This document shows positions 1 through 64,000 of a DNA stretch of 64,000 nucleotides, in pieces. The stretch covers positions 3,782,001 through 3,846,000 of the forward strand of contig NC_070566.1 in NCBI RefSeq assembly GCF_026914185.1, in the 5' to 3' direction. The stretch's first letter is position 1; every line of letters starts with the position of its first letter. The notes under the pieces are model-generated. The model was not told the DNA's origin and did no database searches. It worked only from the letters and a program-made list of their open reading frames with translations. The stretch is from Puccinia triticina. Its lineage: Eukaryota > Basidiomycota > Pucciniomycetes > Pucciniales > Pucciniaceae. Made by a program: the position numbers and the translations under genes.

Positions 1-256
1 TTGCTGTGGATCAACGGAGTAGAGATCTTCTTCACGGCAAAGGAGATCACGAACGATAAGGATAAAATCCTTATTGTTGGCCGGTTGATCTCAGAGACCA
101 ACCTACTTTCATTCTACCAGTCACAAGCGTCATCGTTATTGGGGAGATCCTGGACAGTGGCCAAAGAAGAGCTGTTTGATGTCGCCCTCCCTTCGCAATG
201 GCTCACCTCCCTGGAGAGGCAGATCAGATACTTCAAAATGGGAGAGTCCGAAACGT
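1..256 (+). pseudogene. Retroelement gag-like ORF, upstream part, split by element A
   Basis: Open reading frame in frame 1 that enters from outside the window and runs to the insertion point of element A. When one copy of the 4-bp duplication is ignored, the frame passes from base 256 directly into base 8861 without a shift and stays open to 10242, so both pieces are one gag-like gene. The part here has no recognised catalytic motif; its order relative to the Cys-rich motif in the second part fits a capsid-like region. The true start lies off the window. The exact frame continuity means the interruption is recent. Family is inferred from position and the knuckle in part two. Confidence 0.7.
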
Positions 257-1070
257 TGTGGTGGCCAAAATGGTAGTCGGCTTCAGTTTCAATCTTCAAG
301 ATCAGCCCTCAAGAAAACCACCCTCAAGATCAAGATTCAAGCCTCAAGATCCTCAAGGCTCAAGATTCAAATCTCAATATCACCTTCCCAATTCCTCTCA
401 GCTTCCTTTTTTTTCCCCTCTTCCTATTTCTCACTTTCCTCTCTGTCTCCTCTTCTCTTTTTCTTGGTCCTAACACAGAACTACCTGTGGATTTATTCCT
501 AGTTGTTTGTCTTTTCTGGTTTTGTTTCTTCCTTGTCTTCCTCAGCCATGTCCATTTCCATTCTTCCTGGTTCCTTTCTCATCTTCTTAATTTGTGGTCC
601 TCATTGGTTTCATGTTTTCAGCTCTTGGTTTTATTTCTCTTCCTTTTTCTTCTTTGTGTTGTCTTTGTTCTTTTCTATCTCTCTGTTGTCTGTGGTGTGT
701 GCGCGCGCATGGCGCGCAAGGAGATGATGACATGTCTGTGACAGGCCTCCAGGAATCCAAGTTCCTGGCGAACTTGGAGGATGGGAGGCCATAGCATTCT
801 GTTCTGATCCAAGGCGGAGGCTATCAGCAATTAATTCTTTTCGATCCGATACTTCCCGATTCTGCGCACGAGCGCCCAATCCCTTTTCCCAAGACATTCC
901 AACAAAACTGCCGGCGAAGATCAACTCTCCGCCGTACCTCAAAAACCACTTCCCAGCTATCACTTTGATTCTTTTGACTCTCTTTTCCGGACCACTCGAG
1001 AGGGCAGCCTCTTAGGCATCTTTTCCCCTCCCAGCGCTGCCGCCGGCCTAGCACCGGACGGAGCTCCATA
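257..1070 (+). repeat. 5' LTR of element A
   Basis: Matches 8059-8856 almost base for base. It starts TGTGG and ends CCATA, imperfect inverted ends. Compared with the 3' copy it has an extra 16 bp in a CTCAAGATT-rich stretch near 345, which looks like a small tandem duplication. A GCGCGC-rich palindromic patch lies near 700-717. Small ORFs on both strands are open in both LTR copies, but LTR identity alone explains that, so I do not call them genes. Confidence 0.95.
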
Positions 1071-1072
1071 TT

Positions 1073-1123
1073 TGGTCCCCCGAGCCGGGATCGAACCAGC
1101 GACCTCAAGATTTACAGTCTCGC
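1073..1123 (-). other. Primer-binding site extended into an antisense tRNA-Tyr-like segment
   Basis: Directly after the 5' LTR, the plus strand reads TGGTCCCCCGAGCCGGG and continues as the complement of a tRNA through the T arm, variable loop and anticodon arm. On the minus strand the anticodon loop is CTGTAAA (anticodon GTA, tyrosine), closed by the five-pair stem CGAGA/TCTTG. The T stem GCTGG/CCGGC encloses TTCGATC, and the acceptor strand ends in CCA. A D arm is not recognisable beyond about 1123, so this is not a whole tRNA gene. Nuclear tRNA-Tyr genes usually have an intron next to the anticodon; none is present, which suggests copying from a spliced tRNA primer. Confidence 0.8.
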
Positions 1124-1271
1124 ACTGTGGTTTTGAGGCGTTTGGCGGTTATAAATTTCCTTTTTTTTTCCTTCTCCTTTTTGATTCCCATCCGTTCGAA
1201 TCACAGAATCTTAGCTGAACCAGCTTGGATTCTTTTCCAAATCACTTCTCGAGGATTCGCGACACGAGGCA

Positions 1272-1405
1272 CGGATTCCTTTGAGGCGCTGACAGTGCCT
1301 CAGAGCCATCCCATCAATCCTCAGCGAACGATCTCGACCAATCGGCCTCCCCCCTTTTTTGAGTGGATTCCTTTGAGGCGCCAACAGTGCCTCAGAGCCA
1401 TCTCT
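1272..1405 (+). repeat. Pair of direct repeats in the leader of element A
   Basis: A roughly 40-bp segment beginning GGATTCCTTTGAGGCGC and ending CAGAGCCATC occurs at about 1274-1313 and again at about 1366-1405 with few changes, 92 bp apart. It lies between the primer-binding site and gag, where packaging signals of LTR elements usually sit. No ORF explains it. Its function is unknown. Confidence 0.7.
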
Positions 1406-1545
1406 CATTCCTCGCCGCCCCACTTCGTCGCAGGAGCCGCTGTAGTCCTCGTTTTAAAGGATCAAGACGTTTCAGGCTCCCATTTCTTTATTTCTTTCTT
1501 TTTTTTTCTTTAGGTGTTCAGTCGCGGGGCACAGGAGTAGCAGAA

Positions 1546-1653
1546 GTAAGTCCCCTCTAATTAGTAGCACCTCCGAAGCACTACTTTTTTTGTCAAAGCA
1601 TTATTGCCACCGCTGTGAGCCGCCCCTCGATTTCTGCTTGTTTCTCTCATCAG
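1546..1653 (+). other. Intron-like segment 1 (gag leader), related to three others in element A
   Basis: Starts GTAAGTCCCCTC and ends in a pyrimidine tract plus CAG, 108 bp, just upstream of the gag ATG at 1667. It shares its beginning, an internal GCACCTCC and a GCCACCGCTGTGAGCC box with the segments at 4165, 4624 and 7890. Splicing would remove leader sequence only. The boundaries follow GT-AG; use is inferred. Confidence 0.65.
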
Positions 1654-1666
1654 ATTCACTCTCAAG

Positions 1667-3826
1667 ATGGACGGCGTCACTGGGAATCCTCCTCGCGTGA
1701 GGATGGTCAAAATCAAACCTCAAAACAAGGCATTGAAGTTTTCGTGTTCGGAAGTCGAGCTGTTTCTTGATGACTACGAGCTAGCTGCAGAATTGGACGG
1801 CGCGTCTGATTTCGACAAGGCTCGTCAGATCGGCTCGTTTGTTGAGGATGGGGAAACTCGGACTATCCTGGCGACGCTCGATGGCTATAAGCCGCCCGAT
1901 TGGTCGAAGCTCAAAGCCGCTATGCTGAGCTACTGGGTTGACGTCGACAAGGCTCTGTTCACCGAGAGAGACATCACCAGCCTGGTCGATACGTGGGCGA
2001 AGAAAGGAGGTGTTTCGTCGGTATCGGACTATCACTCGTTCCGCAAGGCTTGGGACCCAATTCAAGCCTACCTGGTCTCGAAGAGTCATGTCGAATCGGC
2101 CGAAGAGCTTAAGAAGCCTTTTTATCAGGCGTTTTCGGAGGGTTTCCAGGGCCGTATTCGGGATCAGCTCATAAAAGAAAATACTCTGATTGTGACACCC
2201 GATAATGGGGCTCGGTTGCCTTCTTTTAAGATTTTGCAAAGCGCTGTCGACACTGTCATGAAAGGACAGATATCTCTCACTTTCGAGGACACAAGAACGT
2301 CAGCCCCGGTGGCTTCTCCTTTCCAAGCCGCGAACGATGTGATGAAGATGGGCGAGGATCAGCGCCCGAAGACAACTGATTCCGCGCCTAAACCCGAGCC
2401 GTCTATGGAGGAACTCGCCAAGCTTTTCAAAGCCTTCGAGCAGTACATGAAAGGAGAAGGCGGCAAGGTCTCGACGTCGACGGAGCACCCACCGCTAGTG
2501 TGTTATTATTGCCATCGGGAGCGCCACGGAACGGCTCGATGCCCGGAGCTCCAAAAGGACAAGGAGGCGGGTCTCGTCGAGCAACGAGGTACAAATTTCT
2601 TCCTTCCAAATGGGGCCCTGATTCCCTTCGACCGCAGTCGCCCGATTCGGCATGTAGTCGCTTCTTATCAGCCCTCCTCCTCTTCTGGGCCACCCAGGCC
2701 ATCGACACCTACTCGCCAATCATCTGCTGCCGCTACGACCGAGTACAAGGCAAGCTGTGGGTCGTTGCAGCCGTGGTACCCCCCAGCGGTATTGTCCCAG
2801 TCATTCGCAGGGGTTTATGAGTCCGATCCGGCCGGAAGGAAGCGCCACGAGGACGCTCGACCATACAAGGCTCCTTTGGTACCAGCTAGTCAGTCGAAGC
2901 GCCCCCTTCGGAAGGTTCCGAGCGGAGTTGCCGATCCGCCGAGGGTCAAAGTAGAGGACGAACCTGAGCTGTTTGATTGCATCATGAACGATTCTAATCC
3001 CGAACCCCCTCTCCCCAAGGAGGGGCCTGCAAGACCGGTCACTCCTCCTAAGAACGCTGGCTCACAGCCTAAGGTCAGGTTTGAGCGCGACGTTAGCCGA
3101 GATCACCCAGACGCAGTGGATGGATTCATCAAGAAGATATTCGACCTGCCGGTTTCAACAAGAGTGGCCGAGATTTGTTCTATTTCGCCGGCGGTCTCTG
3201 ATGGAGTCAAGAAATGGGTTTCCCGGCGTCGCGTGGAGGTTGGCTCTGAAGATTTGAAGGTTAACTCCGGAACGCTGGCGGAAGGGATTGACCCTGAGGG
3301 CGCTTTCGATCCCAATCTCTACTCGTGTCCTCTTGGATATCTAAGCTGTAGCGTGGGCGATGGCGAAGCAATATCATCGCCCCTAGTGGACTCGGGGTCT
3401 CAACTCAATTTGATCTCCGACGCCTTAGCGGTTAAGTTGAATCTTACACCTCGGGTTAATTTCAGTTCGGCGGTCTACGGAATCAATAACCAGGCATGCG
3501 AATTGATTGGGATAGCGGAAGACGTTCCCATCCGAGTGGGACGCTCCATAGTGGGTTCCTGCCATTTTTGGATTACTCGGGCAAATGGGCCTTTCATCTT
3601 GGGCCGGCCCTTCCTGATGGATTTCAAAGCCACGCTGATGTTCTCCCCGACCGCTGGGGAGCGGATCATCCTCCCGGATTCTAGTGGACGAAACATCGAG
3701 GTAACACTCTGTCCGGTTGATAAAGGAAGGTGGGAGCGCGAGTTTCCCTCCCACGGTCGCAAAGGAGTGCTGGTCCATTGTGGCCGCCTCTGCGAGGACT
3801 CCGAGGAGGCCCCGCATTTTTTATGA
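1667..3826 (+). CDS. gag: Gag-protease polyprotein of element A
   Basis: A 719-residue ORF starting at the ATG in CTCAAGATGGAC. The N-terminal half is a capsid-like helical region. A CCHC zinc knuckle (C-x2-C-x4-H-x4-C) lies at about residues 278-291 and would bind the RNA genome. A basic and proline-rich linker follows. An aspartic protease motif, VDSGS, sits at about residue 573 with a later ILGRPFL segment typical of the second half of retropepsins. Putting the protease at the end of Gag rather than in Pol resembles several Ty3/Gypsy families. The ORF ends at TGA directly after a slippery heptamer, where ribosomes would shift to the pol frame. No internal stop or frameshift is visible. Confidence 0.92.
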   Translation: MDGVTGNPPRVRMVKIKPQNKALKFSCSEVELFLDDYELAAELDGASDFDKARQIGSFVEDGETRTILATLDGYKPPDWSKLKAAMLSYWVDVDKALFTERDITSLVDTWAKKGGVSSVSDYHSFRKAWDPIQAYLVSKSHVESAEELKKPFYQAFSEGFQGRIRDQLIKENTLIVTPDNGARLPSFKILQSAVDTVMKGQISLTFEDTRTSAPVASPFQAANDVMKMGEDQRPKTTDSAPKPEPSMEELAKLFKAFEQYMKGEGGKVSTSTEHPPLVCYYCHRERHGTARCPELQKDKEAGLVEQRGTNFFLPNGALIPFDRSRPIRHVVASYQPSSSSGPPRPSTPTRQSSAAATTEYKASCGSLQPWYPPAVLSQSFAGVYESDPAGRKRHEDARPYKAPLVPASQSKRPLRKVPSGVADPPRVKVEDEPELFDCIMNDSNPEPPLPKEGPARPVTPPKNAGSQPKVRFERDVSRDHPDAVDGFIKKIFDLPVSTRVAEICSISPAVSDGVKKWVSRRRVEVGSEDLKVNSGTLAEGIDPEGAFDPNLYSCPLGYLSCSVGDGEAISSPLVDSGSQLNLISDALAVKLNLTPRVNFSSAVYGINNQACELIGIAEDVPIRVGRSIVGSCHFWITRANGPFILGRPFLMDFKATLMFSPTAGERIILPDSSGRNIEVTLCPVDKGRWEREFPSHGRKGVLVHCGRLCEDSEEAPHFL

Positions 3827-6800
3827 GGGGCGTCGATCCACTCGCCGGCGGTCTTAATGTGGGGCCTCGACGTCCGACCGGCGGATCGACTCCTGCCCAA
3901 GAGGCCCATTCTCCTTTCTTCTATTCTGTTCCCTCTATATCTGTTTCACCTCAAGATTCAATAACGAAACACCAAATCCAAAAACATCAAGAAACTCCAG
4001 AAAACGCCAAAAATATCTTTTCAACTCGCTTCAATTCGCCATCTCCACTTCTTTTCAAACCATTTTCTCCCGATCCCTCAAAAATGACCCGGCGGCTTCG
4101 CAAGGAGGCCAGCGCGGCGGAAGGTGTACAACATGGGTGTACCGCGGGGGCACAAAGTGTGAAAGTAAGTCCCCTCCAAGTATGCACCTCCTGGGTAGAT
4201 GCTACCACGATTTCAAAGACAACACCTTGGGCCACACTCGTGAGCGATTCATCAGTTTTGTGTTCTTTTTCTTTTCCAGGTGGACCTTCATCCCACCCAA
4301 TACCCCTCGCCACCGAGGAATTTCCTCCTTCTCCAACTTCGCATCAAGTTCACGCGTCTAGGGAGCAAGACGTTTCATCTCAAGATACTGGTTTCACGCT
4401 CTGCAACGAGGATAAACTAGTTTTGTCCTTCGTGACCCTCCGCGATGAGGTTAAACTAGGCCTGTCTGCAAGGACCCTCCACAATGAGGCTAAACTTCCG
4501 AGCCTCCGCGACAAGGATAAACTAAAGACCCTCCGCAATGAGGTGAAACTATTTTCTTCAAATATGGATGTTTGGGTGGATGAGGTGGAAGAACCTGAGT
4601 TGCGGAGGGATCGGAGACTAAAAGTAAGTTCTCTCCAATTATGCACCTCCGGGCGTGATGCTCCAAACGTTGTCGAAGCTCTACCTCGCGCCACTGTCGT
4701 GAGCCGCTCCCCGCCTTCCGGATTTTCTTACGCAGATAAGGCCCCTTTCGAGGGTTTCTCGGAACTTCGGACGTGGGCGTTGCTCCAGTATGGTCTCGGC
4801 AGTCAGTCTCAAAAGGTGCTGTTGGATGCCTGGAAAGCGGGCGAGCATGTGGTCTTTGCCGCCAAGTACAAGCCAGTCTCGAGGAAGATCAAACCCGTCA
4901 ATCAGCCGATGCCACAGGGTCTAAATCCCCCCCTCCGTCGACCCCCTCTTTCCCGCGATCCTTATCGGCCCTTGCCCCGCTCTTTGGCGGGCCCATTTTG
5001 CCCCAAAGGCCTCGTCACTGAGGAACAGCTTCAGGTGGTAAATTTTGGTCCGAACGGCTGGCTTTGGCCGGACGAATTGAATCTCATCAAGAATGTGCTA
5101 GCCAAGCGTAACCAGGCCATTGCCTTTGACGAGTCTGAGCGCGGACTGCTGAAGGATTTGCATGGCCTCCCTTACATTATCCCGGTCATCGAACACGAAC
5201 CCTGGCAGAAGAAGCGTATTCCTATACCTGCCGCTAAGCTAGACAAATACACCAGGATCCTTAGAGAGCGAGTCCGCAACGGCTTGTACGAGCAATCCAC
5301 CTCGTTGTATTCAAGCCCCGTGTTCTGCGTCCTTAAGTCAAACGGGAAGCTCAGGATTGTCCACAATCTTCAACCTCTGAACAAAGTCACCGTGAAGGAC
5401 GCCGGAGTTCCTCCGGCTACCGAAGATTTTGTCAAGTCATTCTTGGGTCGCGTTTGCTATGGACTCGGAGATATCTTGGGCGGTTACGATGAACGCGCCC
5501 TTGACCCAATTTCGCGCCCCTTGACGACATTCGATACCCCTCTTGGCAGATTTCAGCTGACGCGCCTCCCGCAGGGTGCCACCAACTCTGTTGCTGTTTA
5601 CCAAGCGCAGATGATGTGGGTCCTGCAGGAAGAGATCCCAGATCACGCTGGTGTTTTCATCAATGATGGGGGCATCAAGGGCCCGGCTTCTGATTACAAT
5701 AACGAGGCGCTGTCATGGCATCCAGGAGTACGGCGTTTCGTGTGGGAATATGCGATCACGCTGGAGCGCGTTCTCTTCCGGATTGAGGAGGCCGGGCTGA
5801 CGGTGTCCGCCACAAAACTGGCAGCCTGCGCTCCCGCCCTGGAAATTGTGGGTCACGTTGTGTGCAAGGAGGGCCGGCGGATGGCTAAGAATAAGATCAA
5901 CAAAATCTTAAGTTGGCCAACACCCTCGGACGCGACTGAAGTTTGCGGATTCCTTGGGGTGGTGGTGTACGTGCGGATTTTCATTCCATCTCTTTCTCAA
6001 ATTTGTGTGCCTCTGCGTCGACTGACTCGCAAGGATGCGCAATTCGTCTGGACCGAGGATTGCGAGGTCGCGTTCCAGCAACTCAAAACACTCGTGGGAA
6101 GGGACATTGTGTTGAAGAAGGTGGCGTACGGACCCGACGCAGGAAAGCTCAAACTCGCTGTTGATTCCTGCTACCATGCTGCAGGGGCCGTTCTTACTCA
6201 ACAAGATGACAGCGGTGTCGACCGACCGGCCCTCTACAAATCTCTGCTTTTCTCTGACGTGGAATCGCGCTATTCCCAGCCTAAACTGGAGCTTTGCGGC
6301 GTCGCTTGGATTCTCAAGAAGCTGCAGATTGTTTTGTGGGGTCAGCACTTCGAGCTTCTCGTCGACGCGCAGTCCCTCGTGCAGATGATCAACACACCTA
6401 GTCTACCCAACGCCCCGATGACGCGCTGGGTGTCCTTTATTCATCTTTTCTCCTTTGACATTTCACACCGCCCGGGCAAATCTTTTACCATGCCAGACGG
6501 ACTGTCTCAAAGACCTCAAGGCGACGGTGATTCCGACCCACCTTTGTCAGAGTTCGACGAGGAGGAACCTGCCATCCGGCCTATGTCGACTTTCTCGGTT
6601 GCTGCGTTGCCGCCTTATAACAGTTTTCAAGAAGGCTTCTGGCGGCAGTTGGAAGACTATCTGAAGACGTTGGCGCGCCCCGTTGGGATGGATGCGGCGG
6701 CGTTTCAGGCGTTGAGGAGGAAAGCTTCCGATTTCTTTGTTCAGGCGGGTCGACTCATGAAGAGAGGCAGCCCGCTACCTAGGATCGTGATCACCATCCC

Positions 6801-7893
6801 GAGCATGCAGGATGATGTTCTTCAGCGTCTGCACAAAGACCTTGGCCATCGAGGTACGACTGAGACTTATCGCCGGGTCGCCAACCGCTTTTGGTGGCCG
6901 GCTTTGAAAAAGTCCGTTCATCTGTGGTGCCGCAGTTGCGAGGCCTGCCAGAAGAGAGGATTGCGGCGGCCGGTGGAAATGCGCTACCCAACTGGTGAAG
7001 ACACTATATTCGGACGAGTCTCAATGGACGTCGTACACATCAAGGCGAGCGGGGCGAAATATCTCATTGTCGCGCGTGATGATTTCTCGGGCTGGGTAGA
7101 GGCCAAATTTCTCAACAACATCACTTTGGAGGCTGTCGCCGCCTTTCTGCAGGAGCACTGGACCATGCGGTATGGACTGGCGCGTGCTTACTCGACTGAC
7201 GGCGGTTCGGAATTCGGCGGCGCCCTGGCAGAGATGCTGAGGTCTTTGCCGGGGCAACATTGGGTTTCAACTCCTTATTATCCGGAGGCTCAGGGAATGG
7301 TGGAGCGCGGGCATGCTCCTCTTAAGGCAGCTCTCGTTAAATTGGCGGGCGAGTCAGGGAAAAATTGTTGGAAATTTCTCCCGCTCGTGTTGTTTGCTGA
7401 CCGCATCTCAACCAAGCGTTCAACGGGCTATTCTCCTTATGAGTTGGTCTTCGGTCAGCGGGCAGCTCTTCCAATTGATCTGGATATCAATTCGTTCCTT
7501 GGGGTTGATTGGGAGGAGGTCCGTAGTACCTCCGACCTACTAGCGGCCCGTTCTCAACAACTGGAGCGCAGTGAGGACTCTCGGCAGCTTGCTCATCAAC
7601 GGATGATGAAATCTCGGGCGGATGCCATTTGCTACTGGCAAGAGAAGAATCCCGAACGGTTGCGCGATCCCCTCTCGCCGGGCACTTTGGTTCTGGCCTA
7701 CAATCGGTTGCTCAAGGTTCAATGGGGGCAGCTATTTGCTCACAAGTGGAACGGGCCTTACCGGATTGTCACGCAAGTCCAGGGCGGCTCATATGTCTTG
7801 GCGGAGCTTGATGAGACTGAGCTTAAGCGGCGATTCGCTGCGGATCAAGTCAAGGAGTATTTTCCTCGTGGGGGCATTGGTAACTCAAAGTAA
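3730..7893 (+). CDS. pol: Pol polyprotein of element A (RT, RNase H, integrase), RT motif altered
   Basis: Open frame of 1387 codons in -1 relative to gag; translated Pol probably begins at 3823 after frameshifting. A spacer of about 350 residues includes a tandem LRNEVKL-like repeat. RT follows, with LPQGATNS and the catalytic box at about residues 643-648 reading FINDGG, where element B has FIDDGG. The first Asp of the pair is Asn (codon AAT at 5662-5664), predicted to abolish polymerisation. RNase H starts near residue 805 (AVDSCYHAAGAVL). Integrase has an HHCC finger near 1030-1080, catalytic Asp in SMDVV, Asp in STDGGSEF and Glu in MVERGH, then a C-terminal GPYRI module. The stop overlaps the GTAAGT of intron-like segment 4. 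Otherwise intact. Confidence 0.93.
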   Translation: MGARVSLPRSQRSAGPLWPPLRGLRGGPAFFMRGVDPLAGGLNVGPRRPTGGSTPAQEAHSPFFYSVPSISVSPQDSITKHQIQKHQETPENAKNIFSTRFNSPSPLLFKPFSPDPSKMTRRLRKEASAAEGVQHGCTAGAQSVKVSPLQVCTSWVDATTISKTTPWATLVSDSSVLCSFSFPGGPSSHPIPLATEEFPPSPTSHQVHASREQDVSSQDTGFTLCNEDKLVLSFVTLRDEVKLGLSARTLHNEAKLPSLRDKDKLKTLRNEVKLFSSNMDVWVDEVEEPELRRDRRLKVSSLQLCTSGRDAPNVVEALPRATVVSRSPPSGFSYADKAPFEGFSELRTWALLQYGLGSQSQKVLLDAWKAGEHVVFAAKYKPVSRKIKPVNQPMPQGLNPPLRRPPLSRDPYRPLPRSLAGPFCPKGLVTEEQLQVVNFGPNGWLWPDELNLIKNVLAKRNQAIAFDESERGLLKDLHGLPYIIPVIEHEPWQKKRIPIPAAKLDKYTRILRERVRNGLYEQSTSLYSSPVFCVLKSNGKLRIVHNLQPLNKVTVKDAGVPPATEDFVKSFLGRVCYGLGDILGGYDERALDPISRPLTTFDTPLGRFQLTRLPQGATNSVAVYQAQMMWVLQEEIPDHAGVFINDGGIKGPASDYNNEALSWHPGVRRFVWEYAITLERVLFRIEEAGLTVSATKLAACAPALEIVGHVVCKEGRRMAKNKINKILSWPTPSDATEVCGFLGVVVYVRIFIPSLSQICVPLRRLTRKDAQFVWTEDCEVAFQQLKTLVGRDIVLKKVAYGPDAGKLKLAVDSCYHAAGAVLTQQDDSGVDRPALYKSLLFSDVESRYSQPKLELCGVAWILKKLQIVLWGQHFELLVDAQSLVQMINTPSLPNAPMTRWVSFIHLFSFDISHRPGKSFTMPDGLSQRPQGDGDSDPPLSEFDEEEPAIRPMSTFSVAALPPYNSFQEGFWRQLEDYLKTLARPVGMDAAAFQALRRKASDFFVQAGRLMKRGSPLPRIVITIPSMQDDVLQRLHKDLGHRGTTETYRRVANRFWWPALKKSVHLWCRSCEACQKRGLRRPVEMRYPTGEDTIFGRVSMDVVHIKASGAKYLIVARDDFSGWVEAKFLNNITLEAVAAFLQEHWTMRYGLARAYSTDGGSEFGGALAEMLRSLPGQHWVSTPYYPEAQGMVERGHAPLKAALVKLAGESGKNCWKFLPLVLFADRISTKRSTGYSPYELVFGQRAALPIDLDINSFLGVDWEEVRSTSDLLAARSQQLERSEDSRQLAHQRMMKSRADAICYWQEKNPERLRDPLSPGTLVLAYNRLLKVQWGQLFAHKWNGPYRIVTQVQGGSYVLAELDETELKRRFAADQVKEYFPRGGIGNSK
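3817..3883 (+). promoter_or_regulatory. Probable -1 ribosomal frameshift site of element A
   Basis: The heptamer TTTTTTA (3817-3823) is in the correct phase in gag (cat-ttt-tta) and sits just before the gag stop TGA. After a -1 shift, reading continues as ATG AGG in the open pol frame. A stem can form between 3828-3836 and 3867-3875 (nine pairs, one G-U), starting four bases after the heptamer. CGCCGG in its loop (3843-3848) is exactly complementary to CCGGCG at 3878-3883, so a pseudoknot is possible, though the loop sizes are unusual. Element B has the same heptamer in the same codons. Confidence 0.8.
4165..4279 (+). other. Intron-like segment 2 in the gag-pol spacer of element A
   Basis: Runs from GTAAGTCCCCTCCAAG to CTTTTCCAG, 115 bp, with TATGCACCTCC and a CACTCGTGAGC box shared with the other three segments. 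It lies inside the long pol frame, which is open across it. Its length is not a multiple of three, so removing it alone would change the frame. It could be an alternatively used intron, or a repeated module unrelated to splicing. Confidence 0.6.
4393..4552 (+). repeat. Coding tandem repeat in the Pol spacer of element A
   Basis: About five imperfect copies of a 24-33 bp unit (type ACCCTCCGCGATGAGGTTAA) encode (T/S)LRNEVKL-like peptides with alternating charge. The unit lies between intron-like segments 2 and 3 and before the RT domain. Element B lacks this spacer altogether, so it is an addition in element A or a loss in B. Confidence 0.75.
4624..4735 (+). other. Intron-like segment 3 in the gag-pol spacer of element A
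   Basis: GTAAGTTCTCTCC at the start, TATGCACCTCCGGG, then GCCACTGTCGTGAGCC (identical over 16 bp to segment 4), ending TTTCTTACGCAG; 112 bp. Its acceptor lies just upstream of the conserved start of the RT region. A splice from the donor at 1546 to this acceptor would give a gag-less RNA for Pol. That is inference only. Confidence 0.6.
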
Positions 7894-8006
7894 GTTCCCC
7901 CTCCTCAGTATGCACCTTGGGTACCTACTACCGCATTTGTTGTAAGCCCTACTTTAGCCACTGTCGTGAGCCATGCGTGGGACCCTTTTGCTTTTTTTTC
8001 TTTTAG
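7890..8006 (+). other. Intron-like segment 4, overlapping the pol stop of element A
   Basis: GTAAGTTCCCCC begins inside the last codons of pol, so the pol stop TAA is part of the donor. The segment contains TATGCACC and GCCACTGTCGTGAGCC and ends CTTTTTTTTCTTTTAG; 117 bp. Splicing would bring another stop in after a few bases and hardly change Pol. It sits just before the polypurine tract. Confidence 0.6.
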
Positions 8007-8044
8007 TTGACGGCGAGGAACGGGGCAGTCTAGGGACAGACTGT

Positions 8045-8856
8045 AAATGGTGGGGTGATGTGGTGGCCAAAATGGTAGTCGGCTTCAGTTTCAATCTTCA
8101 AGATCAGCCCTCAAGAAAACCACCCTCAAGATCAAGATTCAAGCCTCAAGATTCAAATCTCAATATCACCTTCCCAAGTCCTCTCAGCTTCCTTTTTTTT
8201 CCCCTCTTCCTATTTCTCACTTTCCTCTCTGTCTCCTCTTCTCTTTTTCTTGGTCCTAACACAGAACTACCTGTGGATTTATTCCTAGTTGTCTGTCTTT
8301 TCTGGTTTTGTTTCTTCCTTGTCTTCCTCAGCCATGTCCATTTCCATTCTTCCTGGTTCCTTTCTCATCTTCTTAATTTGTGGTCCTCATTGGTTTCATG
8401 TTTTCAGCTCTTGGTTTTATTTCTCTTCCTTTTTCTTCTTTGTGTTGTCTTTGTTCTTTTCTATCTCTCTGTTGTCTGTGGTGTGTGCGCGCGCATGGCG
8501 CGCAAGGAGATGATGACATGTCTGTGACAGGCCTCCAGGAATCCAAGTTCCTGGCGAACTTGGAGGATGGGAGGCCATAGCATTCTGTTCTGATCCAAGG
8601 CGGAGGCTATCAGCAATTGATTCTTTTCGATCCGATACTTCCCGATTCTGCGCACGAGCGCCCGATCCCTTTTCCCAAGACATTCCAACAAAACCGCCGG
8701 CGAAGATCAACTCTCCGCCGTACCTCAAAAACCACTTCCCAGCTATCACTTCGATTCTTTTGACTCTCTTTTCCGGACCACTCGAGAGGGCAGCCTCTTA
8801 GGCATCTTTTCCCCTCCCAGCACTGCCGCCGGCCTAGCACCGGACGGAGCTCCATA
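8045..8856 (+). repeat. Polypurine tract and 3' LTR of element A
   Basis: A purine-rich AAATGGTGGGGTGA ends at 8058 directly before the LTR (8059-8856). It resembles the tract of element B (AATTTGGGGGTGGA on its strand), supporting kinship. The LTR is about 99% identical to the 5' copy apart from the 16-bp indel. The ACGT duplication follows at 8857-8860. Confidence 0.9.
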
Positions 8857-8860
8857 ACGT

Positions 8861-10242
8861 TCGCACAATACACGACTTGCGCCCGAACCCTGCAGAGGAT
8901 GGTCAATTTCGACGGTGAATCGTTGACTGACTACAAACTTGCAGAGGGGATGACTTTTGGTCTTCCCCCAGAACTGGAGCACGAAGTCAATAAACTCGAC
9001 CTTCTGAAGCGGTCAGAATTCCAGTTCAAGGAATTTGTCCGAAGGACCGGGAACTGCTACAACGCTCTGCCTAAGAAAACGACCCGACCTCGGGTAGGTG
9101 CACCTGCCGCAACACCCCAACACTCCTCGAACACCAACAACGTCCCGCGCAAGGAATACATCTGGCGTATCCACTCGTATCTGGACTCCATCGGCAAGTG
9201 TCACCACTGCAAGCAGTACTGTGGGTATGCCGCAGGTACGTGCCCAGGACCAGTCTACTGCGGCCCTGTGGAAATTCCCCCAAACTTCATCGTCCCCCCC
9301 AAGCCGGTGGACTACGTAGCACCCAGGGCTTGGACCAAAGCCCAAGCCGCCGGATCAAAACCTGGAGCACTGCAACCAGGCAGACCAACAGGCCGACCGG
9401 CTGGAGTGGCCGGCGTCGCCGAGGACGCGAACACCCCGGTCGAGACACCTGCCATACTTGACAAAGAGTTCGACTTTGACGAATATCATGCGGCAGCCGT
9501 CTCAACACTGACCGACATTGAAGCCTCCCTGGCCGATGAGACAGACGCCAGAGCTTCGACCGCGGCAGCGACAGCCCAGACCCCGGGATCGGTGGCCAAA
9601 GTCCTGGCAATGGAGCGCCTGATCTTCGAGAATGGGGAAGATCTAGTGGACTCTTTCCCAAACTTCAGGGCGACAATTCTTGATGGGGTGGAGGGCAAGT
9701 TCCCCTCGGACAATTCGGACACTGAGGGGTACGTGCTCCCTCACTCCCACTGCCAGAGGACCTTACATCAGTTCCATGCTGGTAGATGCTTACGGGGTCC
9801 GGTTTGCACAGCTCGGAGGATCAAGCTTAACACCACAAAAAGCTTTGCCCCCAGGATCCCGACTCCCCTGGTCAAGACGCCACACACGTTACACATTCAG
9901 CTCCACACCACAACCCCAATTTTTTTCGCCTGCGCTGTTCCGTGCCCTCCCGCGGAACAGACAACCCCGTCGACTCTAATCTCCGCAAATCAACCACAGG
10001 CCGCCGGCACTGACACCAAGACACAACCTTTCATTGAGCTTCCCGCCCCCCCCCCCCATTTTTGCACAGCGACTTCCTGCACTCTGACCCATGCCTTCAC
10101 TCCGCCCCGCCTACCCAGCCTATTCTCTCAATTTTCCCCCTTCTTCCTTCTCATTATAGAGGGGGAGACTGTAAATCCCCCGCGCCGCGGGCGCCGTGGA
10201 TTTCACAAACCATTCACAAGGACCCAAGCCAACCACATATAG
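8861..10242 (+). pseudogene. Retroelement gag-like ORF, downstream part
   Basis: Continues the frame of bases 1-256 after element A; together about 545 codons. A Cys-rich motif (C-x2-C-x3-C-x6-C, in KCHHCKQYCGYAAGTC) near 9200-9242 resembles a variant zinc knuckle, followed by proline- and alanine-rich sequence. The C-terminal part runs straight through the polypurine tract and into the LTR-like block at 10170, and no RT or integrase follows in frame. The host element therefore looks like a gag-only (TR-GAG-like) or pol-deleted derivative. No stop or shift is seen besides the insertion. Confidence 0.65.
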
Positions 10243-10446
10243 TCTCAAGATCCCCGCTCCCCCTCCTAGCTCAGTAGAGACCCCGACCCTTCTGACTGTC
10301 TCCCCTGAGCTAGGTGAGCCTTCTTCCCTTTTCTGTTTCCCGCTTTTCCTTGATAATCATGTGTAGTACAAGAGAGACCCCGACCCTTCTGACTGTCTCC
10401 CCTGAGCTAGTCCCCTTTGCAATCAAGCCGACGTTGGTATCAGAAC
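10158..10446 (+). repeat. LTR-like block between a polypurine tract and a primer-binding-like site
   Basis: AGAGGGGGAGAC (from 10158) precedes TGTAAATCCCC at 10170; the block runs to about AATCA at 10425 and is followed by TGGTATCAGAAC at 10435-10446, close to the initiator-Met tRNA primer site used by many LTR elements. Inside, a 37-bp segment starting GAGACCCCGACCC is repeated about 95 bp apart, and CCTAGCTCAG/CTGAGCTAGG can pair. An LTR with a tract on the left and a primer site on the right is what two tandem copies sharing one LTR would look like. No second LTR copy is in the window, so the ends are inferred. Confidence 0.5.
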
Positions 10447-10492
10447 TCCAGGAGACCGGTGTCTCCCCTGTGCCAACGCCTTAGCTCAGTGA

Positions 10493-10948
10493 AGAGCTTC
10501 GGCTCTTACAGGAGACGTCAAGGAAGACTTACACGAATGGCTAACATCCCTGAAGGAATTCCAAGCAACCAGGCTCATCGCGAACCCAGACCCAACAGAA
10601 GTCGGTTGGGTAGGAGACGCATCTACAAAATTTGGGATAGGAGTTCTGATTGGCCGCAAGTGGGCACAGTTCAGATTGCGCTCGACAGAACTGCTAGCAA
10701 AGGGCCTGACCTTGGACTCGGAAAAAGAGCGCATTGCAAGGCTAGAAACTATCGCCGTGCGACTGGGTCTAATCATGCTCATCAAGCTGGGTGCTCAGGG
10801 CAGCAAGACGTTCATTGTGTGGACCAACAACTCAACCACGGAATCAGTCATCCTCCAAAGGAAATCCGGCGACCACTTCGTGAATTCTGAGTGGAAAATA
10901 ATTCAGAAGATACTAATTAAGCACCAGATAAATTTGGTAGCCAAACGG
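10493..10948 (+). pseudogene. RNase H-like retroelement remnant, first part, split by element B
   Basis: The open frame 10493-10948 continues exactly at 20641 after element B. Visible features are GWVGDASTKFGIGVLI (Asp), RLETIAV (Glu) and WTNN, where WTDN would be expected, followed beyond the insertion by SAENRANALSRG, where RADALSR is usual. Both differences are Asp to Asn, suggesting G-to-A decay and a dead enzyme. RT is missing upstream; the sequence starts soon after the primer-binding-like site, so there is a large deletion. It probably belonged to the same host element type as the gag-like ORF, but nothing proves it. Confidence 0.7.
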
Positions 10949-11731
10949 TGTGGAACTACTCTTTGGGGGAATAGAGCTTAGAGAGGGATGAGTGCGTGAA
11001 AAGCTGCCTCTCAGGTTGGGAGAGTAATATGGGACAAGAATAAGAGTATGGACTCTTAAAGAAAAGTGTGGCTGATGAAGTATTGAGAATAGTGCTTTCT
11101 AGACGAAATCAAGGGGGAAAATATACTGTAAAATATGTGGTAAAATAGGCTATGTAATTCTTATTCTGTGACCAGGGATGCAAAGTGACAATCTGATGGG
11201 GGACAAACAGAATGGGCCAAAAGGCTCTACATTTATAGTGAGGGGACAACAGGTGGTTCTGAGACGAAGAGAAAGATGGGAACAGGGTACAAAAAGCCTC
11301 CAACAAGGTGACAAGGCAACAAAACAACAAGGCATCTACTACATGGCTTGGGATGACATAAGAGGAAAACAATAACCATGGCGCATCAGCCGCCATGCAT
11401 CTGAGAAAGAGTTACGCCTTGCTGGAATATAGAGGAGTTAATTCTAGTGAACACTCAGGGTCCTTCCTAATAGTCTGGCTCTGTTTGATGGTGGACTTTC
11501 TCCCACTTTGAACCTGATTTTGTACATATTTTATTACCCATTGTGGAGGGCCATCCATGAAAGTGAATACTGAGAAGTTGAGGCGCCTTGTAGAGATGTT
11601 TCTAGGCTATTATAAAGTGTCTGTGGGCGTGGATTACATGTACCAGAGTGATTTCTAGAGGGCGTTGGGCGGTGATCCCTTCCTGGTGAGTGTCTGAGTG
11701 ATGTAATAAGGTTTTGATTAGGCTCACCACA
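10949..11731 (-). repeat. 3' LTR of element B
   Basis: 783 bp, matching 19854-20636 with three differences. On the minus strand it contains CTTTATAATAG, a TATA-like box near 11610-11620; the 5' LTR copy has CTTCATAATAG at the same place. Open frames in both copies on both strands are explained by LTR identity. Confidence 0.95.
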
Positions 11732-11746
11732 TCCACCCCCAAATTA
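11732..11746 (-). other. Polypurine tract of element B, with three internal copies
   Basis: On the minus strand, TAATTTGGGGGTGGA lies directly before the 3' LTR. The core AATTTGGGGGTGG recurs on the same strand at about 12109-12121, 13142-13155 and 15218-15230 (the last inside pol). One copy adjoins each end of the accessory region holding the RRM ORF. They may act as extra plus-strand primers or mark old insertion joints. Confidence 0.75.
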
Positions 11747-12170
11747 GATGATGTCCCCATCATCCAACCTTGAGTGAGGTGCGACAAAGAGAGGAGAAAG
11801 AAAATAGGGCAAGGCAAAAGAAGACTGTGACGTGGCAAGTTGTTTTTTGGGCAGATTTTTTTGTATGTTTGATTTTCCTTCTAGCGTAAAAAGAATTGAG
11901 TTGAGTTTGAAGAATAGAAAAGATATGAACAAGTGAGACAGAAATAGGATTTGGTTGATTTATATTTCTTTAGTGAATTTTATGCTGTTTTTCTTGTTCG
12001 ATTTTATAGTAATCTTCCAGGAAATAATGTGACGATGAAAAGGTATAGCTAGATGAAGAACTAAAGGAAAAATGTAACAAGAATTTTTAGTGGAAATGGG
12101 TGGAGAAACCACCCCCAAATTGGTGTGATCCTTGCGGCGTAGCTATCCTTAGTTTCGTCTCCAGGGCTGT

Positions 12171-12503
12171 TTATGTCATCCGCGCTAGAAGTTCCAGATC
12201 TCGGCGCTCCTCCTTCATCGTTGCTCGCGCTTCCAATAGCAATCCGTCGGCTTTCGCGCCATCAAGAGCTCCAATAGCTTTATTAGCCCCCTCCCGACTT
12301 GTGAACACAACCAGCGCAAATAACTCCATCCCAGATCCGACGTGTGGCGTAAAAGATTCTCTGATAGGTCCGTGCTCTTTTAGAGCTTCTGTGATGTCTG
12401 CGGCGGACGTTCCCGGCGCGATATTAAAGAGATAGATGGGCCAGAACTGTGCTAAGGAGATTTCTGCTGGCTGATGTGAAGGGACTTTATAATTTTCACT
12501 CAT
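12171..12503 (-). CDS. Accessory ORF with an RRM-like RNA-binding domain in element B
   Basis: 110 codons from an ATG at 12503, same strand as gag and pol, placed between pol and the 3' LTR where env-like genes sit. From about residue 27 it reads as an RRM: IYLFNI fits the RNP2 strand, then helix TSAADITEALKEHG, a FALVVF strand at the RNP1 position lacking the usual basic and Gly residues, helix REGANKAIGAL and strand LLLEARA. The tail is charged and helical. The fold is credible, but RNA contacts through RNP1 would be weakened. Possible roles are packaging, RNA stability or splicing control of the element, all inferred. It could be a captured host gene. No signal peptide or membrane segment. 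Confidence 0.7.
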   Translation of the reverse strand: MSENYKVPSHQPAEISLAQFWPIYLFNIAPGTSAADITEALKEHGPIRESFTPHVGSGMELFALVVFTSREGANKAIGALDGAKADGLLLEARATMKEERRDLELLARMT

Positions 12504-12868
12504 TTTGAAGGGTTTGTTACTGAGCTGATCACGAAAAATGCTTATCCAAACAGGTTGGCGAGATGTAAGTGTGTCGTGGTAAGAAAGCTCTCACAAGATG
12601 GAGGAAAGAAACTGGGGAGTGCGCTGGTCGGTCAAACCCCTCAAACAGCAAGCACCACGCGATTCGTCTCCGGTCTAGCTTCTAGATGGTATTGTGCGCC
12701 GCGTTGTTAGCAAGGCCACCTTTGACTGAGGACGGCGCTACCGCTATCGCCTCAAGCACCATTTCCAGTCCAAGTTGTGCAAGCTATGCTTGATGTTTTC
12801 GTTTTTGGACCGGCCTAGGCCGGAAACTTGTTTTCTTTAATTTATACCGATGTTATTTTTACTGACCC

Positions 12869-13080
12869 GCCGAGAGCTCGAAGTCGGTGTGGTCGCAGAG
12901 ATGTAGGCCAAAGATCATGTTACGGGCCAGCCGAAAGCTGTGAGTCCTTGTGGTCACGGAGATGGGCCGAAGGTCATGTTACTGGCTAGACAAAAGCTTG
13001 TAGTCCGGCGTGGTCGCAGAGATCTAAGCCGATGGTCTTGTTCCCAACTAGCCGAAAGTCCGAAGTCCTCGGATTCTTCC
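12869..13080 (-). repeat. About 61-bp tandem repeat in the accessory region of element B
   Basis: Three and a bit diverged copies begin GCCGAGAGCTC (12869), GCCGAAAGCTG (12930), GACAAAAGCTT (12989) and GCCGAAAGTCC (13051), each with GTGGTCGCAGAGAT- and GGTCATGTT-like parts. It lies upstream of the antisense ORF and could serve as its upstream region. Function unknown. Confidence 0.75.
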
Positions 13081-13216
13081 GAGCAAAAGGAGAGCACCCA
13101 AAGCTACATAAAGGGGATTGAGATGATGACAAAAATCCACATCCACCCCCAAATTCCTCATTACTATCAGTCCTTGCTAAACCAACACACAAACTTCGCC
13201 TCTTCTCCTGTTGACC

Positions 13217-13633
13217 ATGTCTTTTATTCCCGAATCGCCTGTTGATGGTGCCTGGGACCCAAACTCCCAAACAAACGCGCGCAGCGGTTACGGCGAAACC
13301 AATACTCCCTTATCTTTAGTAAATAATTATCCCCTAGGTTCACAAAACTATCCTATCTTAATCCACTCCAACGACGAAGATTTCATCGCTGGAGCACATG
13401 TAGCAGCCTCCTATGTTACTCGGGTTGTTGAGCTCCCGCAACTTCATGTTTTTCGGCAACGCCTCCGCCTCCTTGTCGCCAGAGCGCAATTCCAACATAA
13501 TCAACCAACTAGAAGAGCTCGTCAAAATGGCCGTGCCCGCGGCAGTCGTCCGGTGGTCCTGGAATTCCGCCATGTTGAGCGCGAATTTGAGGCGCTGATA
13601 AATGGTAGCTTTGAGATTCAAATGGCCTACTAA
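13217..13633 (+). CDS. Antisense ORF within element B, unknown function
   Basis: 138 codons on the strand opposite gag and pol, starting at the ATG in GACCATGTC after a pyrimidine-rich leader. The N-terminal 40 residues are polar and rich in Asn, Pro and Ser; the C-terminal half is basic (RRARQNGRARGSRP) and may bind nucleic acid. A shorter ORF overlaps it on the other strand; I prefer this one for its start context and composition. I recognise no domain. Antisense accessory genes are known in some plant LTR elements and in deltaretroviruses (HBZ), so such an arrangement is possible, but expression is unproven. Confidence 0.5.
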   Translation: MSFIPESPVDGAWDPNSQTNARSGYGETNTPLSLVNNYPLGSQNYPILIHSNDEDFIAGAHVAASYVTRVVELPQLHVFRQRLRLLVARAQFQHNQPTRRARQNGRARGSRPVVLEFRHVEREFEALINGSFEIQMAY

Positions 13634-13955
13634 GTAAGCCCCTAATTTCTTTTTTTTTTTACTGAAATTAACTCTTTTATTTTACTAATTTATGCTTCCT
13701 ATCGGCGACACCAGTCCCCCACTTCTTTTTCTCTTTCTTTTTTTTTTTTTTTGTGTGTTTTTATTGGTTTAGCACTTATTTTTCGACCCCTGTTTTGACA
13801 GAAATCATCTTCTATTCTTTTCTTGAGTTATTCTTTTATATTTTTTTTTTTTTTGTTTTAAATCTTGAAAGCCCTTATAGATCTAACGTCTGAAATGTGA
13901 ATAGCCATAGAAAATTTAATCTTTCCCAAAAAAAAGCAACAACGCCAGAATAAAA

Positions 13956-16900
13956 TCAGAGTTTTCTTGAATGGAACAGCTTCACATGAGGCGCCGCATA
14001 CCTGCGCTTGAGTTCTTGACCTTCAAGTTCTTCTAAAGTATATGAGCCACTTTTTTCTTGTGATTTTATGTGGTACGGCCCATTCCAGCGGTTTTCAAAG
14101 AGCTTTCCCCACTGACTTTCTAGAGATTTATTGTACACAAGAACTAGGGATCCCGGCGCAAGCGGTCCTCTGTCTGGTTTCTTCTGATTCCAATATTCGG
14201 CAGAATTTTCCCTGGAGTCCTTCATGTTCTTGTAAGCCTCTTGCAAAATTGATTCTCTCCTCTCCAGTTGGCGAACTCTGGCAAATAGGAGGTCTGCGGT
14301 TGATTTTACTGACTCCCAATCAGTCCCTAAGAAAGTTTCCAGTTCGAGGTCAATTGGTAAAACCGCCGGTTGGCCAAACATGAGTTCATAAGGCGTATAA
14401 CCAGTGGTTCTCTTCGTAGAAACTCTATCCGCAAAAAGGACAAGAGGTAAGTAGCTGCGCCATTTCTTTCCGTCCGTCCCAGCCAGTTTAACCAAGGTAT
14501 CTTTAATGGGCTGATGACCTCTTTCTACCATCCCGTTTGCTTCCGGATAATATGGCGTAGTGACTTTTACAATGGATCCTTTCTGCTTTAAGCAATCCTG
14601 AAGTTCCTTCCCAAATTCCGCCCCGCCGTCGACTACAACTGTGTGAGGTGCGCCATATCTGAAAATCCATTCGTCCGTAAACCACTGCGCAATCTTCTTA
14701 GCTTTAAGAGTTTCCAATCCCACAGCTCCGACCCATCCAGAGAGATCATCTCTTGCAATCACTAGGTATTTCCACTTTCCCGCTTTAATATGTACTGTAT
14801 CCATACTGACGCGCCCAAAAATGGTAGATTTCCCTGTTGCGTGCTTATGTTCCAAAGGTTTCAAGGGGCTTCTCTTCTGACAGGCGTCGCAGGACTGGAC
14901 CCAACTCTTGACTTTTCTTTTCATGTGCGGCCACCAAAACCTAAGCTTAGTCCGTTTGTAAGTTTCTTCCACTCCTCTATGGCCAAGTTGTTCGTGAAGC
15001 GCCTCCAGAATGTGTTCCTGGTATTTTGGATTGCTGATAACTAGTTGCGGGAAAGGTTTATTTCTCTTTTTAAGTTTGCCGTCAGAGACCATGAAGCCGG
15101 CAGATTTATGCTTTATTACTTTCCAATCCGCGTCAGAGGTATCTGTTGGCCTATTTAGAGTGAGCAAATATTCTTGAAGCTTGCCCCAAATTCCTTCTTG
15201 CTGAAATTGACCGCGCTCCACCCCCAAATTTAAAGTGTTAACTTCTTTGACGCCAAAACCGGGATGAGGCTTAATCCATTTCTCATCTTCGTCAAAACTG
15301 GGCTGCTCTCCTTCATCATCGTCTGGCGGTCTTCTAGATAATCCGTCGGGCATAGTGAAAGTTTTCCCAGGGACGTGAACCAAATTATAAGAGAATAATT
15401 GAATAAAAGCCACCCAACGAGTCATGGGAGCATTTGGAAGATCAGGTGAGTTAATCATTTCTATAAGGCTTTTAGCGTCCACTAAGAGGTCGAATTGCTG
15501 GCCCCAAAGCTGAGTTTGTAATTTTTTTAGGATTTTTGCGACGCCACAGAGCTCCAGTTTTGATTGAGAATATCTGGATTCCACCGGCGAAAAAACCACG
15601 GATTCGTATAAGACTGGCCTGTCTTTCTGGTTATCTTCTTGAGTGAGTACTGCTCCTGCCGCAATGTAGCTAGAATCCACCGCTAATTTTATTTTTCCTG
15701 CTCCTTCAGAGTAGTCCAATTTTTTTAGAGTTATATCATAACCTACTATCCGTTTCAAAAGATCAAACGCATCCTGGCACTCCTTTTTCCAGTTCCATTC
15801 CGCGTCTTTTCTGGTCAATTTTCTAAGCGGTGCGGCAAGCTCTGAAAGTCCTTTAATAAACATCCTGACATAGACGCAGACTCCTAGAAAACCTCGAACT
15901 TCCGTTGCATTTTTTGGTACCGGCCATGTTTCAATTTTATTTAGCTGTTTTTTCGAAATTTTTCTGCCCTCCCTGCACACAACGTGACCCACAAGATCCA
16001 ACGCGGGGACGCAGCAGGCAAATTTCTTTCCGGAAATTGTGAGTCCAGCTTCTTCTATTCTAAATAAGATCCGCTCCAGAGTGACGGCGTACTCCCAGAT
16101 AAATTTCCTGATGCCAGGGTTTTCTGCCAAAGTTTCTTGATTGTAATCTGAAACAGGACCTTTTATACCGCCATCATCAATGAATATACCGACATTTTGA
16201 GGAATTTCGTCTTGTAGAATCCACATCATTTGCGCCTGGTATACGGCGACAGAATTGGTTGCTCCTTGTGGTAATCTGGTAAGCTGAAATCGTCCCAGAG
16301 GAGTTTCAAAGGTGGTTAATGGCCTAGATTCTAATGATAACTCTCTTTCATCGTAGCCTCCCATTATATCTCCCAGACCGTAGCAAGCTCTCCCGGTAAA
16401 AGATTCAATTAATTCTTCCGGTGAAGGCGGTATTCCAGAGTCCTTAATTGTTACTTTATTGAGTTTTTGTAAGTCGTGGACAATCCTGAGCCTTCCATCT
16501 TGTTTTTTGACGCAAAAGACCGGGCTAGAGTAAGAGGAATAAGACTGCTCATAAAGACCTGTTCGGATGCGCTCCCGTACTAACTCTATGAATTGATCTT
16601 TAATTGCGGCAGGAATTGGAATAGGTCGCTGCTGCCAAGGTTCGTGGGCGATGACGGGAATGATGTAAGGTTTCCCGTAAGTGTGTTTGAGAAGTCCTCT
16701 CTCTTCCTCCCGAAAAGCAAGTCCTCCCTGCCGCATTACGATGATATGTTTGAATAATTTAAGTTCTTCAGGTTTGAGCCACCCGGGTGGACCGAAATTA
16801 ATGACTTTAAGGCGGTCTTCTGTGATTTTCCAAGTAGGGGTAAAATTAGGCGGGTGAGGAGTTAAAGGTGTTACATAAGGATCTCTAGATAAAGGAGGAC

Positions 16901-17054
16901 TACATAAGGGTGAGTTTATGTTCTGCGGCATGAACTGATTTACTGGCTTGATTTTTTTTGACGTTGATTTATATTTTGCCGCAAACACTAACTTTTCTTC
17001 TACACTATATTTGGGCACCTTCCAATCACCTACTTCTGGAAGGTGCCAGAAGCT
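13956..17054 (-). CDS. pol: Pol polyprotein of element B (RT, RNase H, integrase), intact
   Basis: About 1030 codons, open from the slippery site at the end of gag; no ATG is needed because the frame continues from gag by a -1 shift. RT has PPSPEEL, LPQGATNS and the catalytic FIDDGG near 16190. RNase H has AVDSSYIAAGAVL. Integrase has an HHCC finger (HEQLGHRG to CDACQKR), catalytic SMDTVH, VVDGGAEFG and MVERGH, and a C-terminal GPYHI module. It can be aligned with element A Pol along nearly its whole length from VFAAKYK onward, but A has a spacer of about 350 residues ahead of this point. All catalytic residues I checked are present. Confidence 0.94.
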   Translation of the reverse strand, partial: SFWHLPEVGDWKVPKYSVEEKLVFAAKYKSTSKKIKPVNQFMPQNINSPLCSPPLSRDPYVTPLTPHPPNFTPTWKITEDRLKVINFGPPGWLKPEELKLFKHIIVMRQGGLAFREEERGLLKHTYGKPYIIPVIAHEPWQQRPIPIPAAIKDQFIELVRERIRTGLYEQSYSSYSSPVFCVKKQDGRLRIVHDLQKLNKVTIKDSGIPPSPEELIESFTGRACYGLGDIMGGYDERELSLESRPLTTFETPLGRFQLTRLPQGATNSVAVYQAQMMWILQDEIPQNVGIFIDDGGIKGPVSDYNQETLAENPGIRKFIWEYAVTLERILFRIEEAGLTISGKKFACCVPALDLVGHVVCREGRKISKKQLNKIETWPVPKNATEVRGFLGVCVYVRMFIKGLSELAAPLRKLTRKDAEWNWKKECQDAFDLLKRIVGYDITLKKLDYSEGAGKIKLAVDSSYIAAGAVLTQEDNQKDRPVLYESVVFSPVESRYSQSKLELCGVAKILKKLQTQLWGQQFDLLVDAKSLIEMINSPDLPNAPMTRWVAFIQLFSYNLVHVPGKTFTMPDGLSRRPPDDDEGEQPSFDEDEKWIKPHPGFGVKEVNTLNLGVERGQFQQEGIWGKLQEYLLTLNRPTDTSDADWKVIKHKSAGFMVSDGKLKKRNKPFPQLVISNPKYQEHILEALHEQLGHRGVEETYKRTKLRFWWPHMKRKVKSWVQSCDACQKRSPLKPLEHKHATGKSTIFGRVSMDTVHIKAGKWKYLVIARDDLSGWVGAVGLETLKAKKIAQWFTDEWIFRYGAPHTVVVDGGAEFGKELQDCLKQKGSIVKVTTPYYPEANGMVERGHQPIKDTLVKLAGTDGKKWRSYLPLVLFADRVSTKRTTGYTPYELMFGQPAVLPIDLELETFLGTDWESVKSTADLLFARVRQLERRESILQEAYKNMKDSRENSAEYWNQKKPDRGPLAPGSLVLVYNKSLESQWGKLFENRWNGPYHIKSQEKSGSYTLEELEGQELKRRYAAPHVKLFHSRKL

Positions 17055-17060
17055 AAAAAA
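17014..17060 (-). promoter_or_regulatory. -1 ribosomal frameshift site of element B with a strong stem-loop
   Basis: On the minus strand the gag codons CAT TTT TTA give the slippery heptamer TTTTTTA (17060-17054). Six bases later, GGCACCTTCCA (17047-17037) pairs perfectly with TGGAAGGTGCC (17024-17014) around a 12-base loop. A competing seven-pair stem CTTCTGG/CCAGAAG overlaps it. Shifting back one base enters the pol frame, which is open at once. Heptamer, spacer and stem match textbook -1 signals, and element A has the same heptamer in the same codons. Confidence 0.88.
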
Positions 17061-19576
17061 TGACTCGAAGTTGTGGCGGAATTGACAGGAAAAGTGGTCT
17101 CGTATTTTTGGTTTGATGGGTTTAAAATTGGAACCAGGTAAGTCTGACCATTTTTATTTATTGAGAGGGATTCCACACCGCTGTCCTTGAATTGAATAGT
17201 AGCTGAGACGTCTATCAACCATGGTTTTCCTAGTATAGGCTGTACCGCCGCAGAAGAGACCCAGAAATGCACTTCTTTCGTAATATTTCCTACTTTAACC
17301 GGTACATTTTCCGCAATTCCCAGAATGTCACTCTTGTGTCCGCCAATACCGCGCAGTTTCATAGGTTTTTGAGTAATTATAAGCCCCATTTTCCCCGCTA
17401 GATCCCTAGGTAAAAGATTAACTTGAGAACCGTTGTCTAAGAGCGCCTGAATTTGCTTCCCATTAATGGTGACAGCAACACATCCTAAGGGGCAAGCGTA
17501 ATGCGCTGGACCGCTATCTTGCGCTTCCTCCTCTTCGTCTTCAGAGTTGACGTCGACAGCGTTGGTTGTCTTAGGTTGATCTATAGGAACTCTTTTAGGA
17601 CTAATCTTCTTTTTGAATGCATCCACGGCGCCGTTAGATATGGCGAAAACTTCTCCAATGGTGAGTTGAATTTTCTCATTTAACATTTGTGAGACCAACT
17701 TCTCTTCTGTGTCGGGGAACTGCGTAGCTAATGGTCTTTCCACATAGGTTTTGCGGGCAGGTTTCTCCTTTGTTGGCGCGCTGGTAGAGTCCTGAGGCGT
17801 GAGGATTTTAACCTTCTTTGGTGCGGGGTTTTCTTTTCTTGAAGATGCAGGAAGAGGAACTGGGTCATAATCATCCTGTCGAGCAATCTCTAAGATCCTC
17901 TCGTCGTCGACGTCCATGAGCTCTTCCTTTGTGTTTCTGACTTTTTTTGCTTTCGAATTGTCTGACCCTTCAGGATATTCTGCACCACTTCTGGTTCTCT
18001 TTCCAATGTCGCAGTCGAAAGTGTCTTCCTCCGCATATTCAACCTCCTCAAGCTTTCCAAAAGAGGTCTGGACTTCTGGTGCGCTATCTTCCTTTTTTCC
18101 CGTATGCGTTCCTAGCGGTAGGTTGATAACTCCCGCTGTTTGTCCTCTGCTTTGGTGATAAGTGTCAACTATGGTTTTAAAAGGCCTGGTTCTATCATAA
18201 GGTATTTGAGTTCCGTCTGGTAAAATAACATTGCTTCCTTCCTTCTTTACTAATCCGTTGATTTCGTCCAAGTTAACTTGATTGCACCTGTGGATGGTAT
18301 GTCCAATCATGTGACAGTAATTACATTTATAGCTAGATGGGGACCGATCTAGTTGGGCTGGTTTATAAGGAACGTGACTTGACGACACAAATGGAGACGG
18401 CTGCTTTTGTACATTCCAGCTAGAGAGGCTTTTAGTAAGTTGATCCATAGCATTATCTTTTGGTTGAGCTTTCTGCGCCGGTGGCTGAATTGTTTGAATT
18501 TCTTTCTGAATGTTTTCGTCGTTTAAAATAGCCATAGTCCTAAGTTCTCTATTAATATAGTCCAAGATAGTGTTATACGGCGGAAGAATGTGAGATCCAT
18601 CCAAGGCCATTTCCATGTGGTTATCTCTTATGAGTTCGCGGTTTACGGCGATCCGGATAGGAAAAGATAAGCAATTTAGAACCGAGTGCCTGATTTCTTC
18701 CGCGCTAACCATGTGTCGACAGCGTACTAAGTAGGCTACTAAGTTTTCTAGCTGGATACTGAAATCCTGGAACTCCTTCTGGGTTTTGATTCCCTTCGCC
18801 ATCGTGGTTGGAATAAGTTTGTCCAAATCATTCCTTGTGTACTGCAGAAGCGGAAGCATTTTTCCCCAACGTTGAACTAATTTAAGCTTGAGTTTTTCCC
18901 AGTCGTGTCTTTCCCGCTCCGCCATTTCCTGTACTTCTTTTATTAAAGATTCCCCTTCCAAGAAGAATATAATTTGTAGAGCAATATCAGATCCTTGGGC
19001 GCCATCCAATCTAGCCGCATATTCCAGGCGCTTAATAAAATCTCCAATGTCCATGTTTGTACCATCAAAGATAAGTCCTTTGGCGCCAGCTTTGATTTTA
19101 ACTGGTTTCCTTCCAAATGGTTCTGGGTTATAGGCGGGGAGCTGAATGCTAGTTTGTAAGAAATGTGGGGTAATTTGAGCTGCTGCGCCTGATTGGCGAG
19201 TCTGGTTTACGTATTGCGGCGCAGGGCGGTATTGACTGTTTAAAAAGTTATTTCCTAGGAGTGGATCCAACGCTGCGCTTCCTGTGGTCGAAGGGCTAGT
19301 ATTTCTCATTGTTCCAGGATTAAATGGCACTGAGGGCGCTTGATTTGATGAAAATGTAAGCCCGCTATTTACTATTGGCATAGCTCCGACGTTCCTCGGC
19401 GTAACTGACGATCCAGCGTTCCCCGGCGGAACCGACAATCCAACGTCCATCGGCGCAGGCGCTAATCCAACATTTGCTTGTCTAGTATTTCCTCCAAACG
19501 GCGGAATTTCCATATTAGATAAATGGAACCTAGGGTACGGTCCGGAGAAAGAGCTTCGTCTGCCGGCGTTAGGCAT
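17030..19576 (-). CDS. gag: Gag-protease polyprotein of element B
   Basis: The frame is open from 19639, but the first ATG is at 19576, giving about 848 residues. An N-terminal Pro/Asn/Gly-rich region includes two or three short imperfect repeats (PxNVG). A capsid-like helical middle (HDWEKLKLKLVQRWGKM) follows. A CCHC knuckle CNYCHMIGHTIHRC precedes an acidic linker. The retropepsin box reads LLDNGSQVNLL, with Asn where Ser or Thr is usual, and a later PILGKPWL fits the second half of the fold. Whether DNG proteases of this family are active is unknown to me. The frame ends 24 bases after the slippery codons. Confidence 0.9.
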   Translation of the reverse strand: MPNAGRRSSFSGPYPRFHLSNMEIPPFGGNTRQANVGLAPAPMDVGLSVPPGNAGSSVTPRNVGAMPIVNSGLTFSSNQAPSVPFNPGTMRNTSPSTTGSAALDPLLGNNFLNSQYRPAPQYVNQTRQSGAAAQITPHFLQTSIQLPAYNPEPFGRKPVKIKAGAKGLIFDGTNMDIGDFIKRLEYAARLDGAQGSDIALQIIFFLEGESLIKEVQEMAERERHDWEKLKLKLVQRWGKMLPLLQYTRNDLDKLIPTTMAKGIKTQKEFQDFSIQLENLVAYLVRCRHMVSAEEIRHSVLNCLSFPIRIAVNRELIRDNHMEMALDGSHILPPYNTILDYINRELRTMAILNDENIQKEIQTIQPPAQKAQPKDNAMDQLTKSLSSWNVQKQPSPFVSSSHVPYKPAQLDRSPSSYKCNYCHMIGHTIHRCNQVNLDEINGLVKKEGSNVILPDGTQIPYDRTRPFKTIVDTYHQSRGQTAGVINLPLGTHTGKKEDSAPEVQTSFGKLEEVEYAEEDTFDCDIGKRTRSGAEYPEGSDNSKAKKVRNTKEELMDVDDERILEIARQDDYDPVPLPASSRKENPAPKKVKILTPQDSTSAPTKEKPARKTYVERPLATQFPDTEEKLVSQMLNEKIQLTIGEVFAISNGAVDAFKKKISPKRVPIDQPKTTNAVDVNSEDEEEEAQDSGPAHYACPLGCVAVTINGKQIQALLDNGSQVNLLPRDLAGKMGLIITQKPMKLRGIGGHKSDILGIAENVPVKVGNITKEVHFWVSSAAVQPILGKPWLIDVSATIQFKDSGVESLSINKNGQTYLVPILNPSNQKYETTFPVNSATTSSHFLASGTFQK

Positions 19577-20636
19577 TTCTTGCGGTATTTCTACGGTTAA
19601 GTTTCTAGAGTCTACTAAGTTGATGATATAGTTATTCAAGGTAGAAAGACTTGGGTGCGTCGAGTTTAAAGGTATTTCAGAAGAATTCTAGGTCGGAATT
19701 TTGTTTGAAAAGATTTTAAACTAAGAGTAAGAGTAATTTTTCTACTAAGATCAATAGAATTTTTAGAGTAATTTTTAACTAATGTATTTATTAAGCCTAG
19801 AAATGACGAGACTATAAATCTAAAGATCTTCAGGCCACTGTTGGGACACCACTTGTGGAACTACTCTTTGGGGGAATAGAGCTTAGAGAGGGATGAGTGC
19901 GTGAAAAGCTGCCTCTCAGGTTGGGAGAGTAATATGGGACAAGAATAAGAGTATGGACTCTTAAAGAAAAGTGTGGCTGATGAAGTATTGAGAATAGTGC
20001 TTTCTAGACGAAATCAAGGGGGAAAATATACTGTAAAATATGTGGTAAAATAGGCTATGTAATTCTTATTCTGTGACCAGGGATGCAAAGTGACAATCTG
20101 ATGGGGGACAAACAGAATGGGCCAAAAGGCTCTACATTTATAGTGAGGGGACAACAGGTGGTTCTGAGACGAAGAGAAAGATGGGAACAGGGTACAAAAA
20201 GCCTCCAACAAGGTGACAAGGCAACAAAACAACAAGGCATCTACTACATGGCTTGGGATGACATAAGAGGAAAACAATAACCATGGCGCATCAGCCGCCA
20301 TGCATCTGAGAAAGAGTTACGCCTTGCTGGAATATAGAGGAGTTAATTCTAGTGAACACTCAGGGTCCTTCCTAATAGTCTGGCTCTGTTTGATGGTGGA
20401 CTTTCTCCCACTTTGAACCTGATTTTGTACATATTTTATTACCCATTGTGGAGGGCCATCCATGAAAGTGAATACTGAGAAGTTGAGGCGCCTTGTAGAG
20501 ATGTTTCTAGGCTATTATGAAGTGTCTGTGGGCGTGGATTACATGTACCAGAGTGATTTCTAGAGGGCGTTTGGCGGTGATTCCTTCCTGGTGAGTGTCT
20601 GAGTGATGTAATAAGGTTTTGATTAGGCTCACCACA
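19577..20636 (-). repeat. 5' LTR, primer site and leader of element B
   Basis: The LTR spans 19854-20636. On the minus strand it is followed after two bases by TGGTGTCCCAACAGTGG (19851-19835), the expected place of the primer-binding site; I cannot assign the tRNA. The leader to the gag ATG is AT-rich and has no intron-like segment, unlike element A. Confidence 0.85.
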
Positions 20637-20640
20637 ACGG

Positions 20641-20769
20641 GTAGTATCCGCCGAAAACCGCGCAAACGCGCTCTCCAGAGGACGGCGCGACGGTCACAGG
20701 GCGCAGGATCAACTTCTCATAGAGGTCCCACGCGACCTAGAGGAGCTTATAGTTCAAGTAGAACATTAA
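20641..20769 (+). pseudogene. RNase H-like remnant, second part
   Basis: Continues codon for codon from 10948, giving RVVSAENRANALSRG and a C-terminal tail ending at TAA (20767-20769). The conserved SAENRADALSR box of this RNase H type has Asn in place of Asp. It shows that element B inserted cleanly without deletion. Confidence 0.7.
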
Positions 20770-21234
20770 ATTGATGATTACGGAACACAATGAAAAGCAA
20801 TACAGTCTGACTGGCGTAAGACAACGCGGACAGGCGGGTCCAACCGCTGAGGGATAGGCATAGGCGCGGAGCCAGGCTCAGGATTTCCCCCCCCTGAGTT
20901 ATGAATGCGGGCTCCGGCCTTTTCAAGAGTGATCCACGCCAACACGTGTGATCAACCGCCTAGAGAGGCAGGTCTCACTGTAAGAGGGAAGCACCACTTC
21001 CCAAAACAGCTTCTCCCTACCCACTCCTGAGTACAGAGAGAAGGAGGAGAAAGAAAGACCCCCCTTACCCTCAGCCCGTATGGGGTAGCCTTGGGGACCT
21101 ACCAGAGTAGCTCCCGGGACTACCCACGCAGACCAGAAGTAATCTGGAAGCTCCACAAAGGGAGAACGCCGCCCCAAAGGGGGCCCGGCGGTGACCACAC
21201 ATGTCAAACCAGCGAACGCCCAGCCAGGGAGTGG
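20770..21234 (-). other. Unassigned stretch between the RNase H remnant and element C
   Basis: GC-rich, with an open minus-strand frame down to 20923 that continues from the truncated pol start of element C but has no recognisable motif. The junction near 21235, where recognisable element C sequence stops, is inferred from composition only. Confidence 0.3.
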
Positions 21235-21313
21235 ATTAGTTTCAGCTTGAATTTCAGCAATGGATAAGTCTTGGTTTATCTCACACTCTACAGCATGTGT
21301 TCCAAAATCAAAA

Positions 21314-21325
21314 TCAACTAAGGGA
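21314..21325 (-). promoter_or_regulatory. Possible +1 frameshift site at the end of gag in element C
   Basis: The last gag codons are CTT AGT followed by TGA. The next frame, reading GTT GAT TTT after skipping one base, stays open. CUU is the slipping codon of yeast Ty1 (CUU AGG C) and AGU U is the stall of Ty3 (GCG AGU U); here the two features occur together. This differs from the -1 signals of A and B. Pol is truncated, so function cannot be checked here. Confidence 0.45.
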
Positions 21326-22912
21326 TCCATCATAATTGGCACCATTTCGATTGTCCATGGCAAGAATCATGTGATTGGTTCTATGATTCTCTTCCTCTTC
21401 ATCCAGTTCTGATTCAGACTTATGTGATTCACCTTGATCATCTTCATTGTCACTCTTGGGATCATCATCATCCTCCATTCCTACATTATTAATTCTGTTC
21501 TTCTTCTTAGGGCATTCCTTGGAGAAGTGGCCAGTTTGTTTGCAGAAATGACACATAAGTTTTTCTTTCTCAGGGGCAGAGACATGATTCTTTTTGGCAG
21601 AGGAGTCAGATGGCTTATCAGCTTTCTCAGGGGCAGGATTGTTTCTCCATTGGGATCTGTTAGGAGGGTTATAATTGTTTGTCACAGGCTTGTTCCTTTT
21701 CATGACTCTGTCTATGACTTCTTCAGCAATTATAACCATATCCTCAAAACTCATTTCAGTAGCATCTCTTTTGTATCTGCTTTTAATATCATGCTCAAGG
21801 TTTGGAGGGCATTGCTTCAAGATTTTCTCACAAATAAGATACTCACTGAGTTCAGGTTGATAAGCCTTCAGTCTTTCTCTCTGATTACCAAACCATTTAT
21901 GGATTTTCCTTCCATCATAGGCAAAGTGATCATTCTCAAATTCTTGTTGCATTTTCCATTTCCAGTTCTCAGTGCCAAACTTGTTTCTGATGGCATTCTT
22001 CCACCAAGCCCAAGATTTGTTTCCATACTGGTCTCTGATGCCTAGGTACCAATTCCTTGCAGTGTCAGTCAACAAGATTTTTAATCTACTGATTATCATG
22101 TTATCCAGCATCAAGTAGTCTCTGACCAGGATATCAGTGTTTTTAATCCAAAGTTCATGATTGTAAGGCAATTCTCCAGAGAATTTCTCCCAGTCTCCAT
22201 TCTTAGGGATACCTTTCCACAATTCCTTCCTCATTTCAAAGTCTATTGCTCCATGATCAATGTAGGGGAATTCTTCTTGGTCCTTTGCATCAGGAGTATT
22301 GCTTGCAGGCTTGGGAAAGTTATCTCTTGGTGGTCTCTGGGGTTCAGGAGTAGGAATAGGAGGAGGTGCTCTGTGTTCCTGTTGTTGCTTATGGTGGACA
22401 TTCTGGAAGGGATTATTGTATAAGAGATGAGGGGGTTGGTCTCTGCCATCTGGTATTGTCAAGGAATCCAGCTTTGAGCTCACAGAGTTTATTACAGAAG
22501 ATATGTCACTGAATCTTCTCTTAGATTGTTCAAATCTGTTGTGCTCATTGGCATGAAGGTCATTGATCTGATTACCAATGGATGTAAGATTGTTGCTCAC
22601 TTTCTCTTCAAAATCTTTCAGATTTTGACCCATTGTATCCATGTCAGAATGACATTGGGATTCATTTACCAGAATTAAATCTTGAACTGTCTCAAACTTC
22701 TCATCTATGTGTTTCTTCAGTTGATCCAACACATTGTTACTCACTGTGGACTTCTCTCTGGCACTTTCACCTATGTTGTTCAGGATTTGGTCAAGCAAGA
22801 AAGGAATGAATTCATTTTTAAACAGATCAAGAATGGAATGATTCAGGACATCTTTAAAATTGCTGACACAAGATTCAAGAACTGTACCAGGAATGGTTTC
22901 AACAGTACCAGA
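21314..22912 (-). CDS. gag: Gag of element C
   Basis: Open from about 22912, with no early ATG, to TGA at 21314. The N-terminal 150 residues are helical and probably coiled coil. A Pro-rich linker follows, then a capsid-like part with NGDWEKFSG and AWWKNAIRNKFG, typical of Ty3-like Gag. A CCHC knuckle CHFCKQTGHFSKEC lies near residue 420, and the tail is strongly acidic. It does not closely resemble Gag of A or B. The pol frame begins in +1 just at its end. It may be a defective remnant because the regions on both sides are broken. Confidence 0.8.
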   Translation of the reverse strand, partial: SGTVETIPGTVLESCVSNFKDVLNHSILDLFKNEFIPFLLDQILNNIGESAREKSTVSNNVLDQLKKHIDEKFETVQDLILVNESQCHSDMDTMGQNLKDFEEKVSNNLTSIGNQINDLHANEHNRFEQSKRRFSDISSVINSVSSKLDSLTIPDGRDQPPHLLYNNPFQNVHHKQQQEHRAPPPIPTPEPQRPPRDNFPKPASNTPDAKDQEEFPYIDHGAIDFEMRKELWKGIPKNGDWEKFSGELPYNHELWIKNTDILVRDYLMLDNMIISRLKILLTDTARNWYLGIRDQYGNKSWAWWKNAIRNKFGTENWKWKMQQEFENDHFAYDGRKIHKWFGNQRERLKAYQPELSEYLICEKILKQCPPNLEHDIKSRYKRDATEMSFEDMVIIAEEVIDRVMKRNKPVTNNYNPPNRSQWRNNPAPEKADKPSDSSAKKNHVSAPEKEKLMCHFCKQTGHFSKECPKKKNRINNVGMEDDDDPKSDNEDDQGESHKSESELDEEEENHRTNHMILAMDNRNGANYDGSLS

Positions 22913-23130
22913 TAATTAATTCAGAGAGAAATTTAGAGAACAAGACTTGCAATTTTTCTTCTAGAAACAAAGGACCATTTCTAGACATTTCAGAGTTAAG
23001 ATTATTGAGGAAAAATTCTCTATTTGAAGGATCAGAGAGATTGTCAATATCTAAACTAAGGCCTAGTGGGGAATCACTACTTAAGGAACTTTTAGGCAAA
23101 GATTCATCTAATAAGGGCCTCTCCCCCTGG
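22899..23130 (-). pseudogene. Short acidic ORF between the Arg/Gly-rich ORF and gag in element C
   Basis: About 70 codons in -1 relative to the ORF ending at 23108, and in a different frame from gag. Contains SLSSDSPLGLSLDIDNLSDPSN. Composition looks like protein, and the frames nearly abut, so it is probably a frameshifted join of one longer Gag precursor. Confidence 0.4.
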
Positions 23131-24304
23131 CTCTCCCGCGTCCATAGCCTCTCCTCACTCCTCGTGTGGCTCTCATTAGGTATTCTCCTATTTCTAGAAC
23201 TCTCTGAGTGTCGTCCTGAGGGCGTCTCCAGTTCCTCCCTGATCCTCTCCAGTTGTTTTGAGGATGAGGGGGGTTGTGGCCTGCTAATTCTTGCGGCATT
23301 TGAGGATAAAGGTGTGGATTGTAGCCGCCAGTTGGATGATGCGGGCTGGGGAGGAATAACTGAACCACCTCTCGCGGTATAGAAGCTGGTGGCGGCCTCA
23401 CTTGGAGCGTCTGCGGCGGTGGCGGCGGCGGCAAGGGAGTTCCTTGGTAATGCTGGCTCTCTAGGCGCGGCTGTGGCTGAAATTGAGGCTTATTGGAGGG
23501 GATAGGACCCTGGAACTCCTGCGCCATGACTCGTAGTTGAGAACCCGTGGGTTCCGGCGTTGGCGTCGTTAGAATGGTTTGTTGACTGGCGTGCGGCACT
23601 ATGGCCAGCTGCGAATGAGGCCGGGTTATCTGTGCCGTGGAGTTCTGCGGTCCTGGGCCGTTGTTCTGGTTCATTAGGGAGACTTCCAGATTGTGTAGTT
23701 CGTCTCTGGGTATCCATTCTTGACAGAGACGGATACCGTCTGTTCTCCCAACTAGTTCTATTATTATTTCCTGCGTCATAGAAGCTTGGGAGAGGAGGCG
23801 CCTCATGGTTAACGTGTTCTGCGCCTCCCTGGCTCGGACAAAGAGGTCAAATTATTCGTTGAACATGCTGATGAGGCTGAATAACTCCTCCTCTTCTGGA
23901 ATAAGATCCATCGGGCCTGAGGACGCTTCCTGTCGAGGGCTCTGAGTGTACGGAAGGAGGGCTAGATTGGGCGGCGCCGTAGGTCTCATGCCCTCTGGGT
24001 TGATAGGCTGGGAGGGCGGTTGACTTGTCGTAGGGAGATTCACAGTAAGATCTATGTGTTCCCTGTTTATAGGCCGTGGAACTGGTGTGGATCTGCTCGA
24101 CGCTAGGGCTATGGACGTTTCTCTCGGCTGGTACAGCGCCGGGGGAATCCCTGTGTCTGGGAGAAGCGGTTCCTCCTCCGGGAGCTTGAGGAAATCCTCT
24201 TGCAGAGGCGGCAAGGCTGATTCTAGCTCTTCGAAGCCGTTCTTCTGCGGCGGGGCTGAGGCAGTAGCGGTGGCGCAATTCTTCTGAGAGGTCTCTGCCA
24301 TTTC
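23108..24304 (-). pseudogene. Proline- and Arg/Gly-rich ORF upstream of gag in element C, one stop codon
   Basis: One frame runs from 24304 to 23108, broken by a single TAA at 23852-23854; the codons on both sides read as one protein (SLISMFNE, stop, FDLFVRARE). The first half is acidic with many Pro; the second has an LPPPPPPP-type tract and ends in a basic GYGRGRARGRG tail that could bind RNA. The TAA is one C-to-T change from CAA. Domain unknown; position suggests a Gag N-terminal extension. Confidence 0.5.
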
Positions 24305-24826
24305 TAAGGTGGGGAGGCATGGTTATTACAGTTGTTGGTAGAGGAAATAAATGGGAAAAGGAATTAAGGAAGGTTATATACCTGCTGGGTTAGACTTATC
24401 AGATATTCTTTTGCTTTTTCTCGTAGTAGAAGAAGCTTTTTTCTTGGTTTCCTTTGCGCTTGGCTTCACTGAGGAATTAGAAGTCCACTCTGCTATGTTA
24501 ACAGGAGCTACGGTCCTTTTTCGACGAGTTTTCAGCGCTTTTGCAGTAGCAATAGGAGTCCACGCGGTGCTACTGATCAAATTGCCGTTACACGGATTTG
24601 CTACTATTTTGTCGTCGTAGTTTTCTTCGTCTGCGCTAGTCTGCGCCGTCAAGAATTTTTTTACGGTCAACTGCGGTGATTGTAGATAGGAAGCAGGAGA
24701 ATCTTTTGAGCGTACTCCGTTTTTCGCTATCTCTTCTTGATCCGAAGATATAGAGGGTTCTGGGGAGGATAAGTCCGACGAAGGGATAAATAGTGGCGCG
24801 GAGGAGTCGCAATTCTGCACTTTCAC
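24305..24826 (-). pseudogene. Ser/Lys-rich ORF with a possible intron in element C
   Basis: The frame 24826-24383 is hydrophilic and ends in a basic KETKKKASSTTRKSKR region. At its end AGGTATATAACC looks like a donor and CCCCACCTTAG (to 24305) like an acceptor; removing the roughly 78 bp joins it in frame to the next ORF. The first codon read is GTG and no ATG precedes it, so a start is missing or lies in another exon. Confidence 0.4.
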
Positions 24827-25051
24827 GAGTACACAAGACGTAAAAAAAAAATTTCAAGGGTTCAGTTAGGAAATTTATCAATATAAAAGCAATTTTAGAT
24901 AGTTTTGGAAGAATTTTAGTGTTAGTAGGATATGTGGAAAATTTTTTAAAGTTATTTTTTCGAATTTTAAGAGTTTTTTGTTTGATTTAGTCAGGATGAT
25001 CAGTCCTTTGGCTTTATAGCAGTCTAGAATTATGAAAAGGTGAGTAATTTT

Positions 25052-25824
25052 CCCGATGAGGCCCCAATTGTGAGCCTGAGTCTCTATAGTGACAGCAGGA
25101 CACAAGAGATGGGGGGGCAATAGTTGGATTTCTTGGGATAAAGACAATACAACTATAAGAGAAAGAGAGAAAGAGAGAAAGAGAAAACAGAGCAAGATCA
25201 AGATGAAGAGAAGTACTACGTTATTCTAGTGGGAATGCACGTCCACTGGCAATGCTACTCTTCAGAAGAGTGCTGCTAATCTGTGCTAAGAAGTGCTACA
25301 GCTTCCTCTCAGGAGGGTATCTGGATTAGATAAGTTTAATCCAGCCACAATTTTTTAGCTTCCTTCTGGATAGTCAAGGTTCTTAAAGGGAAACCTAAGG
25401 GACAGCCCTTTAACCTAGATTTGAGGCAAAGGCCAGTAGAATTGGAGGGACAGCCCTGTGATCAAGATGGAGGCAAAGGCCAGTAGATTTGGAGGGACAG
25501 CCCTGTGATCAAGAAGAAGGTAGAACCAGCAGAAAGAGAAGATCAAGCAAGACACAGAGTTGTACCTCTGAGATAAACAAGGTTCAGTGAAAGAGGTTAC
25601 TTACTGTCAATATCCTAGGCGCCTGTGACGGTAGGTATACTGGGAGTATAGTAATCTCTTTGGTGGTGATCCTGGGGTTATCTGGGGGGTGGTTCTGGTG
25701 TGCTGAAGTCTGTGGATCCGCCTCACGCAAGGGGGATCCTGAATACGAAAATTTTCACAGTTTGCTTATGTAATTTACATATGTACATGTGGTTTGGCGC
25801 GCCTGGTAGCGCTGACACGTCACA
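25052..25824 (-). repeat. 5' LTR and primer-binding site of element C
   Basis: On the minus strand the LTR starts TGTGACGTG (25824) and ends GGCTCACA (25069), about 756 bp. Directly inside it is TGGGGCCTCATCGGG (25066-25052), a plausible primer-binding site. A longer relative with an extra block of about 0.7 kb lies at 54569-55612. Confidence 0.75.
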
Positions 25825-26714
25825 ACTGCGCATGGGCGCCACAACTCAATAACTCAGGGAAGGAGTATAGTTACAAAGAGTTGGTAAGTTGTAACTAGGG
25901 TTAAAATTAAGTGAGGAAACAGAATATGAAGTCAAAACAAGGTTATCTCTTAAGATGAAAAGGATATGAAGTAATTTATATGTAACAAAGGTAGAACAGG
26001 CAGCTTTTAGGTCAGCTGCAATGACTCTAAGGCTGACAGTTGATTTCAGCCTCAAAACCTGTATGGCTCCTGTACGTCAGGAATTCCATCAGAAGAAAAA
26101 ACCCAGTTTCTTTGTTTTCCACTTTGGGGCCTTGAGGGCCCCACCATTGGATTCCTGGAGTGATTTTACTTCCACCCGGCTTTTCGCCGCCCCTGCCTCC
26201 CTCGCCCCTCGCCCCATGTCAAGAAAAACCAGCTGCCCGAACGGGTTTTGTCTGTCTGTACAGTGAAGCTGTACAGGCCTGTGGCTGAAATGCAGAAGTC
26301 ATTTCAGCCACAAAATTTGGCAAGCTTTTCTGACATTGCTGTACATAATGAGCAATTTCTGTAAAGGGTTTAACATGTGAGAAAATAACTGTAAGAGGAA
26401 AGTACTGTAATGATTTAAGTAAGATACTAATGGAATGAGTGTTGTAACTAATGAAGACTGTAGGTTTTTCTGTAAGTCTTATATTCCTTATAACTATTGA
26501 ACCATTGAAGATAAAGGGGTACTATGTTTGAGTGACTATAGGTGAAATGAGGCGTAGAATCTGAATATGCAATAATAATGAGGTATTTGTGAAGTTTTAT
26601 GGGATAATAGGCAATTTAATGATCAATATATGTAAAGAAAAGATAATAAAATACTACTTATGGTTTGGAATGGAGCACCACACCGGTCCAGACCGGTAAT
26701 GGAGAGGTGTGATT
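25825..26714. other. Non-coding AT-rich stretch, probably repeat-derived
   Basis: No credible ORF. A C-rich patch at about 26110-26240 and palindromic text (TGTACAGTGAAGCTGTACAG, 26257-26276) stand out; near 26025-26060 and 26285-26315 the words GTTGATTTCAGCC and CATTTCAGCCAC recur. No terminal repeats found. Confidence 0.4.
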
Positions 26715-27075
26715 GCTGTGGGCACTCCAAAAAAAAGGAGACTTGGAGTGCACCCCAATGCACTCCATTTGGTATTTGCCAGCTGGAGTGCAAAGCCAAA
26801 ATCCTTCACTGAAAAGGTGGAGTGCTTGGTCTTGCACTCCATTTTTTTTGGAGTGCATCTAGCTGCACTCCCCTATTTTGGTCAATTTTGGAGTACCCAG
26901 TTTTGTACTCCAATAAACATCGAGTGCCCATCTGGGGACTCCATTTTTTGGGAGTAGGAAAATCAAGGCACTCCAAATTTTTTGGAGTGCTGGGCCCCCA
27001 AAGCCAAAAATGTGGAGTGCACGAAGCAAAAGATTGGAGTGCATTTAGGCTGACCCTTGTTTTTTGCGCTCCCTG
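26715..27075. repeat. Cluster of GGAGTGC / GCACTCC motifs able to form hairpins
   Basis: Roughly fifteen copies of GGAGTGC or its complement occur in about 350 bp, several as close inverted pairs, such as GCACTCC-(T)n-GGAGTGC near 26835-26857 and GCACTCCAAATTTTTTGGAGTGC near 26969. The cluster adjoins the broken 5' end of the MULE pseudogene. ORFs seen in it are by-products of the repeat. Confidence 0.8.
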
Positions 27076-27444
27076 AATCAATAACCCTTGCAAAGAAAAA
27101 TTTGCCGTGCATCCTGATTGATGTGACATACAAAACAAACTGTCATTGGATGCCGTTGATACATATCAGTGGAGTGAAATTGTGCAACCAATCATTCACA
27201 ATTGCCTTTGTCTTGGTTGAGCTGGAGAGGGACAACAATTTTACTTGGGCACTGCAGCAGCTCAAGCTGGCCCTTGAACCGCACATTCCAAAGGTCATCC
27301 TGACTGACAAAGAACAGGCCCTCATGAAAGACATCACCTCAATCTTCCCATCTTCTCAAAACTTGCTTTGCCAATGGCACATGGGTAAGAATATCTAAGC
27401 TCACCGTTGTCCAATACTTGGTGATGCATGATAATTGGTCTTCC
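27057..27444 (+). pseudogene. MULE transposase pseudogene, catalytic part, split by a Copia element
   Basis: Encodes the core of a Mutator-like transposase: ILIDVTYKTN (first Asp), MPLIHISG, ILTDKEQALM (second Asp) and LLCQWHMGKNI, the usual end of the catalytic domain. A stop (TAA at 27396) and later stops follow. The N-terminal DNA-binding part is missing; the sequence begins in the GGAGTGC cluster. The gene continues at 32377 beyond the Copia element. Confidence 0.8.
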
Positions 27445-27591
27445 TGTAGTAGAGTGCGGTGGATAAACTCCACATACGGAGTAGGGCGGAGCTATCAGGT
27501 GGGCGGGGAGGAGCAATTCATTTTGAGGAGTTCAGTCACAACAGATTAAGAGTACGCTGCTCACCGAATCGCTAGCCTGCTTTCTCGTTTT

Positions 27592-28782
27592 ATGGTTAAT
27601 ACTCAACACGATAAACCACAACTTGTAGGACCTCTTCCCCCACCTACTCAAGCAAAACGACCAAAACAGACAAAGGCGTACACGGCCCTCCTAAAACTAC
27701 CCCCATTACCCCCATCCCCTGTCGAGGAGAAACTGAATCCACTGGAGAACGATTGTCCTCCTTCCCCATTCATTTTGGCTGTTTCCTACGTTTTTTCTAA
27801 AGTAATAACCCGGCATATCAACAAAAACAGTACTTCAACATTGGCTCCATTTCAACCAGGCTACCGAACCCTTCCATATCCTTTTGACTTACCTATCACG
27901 GCTATCATCCCAAAACCCAAATACCGACCCCAAGTCAACAAGCCAAGAGAAACATCCCCATCTCACTCACCATTGGAATCGACGTCTCCTGTTCCATTGA
28001 GATCATCAAGCATCTCTTCTGAACATCTAGTCGACGAATCCAAAAACATCCTGAATCCGAGTTTTTCCATTACGCCCATGTCACAGGCCACGACGTCGGA
28101 AGTCTCACCTTGTAACAAATTTCTCCAACAACCAAGCGTATATAAAGCGGAAATTGAACAACTTACGGCTGACGGTTCCAACTTCAACAAGTGGAAGCGG
28201 GATCTTTCTAGAGTGATATTGTTGACACTTAATCATGCAACTTTGTTCAACAATTGCAACAACTACAAGAAGCTTTTGGCCCAGGAGGAAACCTGTTTGC
28301 TATACCTTATACAGATCACGGTACACAATGAATTATCTTTGCTCGCTGACAGGTATACCAAGGGCACCAAAGCTTTTGATACTGTCCAAGCTAACTTTCA
28401 AGGTACAATTCGCTTCCAACAAATGGAGCTTATGGACCGCCTACTCAAATTCCAAATCAATGGACCCTCAACTGACTCATCCCAAGTTCAAGGGCTATTC
28501 AACAATTTTTTTGATGTTTTCTCCAATCTCAGGAACGTTCAAGCGGGACTTTCTCCCCTGGTTGAAAGCTTATTTCTCCAAGCAATCGCACCACCTCCGC
28601 CAGCCATGTCACAATCCCAACTCTTTCAAAATATTTCACTCCAACTGGGCGAGAAGAAGGATGTTACAGCTCGGGACATTCAGACCATTATCACGTCACG
28701 TACGGGGAGAGCAATCGGTTTGACGGCACAAACCCAAAATGTTTTGGTGTTCCAATCTTTTCCTCCTCCCTTCGCGGCTTAA
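27592..28782 (+). pseudogene. gag: Copia gag, N-terminal part
   Basis: 396 codons from an ATG, ending at two adjacent stops (TAA TAA at 28780-28785). The same frame then resumes with a Gln- and Asn-rich stretch, so the stops probably replaced CAA codons. The first 150 residues are Pro/Ser-rich; DGSNFNKWKRDL begins the Copia-type capsid region. Confidence 0.8.
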
Positions 28783-28785
28783 TAA

Positions 28786-31700
28786 CCTAACTGGAACCGT
28801 TTGAGGCAGCAACAGTTTACACAGCCACCAAATGGACGATCCCAACAACACCCTAATCAACCACCCGGTCAAAATAATCCCAGACAACAAAACGTTGGGA
28901 AACCCGGCAATCCGACCATCAATGACATATCGGCGGCCATCAACAACATCCAGAAGGGTAATCAAGGCCCAACCGACAAAAACATCTTCGTTGGAAAACC
29001 CTGCTCTTACTGCGGAGTGGAAGGACACTGGAGATCGTCATGCCCAACACTCCGCAGCAATGCCAAGTTGCCACCTCCCAACACTCCCCCATTTGGTCGC
29101 CCCGCTTCCGGTTTCGCCTGTCAGGTTGTGCCACCAAACGACCCACCCACTGGTTTTGATCAGAATGCGGCAGTTCAATCAGCGGTGGGCGCGGATGCAA
29201 ATGGTACAACTGGCGCAGACACAGTTTTGGATTCTGGGGCGACCCACCACGTGAGTGGATCTTTCCATTTATTTTCCTATCTTCGTCCACTCCTTCCGGC
29301 TCTGAAACTGAATCTTGTGTCTTCCACTGGTTCAATGTTGGCTACTCATAGTGGTCACCTGAAGATGGCCAATGGGGCTGGTACCGGGTGCTGTTCAGCC
29401 TGGAAATGAGGGGCACTCTTCTTAGCCTTGGACAACTCATCGACTCCGGTTTCCGGCCACAATTTCTGCCAAATCACGAAATATTGCTCACATCTTCCTT
29501 TGCTTCTATCACTGCTTGCTACCGTAACCGCACGTGGACCGTCTCTCCTGATTCTTTCCATTTCTTTCATCCTACTGTCAACCAAGTCGCCACTTGATCA
29601 TCGTCTAAACCCGTAATCCCATCATACGACTGGCACTGCCGTCTTGGACATGTGTCAGATAACATTGTCAAAGATTTTCTTCGCCGGTTTGTCCCTTCAT
29701 TTGATTTAAAGTCGTGGCAGCCTTTCATCTGCGAGAAATGCAAACAGACAAAAAGTGAACAGTGTCGACATTCTCTTCCGGAGGTCTTCCCACGGGACAA
29801 TTGGCTCGATCTGTTAGTCACTAATGTTATGGGACCTTTCGATCCCGATGTATCCGGCAACCGGTTCCTTCTTACAGTCCGCGACCACGCGACTACTTAT
29901 TCTTTTGTTTTCCCTATGAAGTCTTGTGCAGAAGTCCCTCAGATCATCATTGCACTCGTCAAGAAAATTGTACTGAATTTTGGATCGGCCCCTAAGTTCA
30001 TACGATGTGATAACGCAAAAGAATACACCGTTCAACCTCTAAGTAATTATCTCGACTCTGTTGGAAGCCAGTTAATCTTCACGTCACCGTACACTCCGGA
30101 GCAGAATGGCGAAGCCAAAAGACTTAACCGGACACTTGGTGACATTGCTAGGTCGACTCTTGCTCATTCGGAGTTGCCATCACTTCTTTGGTCATATGTG
30201 TATTGATGCGCTTGCTTTCTAGTTAACCAACTGTCTAACCGGCGCTGCGAGACTACTCCCCTCGAATTGTGGTCCGGCCCGACAACCTGAGGCTCAATCT
30301 TTCTTTCCTTTTGGGGCACGGGCGTCTATTCACATCCCAAAGGAGCACCGCAGGAAGCTGGATCAACGTGGCTGGACAGGCTATCTTGTCGGATACCAGG
30401 ACGACGAGAGAGGATGGTTTTTCTGGAACACCCTGACAAAGAAAGTGGTCAACTCTGAGTGTGCCACGTTTCTTGATTTCCAAGGAAAACCTATTTTCCC
30501 TGTACCATCTACACTAGCTAACAATCCAACCATTTGTAGAGTTCTGACACTTGGAAAGGAACCTACCAAAGAGATTTGTGAAGAGCAAGACGACCAAGTT
30601 GACCGCCTGCAAGCTATAGGGGACATTGTAATTCCGACTTCACTAAAAGCAGCACTGAAATGTCCCGCTTCGACCAAGTGGCGCAACGCTTGCATCACGG
30701 AATGGTCTCAGCTGGAAGATATCAACACGTTTGACATTGAAGAAAAAGAAGACAAACATTCAATAGGCACTCGGTTTGTTTTTGATATCAAACAAAATAC
30801 CAACGGTTCAATCAACAAGCTCAAAGCCCAATTTGTGGTGCAAGGTTTCAAGCAACAAATAGGCAAGGATGCGGCTTCTCTCTCAACCTTGCGGGTTCTC
30901 TTGACACTTGCCATAAGAAACCAGTGGATGATCAACTCTTTTGACATTACTGGCGCATTTGTACACAGCCCAATTGATGAAACCATCTATGTGGATCCCC
31001 CGATTGACCTGTTTCCTCACTTATCCGGAAAAGTTCTGTGACTGAAGAAGGCGCTCTACGGGACCCGTCAGGCCAGCCGTTGCTGGTGGAAACACTTCAA
31101 AGGATTATTACACGGCTGGGGTTTTGAGTGCAATGAGGTCGAGGAGTGTCTATACCGTTACAGGAAAGGAAATTCTGTCATAATTGTGTGGATACACGTT
31201 GACAATGGGATTGTCTTTGGCAATCACCAGGCCAAAATTGATTTGTTTCGCAAGAAAATGGAAACCAGTCTGAGGGTCAAGTGGGACGCTAAACCCAAAA
31301 AACTAGTCGGTATTTGTCTTGAATACAAAGGGGATTCTGTCTTACTGAGTCAACATCTTCTCATTGATCAGGTTGTCAAGAAATATCAGGAAGAAGTCAA
31401 TCCAAACTTGATACCGGTACACACTCCACTTCCCGGCAAAAACCTTTCAACTTTGTGGGGAGAACCAGTAGCGGCAACTCTGTATTGATCACTCATAGGT
31501 TCAATAAACTATCTTGCTTTGGAAACACGACCGGACATCAGTTTTGCGGTAAATTATCTAGCCGGATTCAGCTCAAACCCAAACAAATCTCATTGGAATT
31601 CGCTCTCGCACTTGGTTCAATACATCAATACAACTTGGTAAAAACGGCTGTGTCTGTGTCCAATCAGGGACGAATTGGTCAACTGGGTCGATGCAAACTG

Positions 31701-32121
31701 GGGGGGAGAATTCCAAAAATCGACTTCTGGCTTCATCATAACTCTTTTCGGCAGCCCCGTTGCATGGGGATCACAATGCCAGAAGATCGTGGCGACATCG
31801 ACATGTGCGGCGGAATTTATCTCTCTTGGATGTTCAGTTGATTTTCTTCTTTTCTTAATTCCAATCCTTCACTCACTCAAAATCAACCCTAAACTCAAGA
31901 TTAATTGCAACAATCGTGCTGCGGTTCTGATTTTGGATGACAATGCTTCCAAAAGACGCATGAAGAGCTTGGAGCGCAATTTCTTCTTTGTCAATGACGC
32001 GGTCCGCGAACACAACATTGCTTTAAATTGGGTCTCAACCACGGCAAACTTAGCAGACTTCTTCACCAAAACTCTCAGGGCGAATCTCCACGCGGCATCC
32101 TTGGCTGAAATATTTGTTTGA
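28786..32121 (+). pseudogene. pol: Copia gag C-terminus and pol, with many lesions
   Basis: CCHC knuckle CSYCGVEGHWRSSC near 29000, protease LDSGATHHVSG near 29230, frame break near 29390, integrase finger (HCRLGHVS ... CEKCK), catalytic LLVTNVMGP (Asn for the first Asp), RCDNAKEY and PEQNGEAKR, stop at 30204. RT follows in another frame; its box reads HVDNG instead of YVDD, and a stop lies at 31039. After a further stop at 31486, RNase H has WVDANWGG, AEFISL and CNNRAAV (Asn for Asp). Nearly all changes are explained by C-to-T or G-to-A (TGG to TGA, CGA to TGA, GAC to AAC). Confidence 0.85.
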
Positions 32122-32376
32122 TTTTTTTTTCTATCTCATGCTTCAAAATCTATCTCTCTCCAGTCTGATACTCCCTGTCATTTTTTCACACATTCTTATT
32201 TTCTTTATTCTCCCAGTTTGTTTTTTCAATTTCTTTTGTTTTCTATCTAGAGGTGTGGAGTTTGAGGGGGGATGTAGTAGAGTGTGGTGGACAAACTCCA
32301 CATATGGAGTAGGGTGGAGGTATCAGGTGGGCGGGGAGGAGCAATTCATCTTTAGGCATTCAGTCACAACACTTCC

Positions 32377-33027
32377 AAAAGCTGTGGAATTTCCTCGTTG
32401 TATCCAACTCACCAGGCTCTTACCAGCAAAATTTTGCCAACCTCGCCACAAGCTGAACTCCTGAAGTGATGGAATACTTGACAAAGAACTGGACACCCCT
32501 CAAGAATCAATTTGTTTGGTATCTCATCAGTGATGTCAAACGTGAATACTTCCCGGGTTGAGAGTTTGCACGCTGCAATCAAGCGGTTCATCTGAAGCGT
32601 CAATTCTTCATTACATACTACAATCTCTGATCTTAATGATGCTCTTTTACATCAGCTCAAAGAACTGAAGATAGAATGTGCAACCCAAAAGCAGATACAC
32701 ATAACAAATCTACCCCCCGTTCTCAGTAAATTGAACAGTAAGATATCTCATCAAGGCATCCAATCAGCACAATGCCACTTAGCTGCGGGCAAATCAAAGT
32801 TGCTTGAATGTAAATACTGCTCATTTGAATCACATATGGGAATTCCTTGCTCCCATGAGATGAAGAAGCTTCAATTGGAGGGCAAGTTTCTTGATCAAAA
32901 TGAATTTCATATCCAGTGGCACTTGCCCAACATTGACGTAAGCTTTAGTGCACATCTTGTCTTCACTTATGCAGACCAAGATAACCTGTCAAATGCTGAT
33001 TTATTTGCTCATTTATCTCGCATCTGA
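32377..33027 (+). pseudogene. MULE transposase pseudogene, C-terminal part with SWIM finger
   Basis: Resumes after the Copia element: YLTKNWTPLKNQFV, ESLHAAIKRF and then a SWIM-type zinc finger LECKYCSFESHMGIPCSHEM, the usual C-terminal module of MULE/FAR1-like transposases. Several stops are present. The relative order matches the family, and the CTTCC duplication confirms continuity with 27444. Confidence 0.8.
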
Positions 33028-34530
33028 TAGGATTTTTCTATCCCGGGCCTATCTGAGGCATCAAAAATTCCAACTGACAAAGACCACGAAATTAAAGGTC
33101 TTCTTGCGAGAGGTTTACAAACAATTCCAAAAACTTCCTACACGCGAAAAGCCAGATTACATATCCAACTTTGTTTGCTTTTTAGACCAATTGCATTTAC
33201 TTATTCCACTTGGGGAACCAATTGAACAGCCGCACAAAGGCAGACCAAAAGATTCCTTATACAAACCAAAGGAAAAAACAAACAAACCATCACAATCATA
33301 AAATTCAACTAAGAGGGACCCATCGGCATGGGAGTATCCTCTTGTTAAGAAGAAACACGGCCAACCTAAGAAGGTTCCAATCACCAATCCAACCAGGCGT
33401 GGCTGTGGACGACCTTGAAAGATAGCAAAAGATGACCAAGTTGAATCTAAGAAAAACAGCAAATCAAATGTGGTATGTATTACTTCAGTCACATTCAATT
33501 TTGCTGTTTGTATGTATTGATTTGTTAATTCAACCCTTTCTTTGAAATACTAGGGAAAAAGGAAGTGTAAAATCAAGACTGACGATGAAGAGAGTGCTAT
33601 CAAGACTGACAGTGACTTGGATCAAGAGTCAGAACTTCCAATTGATTCACTCCTGCCGCCAATTGAACCACTTGAGATGGTCACTGTAAGCTGACACATC
33701 TCTGCAAGATATCCTATAGCTCATGCAATGTGTGTTATTTTTGGTAGCAGTCTGGAAGAATGATAAATAAAAAGCTACCGGTTTCTGACAAAGCTAAATC
33801 CAAAGGAAACAGCTTTGATGAGGACATAATTGATGAGGACATAGTCGATGAGGATGTTCAATCAAAAAGCAGCCTTAAAAATCAAACTATCAATGACAGT
33901 GACAATGAGGATGATGAAAAGAATGAATCAGTGCTTTTTAATCAGGTATGCTAACTAGCTACACCCATCCACTGTTGTCATTGTTCTCCAATGATTCTGA
34001 TCATATCTCACTCCATTTAAGTCACACTCTGATTACACAAAGGTGCCGGGGCAAGTGCGATCAGCCATTGCAATGATCCACAAAGTAGATGGTGATGGAC
34101 ACTGCGGCTTTCAATTGGTTGCTGTCAGTCTAGGACAAGAAGAAGGCTCATGGGACAAGATTTGAGGAGCAATGGTTGATGAAATGGATGCAAGGCCAAT
34201 CTACAAGGATAAATGCTACATTGCTTTGGTATCAGTTTCCATTTGATCCCATACAGCCAGTTGCAATCAAATCTTGACTACTATGAGTCTCCAGCAAAGC
34301 AAACGGCTTATTGGATCAACTTTCCTCAAAACGGTGACCTTTTGGCTGATAGGTTCCAGTGTCCAGTCATTCACATATCCAATTTGATAACTGCAACTTT
34401 CCTTCCTCTCTTGCACGTTCCAACCACCAATCAACCAATCTTCCTTGTCTATCTCAAAAGCCACTATCATTACAATGCCTTTCAATTTGAGGGAAGTATA
34501 TATCCCGCTCCTGAGATATCTCCACACTGA
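33028..34530 (+). pseudogene. Acidic linker and OTU-like cysteine protease domain of the MULE gene
   Basis: Three GT-AG introns are readable: 33473-33553, 33686-33750 and 33946-34021. The exons between encode a Lys-rich then Asp/Glu-rich linker (FDEDIIDEDIVDED). After the third intron comes VDGDGHCGFQLVAVSLG, an OTU catalytic motif (Asp and Cys), and near the end LVYLKSHYHYNAF, fitting the catalytic His region. A TGA about 34165 and a frame break near 34210 disable it. It could be a separate neighbouring gene, but orientation, spacing and intron pattern favour fusion to the transposase. Confidence 0.6.
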
Positions 34531-37500
34531 TTCAGATTTAGAAGTGAGGCAGCCAGCGATTGGGAGGGATTAATACAAATAAATTGTGATGAATGGAATG
34601 GTAGATTTGCAGCAGATCCCTCTTTACCACCTGTAATTGTAGATATAGACTAGCTGCTCTTGAAATCAAGAGATGATCATATTCCAACCAGTTTTCTTCT
34701 ATTTTTACCCAAGTTTGCTTTCAATGATTCTGAGCATCATTCTTGGTAGATGAAAACAACGAAATTCAATTGAATGATTGGACAACACAAAAGTCTTTAA
34801 GACATCCTATCTGCGCACGTAGATAATTTTGAGATTCAGCTAGAATGAACAAAGCCCCTTGATATTTGGACTACTGTACATGTACATTTGGTTCACTTTC
34901 ATAAACCACTTGCTCTTGGCTCAAGGCTGAAAGGATCCAGGTGCAGTTTTTGATGTGTAGAGTGGTGCCACTATTTTTTTTTGGGAGGAAAAAATGTACA
35001 GGAACAGACCATATAGTGGCCCAGCTTCTATTTTTAAATTAACTAGAGGCCAAGGCGGCTTCGCCGCTGCAAGCTGAAGGGGTTTGGTCTAGCAGCACAT
35101 TGCAGATTATGTTTCCACAAATAGATTTGAGACTTGAGTTCTTCAAACTTAAGAAACTAACTCTGGCTTCAGATTGTAAGAGATCCTTATAAAGAAGGCC
35201 TGAATCAGGAGGGAGAATTGAAGGATTACATACCAACCAGAGACAGGAGAGTCTGGAGACTCAGAATTTCAAGATTAAACAGATTCTGATAAATCTTAAA
35301 AATTATTATTCATTAGCAAGTGTTGGCAGAAAGAATACTTGAGATAAAGACTAATGTGTCACACTCAAGGGCCATTTTAGTTGATAACTGATCATGTATT
35401 GCTTGTAAGTACAAAAAAAGTTGACATATATAGTAAATAAATAAATTTTGAGCTGTGTTTGTACATAAATCATGCATTAGGGTGGAGAAGTGACAGGCCC
35501 ACTGTCACCCTGGTGGGGTATTTGACAAATTTTTAAATGACCAATAATATGGACACCCAAAGCATGTCTTCAAACTTCCCTGTTATCAATAATCAAAACT
35601 TAACTGGTGGAAAAAGGGCCCATAGTTGGTTTTTAAATTTCCATGGGCAAACTCAGCTCATTCTCCACCCCATTATCCATATATATGTTCATGGCAGAAG
35701 AAGTAATAAATAAACCCAGATTTACAAATGTATGGCTGTCAAAGGATGAGCAAATCAACAATGCACAGTGATGGATTAGAAGAGGACATGAAATGAAATA
35801 GTGTATTTCAACAATATTTCATATGGGGCAAAACATATGCCTATCAAAATCAATCAGCATTGAATTTTCTCCCTTGGTTTAGACTGCATTATTCAAACCA
35901 GGTTGGATTTTTATTTTCAAAAAGAAAGTTTTCAGTAAAGCAGGGCCCTGTTCTCTCTGGACTCAATTTTTTTGAAACATTTATCCAAATTTGCACAAAA
36001 ACTGCAGATTTGGTTTGTTGAATCAGTCATGCCAAACTGGGAGATTTCCATTACAACTGAGCAGGAATATACATGAGAGGAAGAAAATATGAAAAAGAGT
36101 CTTCCTGTTGAACATGAAACATCTCCACACATTGATACAATGGAAGTTTAATACTAAAGCTCAAGTACAGATGTTCATTGCAATAATTAGAGAGAAGAAA
36201 GGAAAATTAAAGAAAGCTGTGTGTGTGGCCTGGGCCTCCAGAATCTGCTCTTCAAGGGTCATGCCACTGGCGCTGAGGATGGAGGTGTGTCTCTGGGGGG
36301 CAATGTGGGTTATGGTGAGGGACAAAGCAACCAACCCGCATGATGGCCCCCCAGCCCCCAAACATACTCAGGATGTTCCCCACAGATGCGTAGCCGCGCG
36401 CTCATTTCAAGGCAAAAACCAGCCAGTACATATTGGTCTTAGCAACCTTGATGAGCTTACGCACAAAAAAATGTGTGAGGGGTGTTCCAGTAGACGGCCC
36501 AAGGCACTGATGCCTAGCTCCCGGGCCTCCTTGAGCTCTTTGGGTAAGTGGCCCAGGATTGCCCAAGAGCTATAGCAATGGTGACTGCTAGCAAACCTCC
36601 CTTTGGCAAGCAGGCCGGGCCTGGGAGTTTGAAGTCGAGGAAGTGGCAAAAAGCAATCTATGATGACCGGCCGGAGGGAGACAATTCAGTGGAGGTTTAG
36701 AGACCATACGCGTTGGTGACTCAACGACTTCTTTGGGTTGCGGGGCCCCTGTGGCGGGCAACGCGGCCGGACCAACACCGAGGTTGGCTGGAACTCTAAA
36801 GCCCACTCCATCTACCTTAGCTGGTGGTTTTTGGGAAGCCTTGAACGCTTCGGCCACTGTTTTGAAGGCTGATTTCAATAGTCTTGTGCCAAACGAATGA
36901 ATCCACTTGGTACGGGTTTATAACTGCCAGCTATGATCGATCTTTTCAGATAATTCCTCCCCATTTACTTTTTTTCTCTCTTTGCGGGCGACTTGCCTGC
37001 GCTCTTGGGCCTGGTGGCAAACAGTCCGTTTCTCAAGAACAACCACAAGCCTCCGCCTCCCTGTCTGAGGGAATGGTCAGGTATGTTGGGTTCACATTGA
37101 TAGGGAGAGGTTTGGGGGGAAAGAGAAACCAACTGATATCCAACTGCAGACTTGGCAACGCCGACGGTGGTCAACACAAGGACTCATAGCGGCCATCAAA
37201 CCCCCTGCATGCCACCCTTATATAGAATGATAACGCGGATCTTATATCGATGGGGTCAAGGGTGGGGCAAGCGTAGCCGACAACGCCAGGGGAGCTGCAT
37301 AGAACTGAATGGAGCCTGAGGCCGAGTCAGCCCGCCGAGCGCATGAACTCTGCTCACGTCGTCCGCCCCCGCTTCCGCCCTGTTTGACACTTGGGAGAAC
37401 GTTCTTTTGACTATGCCGTCCAGTGGAGGTTATGGCTGAACTTGAAGCCAAGCAGAGTGAGTCTCTTGTCGTCATGGAAGAAGGCCGCATATCAGAATAT

Positions 37501-38401
37501 CACACCTGGTGAGGACGGTAAAAGGAGGGATAATCTTGGTCCTGATAGGTATAAAAACACATACTTAATAGGTTTCAAGTTTCAAGGATTCAAGTCCGTA
37601 GAGCGCGAGGGAAATCGGAACCGTTGGCGGGGTCACTGACGATCTTGAGCAGCTGTGAGTAGTCCTGACTCATGCACTGTGGCGTAATTTCCGGGCAAAG
37701 GGATGATCTAGGCCAGTCAAAGTGTAGTCAAGAATGGTTGCGAGGCCCGCGGCGTGGGCTATATGAAGTAGGCGAAGCCAAATGAATGCAGGAGTCAAGG
37801 GTATCCATTGGTCTCTCATCCGGATCCGAAGTGGCTGGCGCGGTTGGAATGGAATCAGATACCGTTACGAGGGCCACGGCGTGTCGTAGGCATAGGCAGG
37901 AGGAAATTTCTGGTGGCCTGGGGGTCTGAGAATTGAGTCGAGTGTTTGAGCCGAGAGCTTAAAAGGCAGGTAGTTGGGTGTTGAGCTGAATCCCCAGGCA
38001 ATTGGAGATGCTGCACTTCCAGCTATCCGTTGTCCTCAACCCCTCCGCTGTTGCGCGTGCGCAGTCTGAGGGGCAAAGAGTGGGCCCCCCACGGGTCTGC
38101 AGCCTTTGCTGCGGGCCGGGGGCCTTCATGTCCATCACTTTTGACCCGTGCGCTTGACGCGGGCTGGGTGTTGAGCCTGTGGGCACGGCTTTGCCGCTGT
38201 TGGAAGGCTAGCTTGAAAACTTGCTTGTGTCTTTTTTGTGATGGGGAAACCCAGCATTTTTTTTTGAGATTTTGTTAATGGGGAAACCCATGATTTTTTT
38301 CTTCTTCATGTTGTGTAATTGTAAGGGGAAACCCTTGATCTTGATTTTTTTGATTTTGTCAAAACTGTGTCTTTAATAAACTTGGATATTTCATATTTTT
38401 T
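34531..38401. other. Mostly non-coding stretch, no gene recognised
   Basis: 34531-36100 is AT-rich without credible ORFs. 36160-36880 holds three minus-strand frames (36588-36878, 36407-36649, 36161-36361) that could be pieces of one broken gene but match nothing I know. 36950-38280 is more GC-rich with no persuasive ORF. 38220-38340 has three GGGGAAACCC boxes. Confidence 0.4.
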
Positions 38402-39939
38402 CGGACTTACTTTGCGCACTGCGGAAAAATCTTTGCGCACTGTGGGGGTCGTCGTCTCGACGTCCAGCCCCCAGTGCGCGCTTCTGCCGCGGCTCTTCTC
38501 GCACTGCATTTTCCACCAAAAAAACGGCTTGTATTTCTTGAGATATTTTTTGATGAATCAATAGAATGGCTTTTTATGATCCCCCTAAAAAATAATCAAG
38601 TCATTTAGGGGTCTCCTTGAGCCTAGAGAAAACTGACATGAAAAAATCATATTTTAACGCGGCAGGGACCTGTAATATCGCTTCCTGTGCCCCAGTAGCC
38701 CCAAAAATTTCACAGTATCATGTCACATGTGCAAATTCATGACCTGATAATTTTCAGAAATTTTCCCAAAGATATAAGGGGTGCGCGGCAGGCTTAGTAG
38801 GAAAATTACTGCTAACTGTATAGCTTTTTTGTTACACACCCAAACAGTCCCAAAATTTCAGAAATGTTTTCATTGTGGATATTCTCCGCGCCATAAATTT
38901 CTTGGCAATATTTTGTCATGATAACATGAGATGTGGTGCGGCGGGCTTAGCAGAAAAATGACTGCTAACTTATCTCATGTTTTAATGACACACTATTGCT
39001 AAGAGCTTTATGGCGCGGAGAATATGCAAAATTGAAACATTCCTGAAAATTTCAGAGTGTTTCAGCGTGTAACAAAAAATCTATACATGTAGCAGCCATT
39101 TTCCTACTAAGCCCGCCGCGCACCCCTCATCGAGAGGATTGTAGCCTCCCAATGACCGATCTATTCCGGTCATCAAGAGGGATGTATGCTCTCGATGACC
39201 GGTCTGTACCGGTCATCGAGAGGATTGTAGCCTCCCGATGACCGGTTTGTACCGGTGGATGTGTCCTCTCGATGTCCGGAATGCCGGTCATCAAGAGAGA
39301 TGTGATATACCCTCTCAATGACCGGTCTGTGCCGGTCATCAAGGGCATTGTTTCCTCCGGATGGCCGGAGTGCTTCACCCCGGCCACCTGTCAGTGTCAC
39401 CGCACGGCACCCCCGTGTGCGGATAGTTTTTTGAGGGGAGCTGGTGGCGCGCACGGAGGGGGGCCCAACGTCACATGACGTCGAGTCAACGGAAATTCCC
39501 GTGCGCAACGAGTTTCCCTCCGTGCGCGAAGTAAACCCGTAAACACAATACCTATTTGGGCTAAAGGAAAGCTGGTGAAAATTCTGAAAATTATCAGGTC
39601 ATGAATTTGCACATGTACCATGATACTGTGAAATTTTTGGGGCTACTGGGGCACAGGAAGCGGTATTACAGGTCCCTGCCGCGTTGAAATATGATTTTTT
39701 CATGTCAATTTTCTCTAGGCTCAAGGACACCCCTAAATGACTTGATTATTTTTTGGGGGGATCATAAAAAGCCATTCTATTGATTCATCAAAAAATATCT
39801 CAAGAAATGCAAGCCGTTTTTTTGGGGGAATGCACAGTGCGCAAAGAGCTGTGGCGAAAGCGCGCACTGGGGGCGGGACGTCGAGACGACGACCCCCACA
39901 GTGCGCAAAGAGTTTCTTGCAGTGCGCGAAGTAAGTCCG
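38402..39939. mobile_element. Foldback element with long terminal inverted repeats
   Basis: The arm 38402-38770 (CGGACTTACTTTGCGCACTG...) recurs inverted at about 39570-39939 (...CAGTGCGCGAAGTAAGTCCG) with high identity over about 365 bp. Further in, 38775-38895 pairs with about 39008-39125. A GACCGGTC minisatellite fills part of the centre. No transposase is encoded, so it is non-autonomous. More diverged copies of the outer motif (GTGCGCGAAGTA) lie at about 39440-39545 and 40060-40170. Confidence 0.85.
39128..39365. repeat. GACCGGTC-type minisatellite, copy 1
   Basis: Imperfect units of about 45-60 bp with ATGACCGGT, TACCGGTCATC and AGAGGATTGTAGCCTC; each unit is partly palindromic. The same unit appears at 41250-41415, 42100-42262 and, more weakly, 55610-55695. 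Confidence 0.8.
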
Positions 39940-40169
39940 TATTTTTTTTGCATCATAAGGATACATCCTAAGACTCTGATATTTTTTACAGAGTGCCAAT
40001 AATACCCTCTCTTTCAATTCATCAAAAAAAAAGATGGAGTGCTCTCCTTTTTCCGGGGGAAGTCGCTGTGCGCGAAGTATTTTTTGGCTAGCGCGCACAG
40101 CGGGCTCAACGTTGGGGGACAGTCAATTCTGTGCGCGAAGAGTTTTTTGCTGCTGCACGAAGTAGGTCT

Positions 40170-41180
40170 GTAATAAATTATAGTTGATTTTTACTTGAAG
40201 GCAGAAAATAAACCTGCTAATGATAATTGAAACCTTTGAACTGAGTTTAAGCTGAGAGATATATCCTTTTGATAGGATTTTTAGATGTTTATGAATGTAA
40301 ACAAGAAGATTGTTTGTTTGATGGTCAGTTCACCTTCATAGTAGATCAATAGAAGTTTGTTTTGATTAAGAGAACATTAGGGAATGCTTTAATCCTTTTC
40401 TCATCTGACTCTGACTTAGTCAGGTACTTGGCAAGCTAATACAGTCAACAAGACTTGTAGATCTGATTAAAAGAACAAGAATGTGTGGTGAGCATATAAG
40501 TAGAAAAATTACAGCCAACTGTACAACATTCTTATGACACACCCAAACAGTCTAAAAATTGCAGGGAATGTTTTATTTTTCATATTCTCTGTGCTATGAA
40601 ATCATTGGAAATAGGGTGTCATTAGAAAATGAGATATAAGGGGTGTGCGGTGGAATTGGTAGGAAAATGACTGCTCAATTTATATCTTCTTGATTAAAAA
40701 CCCAAACAGTCTAAAAGTTTCAGGAATACTTGAATGTTAAATATTTTTTATTCCATGAAATTATTAGCAATGGAGTGGCATAAAAACATGAACTATAAGG
40801 GGTGGATGGAGGGCTTAGTAGGAAAGTGACTGCCAACAGTATAGCTTTTTTGTTGCATGTTTCATCAGTCTCAAAACTTTTGGTAACTTATAATTATGCT
40901 TATCTATGTTCCATGAAATATTTGACCATATTATCAAGTCAGAACATGAGATACAAGATGTGCAAGGTATTCATAGTACCTACTAGTGCACACCCCTTAT
41001 GGCTAATGCTTTTATGCCACCTGTTGAAATCTTGGCTTAGTCAAGCAATTAACACAAAAATATTGGTAATACACAAGCTCATTGGCTCGAGAAAAAAGAG
41101 AAGTGAGGATGAGTCTCTCACCAGATGCGGCTCATTTGGGGTGCAGACAAATATGAAAGAGAACCAATGCTTTGATTTCA
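40170..41180. repeat. Diverged copies of a roughly 150-bp unit
   Basis: GGGTGTGCGG...TTAGTAGGAAAATGACTGC followed by ...ACCCAAACAGTCTAAAA...TTTCAGGAAT recurs at about 40480, 40640 and 40800, and also inside the foldback at 38775 and 38935. Copies are old and partial. No ORF of note. Confidence 0.6.
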
Positions 41181-41199
41181 ATGACTAGAGATGGCAAAT

Positions 41200-42262
41200 G
41201 GGTACTTGTTGCCGGGTACCCGGTACCCGTTTGGCCCTACAGGTACCCGCCGGCCAGCCGGTCATCAAAGAGGATACCTCTTGACGACCAACTGACCGGT
41301 TGTCAAAAGGGATACAACCTCGATGACCGGCTGACCAGCCATTGAAGAGGATAAAACCTCTCAATGACCGGTCAGCCGGCCATCAAAGAGGATGAAACTT
41401 CTCAATGACGAGGAATTGAATAAAACTTCTCTATTTCCGAAAAGAGAGCCAGTTGCGAGGACAAATCAGCAACAGTCTCCACCAGAACAACAACCGCGTA
41501 AAAAAAGGTAACTTCTTTGGTGAGCACCTGCACATTGGGAAGGATTCCACCATGGAGCAGTCCGTACCTGCTAGCCAAGGAAGGCTGCTCCAGGCGGACA
41601 GCAGCTATGTGTATTGGCTGGCCGGACGGCGGAAGGTGTCTTCGCTCGCCGGGCCCGGGGAGAATATTGCTCCTTGTAATTCACTTGGCTCGCCGGGCCC
41701 GGGGGGAATATTGCTCCTTACAATGCACCAGCTAGTCTACATCCTTGCCGAGGTTGCAAACCGGCAATCACCTGCACATATGCTTGCCAAGAATGATTCA
41801 TTCCCACCGGGCAGAATCCTCGGCACTTGTACATGCTTGACAAGGAGACTGGCCATCAAATGGAGTAAACACTCCCTTCAATGGCCGGTCCGACTGCACA
41901 TCTAGAGGAGGAGAGTCCTCTCGATGGCCACTGTCTTCTCCCTTTGATGACCTATTACATTGGCGGCCATTGGGAGGTAACTGAAGGCCAAGGAGGCATT
42001 CTTGCACCGGGAAGGGGCTGGGTGGGACAATCTTTGCAAGATCAGCATGTGTGGGTTCTCAGGCCCTTTTTTTAGCAATTAAAGAAGTTTTATTCGGGGG
42101 TGCCTCAATGACCGGTCAGTCGGGCATTGAAGAGGATAAAACCTATCAATGACCGGTCAGCTGGCCATTGAAGAAGATAAAACTTCTCAATGACCGGTCA
42201 GCCGGCCATTGAAGAGGATGAAACCTCTCAATGACCGGTCAGCCGGCCATTGATTCAGGTTT
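41200..42262. repeat. GGTACCC palindromes and GACCGGTC minisatellite, copies 2 and 3
   Basis: CGGGTACCCGGTACCCG at about 41213-41229 is followed by tandem units with TCAATGACCGGTCAGCCGGCCAT (41250-41415 and 42100-42262). Between them, CGCCGGGCCCGGGG is duplicated about 50 bp apart (near 41648 and 41693). An ORF at 41453-41905 crosses this and I do not regard it as a gene. Confidence 0.7.
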
Positions 42263-42812
42263 GAAATAACAAAGTGTGGTCAGCAGTCATTTTCCTACTG
42301 ATTCCGCTGCATAGCTGTTTTCTCATTTTGCATTTTGTTCTCTTTTCCATCTGCCCTCCTTCTTCTTCCTCAACTTTTAATCACAGAGAGATCCCTGCTC
42401 CCACATCTCTCCCAACTAGGTCACCGCACCCTTGAAAGTCAACTCGGTGAACTAGAACTCAGCCCCGTGAGGCCCCAGTGTTCCCTACTGTGCCTTTCCC
42501 TCCGCAATCAGTGAAGGAATGCTCACCGAGTCCTTACAATGGCACACTTCTTGGCCCCTCATGTGCACGTAAAACCCATAATGTTGGTGCAATGTTGCTG
42601 CCTTTCTGCTGCACTACAGTGTGTTTAGCGGCAAAATCACGCTAAAGCGCGCTGTAACGCCATAGCAAGTTGTTAGAGGAGTTAAGACTGGCACCAATGT
42701 TGACGTAGCTGGCGCAGCGTTGACTGCGGGACAGCATTTGACTATATGGAATATAAACATGAAAATCACAAGCGGCCAACCCAAGATTAACAAGAAAGGA
42801 ACTGGCTTTATC
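42263..42812. other. Intergenic, no gene recognised
   Basis: Pyrimidine-rich then mixed sequence with a GCGCTGTAACGC-type palindromic patch near 42650. It is downstream of the trehalose-phosphatase-like gene and may include its 3' untranslated region. Confidence 0.4.
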
Positions 42813-44063
42813 CTAATAAAATATCGCTTTGATTTTATCCCACCACGACGGTATGAGTTCCCTGAGAAGCTTGTGAGCCTCGTGGAAGTCTCGCAATGTA
42901 TATTTCGCAGCAGTTTGTCGCATCCAATCTTCAGTGACAACCACAGAGTGGAATGAATCACCAGTGCCCCGATTAGCATGATTCATCGCTCTGAACATGC
43001 CATCGCTATTTGTGGGATTGCCAATTGCGACTCCTTTCGTGTACCGACCGGTACCCAGCAACCGGTCGATAAAATTTCCTTTATCGGCTTCTATATGTTT
43101 AATTTCCACAACGCTTTTCGCATCGTCTCGTCTGAGCTCGTAGTAGGCGAAATTGGTGCCTAATTTCTTGCGTATTTCAGCAGCCACCGGATCAAACTCC
43201 TCAGGGGCTGTAACGAATATCAATTCAGTAGATACTCCAGAGATTATCTACATGCTCCGTTGACTCACTTTTCGTGTCATAGAAGTATGCTGCCGCGCTC
43301 TTTGAATCGAGCTTCGTCATCTTAACAGATTCAGATGCTGATAGGGCAACAAATGGATAAGGATTGAGCATTGGTGTTAGCTGGAATTATCGCCGCCGGT
43401 GTAGACCCTGCAATGTGACCAACATACATCTGGCTACGTGATTCATGTAAAATTTAATAGGATGTGATAACATCGTGTCCTCAACTATTATCTCCATTTT
43501 GGGCTCGACCGATTGCGATAGATACAGTACCGTCCCGTACTCTGCCGCTATGTTGATTCCAGGAATTTTTTTGTAGGCCTCAATAAGGGACCCTTCACCT
43601 CTTGCAGTGTACAGCCAAACTTCATTCTTCTTGTTTGCGGCCAAATCCTTCAGGAGTGCTTCGGCGCTGAAATAATCTTGAGATGGTAACTGGAGCAGTA
43701 CCCCCTTTAGACGTGGGGTGATGACGTTCATGGATTGTTTTGCGATTAGTGACTTTTCATTGTGTAAACTTCTGAAAAGGGGCAGGATGATCGACTCACG
43801 AAATCGTCAAGAACAATCAGCGTCTTCCCTTCGCCATGAGGCTGGAAATATTTTAAACCAGGGTGGGGAGTAGCCTCGTGGACTCTTCTAAGTGTTTCTA
43901 TCTCCTTAATGTGCTCGGGCCTTTTGTATAGATCGAAGCGGCCGACGCCGAAAAGCGGAGCATTGTTAAACAAGGGGCTGTTAAGTAGAATGGCTGTGAG
44001 GTTTACAAATTTCGTGAGTGTTAAGACTACCATTACCAGGAAGAGGCGAGACATGGTAAACAT
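42813..44063 (-). CDS. Secreted trehalose-phosphatase-like protein with degenerate catalytic motifs
   Basis: Four exons join in frame: 44054(or 44063)-43800, 43704-43428, 43337-43269 and 43207-42813. The introns (95, 90 and 61 bp) start GTGAGT, GTATGT and GTGAGT and end AAG, CAG, CAG, and give about 331 residues. The N-terminus MSRLFLVMVVLTLTKF looks like a signal peptide. The remainder follows the HAD trehalose-6-phosphate phosphatase plan: LIVLDDFGVLL at motif I, NEVWLYTAR at motif II, INIAAEYGTVL, VEIKHIEADKGNFIDRLL and GVAIGNPTNSDGMF at motif IV. The enzyme needs DxDGT and GDDxTDE; here they are LDDFGV and GNPTNSD, so catalysis is doubtful. A secreted pseudoenzyme in a rust-like genome is a candidate effector or cell-wall protein; role unproven. 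Confidence 0.78.
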
Positions 44064-44099
44064 CGGGTGTTGGATGTGGATAAGTTGGTGGACGACTGG

Positions 44100-45741
44100 C
44101 CTCCAGGGTGATGATGCCGACTACTTTTTGTAGTGACTTGGGTCTTCGGTGCTTGGATTCGAGCTTGAGAGAACCAAACACATCGGAACTTGAAACAATT
44201 GGAGGATTCACCCAAGCAAACGACTCAAGAAAGTCGGAGCCGCAGAAGGCGATATTGGAACTCTCCCACTTCCTCCCACTCCTCCGCTGATTTCCTTCTT
44301 CCTAAATTCCTCATGAGTGGAGCCAGCCACGTAGATAGAAAGTAAAAAGGTTTCAAATTTTGAATTCAGGGCCCTTTGCAGGTTGGGACTGAAACACATG
44401 TCCATGAGGGGTTTAACCCTGCCGGATGAGCTTGACACAACCCGCTTGCTCTGGAGCGGTCGGCGGAACCGGCTTAAAGGCTTTTGTATCACTATCGGGT
44501 ATCTCGAGATGACCAATTATGTAATAAAACCATCCTATGCACAGCAGGCCTTGTGAGGGACATAAGGCAACTCCGGGCAACTACAGTGAGTCTTTGCATG
44601 TCTTCAGGGATTTCAAGGCTCTGTGTAGACCGAAGAAGGCCTGTTTTTTCTCCAGACATCCAACAAGATGTGAAACTTGGACATCTACGATTCTATGCAG
44701 CTCAACTGTGGATACAGCTTGTTCATTCATGCACGAATCCATGCTCCAAGTGTTTGGAAAGACGTCGACATGTTTCTCCGTCCCTGGTTTCAGGTTGTTA
44801 CCTCGACCTGTCTGGATCAAAAACAAGTCGTGAAAACAGGGTTTGTCATGTCCAGTCCGCTTGCCCAAAAGGAAAAATATATGCCATGATGATGTGCTAC
44901 TTTTTAAATTTGAATAAAAGAGAAACTAGTGCGTAAATGGTACATAAACAGGTTTTTGTATGCAGTAATCTAAATCAGGGGGAAGGGCGTGTACAAAGAA
45001 AACACTGGGTTGTACTGGATTCAGGGAGTTCTGAAAGACGCTAGAGAAAGGGGAGTATTAACAGGTAGACACAATGGGGATGGTTGAAGACAGGAGAATT
45101 CTTTGGACAAGGGAAATGGATATTGAACAAGTTAGGCATACAGTAACGAGGAACGAGGAGAATTGTGTCTCTCTTCTTGTAGTTGACGCGATAAATTCAT
45201 TTCTGATGCGGGTAGCGGGGATATATTGCGGACTGATGGGCCTTGGCGTAGAAAGGGTAGAGGTCGTTGCAGGAAGCCGGCCTATGTAGGTATGTGCGCT
45301 CCTGAAAATGAGTCGAATTGTGTTATCCCTGAAGGTCTGTGAGCCGCCTGGTTTACAACGTTGGTGATGGCAGCTAATCCTCTTCAAGATCAAACTTTCC
45401 AAAAATCGATTAACAGTGGAGGCGGGCGGGTCTAGAAACAATGTTATCGGTTGGTCGTACTCCAGAATGATGGCGACTCGACCTTCGTAAGATATTCATT
45501 GTGAATATAAGCCTTGAATCTGACCAAGTCGTTGGATAACGTGCGTCGTTGAAAGGAATTGAATTTATAAAACCGGGAACCCAACTGGAAAAAAGTAACC
45601 ACAAGAAGGTCGAAGGTATCAGACGAAAAGCTTCACAAGGTTTTCTAGACCAGGTATAATGAGTACGGCTCCGGTAGCTTGCTTTCCTATGAGACTATAC
45701 AATGTACGATGATGAGAGCAGGTGAGGTGACTGGTTGAAGA
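44100..45741. other. No gene recognised upstream of the phosphatase-like gene
   Basis: Several ORFs of 70-150 codons exist on both strands (for example 44581-44868 minus, 44484-44936 plus, 45058-45441 minus) but none has a domain, clear start context or neighbouring exon structure I can defend. Part may be promoter or untranslated sequence of the flanking genes. Confidence 0.35.
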
Positions 45742-46245
45742 TCAAGAGACTGAATGAACTGATTTGAGCGATGTGGGAGAGAAAGGTTCATCCAAGTATT
45801 TGAAGACCGGAGAGGGATGGGTGCAGGCAGAGGGAGGGTTTTGGGAATCAAAGCCGATGAATAGGTGGGGTGTCCTGCGAGGAACGGTTTCGTCAGTATC
45901 GGTCGAGGGGTCGGAGATGGAAGAATCGGGGATCGAGCCACGACAGGATACCGAAGGGAAAGAAGCCGGCGGCCGACGGGACGGAGGGATGAACGGACAC
46001 GGCGGGGGTGCTTCGAGCCGGGACCGGGGCCTGGTTTGACGGGGTTGATGGGCGGCGATGACGGCCTGCAGGCGTTGGTCGATCCTGCGCGACTGGAATT
46101 GGAGGATGATGACCAGGAGAAGGCTGCACAGGACCAGGAAGATCAAGGCAAGGATGATGTACCGACCCGAGTGACTCCTTGATCGACCGAAGCAGAATCG
46201 GCACTGTTCAGTCGTGAAGGCAAGACGTTGGGAATACTGGGACAC
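45742..46245 (-). CDS. Single-pass membrane protein ORF, unknown function
   Basis: 167 codons open from a GTG at 46245. A short N-terminal part with a Cys pair (CRFCFGRSR) precedes a strong membrane helix, YIILALIFLVLCSLLLVIIL, followed by a positively charged Arg/Gln segment and a Pro/Ser/Thr-rich tail. That suggests a type II or III anchor with a disordered tail. No ATG lies in the frame, so the first exon is probably upstream; GTGAGTTG about 46249 and CTGAACAG about 46195 could be an intron, but I could not fit a coding exon in phase. No family recognised. Confidence 0.5.
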   Translation of the reverse strand: MSQYSQRLAFTTEQCRFCFGRSRSHSGRYIILALIFLVLCSLLLVIILQFQSRRIDQRLQAVIAAHQPRQTRPRSRLEAPPPCPFIPPSRRPPASFPSVSCRGSIPDSSISDPSTDTDETVPRRTPHLFIGFDSQNPPSACTHPSPVFKYLDEPFSPTSLKSVHSVS

Positions 46246-48275
46246 ATCAACTCACAATGGCACCTCGGGAAGCGAAGGCGAGCCGCGTCGATGGAGAAAG
46301 AGGTTTATCGTAGGACCCTTTGAGTTTGGACCATTAATGACCACCATCCGCGTTATACAATCGTCGAATCACAAGCTATCTGGTCGCCGAAGGAAATCGA
46401 AACGGATTGATTGATAAGCTTATGCTGGAGGATAGACAATATTCAAGCCACTAAGTTGGGGGATGGAATGAGAAAAACTAACAAGTTTGTTTCGTTGGTA
46501 CCGATTGGCCATCCACTTGTCCTGGACCGCAGCCTCGACGGTGGTAACGAGAGAACCCACAGGTTGAGGGTAGGAATTTGGCAATGTGTGTTGATCGGTG
46601 GGGGGACACAATACACTGATGGAGTGTTACGGAATCTGACTTATGAGGGAAGTTCAGATTGGGTGCATGGCTGGTTTTTTTTGGCAGGGTTGGGAGGGGG
46701 ACATGCGTAGGTTAATGTGACTTGAGCGAGTTCTTTCCTAAAAACAATAGGGGGTCCATGTCCTACAGAACAGGTTGATGACGGTTTGAAATGTGAGTAG
46801 GACCACTCACATTGGGTTCACAAGTAATTAAACTGTGAAGTGGGGTGTGGGGGACTGGGATTTTAGGCTTAGGAGCTAGCGCTAGTCGAATAAAAACAAA
46901 CAGTAAGCACATGTGATTCGAGGGCCGCAAACGGCAGATAAGAGTGGGGGAGAGACTCTCAGCAAAGCAGAGGGGCTCAAGGGACTGACGGGATAGTTTC
47001 TCGAGTGTGTCGGTCGGTGAACGGTTGGAATCTGATGTGGCCCGGTGGATGTTGGAAGGTGGTTCGAAAGAGTGAAGATGGTTTGGGGTTTTTTCAACGA
47101 ATGTATGTATTTGTTTAAAAATGTATTTGCTGGCTCGAAAGAGTTGTAGGAAGCAAGGTCAGTCAGCTGCTTCGTGGTCGCATTAGGCTCGACATAGGCA
47201 ATCTTGGTGATGGTACATACATGATAGTCTCGCTCGACCAAGTCTAGTTTGAGGATATCAGGATTCAGGTGGAAGATGGAAGGCCGAAATTAGATGTACG
47301 GAAGCTGTTGGGACTGGGAAGGGTCCAGTGCAATTGAATACTTGGGACAATCCCGAGAGACCCACATCCGCTCAGATCAGCACTTCGCATCAGCAGCAGT
47401 CAGCAGCCCATTGAACGCTGCCGAAGCAGCCCGCTGAGCCCGGGGGAAGCAAAGTCAACGTACATAAAATCGTCACTCGATGTCTGGATCCGCCGGCCAG
47501 CGCCGGCCTTTTCCGGCGGTCATCACTGGGCAGTGGGCGAAGAGCGAGACGAAACAGGACCGCCTGGATTGGCCGGTTTGATAGGGTGCACACTGCAAGT
47601 CCCGAGACATACATGAGGTTGGCAACCAGCAAAGACGTGCAAAACGCAAGCTGAAACGCGCATCAGATTCCGTCAGGGACCCGCACGTTTCAAGTGGTGC
47701 TACAGACACCCGGGCTCGACAATCCTGGCCATGCTTGCGGACAAAAACTGTGTACAATGAATAGGTTTCGCAACCCAGGCCCCGCCCACAAGTCAGCCGG
47801 TGGGCTCGAACTCGCTCGGAGGGTATATAAACCGCCCTTGTCCAGCACCTCTTCCGTTTTCCTCATGACCAAAGTGAGTACCATTTCCCCACCCCACTTC
47901 TTCCACTACTGCCTCCTCTCCCCATGACCGCCGCAACAGTCCAACTGACTCAACTCTTTTCCCCGTGCTCAGCTCTTCAGGATCTATTTACAGTAGATAC
48001 CCGATCGTTTGTCTCACTAGCTCAATCGAGCCACAGTGTTTATAAGTGACGATGATTCGAAGTCTTCTATTTCCTTGAGCGAGAACTGTCTGTCGAGCAA
48101 TCGGCAGACTCGATGACCTTGGGCCATCCTCCACCACCCCGTCTTCACTGACAGGGCTCGTCGTGCTTCTCTTGACCTTTCGGGGTCTTGGCTGGCTGTG
48201 GTTGTGGCCAGAAATAGAGACTCTTCTGAACTTACACCTCTACACTTCCCTCTTGTAACCTTATCTTTCAATTGT
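46246..48275. other. Intergenic region with a TATA-type promoter signal
   Basis: GGGTATATAAACC at 47822-47834 is followed about 50 bp later by CCTCATGACCAAA, GTGAGT and a later CCGTGCTCAG, as in a small fungal gene with an early intron; the spliced frame would stop after about ten codons, so either the gene is broken or the start is elsewhere. A minus-strand frame near 47290-47130 (LVERDYHVCTITKIAYVEP) looks protein-like but isolated. Nothing else stands out. Confidence 0.35.
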
Positions 48276-48448
48276 GGTGTTCAAAATTGATTTTCAAACC
48301 ACTTTCTACATAAAATCATAAGATCTACATGTCCAAACTTTTGATGGGGTGAAAGATGAGAGTTCTCTTCATTTCAAGCACCTCTCAAAACTATGATAAA
48401 TCTTATGATTTAATGTAAAATGATGTTAAAAAACCAATTTTGAACACC
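48276..48448. mobile_element. MITE-like inverted-repeat element 1
   Basis: GGTGTTCAAAATTG at the left end matches the complement of CAATTTTGAACACC at the right end; inverted similarity extends about 50 bp inward to ATCATAAGATC. 173 bp, no coding capacity. CAGGGTGTTC-type ends next to TA suggest a Tc1/mariner-like origin. A relative lies at 50118-50311. Confidence 0.8.
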
Positions 48449-48840
48449 CTGTATAATATGCCAATCTGTTTTCCCGAAATGCATACCAACACCCTTTTCA
48501 CCCGAGCTGCTTCCACGAAACAAGTGACACACGCACTTCCGGTCCTTTGCACCCCGTCTGAGTAAACATGAGTTCTCAAGCGTTGAGCGATGACCCTGAA
48601 GCCAGCCCGAGAAAGCCCCTTGGGAGTTATCGGGTGATGCGGTCCCAAACGTCACTTGTTTGTGATGAAATGATATTTACCCGGTTGCTGTGGCCCGGGA
48701 TTGCATGAGTTTTGGAAGTGCTGTGTAACCACCGAATCGGTAACTCATCCAAAATCGTGTCACACACAGCCCTGGCCATTGCAAATTCACCGGGGGACCC
48801 TTTGACCAAAAGCTGTGCCCGACAAGAAAGAAAACCAAAG

Positions 48841-49927
48841 ATGTCTAACGATCGTCCATCGGAACCACCGATCCCTCTGATCGATTTCTCGTCATTCGGT
48901 GGCCCAGACGCGCCGGTGGAGCAGCAGATCTCAGTGGCTGATCAGCTGTTGGAGGGATTCAAGAAGAATGGTTTTGTGTATCTCCAAAATATTTCTGTGC
49001 CACCCGAGATGGTTGCTGAAGCGTTCCGGTGGGTTAGTCACTGTTCTTCTCCGTATATGTGATAGAGTTGTTTCGCTGATATTTGCTTGATTTGATCGCA
49101 TGCAGAGCAAAAGATTCTTCGATTTGCCTTCAGAGATTAAGAAGCAAGCTCTTCACCCGGCTGACGGCGCATGCCACCGTGGTTATTCACCGATCGGATT
49201 AGAAAAGGTCAAGCCGGTCGGGCAGTCGAACGGGACTAGTAGAACTGAAAAACCAGCGGCTCCAGATCACAAAGAGACTTTTGACATTGGTAAACCAGGA
49301 AGATCGACAGACAACATTTGGCTACCTGAAGGGACCGAGAAGCAACACGGTCTATCTGGCTTTCGTGACTTTTTCGAAACGTTTTATGAAGCCTGTGAAC
49401 GACTTGAGATGGACATCTTGCGCGCGATTTCGATCGGGTTGATGGGCGTCGAGCAGGCAGATTACTTATCGAAATTCCACCAAGAATCGAATAACCAGAT
49501 CAGATTAGCCCATTACCCACCAATTCAAGCCGACCAATTGATCGAAGGAGTCAGGGAAAGATTTGGCGCGCACACGGATTTCGGATCGATTACGATCCTA
49601 TTCCAAGACCAAGTGGGCGGCCTCCAAGTCGAGAATCCTAGCGTACCGGGCCACTTTTTGCAAGTCCAACCGATCGAGCAAACCGTGGTGGTGAATATCG
49701 CCGATCTATTGATGCGATGGTCAAACGATACCCTCCGCTCAACCTTGCATCGCGTCGGCCCTCCCCACATCACCGGCCTCATTCCCCCCCGCTACTCGAT
49801 TCCTTACTTCTGCGGTCCCGATCCTAATGCTCTCATCCAATGCTTGCCCGGCTCTGCCTCCGAACCAAAGTACGAACCAATTCACGCCGACGAATACATC
49901 AAAATGCGCATGAAATCTTCCTACTAA
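48841..49927 (+). CDS. 2-oxoglutarate/Fe(II)-dependent dioxygenase, isopenicillin N synthase-like fold
   Basis: Two exons, 48841-49032 and 49106-49927, joined in frame across a 73-bp intron (GTTAGT...GCATGCAG), give 337 residues. The N-terminal domain (PIPLIDFSSF, NGFVYLQN, SKRFFDLPSEIKK, HRGYSPIG) and the C-terminal jelly roll are both present. The iron ligands are His and Asp in AHTDFGS (about residues 219-221) and His in STLHRV (about 278); RYS near 293 would hold 2-oxoglutarate. The enzyme would oxidise a small molecule with O2; the substrate cannot be told from sequence. It appears intact and is flanked within 600 bp by two related MITEs. Start chosen at the ATG in AAAGATGTCT, which gives a full-length domain. 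Confidence 0.93.
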
Positions 49928-50117
49928 ATCTCGCCCTTCACCCGCAAGCAAAACCCCACGAGAAAACAGGGCCAAAGAAATACTCAAAATGCATGTAGAA
50001 ACACGTACTCATAAAAAAACAAAAAAAGACTCTTTCTCCGGGATTATTGCAACCTTGAAGAGTGGACATCACTGGCATTTGTGATAAACCTGTTGTAAAG
50101 CTATCTGTTACATTTAG

Positions 50118-50311
50118 GGTGTTCAAAGTTGACTTTCTTAAAATCATAACACCATAAAATCATAAAATTCTTAGCTGAAAAAAATATGTACACCCAAACA
50201 CTCAAATTAGAGCAACGTTTCTAAACTGGTACCCATAAAATCATCATTTGAAAGTTTTATGATTTTATGATTTTGTGTAAAGAAAATTTTATGATTTCAA
50301 CTTTGAACACC
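50118..50311. mobile_element. MITE-like inverted-repeat element 2
   Basis: GGTGTTCAAAGTTGACTTTC at the left matches the complement of the right end ...TTTCAACTTTGAACACC. 194 bp, AT-rich, with internal ATCATAAAATC palindromic parts like element 1. It lies just downstream of the dioxygenase gene. Confidence 0.8.
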
Positions 50312-50459
50312 TTAATTATTCAAGACATGCCACATTTGATGCAGCACAATTGAGCAGGAAATTGTTACAGTTTTCTTTATGTGAAGAACTCTTTGGAGAG
50401 TCTGAATCAAATGCTAAATCTAACACATACACACACACATATATATATATAATTCTAGG

Positions 50460-52645
50460 TCAATTTGAATACCAAGTGGCTATCAAAAAATTGCTTGTAT
50501 CCCTCAACATTGAGTGGATGTCAATTTGCCAATTGTCAAAATTGGAAATGAAATAAATCAACTGCAATTGAACTTTTCCAAATGAATTAATTTGTTTTTT
50601 TCCTGTTTGTTCCCATGGAGTATGATACTGGTCAGTCTTGTGAATTCCAAGGATAGGTATGCTATTTTCTGGATTGAAAATGTTTTCAATGATCCAGTTC
50701 AATAGTCTTTTTCTGGATTTTAAGCATTCTTCTTCTGGTATTGAACGACTTTCTAATAATTCCATATGAATGAGATCAACTGTCTGAATCAAGTGTTTGA
50801 TAGCTGAATTCAACAATTTCTCTGGCTTGCACTTATTTTCTCTATGAGGTTCCAAGATCTTTAGAGGTTCAATACCTGGGTTTTTACTGAAAAAGCAAAC
50901 AGCTATTGGTAATTGTGGATGATAACTTCTGTAAACTAAACCTTTGATATTAGTCCCAGTTATTCCTTCTATGCTTTTGCATTTACAAGAAAATAATTTC
51001 AGATATGACATGACCATTGGATAAATTGCCCTGTTCTCTATTTTATTAGTTTGGATCAGGCTTGGTTTTAATACAGCTAGTCTTGATACATGAGAAAACA
51101 TTTGGCTAAAATGCAGGTTTTCTTGATCAACTTCTGCAGATTCTTTGTGGAGACTTGAGGAATGGTTCAATGCAGAATAATAGCCTTGTATTTTCACATA
51201 CATTCAAAAAAATATGAAATGAATAGAATGAGCTGTGGTTAGTATGATTTGGAAGCTCAAAAGTCTGCTTAATTTTCTAGAGCGGGAAAAGTGATATTCA
51301 ATTACTCACTCTCATTTTTAGCAAGGTATGTTTGAACCAGGTAGATAGCAGTTTCTTTTGCCAACTGAGTGTCTTTCCTGTATGTGGCAAGGAACTTGAT
51401 CAATTTTATTTGAGTAAAGCTAAAAGAACCATCAGAGAGATCATCTTTCCAATCTGGATAAGGTGGTTCAATATGCTGGAAAATTGACATGGTGCCTTCT
51501 TCACAGCTTTTGAAGAATTTATCTTGCAGCCATTCTAAGAAGTCTCTCTGGTTACTTTTGTGAGTAGATATTGGTATTCCCAACTGGTTAAAAGCTTGTT
51601 CAAGAAACTCATATGTCCATGAGATTAACACTTTGTGCAGCACAATCACTATAGCTGGTTGCTGAGCCAGGGCTCTGTTGGTTGATTCACTGAGGATCCT
51701 TGTTGATTTTGTTTTACTTGTACTTCTGCAAGCCAAAGCAAATGGCAAGCTGGGGTGTCTGATGGAAGTAGCTAAACCCTTTTTTCCGTTATAATGTGCT
51801 AATTTGGCCTTGAAACATGAATGGAATTCAGCTAGAAGTGGCTCTAACACAATCCCAGTGGATGTGCAACAACTGGGATGTGCTATGTCCAATTTGAATT
51901 GTACTTGATGATTGGTCATGAATAGTGTTTGTCCTGACTGAGGAGTAAATAGATCAGGATTGATTTGATTCAAATTTGATGTGAAATCAAACTTGATACC
52001 AGTCTGCCCCTGATTAAATTCCCTATCTGAAGCCAAGTATGGGTCAATTGGATCTATTGGAGTTTGATTAGTTTTGTTTAATATTATTGAGCACACAAGA
52101 AATGCAAATTGAAACTCACTGTCATATCTGAAAGCACTTTCATTATCTTGTGGCAAAGCTGAAGGGTTTGAAGTTGCACTTGTGATAGAAGGCTTTCCAT
52201 CATTAGATTTTCTTTTCTTTCCATTATCAGATGAAAATGTTGATGAGATTGAAGCTGGGTATATATACGGAGTGGAAGTGGAAGGTTGTGTATGAATATT
52301 TTTACGCTTCATTGGCAGTGTTTCTGCAACTGATGAATCATCCTGGGCTGTTAAAGTCAATTTTGTGGTTGTTCCAGGTAAGCAGGGCAGTTCTTTTGGG
52401 TTATAATGTCTCACAGCACCCCATTCATCTTCAAATGATTTCAGTTTTAAACTGGCTGGACTGGGATAATCAAACATTTCAATCATGATATGATGGTCAG
52501 GAGATGAGCTTGCTGAAGATACACTCTCTTTCTCTTTCCAAAGGTTAACATCTGGGTCTCCTGGTTTTGTAGCAGCATCTATGACAAAATTCCACCAGAT
52601 CGCACATAGGGAAGAACAGTGTATCAATTTCTTTTTGATGATCAT
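50460..52645 (-). CDS. Two-exon protein of 686 residues, unknown function
   Basis: Exon 1 is 52645-51310 and exon 2 51184-50460; the 125-bp intron starts GTGAGT and ends AATACAAG, with ACTAACC as a likely branch site, and joins the frames correctly. The first 170 residues are Ser/Thr/Pro-rich with a basic KKRKSNDGK segment, a possible nuclear signal. The rest is mixed alpha/beta with SFTQIKLIKFLATYRKD and several Trp and Cys residues, looking globular. I recognise no domain. No signal peptide or membrane helix. It may be one of the lineage-specific families common in rusts, or a domesticated transposon gene; no evidence decides. No stops or shifts. Confidence 0.75.
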
Positions 52646-52901
52646 TGGTAGAATATGAGGATGTTTGAAGAGCTAAAGTTTAAGGCAAAACTGGCAAAAT
52701 GGCAACATGACACATGAGTTAGGCTTGAAACTTCTGCCTATGACACATTTTCCCCTTTGACACCTTTTGAAACTTTGCCTTCTGTTTCATCTCCTGTTTG
52801 TGAGCCCGCGCCCTGCAGCCTCACTGAATAAGTCACAAGGATGTCACCAACCTGCCTCCAACCAAGTTCTTAGGCCTTGCCAACCCGCGCCCTCCTAGTC
52901 C

Positions 52902-54198
52902 AGCAGGGAATTACTAACACTTCCCCTGGAATAGGTGAGCACCCCAATCCCCCATCCCTTCCACTCTCCTCTATCCCTTTCATTCTTTATAGTTGTATGT
53001 ACACCAGGAAAAAAATATGGACACTTGATGGAAAGTGACATGATGCAGCTTTGGTTTCTGCTCCAGAGCTGCTCCAAGTCTGCTCCACCAGCACTTGTAG
53101 AGCTTGCAGGACTGCACCAGAGCACTCAATGTGGAACAGTCAGCTCAAGCTGATCCTAAATTTTTCCCAGGAACAGCTGATGCTCATCAAAAGCTGAGCA
53201 GTAGGAATTGAATGAGCCTGGGCCAAAGCTGAGAGTTGGGTGAGCATGAGCCACAGCTGATCATTGGCTATTCCAAGCCTGATACAAAGCCAAGTGTCAG
53301 TTGGACCAAGAATATTCCAAATCTGAGCATCAGCTTAGCCAACAATAGTCCAAAGCTGAGAATCATCTTGGAAAAGGCTTTTGCAGAGCTGAGGATCAGC
53401 TGGAACAATACTGTTCCAAAGATTAACAACATCTGGGCCAAGAATTTTCCAAAGCTGAGCATCATCTGAGCCAATACTGGTCCAAAGCTGAGCATTGGCT
53501 GAGCCAAGGCTGTTCCAAAGCTGAGAATCAGGTGTTTTAAGACTATTCAAAAGATGAGTATCACCTGAGCCAAGGCTATTCCACATCTGAGCATCAGCTG
53601 AGCCAAGCCAAAGCTGGTCCATAGCTGAGTATTGTCTGATCCTAGGCTGGTCCACAGCTGAGCATCAGCTGAGCCAAGGCTGGTCCACAGCTGAGCATCA
53701 GCTGAGCCAAGGCTGGTCCAAAGATGAGCATCAGCTGTTACAGGAGTGGTAAGAATCTGAGCATTGGCTGGGCCAAGATTGATCCAAAGCTGAAAATCAG
53801 CTGAGCCAATACTGGTCCAAAGATGAGCAGTGGCTGGGCCAATGATAGTCCTAATCTGAGTCTAAGCTGAGACATGACTGGACTAAATCTGAGAATCAGC
53901 TGGGCCAGGACTGGTTCAAAGATGAGCATAAGCTGGACACCAAAGCTGAGCATGAGCTGGGAGCCAAAGCTGAGTATCAGCCAACCAGAAATGAGGATTA
54001 CTGGTTCCCAGCCAAAACTGAGGATCTCCTGTGGAAATTCTGAAAGGTAAGTAGATGGGGGGGGGGGGGGGGGGAGATGTGGATAGATGGTGGGTAGATG
54101 GTGGGTGACCCACTGGAGCTGGCATGATGTCACTTGTCATCAAGTGACTATTTTTTTTCCTGGTGGTAGAGCAGGGAAGTACTAACACTTCCCCTGGA
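52902..54198. mobile_element. Foldback-like element with an internal CAAAGCTGAGCATCAGC minisatellite
   Basis: A 29-bp direct repeat (GCAGGGAA...CACTTCCCCTGGA) lies at 52902-52930 and 54170-54198. Inside, 53002-53050 and 54117-54165 form an inverted repeat of about 48 bp (CACCAGGAAAAAAATA...). The centre, 53160-54010, is a tandem array of about 34-38 bp units (GAGCCAAGGCTGGTCCAAAGCT...). A run of about 18 G lies near 54058-54074. ORFs open on both strands through the array come from its repeat structure. Confidence 0.75.
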
Positions 54199-54568
54199 CT
54201 AGTTTCAATGCATATTTAGGTTCCATAAGTTGTACTTCCAAGGCCCAGTCCTTGTATTGTGCCCCCCCATCACACCATCCTTGCCCCAGATCCTCAATAA
54301 GTGAAGCTCTTTCACAAGAGCTTACACTGTTCCATTGAGTATTTGGCCACAAACAATTGCTTTGTGCATTTTTAACTGAATAGGTTACATTTCATGATTT
54401 TTATATCAACTGGAAAAACACCACCTTTTGGCTTATTGTCCCTTACAGCCAGCGCAGCTGGCCTAAAGTCTGCCTTTTTCTACTGCATGACACCTAAATT
54501 ACTTTATAACTTTTTTAAATTAAGGTTTAACCTTGTTTTGAATTTACATTCTGTTTTCCCATGTTGCA
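54199..54568. other. Non-coding stretch between repeat elements
   Basis: No ORF above background, no clear repeat. A C-run (GCCCCCCCATCACACC) near 54262-54277 and AT-rich text to 54550. Confidence 0.35.
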
Positions 54569-55612
54569 GCAGTGACGTGTAAGCGCTACCAGGCACTCAA
54601 ACCACTTTTGCATATGTAATTTGTAAGAAAACTGTGAATACCTTTTGTTGATATCTAGGTGACATCCCTCAAGACTCAGATCCATGTCCCAGTCCATTTC
54701 TCAATGACATCATCCCCTCACTTGGTCTCAATGACATCATCCCCTCGCTCGGTCCACCATGTTGCGCTCAGATCCCTCCTCTGCAGAATCTCCGCACGAT
54801 CCTCCCTTCCTTTATCCCTTGGTTATATAAACTCTCTCTTTTCCGCAACCTTCCAACTTTCACTCTTGGGGAACTGAAAATCTTATCTATTGTCTATTAT
54901 TGGAGCAATCATCATCATCATCATCTTTATCATCCGCTCCTGTTCCTCCACGCTCAACATCTTCTTTGGTTGACATCTTTTTATAATCATCATCAAGATT
55001 CATAGTTTGATCTTGCTGTTTCAGCGCAATTCCCTTCTTCTCAACATTCCGCCAATCTTTGTTCTTTGCGCCTCAATCCGCATCTCACTTCCTTTCAACA
55101 ACTTGCCAATCCCTGTCTACAGTTTCATAGACATCTCACATCAGTAGGTTCTCACTTGGCACATCCATTGTCCTCCTTCAGCAACATCAAAACTGACTTC
55201 CTTCATATTAGTTCTTCTTTGTTTCTTGTCCGCTTGTTTTTCCTCGTGTCCCTCTGCTCATGTTGTCTTTGCCTTTAGGTAGTTTTCTTTTTATTTTTTG
55301 TATTTTATCTCGTGTATTTCCTTAGTCACATAACTTATGAGAAATACACTTTAGTTTGTTGATTCACACCTTTGGAGTCAGGATCCCCCATGCAGCTGGA
55401 GGATCCACAGAATTCGTCACACCAGAACCACACCCAGAGACACTCCAGGATTACTAAACAAAGGCCACTTAACTCCCAGTATCACCACAGGATATTGAAA
55501 GTAAGCACCCTGATCTTTCACTGACCTTGTTTATCTCAGAGTGAGACTCTGTTGCTCTTGGCTCTTTCTTCCCTGCTTCTTTCAACTCTTCAAATCATAA
55601 AAAGACATTGCC
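54569..55612 (+). repeat. LTR of the element C family, long form with a promoter-containing block
   Basis: Starts TGACGTGTAAGCGCTACCAGGC and later CAGGATCCCCCATGCAG...GTTTATCTCAGAG, matching in plus orientation the complement of 25824-25560. Between the matched ends is about 0.7 kb absent from the 25-kb copy, containing GGTTATATAAACTC (54822-54835), a TATA-type promoter, and a pyrimidine-rich stretch. Either this is the full LTR and the 25-kb copy is deleted, or a block was inserted here. No internal element region follows. Confidence 0.65.
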
Positions 55613-56173
55613 ATCAAGAGGACAAAAACCTCCTCTAAATGCCCGACACAGACTGGTCATCAAGAGGAGCAAATCACTCCCCTCAATAACCGGTTGGGCT
55701 GGTCTGTTATATTCCATTCCTGCTCTAAGCATTCTGACACCCACTCTTTGTTAGAATTGATGGTCCCAGACCATAGCACATCGAATCAAATTGATTTGAG
55801 TATTCATATTTGAATTTGATTCAAGTCAAATAATGCCTGGGCAAATTTAAGCTTGAATATTTGAATAAATTCGAATAATGGCTTAAAGGGGCGCGTAGAG
55901 GGCCAATGCAAGCTTTCCTGGGGTCCAAAGGCCCCAGATGAGTTTGAAATGGCCCAGCAGTGGGGCAGCTACGCTAACAATAGCTGTTAGCGTAGTGTAG
56001 CGCAGCACAAATGCGCTATTTTTTAGTGTGGTGTTAGCGCAATTGCGCGCATCTGCGCTGACGCTACGCGCACAGGTTGCAAAGCTATATTAGCTTTTAG
56101 CGTAGCATTAGCATAGATATGCGCAATTGCGCTAACGCTAAGCACACAGGGTGAAAAAGAGCGCGCGCTAAGC
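55613..56173. repeat. Minisatellite fragment and GCGC-rich palindromic region
   Basis: CATCAAGAGGA/ACCGGTTGGGC units at 55610-55695 belong to the GACCGGTC family. From 55975 to 56165, repeats of GCTAACGCTA, GCGCAATTGCGC and GTTAGCGTAG form many short palindromes. No gene. Confidence 0.6.
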
Positions 56174-56440
56174 TGCGTCCGCCACTATCAAAAGTGTGTC
56201 CCCACTATGAAAAGTGCATCCGCTGCTATGAAAAGTGCATCCACCACTATCAAAAGTGCGTCCACCACTATCAAAAGTGCGTCCACCACTATCAAAAGTG
56301 CGTCCACCACTATCAAAAGTGCGTCCACCACTATCAAAAGTGCGTCCACCACTATCAAAAGTGTGTCCGGCACTCTGAATAGTGCTTCCGCCATTATGAG
56401 ATATGCCTCCGGCAATATTGTAAGTGTCTTTGGCACCATG
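56174..56440. repeat. 21-bp tandem repeat, about 13 copies
   Basis: Unit GTCCACCACTATCAAAAGTGC, perfect in the middle and diverged at both ends. As 21 is a multiple of three, it leaves frames open on both strands (KSASTTI, CVHHYQK and the minus-strand IVVDALL); these are not genes. Confidence 0.9.
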
Positions 56441-56750
56441 ATACTTTTGAAGGATGATCTCCTCAAAAATTTATGGGCCAGAAATGAGCCAAAAGAAGTC
56501 AAAAACACAAAAAATGTAATTTTTTGGTGTTTTTAATGTATTTTGGAGGTTTTTCCGTCAAATGTCTCCGAATACTTGAATATTCAACAAATCAGTATTT
56601 GATGGGCCCAAAAAACGCGTCGAATACCACGGTGCTATGGTCTGGATGGTCCTGATATAGTGATAAGCAATGTCAATAAGAATTGTCATCCTAGGATTAC
56701 ATACAAGCATAACGGCAGATAATGTCTAGACTAAATGAGCCCAGCATGCA

Positions 56751-57040
56751 TGTGAGCCTGAGTCTCTTTAGTGACAGCAGGACACAAGAAAGAAAGGGGA
56801 ATATTTGGATTTCTTTGGATAAAGAAAATACAAATAAGAGAGAGAAAGAGACTGAGCAGATTCAAGATTAAGCAGATGTTCAAGATTATTCTCACTTGTG
56901 TCACTCCAATTCTTCGGTCCCAAACCGAAGAAAATATGGTCATATCATCGGTTTGGGACCGTATAGCGCCCAGAGCTGAGGGGGCCAGCTCTCCTTATTG
57001 ACGGTTTCAAACCGAATGGCCCCCAGAGCTGTGGGGGCCA
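56751..57040 (-). repeat. LTR end fragment of family C next to a GGTTTGGGACCG hairpin
   Basis: 56751-56885 matches 25069-25200 (TGTGAGCCTGAGTCTC...). Then CGGTCCCAAACCGA (56915-56928) pairs perfectly with 56948-56961 around a 19-base loop, and CGGTTTCAAACCG follows at 57002-57014. CCAGAGCTG-GGGGGCCAGCTCTCC is present twice (from about 56970 and 57027). This looks like the end of a DNA element or a satellite junction. Confidence 0.6.
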
Positions 57041-57059
57041 GCTCTCCACAGTCACAGGA

Positions 57060-58615
57060 GAGCCAGGCAGATGAAATCCAATTAGTCAGCTCACCCAGCT
57101 CCTTCAACCACACAGCTTCACCCAGCTCCCCCAGCTCTGTCCACCACCCAGCTCACCTAGCTCCCCACACTACACATATATCCAGCTCCCCCAGCTCCCC
57201 AGACCACACATATACCCAGCTCCCCCAGCTCCACTACAACCTGCTCACCCAGCCCCCCAGACCACATATATTCCCAGCTCACCCAGCTCCACCAACCCCA
57301 CCACTACACCCAGCTCTCCCAGCTCCCTGGGCCACACATATACCCAGCTCACCCAGCTCCACCAACCCCACCAACACCCCCAGCTCCCCCAGCTCCCTGG
57401 GCCACACATTTACCCAGCTCACCCAGCTTCGCCAGCTCCCAGGACCACACATATATCCAGCTCACCCAGCTCCACCAATCCCACCACAACCAGCTCACCC
57501 AGCTCACGCAGCTTCCCGGACCACATATATACCCAGCTCACCCAGCTCCACCAACCCCACCACAACCAGATCCCCCAGCTCCCTGGGCCACACATATACC
57601 TAGCTCACCCAGCTCCACCAACCCCACCACCACACCCAGCTCCCCCAGCTCCCTGGGCCACACATTTACCCAGCTCACCCAGCTCCGCCAGCTCCCAGGA
57701 CCACACATATATCCAGCTCACCCAGCTCCACCAATGCCACAACCAGCTCACCCAGCTCACGCAGCTTCCCGGACCACATATATACCTAGCTCACCCAGAT
57801 CCACCCACCCCACCACAACACCCAGCTCTGCCAGCTCCCAGGACCACACATATATCCAGCTCACCCAGCTCCACCAACCCCAGCACAACCAGCTCACCCA
57901 GCTCCCTGGGCCACAAATATACCTAGCTCACCCAGCTCCACCAACCCCATCACCACACCCAGCTCCTCCAGCTCCCTGGGCCACACATTTACCCAGCTCA
58001 CCCAGCTCACGCAGCTTCCCGGACCACACATATATCCAGCTCACCCAGCTTTAACAACCCCACCATAACACCCAGCTCCGCCAGCTCCCAGGACCACACA
58101 TATATACGCAGCTCACCCAGCTCCACCAACCCCACCACAACACCCAGCTCTGCCAGCTCCCAGGAGCACACATATATCCAGCTTACCAGCTCCACCAACC
58201 CCACCACAACACCCAGCTCTGCCAGCTCCCAGGAGCACACATATATCCAGCTTACCAGCTCCACCAACTCCACCACTAGCCCCAGCTCCCCCAGCTCCCC
58301 CAGCTCCCTGGGCCACACATATACACAGCTCACCCAGCTCCGCCAGCTCCCGGGACCACACATATACCCAGCTCCGCCAGCTCCGGGGATCACACATATA
58401 CCCAGCTCACCCAGCTCCACCAACCCCACCACAACACCCAGCTCTGCCAGCTCCCAGGACCACACATATACCCATCTCACACAGCTCCACCAAACCCACC
58501 AGTGCCACAACGAGCTCATTCAACTCCCCGGACCACATGTATACCTGGCTCACCCAGCTCTACCAACCCCACCACTACACCCAGCTCCCAGCTCCCTGGG
58601 CCACAAATATACCTA
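57060..58615. repeat. CCCAGCTC-type satellite, about 1.55 kb
   Basis: Higher-order array of CACCCAGCTCCACCAACCCC, ACACATATACCCAGCTC and CCAGCTCCCTGGGCC modules. It continues after the solo LTR at 60247 for about 100 bp and then fades. The open frames in it are Pro/Ser/Thr-rich by-products. Confidence 0.9.
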
Positions 58616-60246
58616 TGTCAGCCTACGTGATGCCAAGGATATTATCCTCCTAGCTACACGTGGTGCAAAGCAAAAAATTAGAGTTATAAAACTCTAAGAC
58701 AAGGTTATAAGGGTTAATTCCAACGTAATTGTTGGGAATTAAGGCGTAAGAATAAGGCAATTTGGGCCAATTTGGGCCAATTTGACGTAATAAAATGAAT
58801 ATATGTAATTTTAAGAGGGGCCTGATAAATCAGGGGTGTTTAATCCCTCTAGAATAAAGAACTGGGGCCTGTAAACAGGGGTGTTTCAAATCCCAGAAAG
58901 AAATAGCGGAGAATCTCAAGAGAAGGGGCTTAAACTTACTAGTATAAGACCCTAGGGGCACTTGAGGTTCTTCAGGCGTGAAGTTGGGCAGTTGGAGGCG
59001 CTCAGAAGAGGTAATCTTGAGGGCAGGGTGGTTACTGGACAGCTTCAGGGCGGAAATTGGGGCTAAAAATCACGAAAGTAGGTATTTTACCTGGCAAATC
59101 ACAGGCTAATGAGGCTGTTGAAGGCGGGTAAAATTCTAGTAGGTAATGTAAAGCTGGGGAATCTCTTTTTGGTCGGAGAAAGGGCCCTTTTTATAGCCTA
59201 GGCAGGCCTCCAGGGGCGCCCAGGGGACATGGGGACACTTGTGGGCGCATTCTGAGGCAATTTGGTTGCGCTAGAAGGCGCTGTGGGTCGTGGAACCTTG
59301 GGGCTTGGATACAAGGGTTGCCAAGGATCATTTACAGAGGTTCTGCGTGATTTTACACATGCCTTCCACGTCATGGGGGCTGGTTTGGGGGTTCTGTGAC
59401 GCTCATTTCCGTGGAAATGTGCCACAGAAGGTACTAGAACTGGCTTCTGTGTACTTGTACACGTGTAAGCAGTGCTTTATACATGTTCTGGAGGCGCTCA
59501 TTGATTGCTCCAGTTCATTTGACCCCTTCTACATATTTACTACAGTTGTAATTTACGTGTAGTGAGGCTTGGGAGAAGCTGGGGCGCTTTCTAGTGTCTC
59601 CTGTGCACGCTGCAAGAGCTCTTTTCAGTCTAGAATGTTTTCATATTGAATGATGTGGTAATTACATCTTGTTTGGTGATTAATTACATGTGTACAAGCC
59701 CTATAACACATGTAATATTGTTATTGGGGCGTATTCTGGCCCATTCTTACTTATTGGTAGCCTGAGCGCTTTGGTTGCGGGCTAGTTTATGCATTATGCA
59801 TATATGTACACTATGGGCGCGGGCTTGAGCTCTAGGCAACAGAACACGCGGGCTTGGGTGCGCCACACAACAAATAAAGCTATCTTTTGAACTGTACACA
59901 ACACCTCAGTTACGTCACTGAAAATGGTTGTAAGTATATGTAGTTATATATATATGTGCATACAATGCACTTGCGTAAACTTTGTAGTTAGTTTACACAA
60001 GGAAGGGGTAATAATTAAGGGTACTTGTAAGTGAGGTACCCTAGGTTATTTTACCCGTAGAATAAGAATCTTCTATAATATTTTACATATTAATTACATA
60101 AAGCTGAGTAATTAATTAATCATATATGTATTTAATGTTTTTGCGTAGTTTTACATATGTAAGAGTAATAATGTCTCTTTCATATGTAAAACTACTTTTT
60201 ATATTTTTATTTTTCACGGTGGCTCTGCCATAGTAGCCAGCTGACA
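58616..60246 (-). mobile_element. Solo LTR, 1631 bp, inserted in the satellite
   Basis: Starts TGTCAGC and ends GCTGACA (perfect 7-bp inverted ends) and is bordered by ACCTA at 58611-58615 and 60247-60251. The satellite continues on both sides. On the minus strand GGCTATAAAAAGGGCCC (about 59182-59198) is a TATA-type promoter, giving the orientation. No gag or pol inside; the small ORFs are not convincing. An LTR-LTR recombination product is the simplest reading. Confidence 0.85.
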
Positions 60247-60251
60247 ACCTA

Positions 60252-61760
60252 GCTCACCCAGCTCCACCAACCGCACTAATATGTACAGCCATCTCTGCCC
60301 ACCAAACATTTACCCTGCTCACCCAGCTCCCAGCACCAGAGATATACCCAGATTGTCCGGATCTCCAAATCACCCATCTCTGCCTACCACACACATCAAT
60401 GGTAGGCTGCTATGCTACACCACGCTACAGGGCCACTTGGTTTCAGTGTAGCAGCACTAACAGTGTCCACGTTTCCTGTAGAGTTAGAATAGCAATGTGC
60501 TACTGCCAATAAGCTACATTAACTTCTCTATGGCCCTTTTGGTGGTCAAATAGGTCAAGATAGGCCAAAAGTCTGCTACATGGTGCAGTAGTGCAACATA
60601 TGCACTACAAGAAAAACTCACGCATACAAAAGCAGTTGTTCTAGCTCCACCCAGACACTTGACAGTCTTTTTTTGCACAGTAACTGTGCATCATGCACAG
60701 TGAATGTGCATTGAAGGTTGGTCAACACAACTCAACAAAGGATGGAGTAGCACCGAAACTTTTCCCAATGCTCTCACATGTGAACTGCTTGAAGGTGAGA
60801 AACTTTTTCTTGCAGTGAGGGTCACTTTTTTGCACCCTGTGTGTGTAGCATTAGCAAAGAGATGGCAGAATTCTGATAATGCTACACTCAAAGCTAGCAC
60901 AATTCTGCTATGCTACAGTTAGCATAGCTGGCCCACAGTGTCACACATGCTCAGCTCCGCCTAGCACACACATACCCAGCTCCCCGCACTAATGGCTGTG
61001 ATGCAAACAGAAAAGCAAAACTGTCAGTGTGGCAACTTTTGGGAGGGCTGCACTGCACTGCAAATCAGCTGGTGTAGCAATGTGCTAAGCACTGATTGAA
61101 ATGACTGGAGAACTTTCTTGAATTTCAGCTTGCTCAATCAGCAACCAATCAGTGGCACAGTGATTTGAGCCTCTGCTCACACTGTTTCCAGTTGAAAACT
61201 ACTTGTGTCAGTGGCAGAACAGTGGGAAAACAGCTGAATGGCCACTGACAGCTGCTGAACACCACTGACGCCTTTTTCAGCATCAGTGAGCTGATTTTTC
61301 TGTGTCTGAATGTGGTTATAAGGTCCAAGGGTGGCAAAGGGTGATAGGAAGATTGATTGGGGGAATGCAGCAGTGGCAGACGTCCAGATGCTGGTGGCAC
61401 TGCTGCAGCAGTAGTTGTTGCAAATCAGCTACACTATAGGTTAGTGTAGCAGGATGGGTGTCCCCATAGCATAGCGTAATAAATTTTGCCAGTCTAGGAC
61501 AGTAGAAACTGGGAAGAAACAACACTCCAGTTGGTTTTCCTGTATTTGCGTGAAAACTGGGCTGTTGTTCCTGCCCCTCCATCCAATGAAGCCAACTCTG
61601 GCACTACAGAACATCTGTATGGCCTCAAGAAATTACAGGGGTTTGTCTCATGGAACCAGACCTGTAGGCCCGGTCAACACCTTCAAACGCCTCAGCTTCA
61701 ACAGCCTCCCAACACCCTATCACTCCATTTTTTCCCTTTCCACTGTCTTTTTTTGTCTCC
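60252..61760. other. Fading satellite and unclassified sequence
   Basis: CACCCAGCTCC words to about 60390 and again near 60950-60985. Otherwise mixed sequence with CTACACTAAC/GTTAGTGTAG-type words and no ORF I would defend. Confidence 0.4.
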
Positions 61761-61832
61761 TGCCCAGTGTGCCCCCACCCAGTGTGCCCCCACCCAGTGT
61801 GCCCCCACCCAGTGTGCCCCCACCCAGTGTGT
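61761..61832. repeat. 14-bp tandem repeat, five copies
   Basis: CAGTGTGCCCCCAC repeated five times almost perfectly. It leaves open frames on both strands that are not genes. Confidence 0.9.
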
Positions 61833-61979
61833 AGCTCAACATGCCCAATGAGCCCACTCTCTGGCTGGATGCCTATTCCCACCAGACACTGTGCAAGCTC
61901 CTGGACAAGTGAGTGCTGGTGATTGTGCTTGAAGGTTGCTGACAGCCGCGGACAGTTGCCAACTCATAGAGAATCTGCT

Positions 61980-62770
61980 GTTGGACCCGCGGCAGGTACC
62001 CGGCACCTGTTGGCAGGTACCTCCGGCACCCGCCCCGCACCCGCGCGCGGGTGCCTGGTGCGGGAATCCCTTCCGGGAGACGAGGCTGTTGTAGCCTCGT
62101 CGTCCGGGAGGAATCCCTTCCGGGAGACGAGGCTGTTGTAGCCTCGTCGTCCGGGAGGAATCCCTTCCGGGAGACGAGGCTGTTGTAGCCTCGTCGTCCG
62201 GGAGGAATCCCTTCGACTGGGAGACGAGGCTGTTGTAGCCTCGTCGTCTGGGAGGAATCCCTTCCGGGAGACGAGGCTGTTGTAGCGTCGTCGTCCGGGA
62301 GGGATCCCTTCAGTGAGACTAGGCTGTTGTAGCCGCGTCGTCCGGATCCCTCGCGGAGGACGAGGCTACAACAGCCTCGTCTCCCGGAAGGGATCCCTTG
62401 CGGACGAGGAGGCTGTATCTCGTCGTCCGCAAGGGATCACTTGCGGACGACGAGTTGTAGCCTCGTCGTCCGCAAGTGATCCCTTGCGGACGACAAGATA
62501 CAGCCTCCTCGTCCGCAAGTGAACCCTTGCGGACGACAAGATACAGCCTCGTCGCCCGCAAGGGATCACTTGCGAGCGACGAGGCTGTATCTTGTCGTCC
62601 GCGGATCCCTTGCGAGCGACGAGGCTGTTGTAGCCTCGTCGTCCGCGGATCCCTTGCGGACAACAAGACTACAACAGCCTCGTCTCCCGGAAGGGATCCT
62701 TTCCGGCGGCACCCGCCGGTACACCGCCGGTACACGCGCGGCACCCGCCGGCAGGTGCCGGGTACGGGTG
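61980..62770. repeat. Palindromic minisatellite with GAGGCTGTTGTAGCCTC hairpins
   Basis: About five 45-47 bp units, GGGAGACGAGGCTGTTGTAG..., at 62045-62330; GACGAGGCT and AGCCTCGTC pair around GTTGT. From 62340 the same words occur in inverted and rearranged order with CGTCCGCAAGGGATC variants. GGTACC/CGGCACC words border it on both sides (61995-62045, 62702-62775), like those at 41213. Confidence 0.9.
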
Positions 62771-62948
62771 CGGTGCCTATTTTTCAGGAAAACGGGTGCG
62801 ACACCTGGGTGCCGCGACCCCCACAATCTTGACAAACTGGAGTATAATTGGGGACCGATGGGCCACAGGAGAGGAAAGTATTAGAAAGTTTGGAACGAGT
62901 TGCACACTTGTAGATCACATACATTTCTTTCTTTTTCAGCTAAAGCAA

Positions 62949-64000
62949 CTACATATCTTCTGTTTGGTTAAATGGGAATGGATTTTCGTGGAATTGTAAT
63001 GCTTCATCCTCTAAAACATCCTCCTCCTCTTGATCATCCGGTGTTTCAAACTCCATCATAACGGTTTCAACACCAATTAGTTTTCTCCATATTTCCTGGG
63101 AGTTCATGATTAATAAATCCCACTGCTCCTTGAGATTTTCTTCAGCTTCGTGTGCAGTTTCAACAAAGGGGCGACTCCATCTCAGCAGTTCCAAGCAGTG
63201 GCAATTCCACGACATCCAAAGACGACAGTGAGATTTGGCGAGGTTGCTGAAAATTGATTGGAGTACAGTCACAGGGAATCCATTCTCTGAACAGATTTGC
63301 TGCAATTGATCTTGTCCCTCTGAAGAAGGAACGACATGGCCTGTCTGATCTATCATAGACAAAGATGTAATGAAACTTCAGTTTGGATTTGAAGTTCGGC
63401 AAAAAATATGTGTACCCACAATCTTGTAACAGGGCACCAATATTGTCAATTTTCTTCGATTTTTCAATTGCCCATTGCATCCCCTGCCTCGCCTCCCTTG
63501 CAATTCGATGCAGCTCATCCTGGCAGTTAGTAACCTGAAGATATGCACGGATTCCATTTATTGTGTTCAAATCGACCGCCCACGGCTCAGACGGATGGTT
63601 TAGCGAGCCAAAATTCCAAAAAGGATTGTCGATCTCAAAAGCTTTGACATCATCTAAAGTCGGTGTCTCTAACAGGTTTTCAGGGGTGAAAGTTGAATTG
63701 TGATGATCTGCTCGGTTATTATATGCAACCAATTTCTTCCGCATAAGACACATCTTAGCATTCATCAGCTTTTTAAATCTGGCTTGGGCTCGAGTTCCTA
63801 AAGTGTTGTAAACTTTTGTCAGCTTGAATCCTTGTTGAGAGGTTGCTTGATAAGTTAAGCCCTACCGGATCCCCTTTGGTCCCACTTCCTTTGAATCTCA
63901 AGGACACCAACTTTGGCTTCGTAAAGTTTTGACTTGCTTATTTTAAGCTTGATCAAAGACCTTGTTTGTGGATCTACATCCAATACATACTTGTGAGTAA
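62949..64000 (-). pseudogene. KDZ-type transposase C-terminal region, frame-broken, extends off the window
   Basis: On the minus strand 64000-63860 reads KLYEAKVGVLEIQRKWDQRG, stops follow, and 63830-63160 reads NAKMCLMRKKLVAYNNRADHHN, IDNPFWNFG, HPSEPWAVDLNTINGIRAYL and DELHRIAREARQGMQWAI. This series resembles the conserved C-terminal part of KDZ (Kyakuja-Dileera-Zisupton) transposases abundant in rusts. A further frame, 63362-62949, continues with an acidic tail. Stops and a shift mark it as a pseudogene. Family assignment is from recalled motif pattern, not a search. Confidence 0.55.

Follow-up and report, generated by a model that had tools for sequence, protein, structure and literature searches.

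Four related intron-like units in a Ty3-type LTR retrotransposon of Puccinia triticina as candidate weak, mostly retained introns

We have found four related intron-like units, S1 to S4, in a single LTR retrotransposon of the fungus Puccinia triticina. With slightly more belief than doubt, and judging from sequence, we take them to be paralogous, built-in spliceosomal introns that are attenuated and mostly retained, occasional splicing of which would yield a Gag-only RNA. More than a thousand copies of the unit core occur in one genome; this lineage appears to keep four related intron-like units, in coding as well as non-coding places, under selection at the nucleotide level. If spliced, the units would make a compact system in which to study how an element balances Gag, Pol and genome RNA and how a natural intron comes to be tuned toward retention. 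The conservation of the units, together with the finding of no cleanly excised copy, suggests that partly spliced RNA sorts protein-making transcripts from those that are copied.

The element lies in a 64,000-nt stretch of contig NC_070566.1 (assembly GCF_026914185.1, positions 3,782,001 to 3,846,000, forward strand), hereafter the window, and has the following parts, in window coordinates:

257..1070, + strand: 5′ LTR, identical to 8059-8856 at 791 of 798 aligned bases
1074..1148, + strand: putative primer-binding region, by eye an apparent complement of an extended 3′ segment of a mature tRNA with anticodon GTA
1522..1653, + strand: unit S1, in the leader; G-rich arm from 1522, intron-like part 1546-1653, no ATG
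1606..1620, + strand: bulged-A hairpin box of S1, GCCACNNNNGTGAGC, with the A at 1618
1667..3826, + strand: Gag-protease reading frame, 719 aa, starting at the first ATG after the ATG at 781
3724..7893, + strand: pol open frame (RT, RNase H, integrase), uninterrupted across S2 and S3
3817..3826, + strand: −1 frameshift site T TTT TTA TGA at the Gag-protease stop, with a possible stem after it
4141..4279, + strand: unit S2, in the pol frame; intron-like part 4165-4279
4231..4245, + strand: bulged-A hairpin box of S2, A at 4243
4600..4735, + strand: unit S3, in the pol frame; intron-like part 4624-4735
4690..4704, + strand: bulged-A hairpin box of S3, A at 4702
7866..8006, + strand: unit S4; intron-like part 7890-8006, pol stop codon within its GTAAGT
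7957..7971, + strand: bulged-A hairpin box of S4, A at 7969
8059..8856, + strand: 3′ LTR, matching the 5′ LTR

The pair of LTRs, the tRNA-complementary primer site and the order RT-RNase H-integrase mark the element as a Ty3-type LTR retrotransposon. In its pol frame the domains RT_RNaseH, RT_RNaseH_2 and Integrase_H2C2 score above the curated cut-offs, with RVT_1 and rve slightly below them; the Gag-protease frame has a CCHC knuckle and a protease-like motif by eye and gave no Pfam match. The primer-binding region is present in 8/8 S1 loci, the window copy included. A tRNA model matches its minus strand at 24.9 bits, which is below the gathering threshold, and ARAGORN found no tRNA.

The first-pass annotation had described four mutually similar segments, each opening with GTAAGT and closing with AG behind a pyrimidine tract, and we confirmed both the positions of S1 to S4 and their signals. 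All six pairs of units align with local scores (25-39) above those of all 500 dinucleotide shuffles; the 110-nt flanks show no such similarity, the observed score being reached by 4 to 177 of 200 shuffles in 12 flank comparisons. A profile of S1 to S4 matches only these four units in the 64-kb window, which bears out the earlier observation that a second retrotransposon, Element B (13956-19687, minus strand), lacks them. Element B and P. striiformis proteins such as P0018 belong to the same RT-RNase H-integrase family as our element (the named proteins are 52-66% identical to it among the matches listed), and their protease and RT are not separated by an S2-linker-S3 insert, as seen with the profile and, for the proteins, by eye. 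The units gave no Rfam match at E-values up to 5, and no relatives at the DNA level were found in the viral_contigs and genome_contigs collections.

The conserved unit does not begin at the splice site. It opens ∼20 nt before GTAAGT in a G-rich run that matches a C-rich run just past GTAAGT, and the pol stop codon TAA is a part of the GTAAGT of S4. It had been proposed that the intron reading would fall if the shared boxes lay in a larger non-intronic repeat; the repeat is indeed larger than the intron, but the splice signals themselves are conserved in it.

In the 123-Mb genome the box GCCACNNNNGTGAGC occurs 1,387 times, versus 14 occurrences of the reversed control, and clusters of three to five boxes hold 67 of the first 100 places. 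Exact GCCACNNNNGTGAGC is present in 99 of 104 profile matches and exact AAGTAAG in 101 of 104; AAGTAAG also accompanies 90 of 100 places located by the box alone, where the intact donors are GTAAG and GTGAG only. When 100 places with the core, all on one chromosome, were inspected by eye, three resembled chance matches and the others element units. In 10 elements from clusters where fewer than four boxes are exact, we examined 601 nt each at the expected place of S1. The unit was present in five of them, with a box whose loop length or a single base differs from the fixed pattern (the stem is kept, the loop has 3 or 5 nt, and one C-to-T change leaves a wobble pair). S1 was not found in the other five within the 601 nt, which counts against the reading as introns.

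Coding selection is, as judged from the reading frames, acting on the unspliced RNA. The unspliced RNA is the coding form because S2 and S3 lie in the pol frame, S1 mostly lacks an ATG (17/18) and Pol is reached through a −1 frameshift site, present in 26/29 loci. The spacing between S2 and S3 is a multiple of three in 26/30 loci. In favour of the intron reading, S3 is invariant at 11 of 37 third codon positions, the A of the acceptor AG among them, versus 6 of 99 just downstream (Fisher p 0.0006). The earlier argument that the segments, if introns, must be optional agrees with these conserved unspliced frames and with the outcome of probe searches, in which no close copies without S1, S2, S3 or S4 appeared.

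The lengths of the units are less telling. All 18 unique copies of S3 have a length of 1 mod 3, and in 18/19 copies the length of S2 is not divisible by three; multiples of three occur among units labelled S4 (5/14) and among unlabelled units (7/24). The fixed residue class of S3 may merely reflect the 3n coding constraint, and the lengths of S2 and S3 are weak support for frame-breaking splicing. In the window copy the frame from the ATG at 4084 is intact for 1,269 aa and shrinks to 73 aa without S2 and to 242 aa without S3; removal of S2 or S3 from this copy abolishes Pol coding and keeps Gag, the coding pattern expected of a BARE1- or EVD-type system.

A retroelement would be expected to lose its introns with every cycle. 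Probes for cleanly intron-less copies gave no spanning match among the candidates scored (29/29 for S1, 6/6 for S2, 19/19 for S3 and 40 of 75 for S4), and with 6 to 40 candidates scored these probes reached close copies only. The lack of intron-less copies would be equally expected if nothing were spliced.

The units fit the 5′ splice site pattern GURAGU. Of 85 unique units, 68 have a pyrimidine-rich tract followed by YAG, compared with 9.7% of the 3,603 windows that served as a control. Because the copies are related, shuffle, control and Fisher values here overstate independence. A strong 5′ splice site, pyrimidine tract and YAG are thus kept despite coding selection on the unspliced RNA. 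The remaining 17 units, which fall under the tract threshold, include all four of one divergent family (L169; C1:1116041/1116221), in which the core is kept but no clear pyrimidine tract is seen; the core may therefore serve something other than splicing.

The fungal branch-point consensus is CTRAY. This motif is missing from the units (0/85, with a shuffle mean of 14.1), and the looser YTRAY is found in 4/85. Three introns of tubulin genes carry CTGAT, CTGAT and CTAAT, which by eye lie 25-34 nt ahead of the AG, but these introns were recognised via the conserved protein with a filter requiring such a motif and are no proof for host introns generally. In place of the consensus the units have a conserved putative hairpin, GCCAC-NNNN-GUG(A)GC, which would bulge an A at a median of 35 nt before the AG (77/85 units). 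Its stem is almost invariant and hence allowed no covariation test. Single-sequence folds were no better than those of shuffles (z −0.34 to 1.80), so a stable overall fold was rejected. A further helix around GCACC looked convincing by eye and was discarded, the observed score being reached by 222 of 300 redeals. The helix between the G-run and the C-run fared better: over all 85 units its score was reached by 0/300 redeals, and it is weaker or absent within single classes.

A rather unlikely but serious alternative is that the units are an unspliced cis-acting RNA element in four copies, serving for example in Gag binding and packaging or in nuclear export, whose intron-like look is incidental or a by-product. 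This explanation would account for internal boxes that are as well conserved as the splice sites, for the divergent family without a clear 3′ splice site, for frames under selection in the unspliced RNA, for the absent branch motif and for such support as the G-run/C-run helix has. It leaves unexplained why intact donors are restricted to GTAAG or GTGAG and why a pyrimidine tract and YAG stand at a fixed distance far more often than in the control, though by eye the peptide encoded there in S2 is variable; the unremarkable folding energy also speaks against it.

Under the reading as weak introns, the hairpin with an adenosine bulged at branch-point distance would replace the usual branch motif and make splicing slow, so that S2 and/or S3 would be lost from a minority of transcripts. 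Loss of either would shift the frame and cut off RT-integrase; the spliced RNA would then encode Gag-protease only, and the retained RNA would be both the genome and the Gag-Pol message. In the most speculative step, the internal boxes would in addition serve as a label by which unspliced RNA is exported or packaged, and no intron-less copy would be found because of such tagging. A broader form of this proposal we hold to be doubtful: that a lineage may carry several self-attenuating introns, each with its own bulged branch-site A in a hairpin and retention as the default, in which boxes tag the unspliced RNA for packaging and spliced RNA loses the tag, so that reverse transcription causes no intron loss.

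Partly spliced LTR retrotransposons are known from plants. In the barley Ty1/copia element BARE1, splicing is reported to yield a Gag-only subgenomic RNA (PMC3735527), and the transcript predicted here would likewise give a Gag-only message alongside the unspliced genome RNA. Unlike what is reported for BARE1, our element is a Ty3-type fungal one with a frameshift-separated pol and four related units of ∼110 nt, each at a position of its own, and its splicing is predicted from sequence. The Arabidopsis Ty1-copia element EVD makes shGAG versus flGAG-POL RNAs, with splicing coupled to premature polyadenylation (PMC8892269). A Gag messenger would similarly be set apart from full-length RNA by intron retention in our case; repeated units, as seen here, are not described for EVD in the available parts of PMC8892269. 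The pea LTR retrotransposon Ogre is transcribed constitutively and spliced partially, according to a title cited in PMC1142308. A partly spliced transcript is what we predict for the P. triticina element as well. We know of no set of paralogous introns in Ogre. The Cer1 element of Caenorhabditis elegans is described as encoding an export protein on a spliced mRNA (PMC10309623), and here too, as in retroviruses, unspliced genomic RNA would need export despite its splice sites.

It is improbable that the units serve as spliceosome traps, in which the spliceosome would stall at a strong donor paired with a weak branch site, thereby suppressing premature polyadenylation through U1 or feeding host RNA interference. 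The near-perfect donor and the absent branch motif would suit such a role, and in fungi stalled spliceosomes have been connected with the making of siRNA (Dumesic 2013, as cited in PMC8892269). However, an element would not maintain a trigger of its own silencing, and a conserved 3′ side is needless for a role of U1 only.

In a spumavirus-type Pol messenger the first start codon past the splice belongs to Pol, and no frameshift joins Pol to Gag. The suggestion that the units could make such a gag-less RNA, by a long-range splice from the S1 donor to the S3 acceptor, is very improbable: the donor, the acceptor and an in-frame ATG at 4909 exist, but the first three ATGs after a 1546-to-4735 splice (4790, 4826 and 4847) are out of the pol frame, the frame is conserved across S2, linker and S3, and Pol stands behind the −1 frameshift site conserved at the Gag-protease stop.

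Introners are described as repeated introns spread across host genes (PMC9860276), and related introns at several sites within one gene, four or five per element, resemble them; the proposed spread of introner-like mobile introns into the retrotransposon and host genes is nevertheless scarcely credible, as the unit is seen in one element lineage only and runs into the exon, placing the repeat boundary off the splice site, and no host-gene intron was recognised by eye among the 100 core places (one chromosome, 210 nt per place). The fifth unit present in some elements has, in locus L037, come with duplicated coding sequence, its upstream coding stretch being common to that of the neighbouring unit, as in tandem duplication.

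The four intron-like units of the Ty3-type LTR element (S1 in the leader, S2 and S3 within the pol frame, S4 at the pol stop) are real, strongly conserved and unusual. They are related, as the first-pass annotation had proposed, with GTAAGT at the start and a pyrimidine tract and AG at the end; all six pair scores were higher than those of all 500 dinucleotide shuffles. The 110-nt flanks lack such similarity, the observed score being reached by 4 to 177 of 200 shuffles. Also as proposed, the related Element B has no such units: the four-segment profile matches only S1–S4 within the 64 kb. The elements and frames are located in the window as follows.

257–8856: LTR element with S units, LTRs 99.1% identical
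1667–3826: Gag-protease (Gag-PR) frame
3724–7893: pol frame, with matches to RNase H, integrase and RT
13956–19687, minus strand: Element B, with overlapping gag-PR and pol frames, without S units

In the genome searched (122.8 Mb, 18 contigs), the units proved larger and far commoner than the annotation had stated, according to profile alignment and a genome-wide count of the conserved hairpin GCCAC-NNNN-GTGAGC (the box), which occurs 671 + 716 times versus 8 + 6 times for the reversed pattern. Among 104 profile hits, GCCACNNNNGTGAGC is exact in 99 and AAGTAAG in 101. An alignment of 50 units, hand-picked from these hits, has invariant columns that include AAGTAAG, GC of GCACC, GCCAC and GTGAGC; a G-rich run ∼20 nt upstream of the donor and a C-rich run downstream of it recur.

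The first 100 box places, all on contig C1, were clustered and read for 210 nt each. They form 42 clusters (20 with three to five units, 11 with two and 11 single), and the full layout is S1, ∼2.6 kb, S2, ∼0.4 kb, S3, ∼3.27 kb, S4. Four exact boxes are present in only five of the 20 larger clusters, and five boxes in one. Upstream of the box, AAGTAAG is exact at 90 places and replaced by AAGTGAG at three (L076, L122, L148); the donor side is damaged or replaced at four (L116, L140, L144, L165), and three places (L072, L112, L147) are apparent chance matches to the box. An extra unit lies between S2 and pol at L037 and at C1:2230535-2237067; the one at L037 has an upstream coding stretch in common with the neighbouring unit, as in tandem duplication. 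We also inspected the expected S1 place (601 nt each) of 10 clusters with fewer than four exact boxes. S1 was present in five (L173, L174, L176, L180, L182), with AAGTAAGT and a box loop of 3 or 5 bases, not 4, so that the fixed box pattern undercounts units; one of the five carries an extra C-to-T change in the box that leaves a G-U pair. S1 was not found at this place in the other five (L175, L177, L178, L179, L181), and some elements may truly lack it there.

The form that codes is the unspliced RNA. Of 30 loci around S3 (window copy included), 26 have S2 and S3 spaced by a multiple of 3, 26 keep the pol frame open across S2, and one has an in-frame stop within S3. On C1, spacings of the S2–S3 type are divisible by 3 in 19 of 22 cases, and the other three come from near-identical copies. 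The GCACC box falls in different reading frames depending on the family, with indels that compensate; therefore nucleotides are conserved, not the peptide. S1 is free of ATG in 17 of 18 copies and, by eye, in four of the five later-found ones, and the window leader (782–1666) has no ATG starts; ATG is contained in 19/19 S2 and 16/18 S3 copies. The sequence T TTT TTA TGA, whose T TTT TTA is a classical −1 slippery heptamer, stands at the Gag-PR stop in 26 of 29 loci. Because the frames are kept open, S1 is mostly ATG-free and the −1 frameshift site is conserved, an RNA retaining S1, S2 and S3 would most simply be the source of Gag and Gag-Pol. Downstream of the frameshift site (window 3817–3900) there are stretches able to pair that, by eye, seem to vary together from family to family.

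Joined 60-base flank probes for S1–S4 gave half matches only, and no intron-less copies were found among the close copies reached (candidates scored: S1, 29/29; S2, 6/6; S3, 19/19; S4, 40/75). Within these copies, the reverse-transcribed RNA retains all four units. In the window copy, predicted removal of S2, S3 or both leaves Gag-PR intact and ends the pol frame 73, 242 and 73 aa, respectively, past the ATG at 4084; unspliced, the frame runs 1,269 aa past it.

Selection nevertheless acts on the splice signals of the units. In a fixed window downstream of GTGAGC, a YAG with 10 or more pyrimidines among the 13 bases before it was present in 68 of 85 unique units versus 9.7% of 3,603 control windows drawn from the fetched loci. 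Across 27 unique copies, S3 has 11 invariant third codon positions among 37, and the adjoining exon has 6 among 99 (Fisher p 0.0006), although relatedness of the copies makes such conservation statistics overstate independence. The two wobble positions in GTA AGT are among the invariant ones, as is the A in the acceptor AG, which sits in an otherwise variable codon.

That the units instead have a non-splicing role we consider rather unlikely; we keep this alternative mainly because a divergent family (L169, C1:6252600-6257400, and the related pair 1116041/1116221 at C1:1116041-1116235) retains the core without a clear pyrimidine tract in any of its four core units. The core units, two per locus and 180 nt apart, sit at the S2/S3 place, are read in frame in L169, and include one with AAGTGAG. 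Either splicing was lost in this family or the core has another job.

For the units at large we infer a splicing mechanism, from sequence. Between 12 and 60 nt upstream of the AG, CTRAY occurs in none of the 85 unique units (shuffle mean 14.1) and YTRAY in four (shuffle mean 25.6). The expected place of the branch motif is occupied by GCCAC-NNNN-GTGAGC, whose conserved blocks can pair with each other, leaving one A bulged; a random 5-mer and 6-mer matched this pairing, with a single bulge allowed, in 0.47% of trials. Loop bases differ in kind between units and, in S1, also in number. RNAalifold chooses this helix in the joint alignment, in the S2, S3 and S4 class alignments and, with one of two settings, in S1; the stem hardly varies, so covariation is no test of it. 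Of the 85 units, 77 have a YAG after at least 9 of 13 pyrimidines; in these, the bulged A lies a median of 35 nt from the AG (range 18–50), roughly the position expected of a branch point. The hairpin may hide or offer the bulged A.

Support for a helix of the G-run and C-run around the donor is mixed: its matched score was reached by 0 of 300 redeals over all 85 units and by 17, 28 and 117 of 300 in S2, S3 and S4, respectively; the S4 near arm does not pass by itself (294 of 300). Judged on folding energy, 26 of 500 redeals were equally good. A helix around GCACC had no support in the redeal test, and whole-unit folds were not better than shuffles.

Splicing as a separator of Gag messenger from genome is already known. 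BARE1 produces a Gag-only spliced RNA besides separate translated and packaged pools (PMC3735527), and in EVD intron retention sets shGAG apart from flGAG-POL (PMC8892269). In the literature searched, mostly outside subscription papers, no LTR element with several related introns was described; as far as could be seen, repeated, attenuated, partly coding units were not known before.

The ACGT adjoining the element at both ends was noted, and the host of the insertion (window 1–256 and 8857–10242) seems to be another retroelement's coding sequence, with a gag frame in the right flank that is zinc-knuckle-like by eye. The RT catalytic Asp-Asp motif (window 5665–5685) is not intact in the window copy; it is intact in some relatives, e.g. 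the protein P0001. The primer-binding region (window 1071–1148), kept in 8/8 S1 loci, is far longer than the usual 18 nt. It appears to complement a mature, intron-less tRNA (anticodon GTA, identified by eye) over a long 3′ stretch that extends through the anticodon loop. For Copia elements of Puccinia, priming from the anticodon loop has been reported (PMC10886601).

The close protein relatives that carry a name come from rusts and from Phenoliferia, another basidiomycete yeast. Compared by eye and, like all relatives from other genomes, as protein, P0018 of P. striiformis has protease joined to RT without the S2–linker–S3 insert, and the protease-RT junction of Element B likewise lacks it; because of this, we assign the S units to a sub-lineage of the element family. 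The linker itself contains short repeats (window 4380–4560), with a peptide of about LRNEVKL, whose number differs among copies by eye. Element B looks recently active, since its 1,065-aa pol frame is stop-free in the matched part at 16 listed genome places, window copy included.
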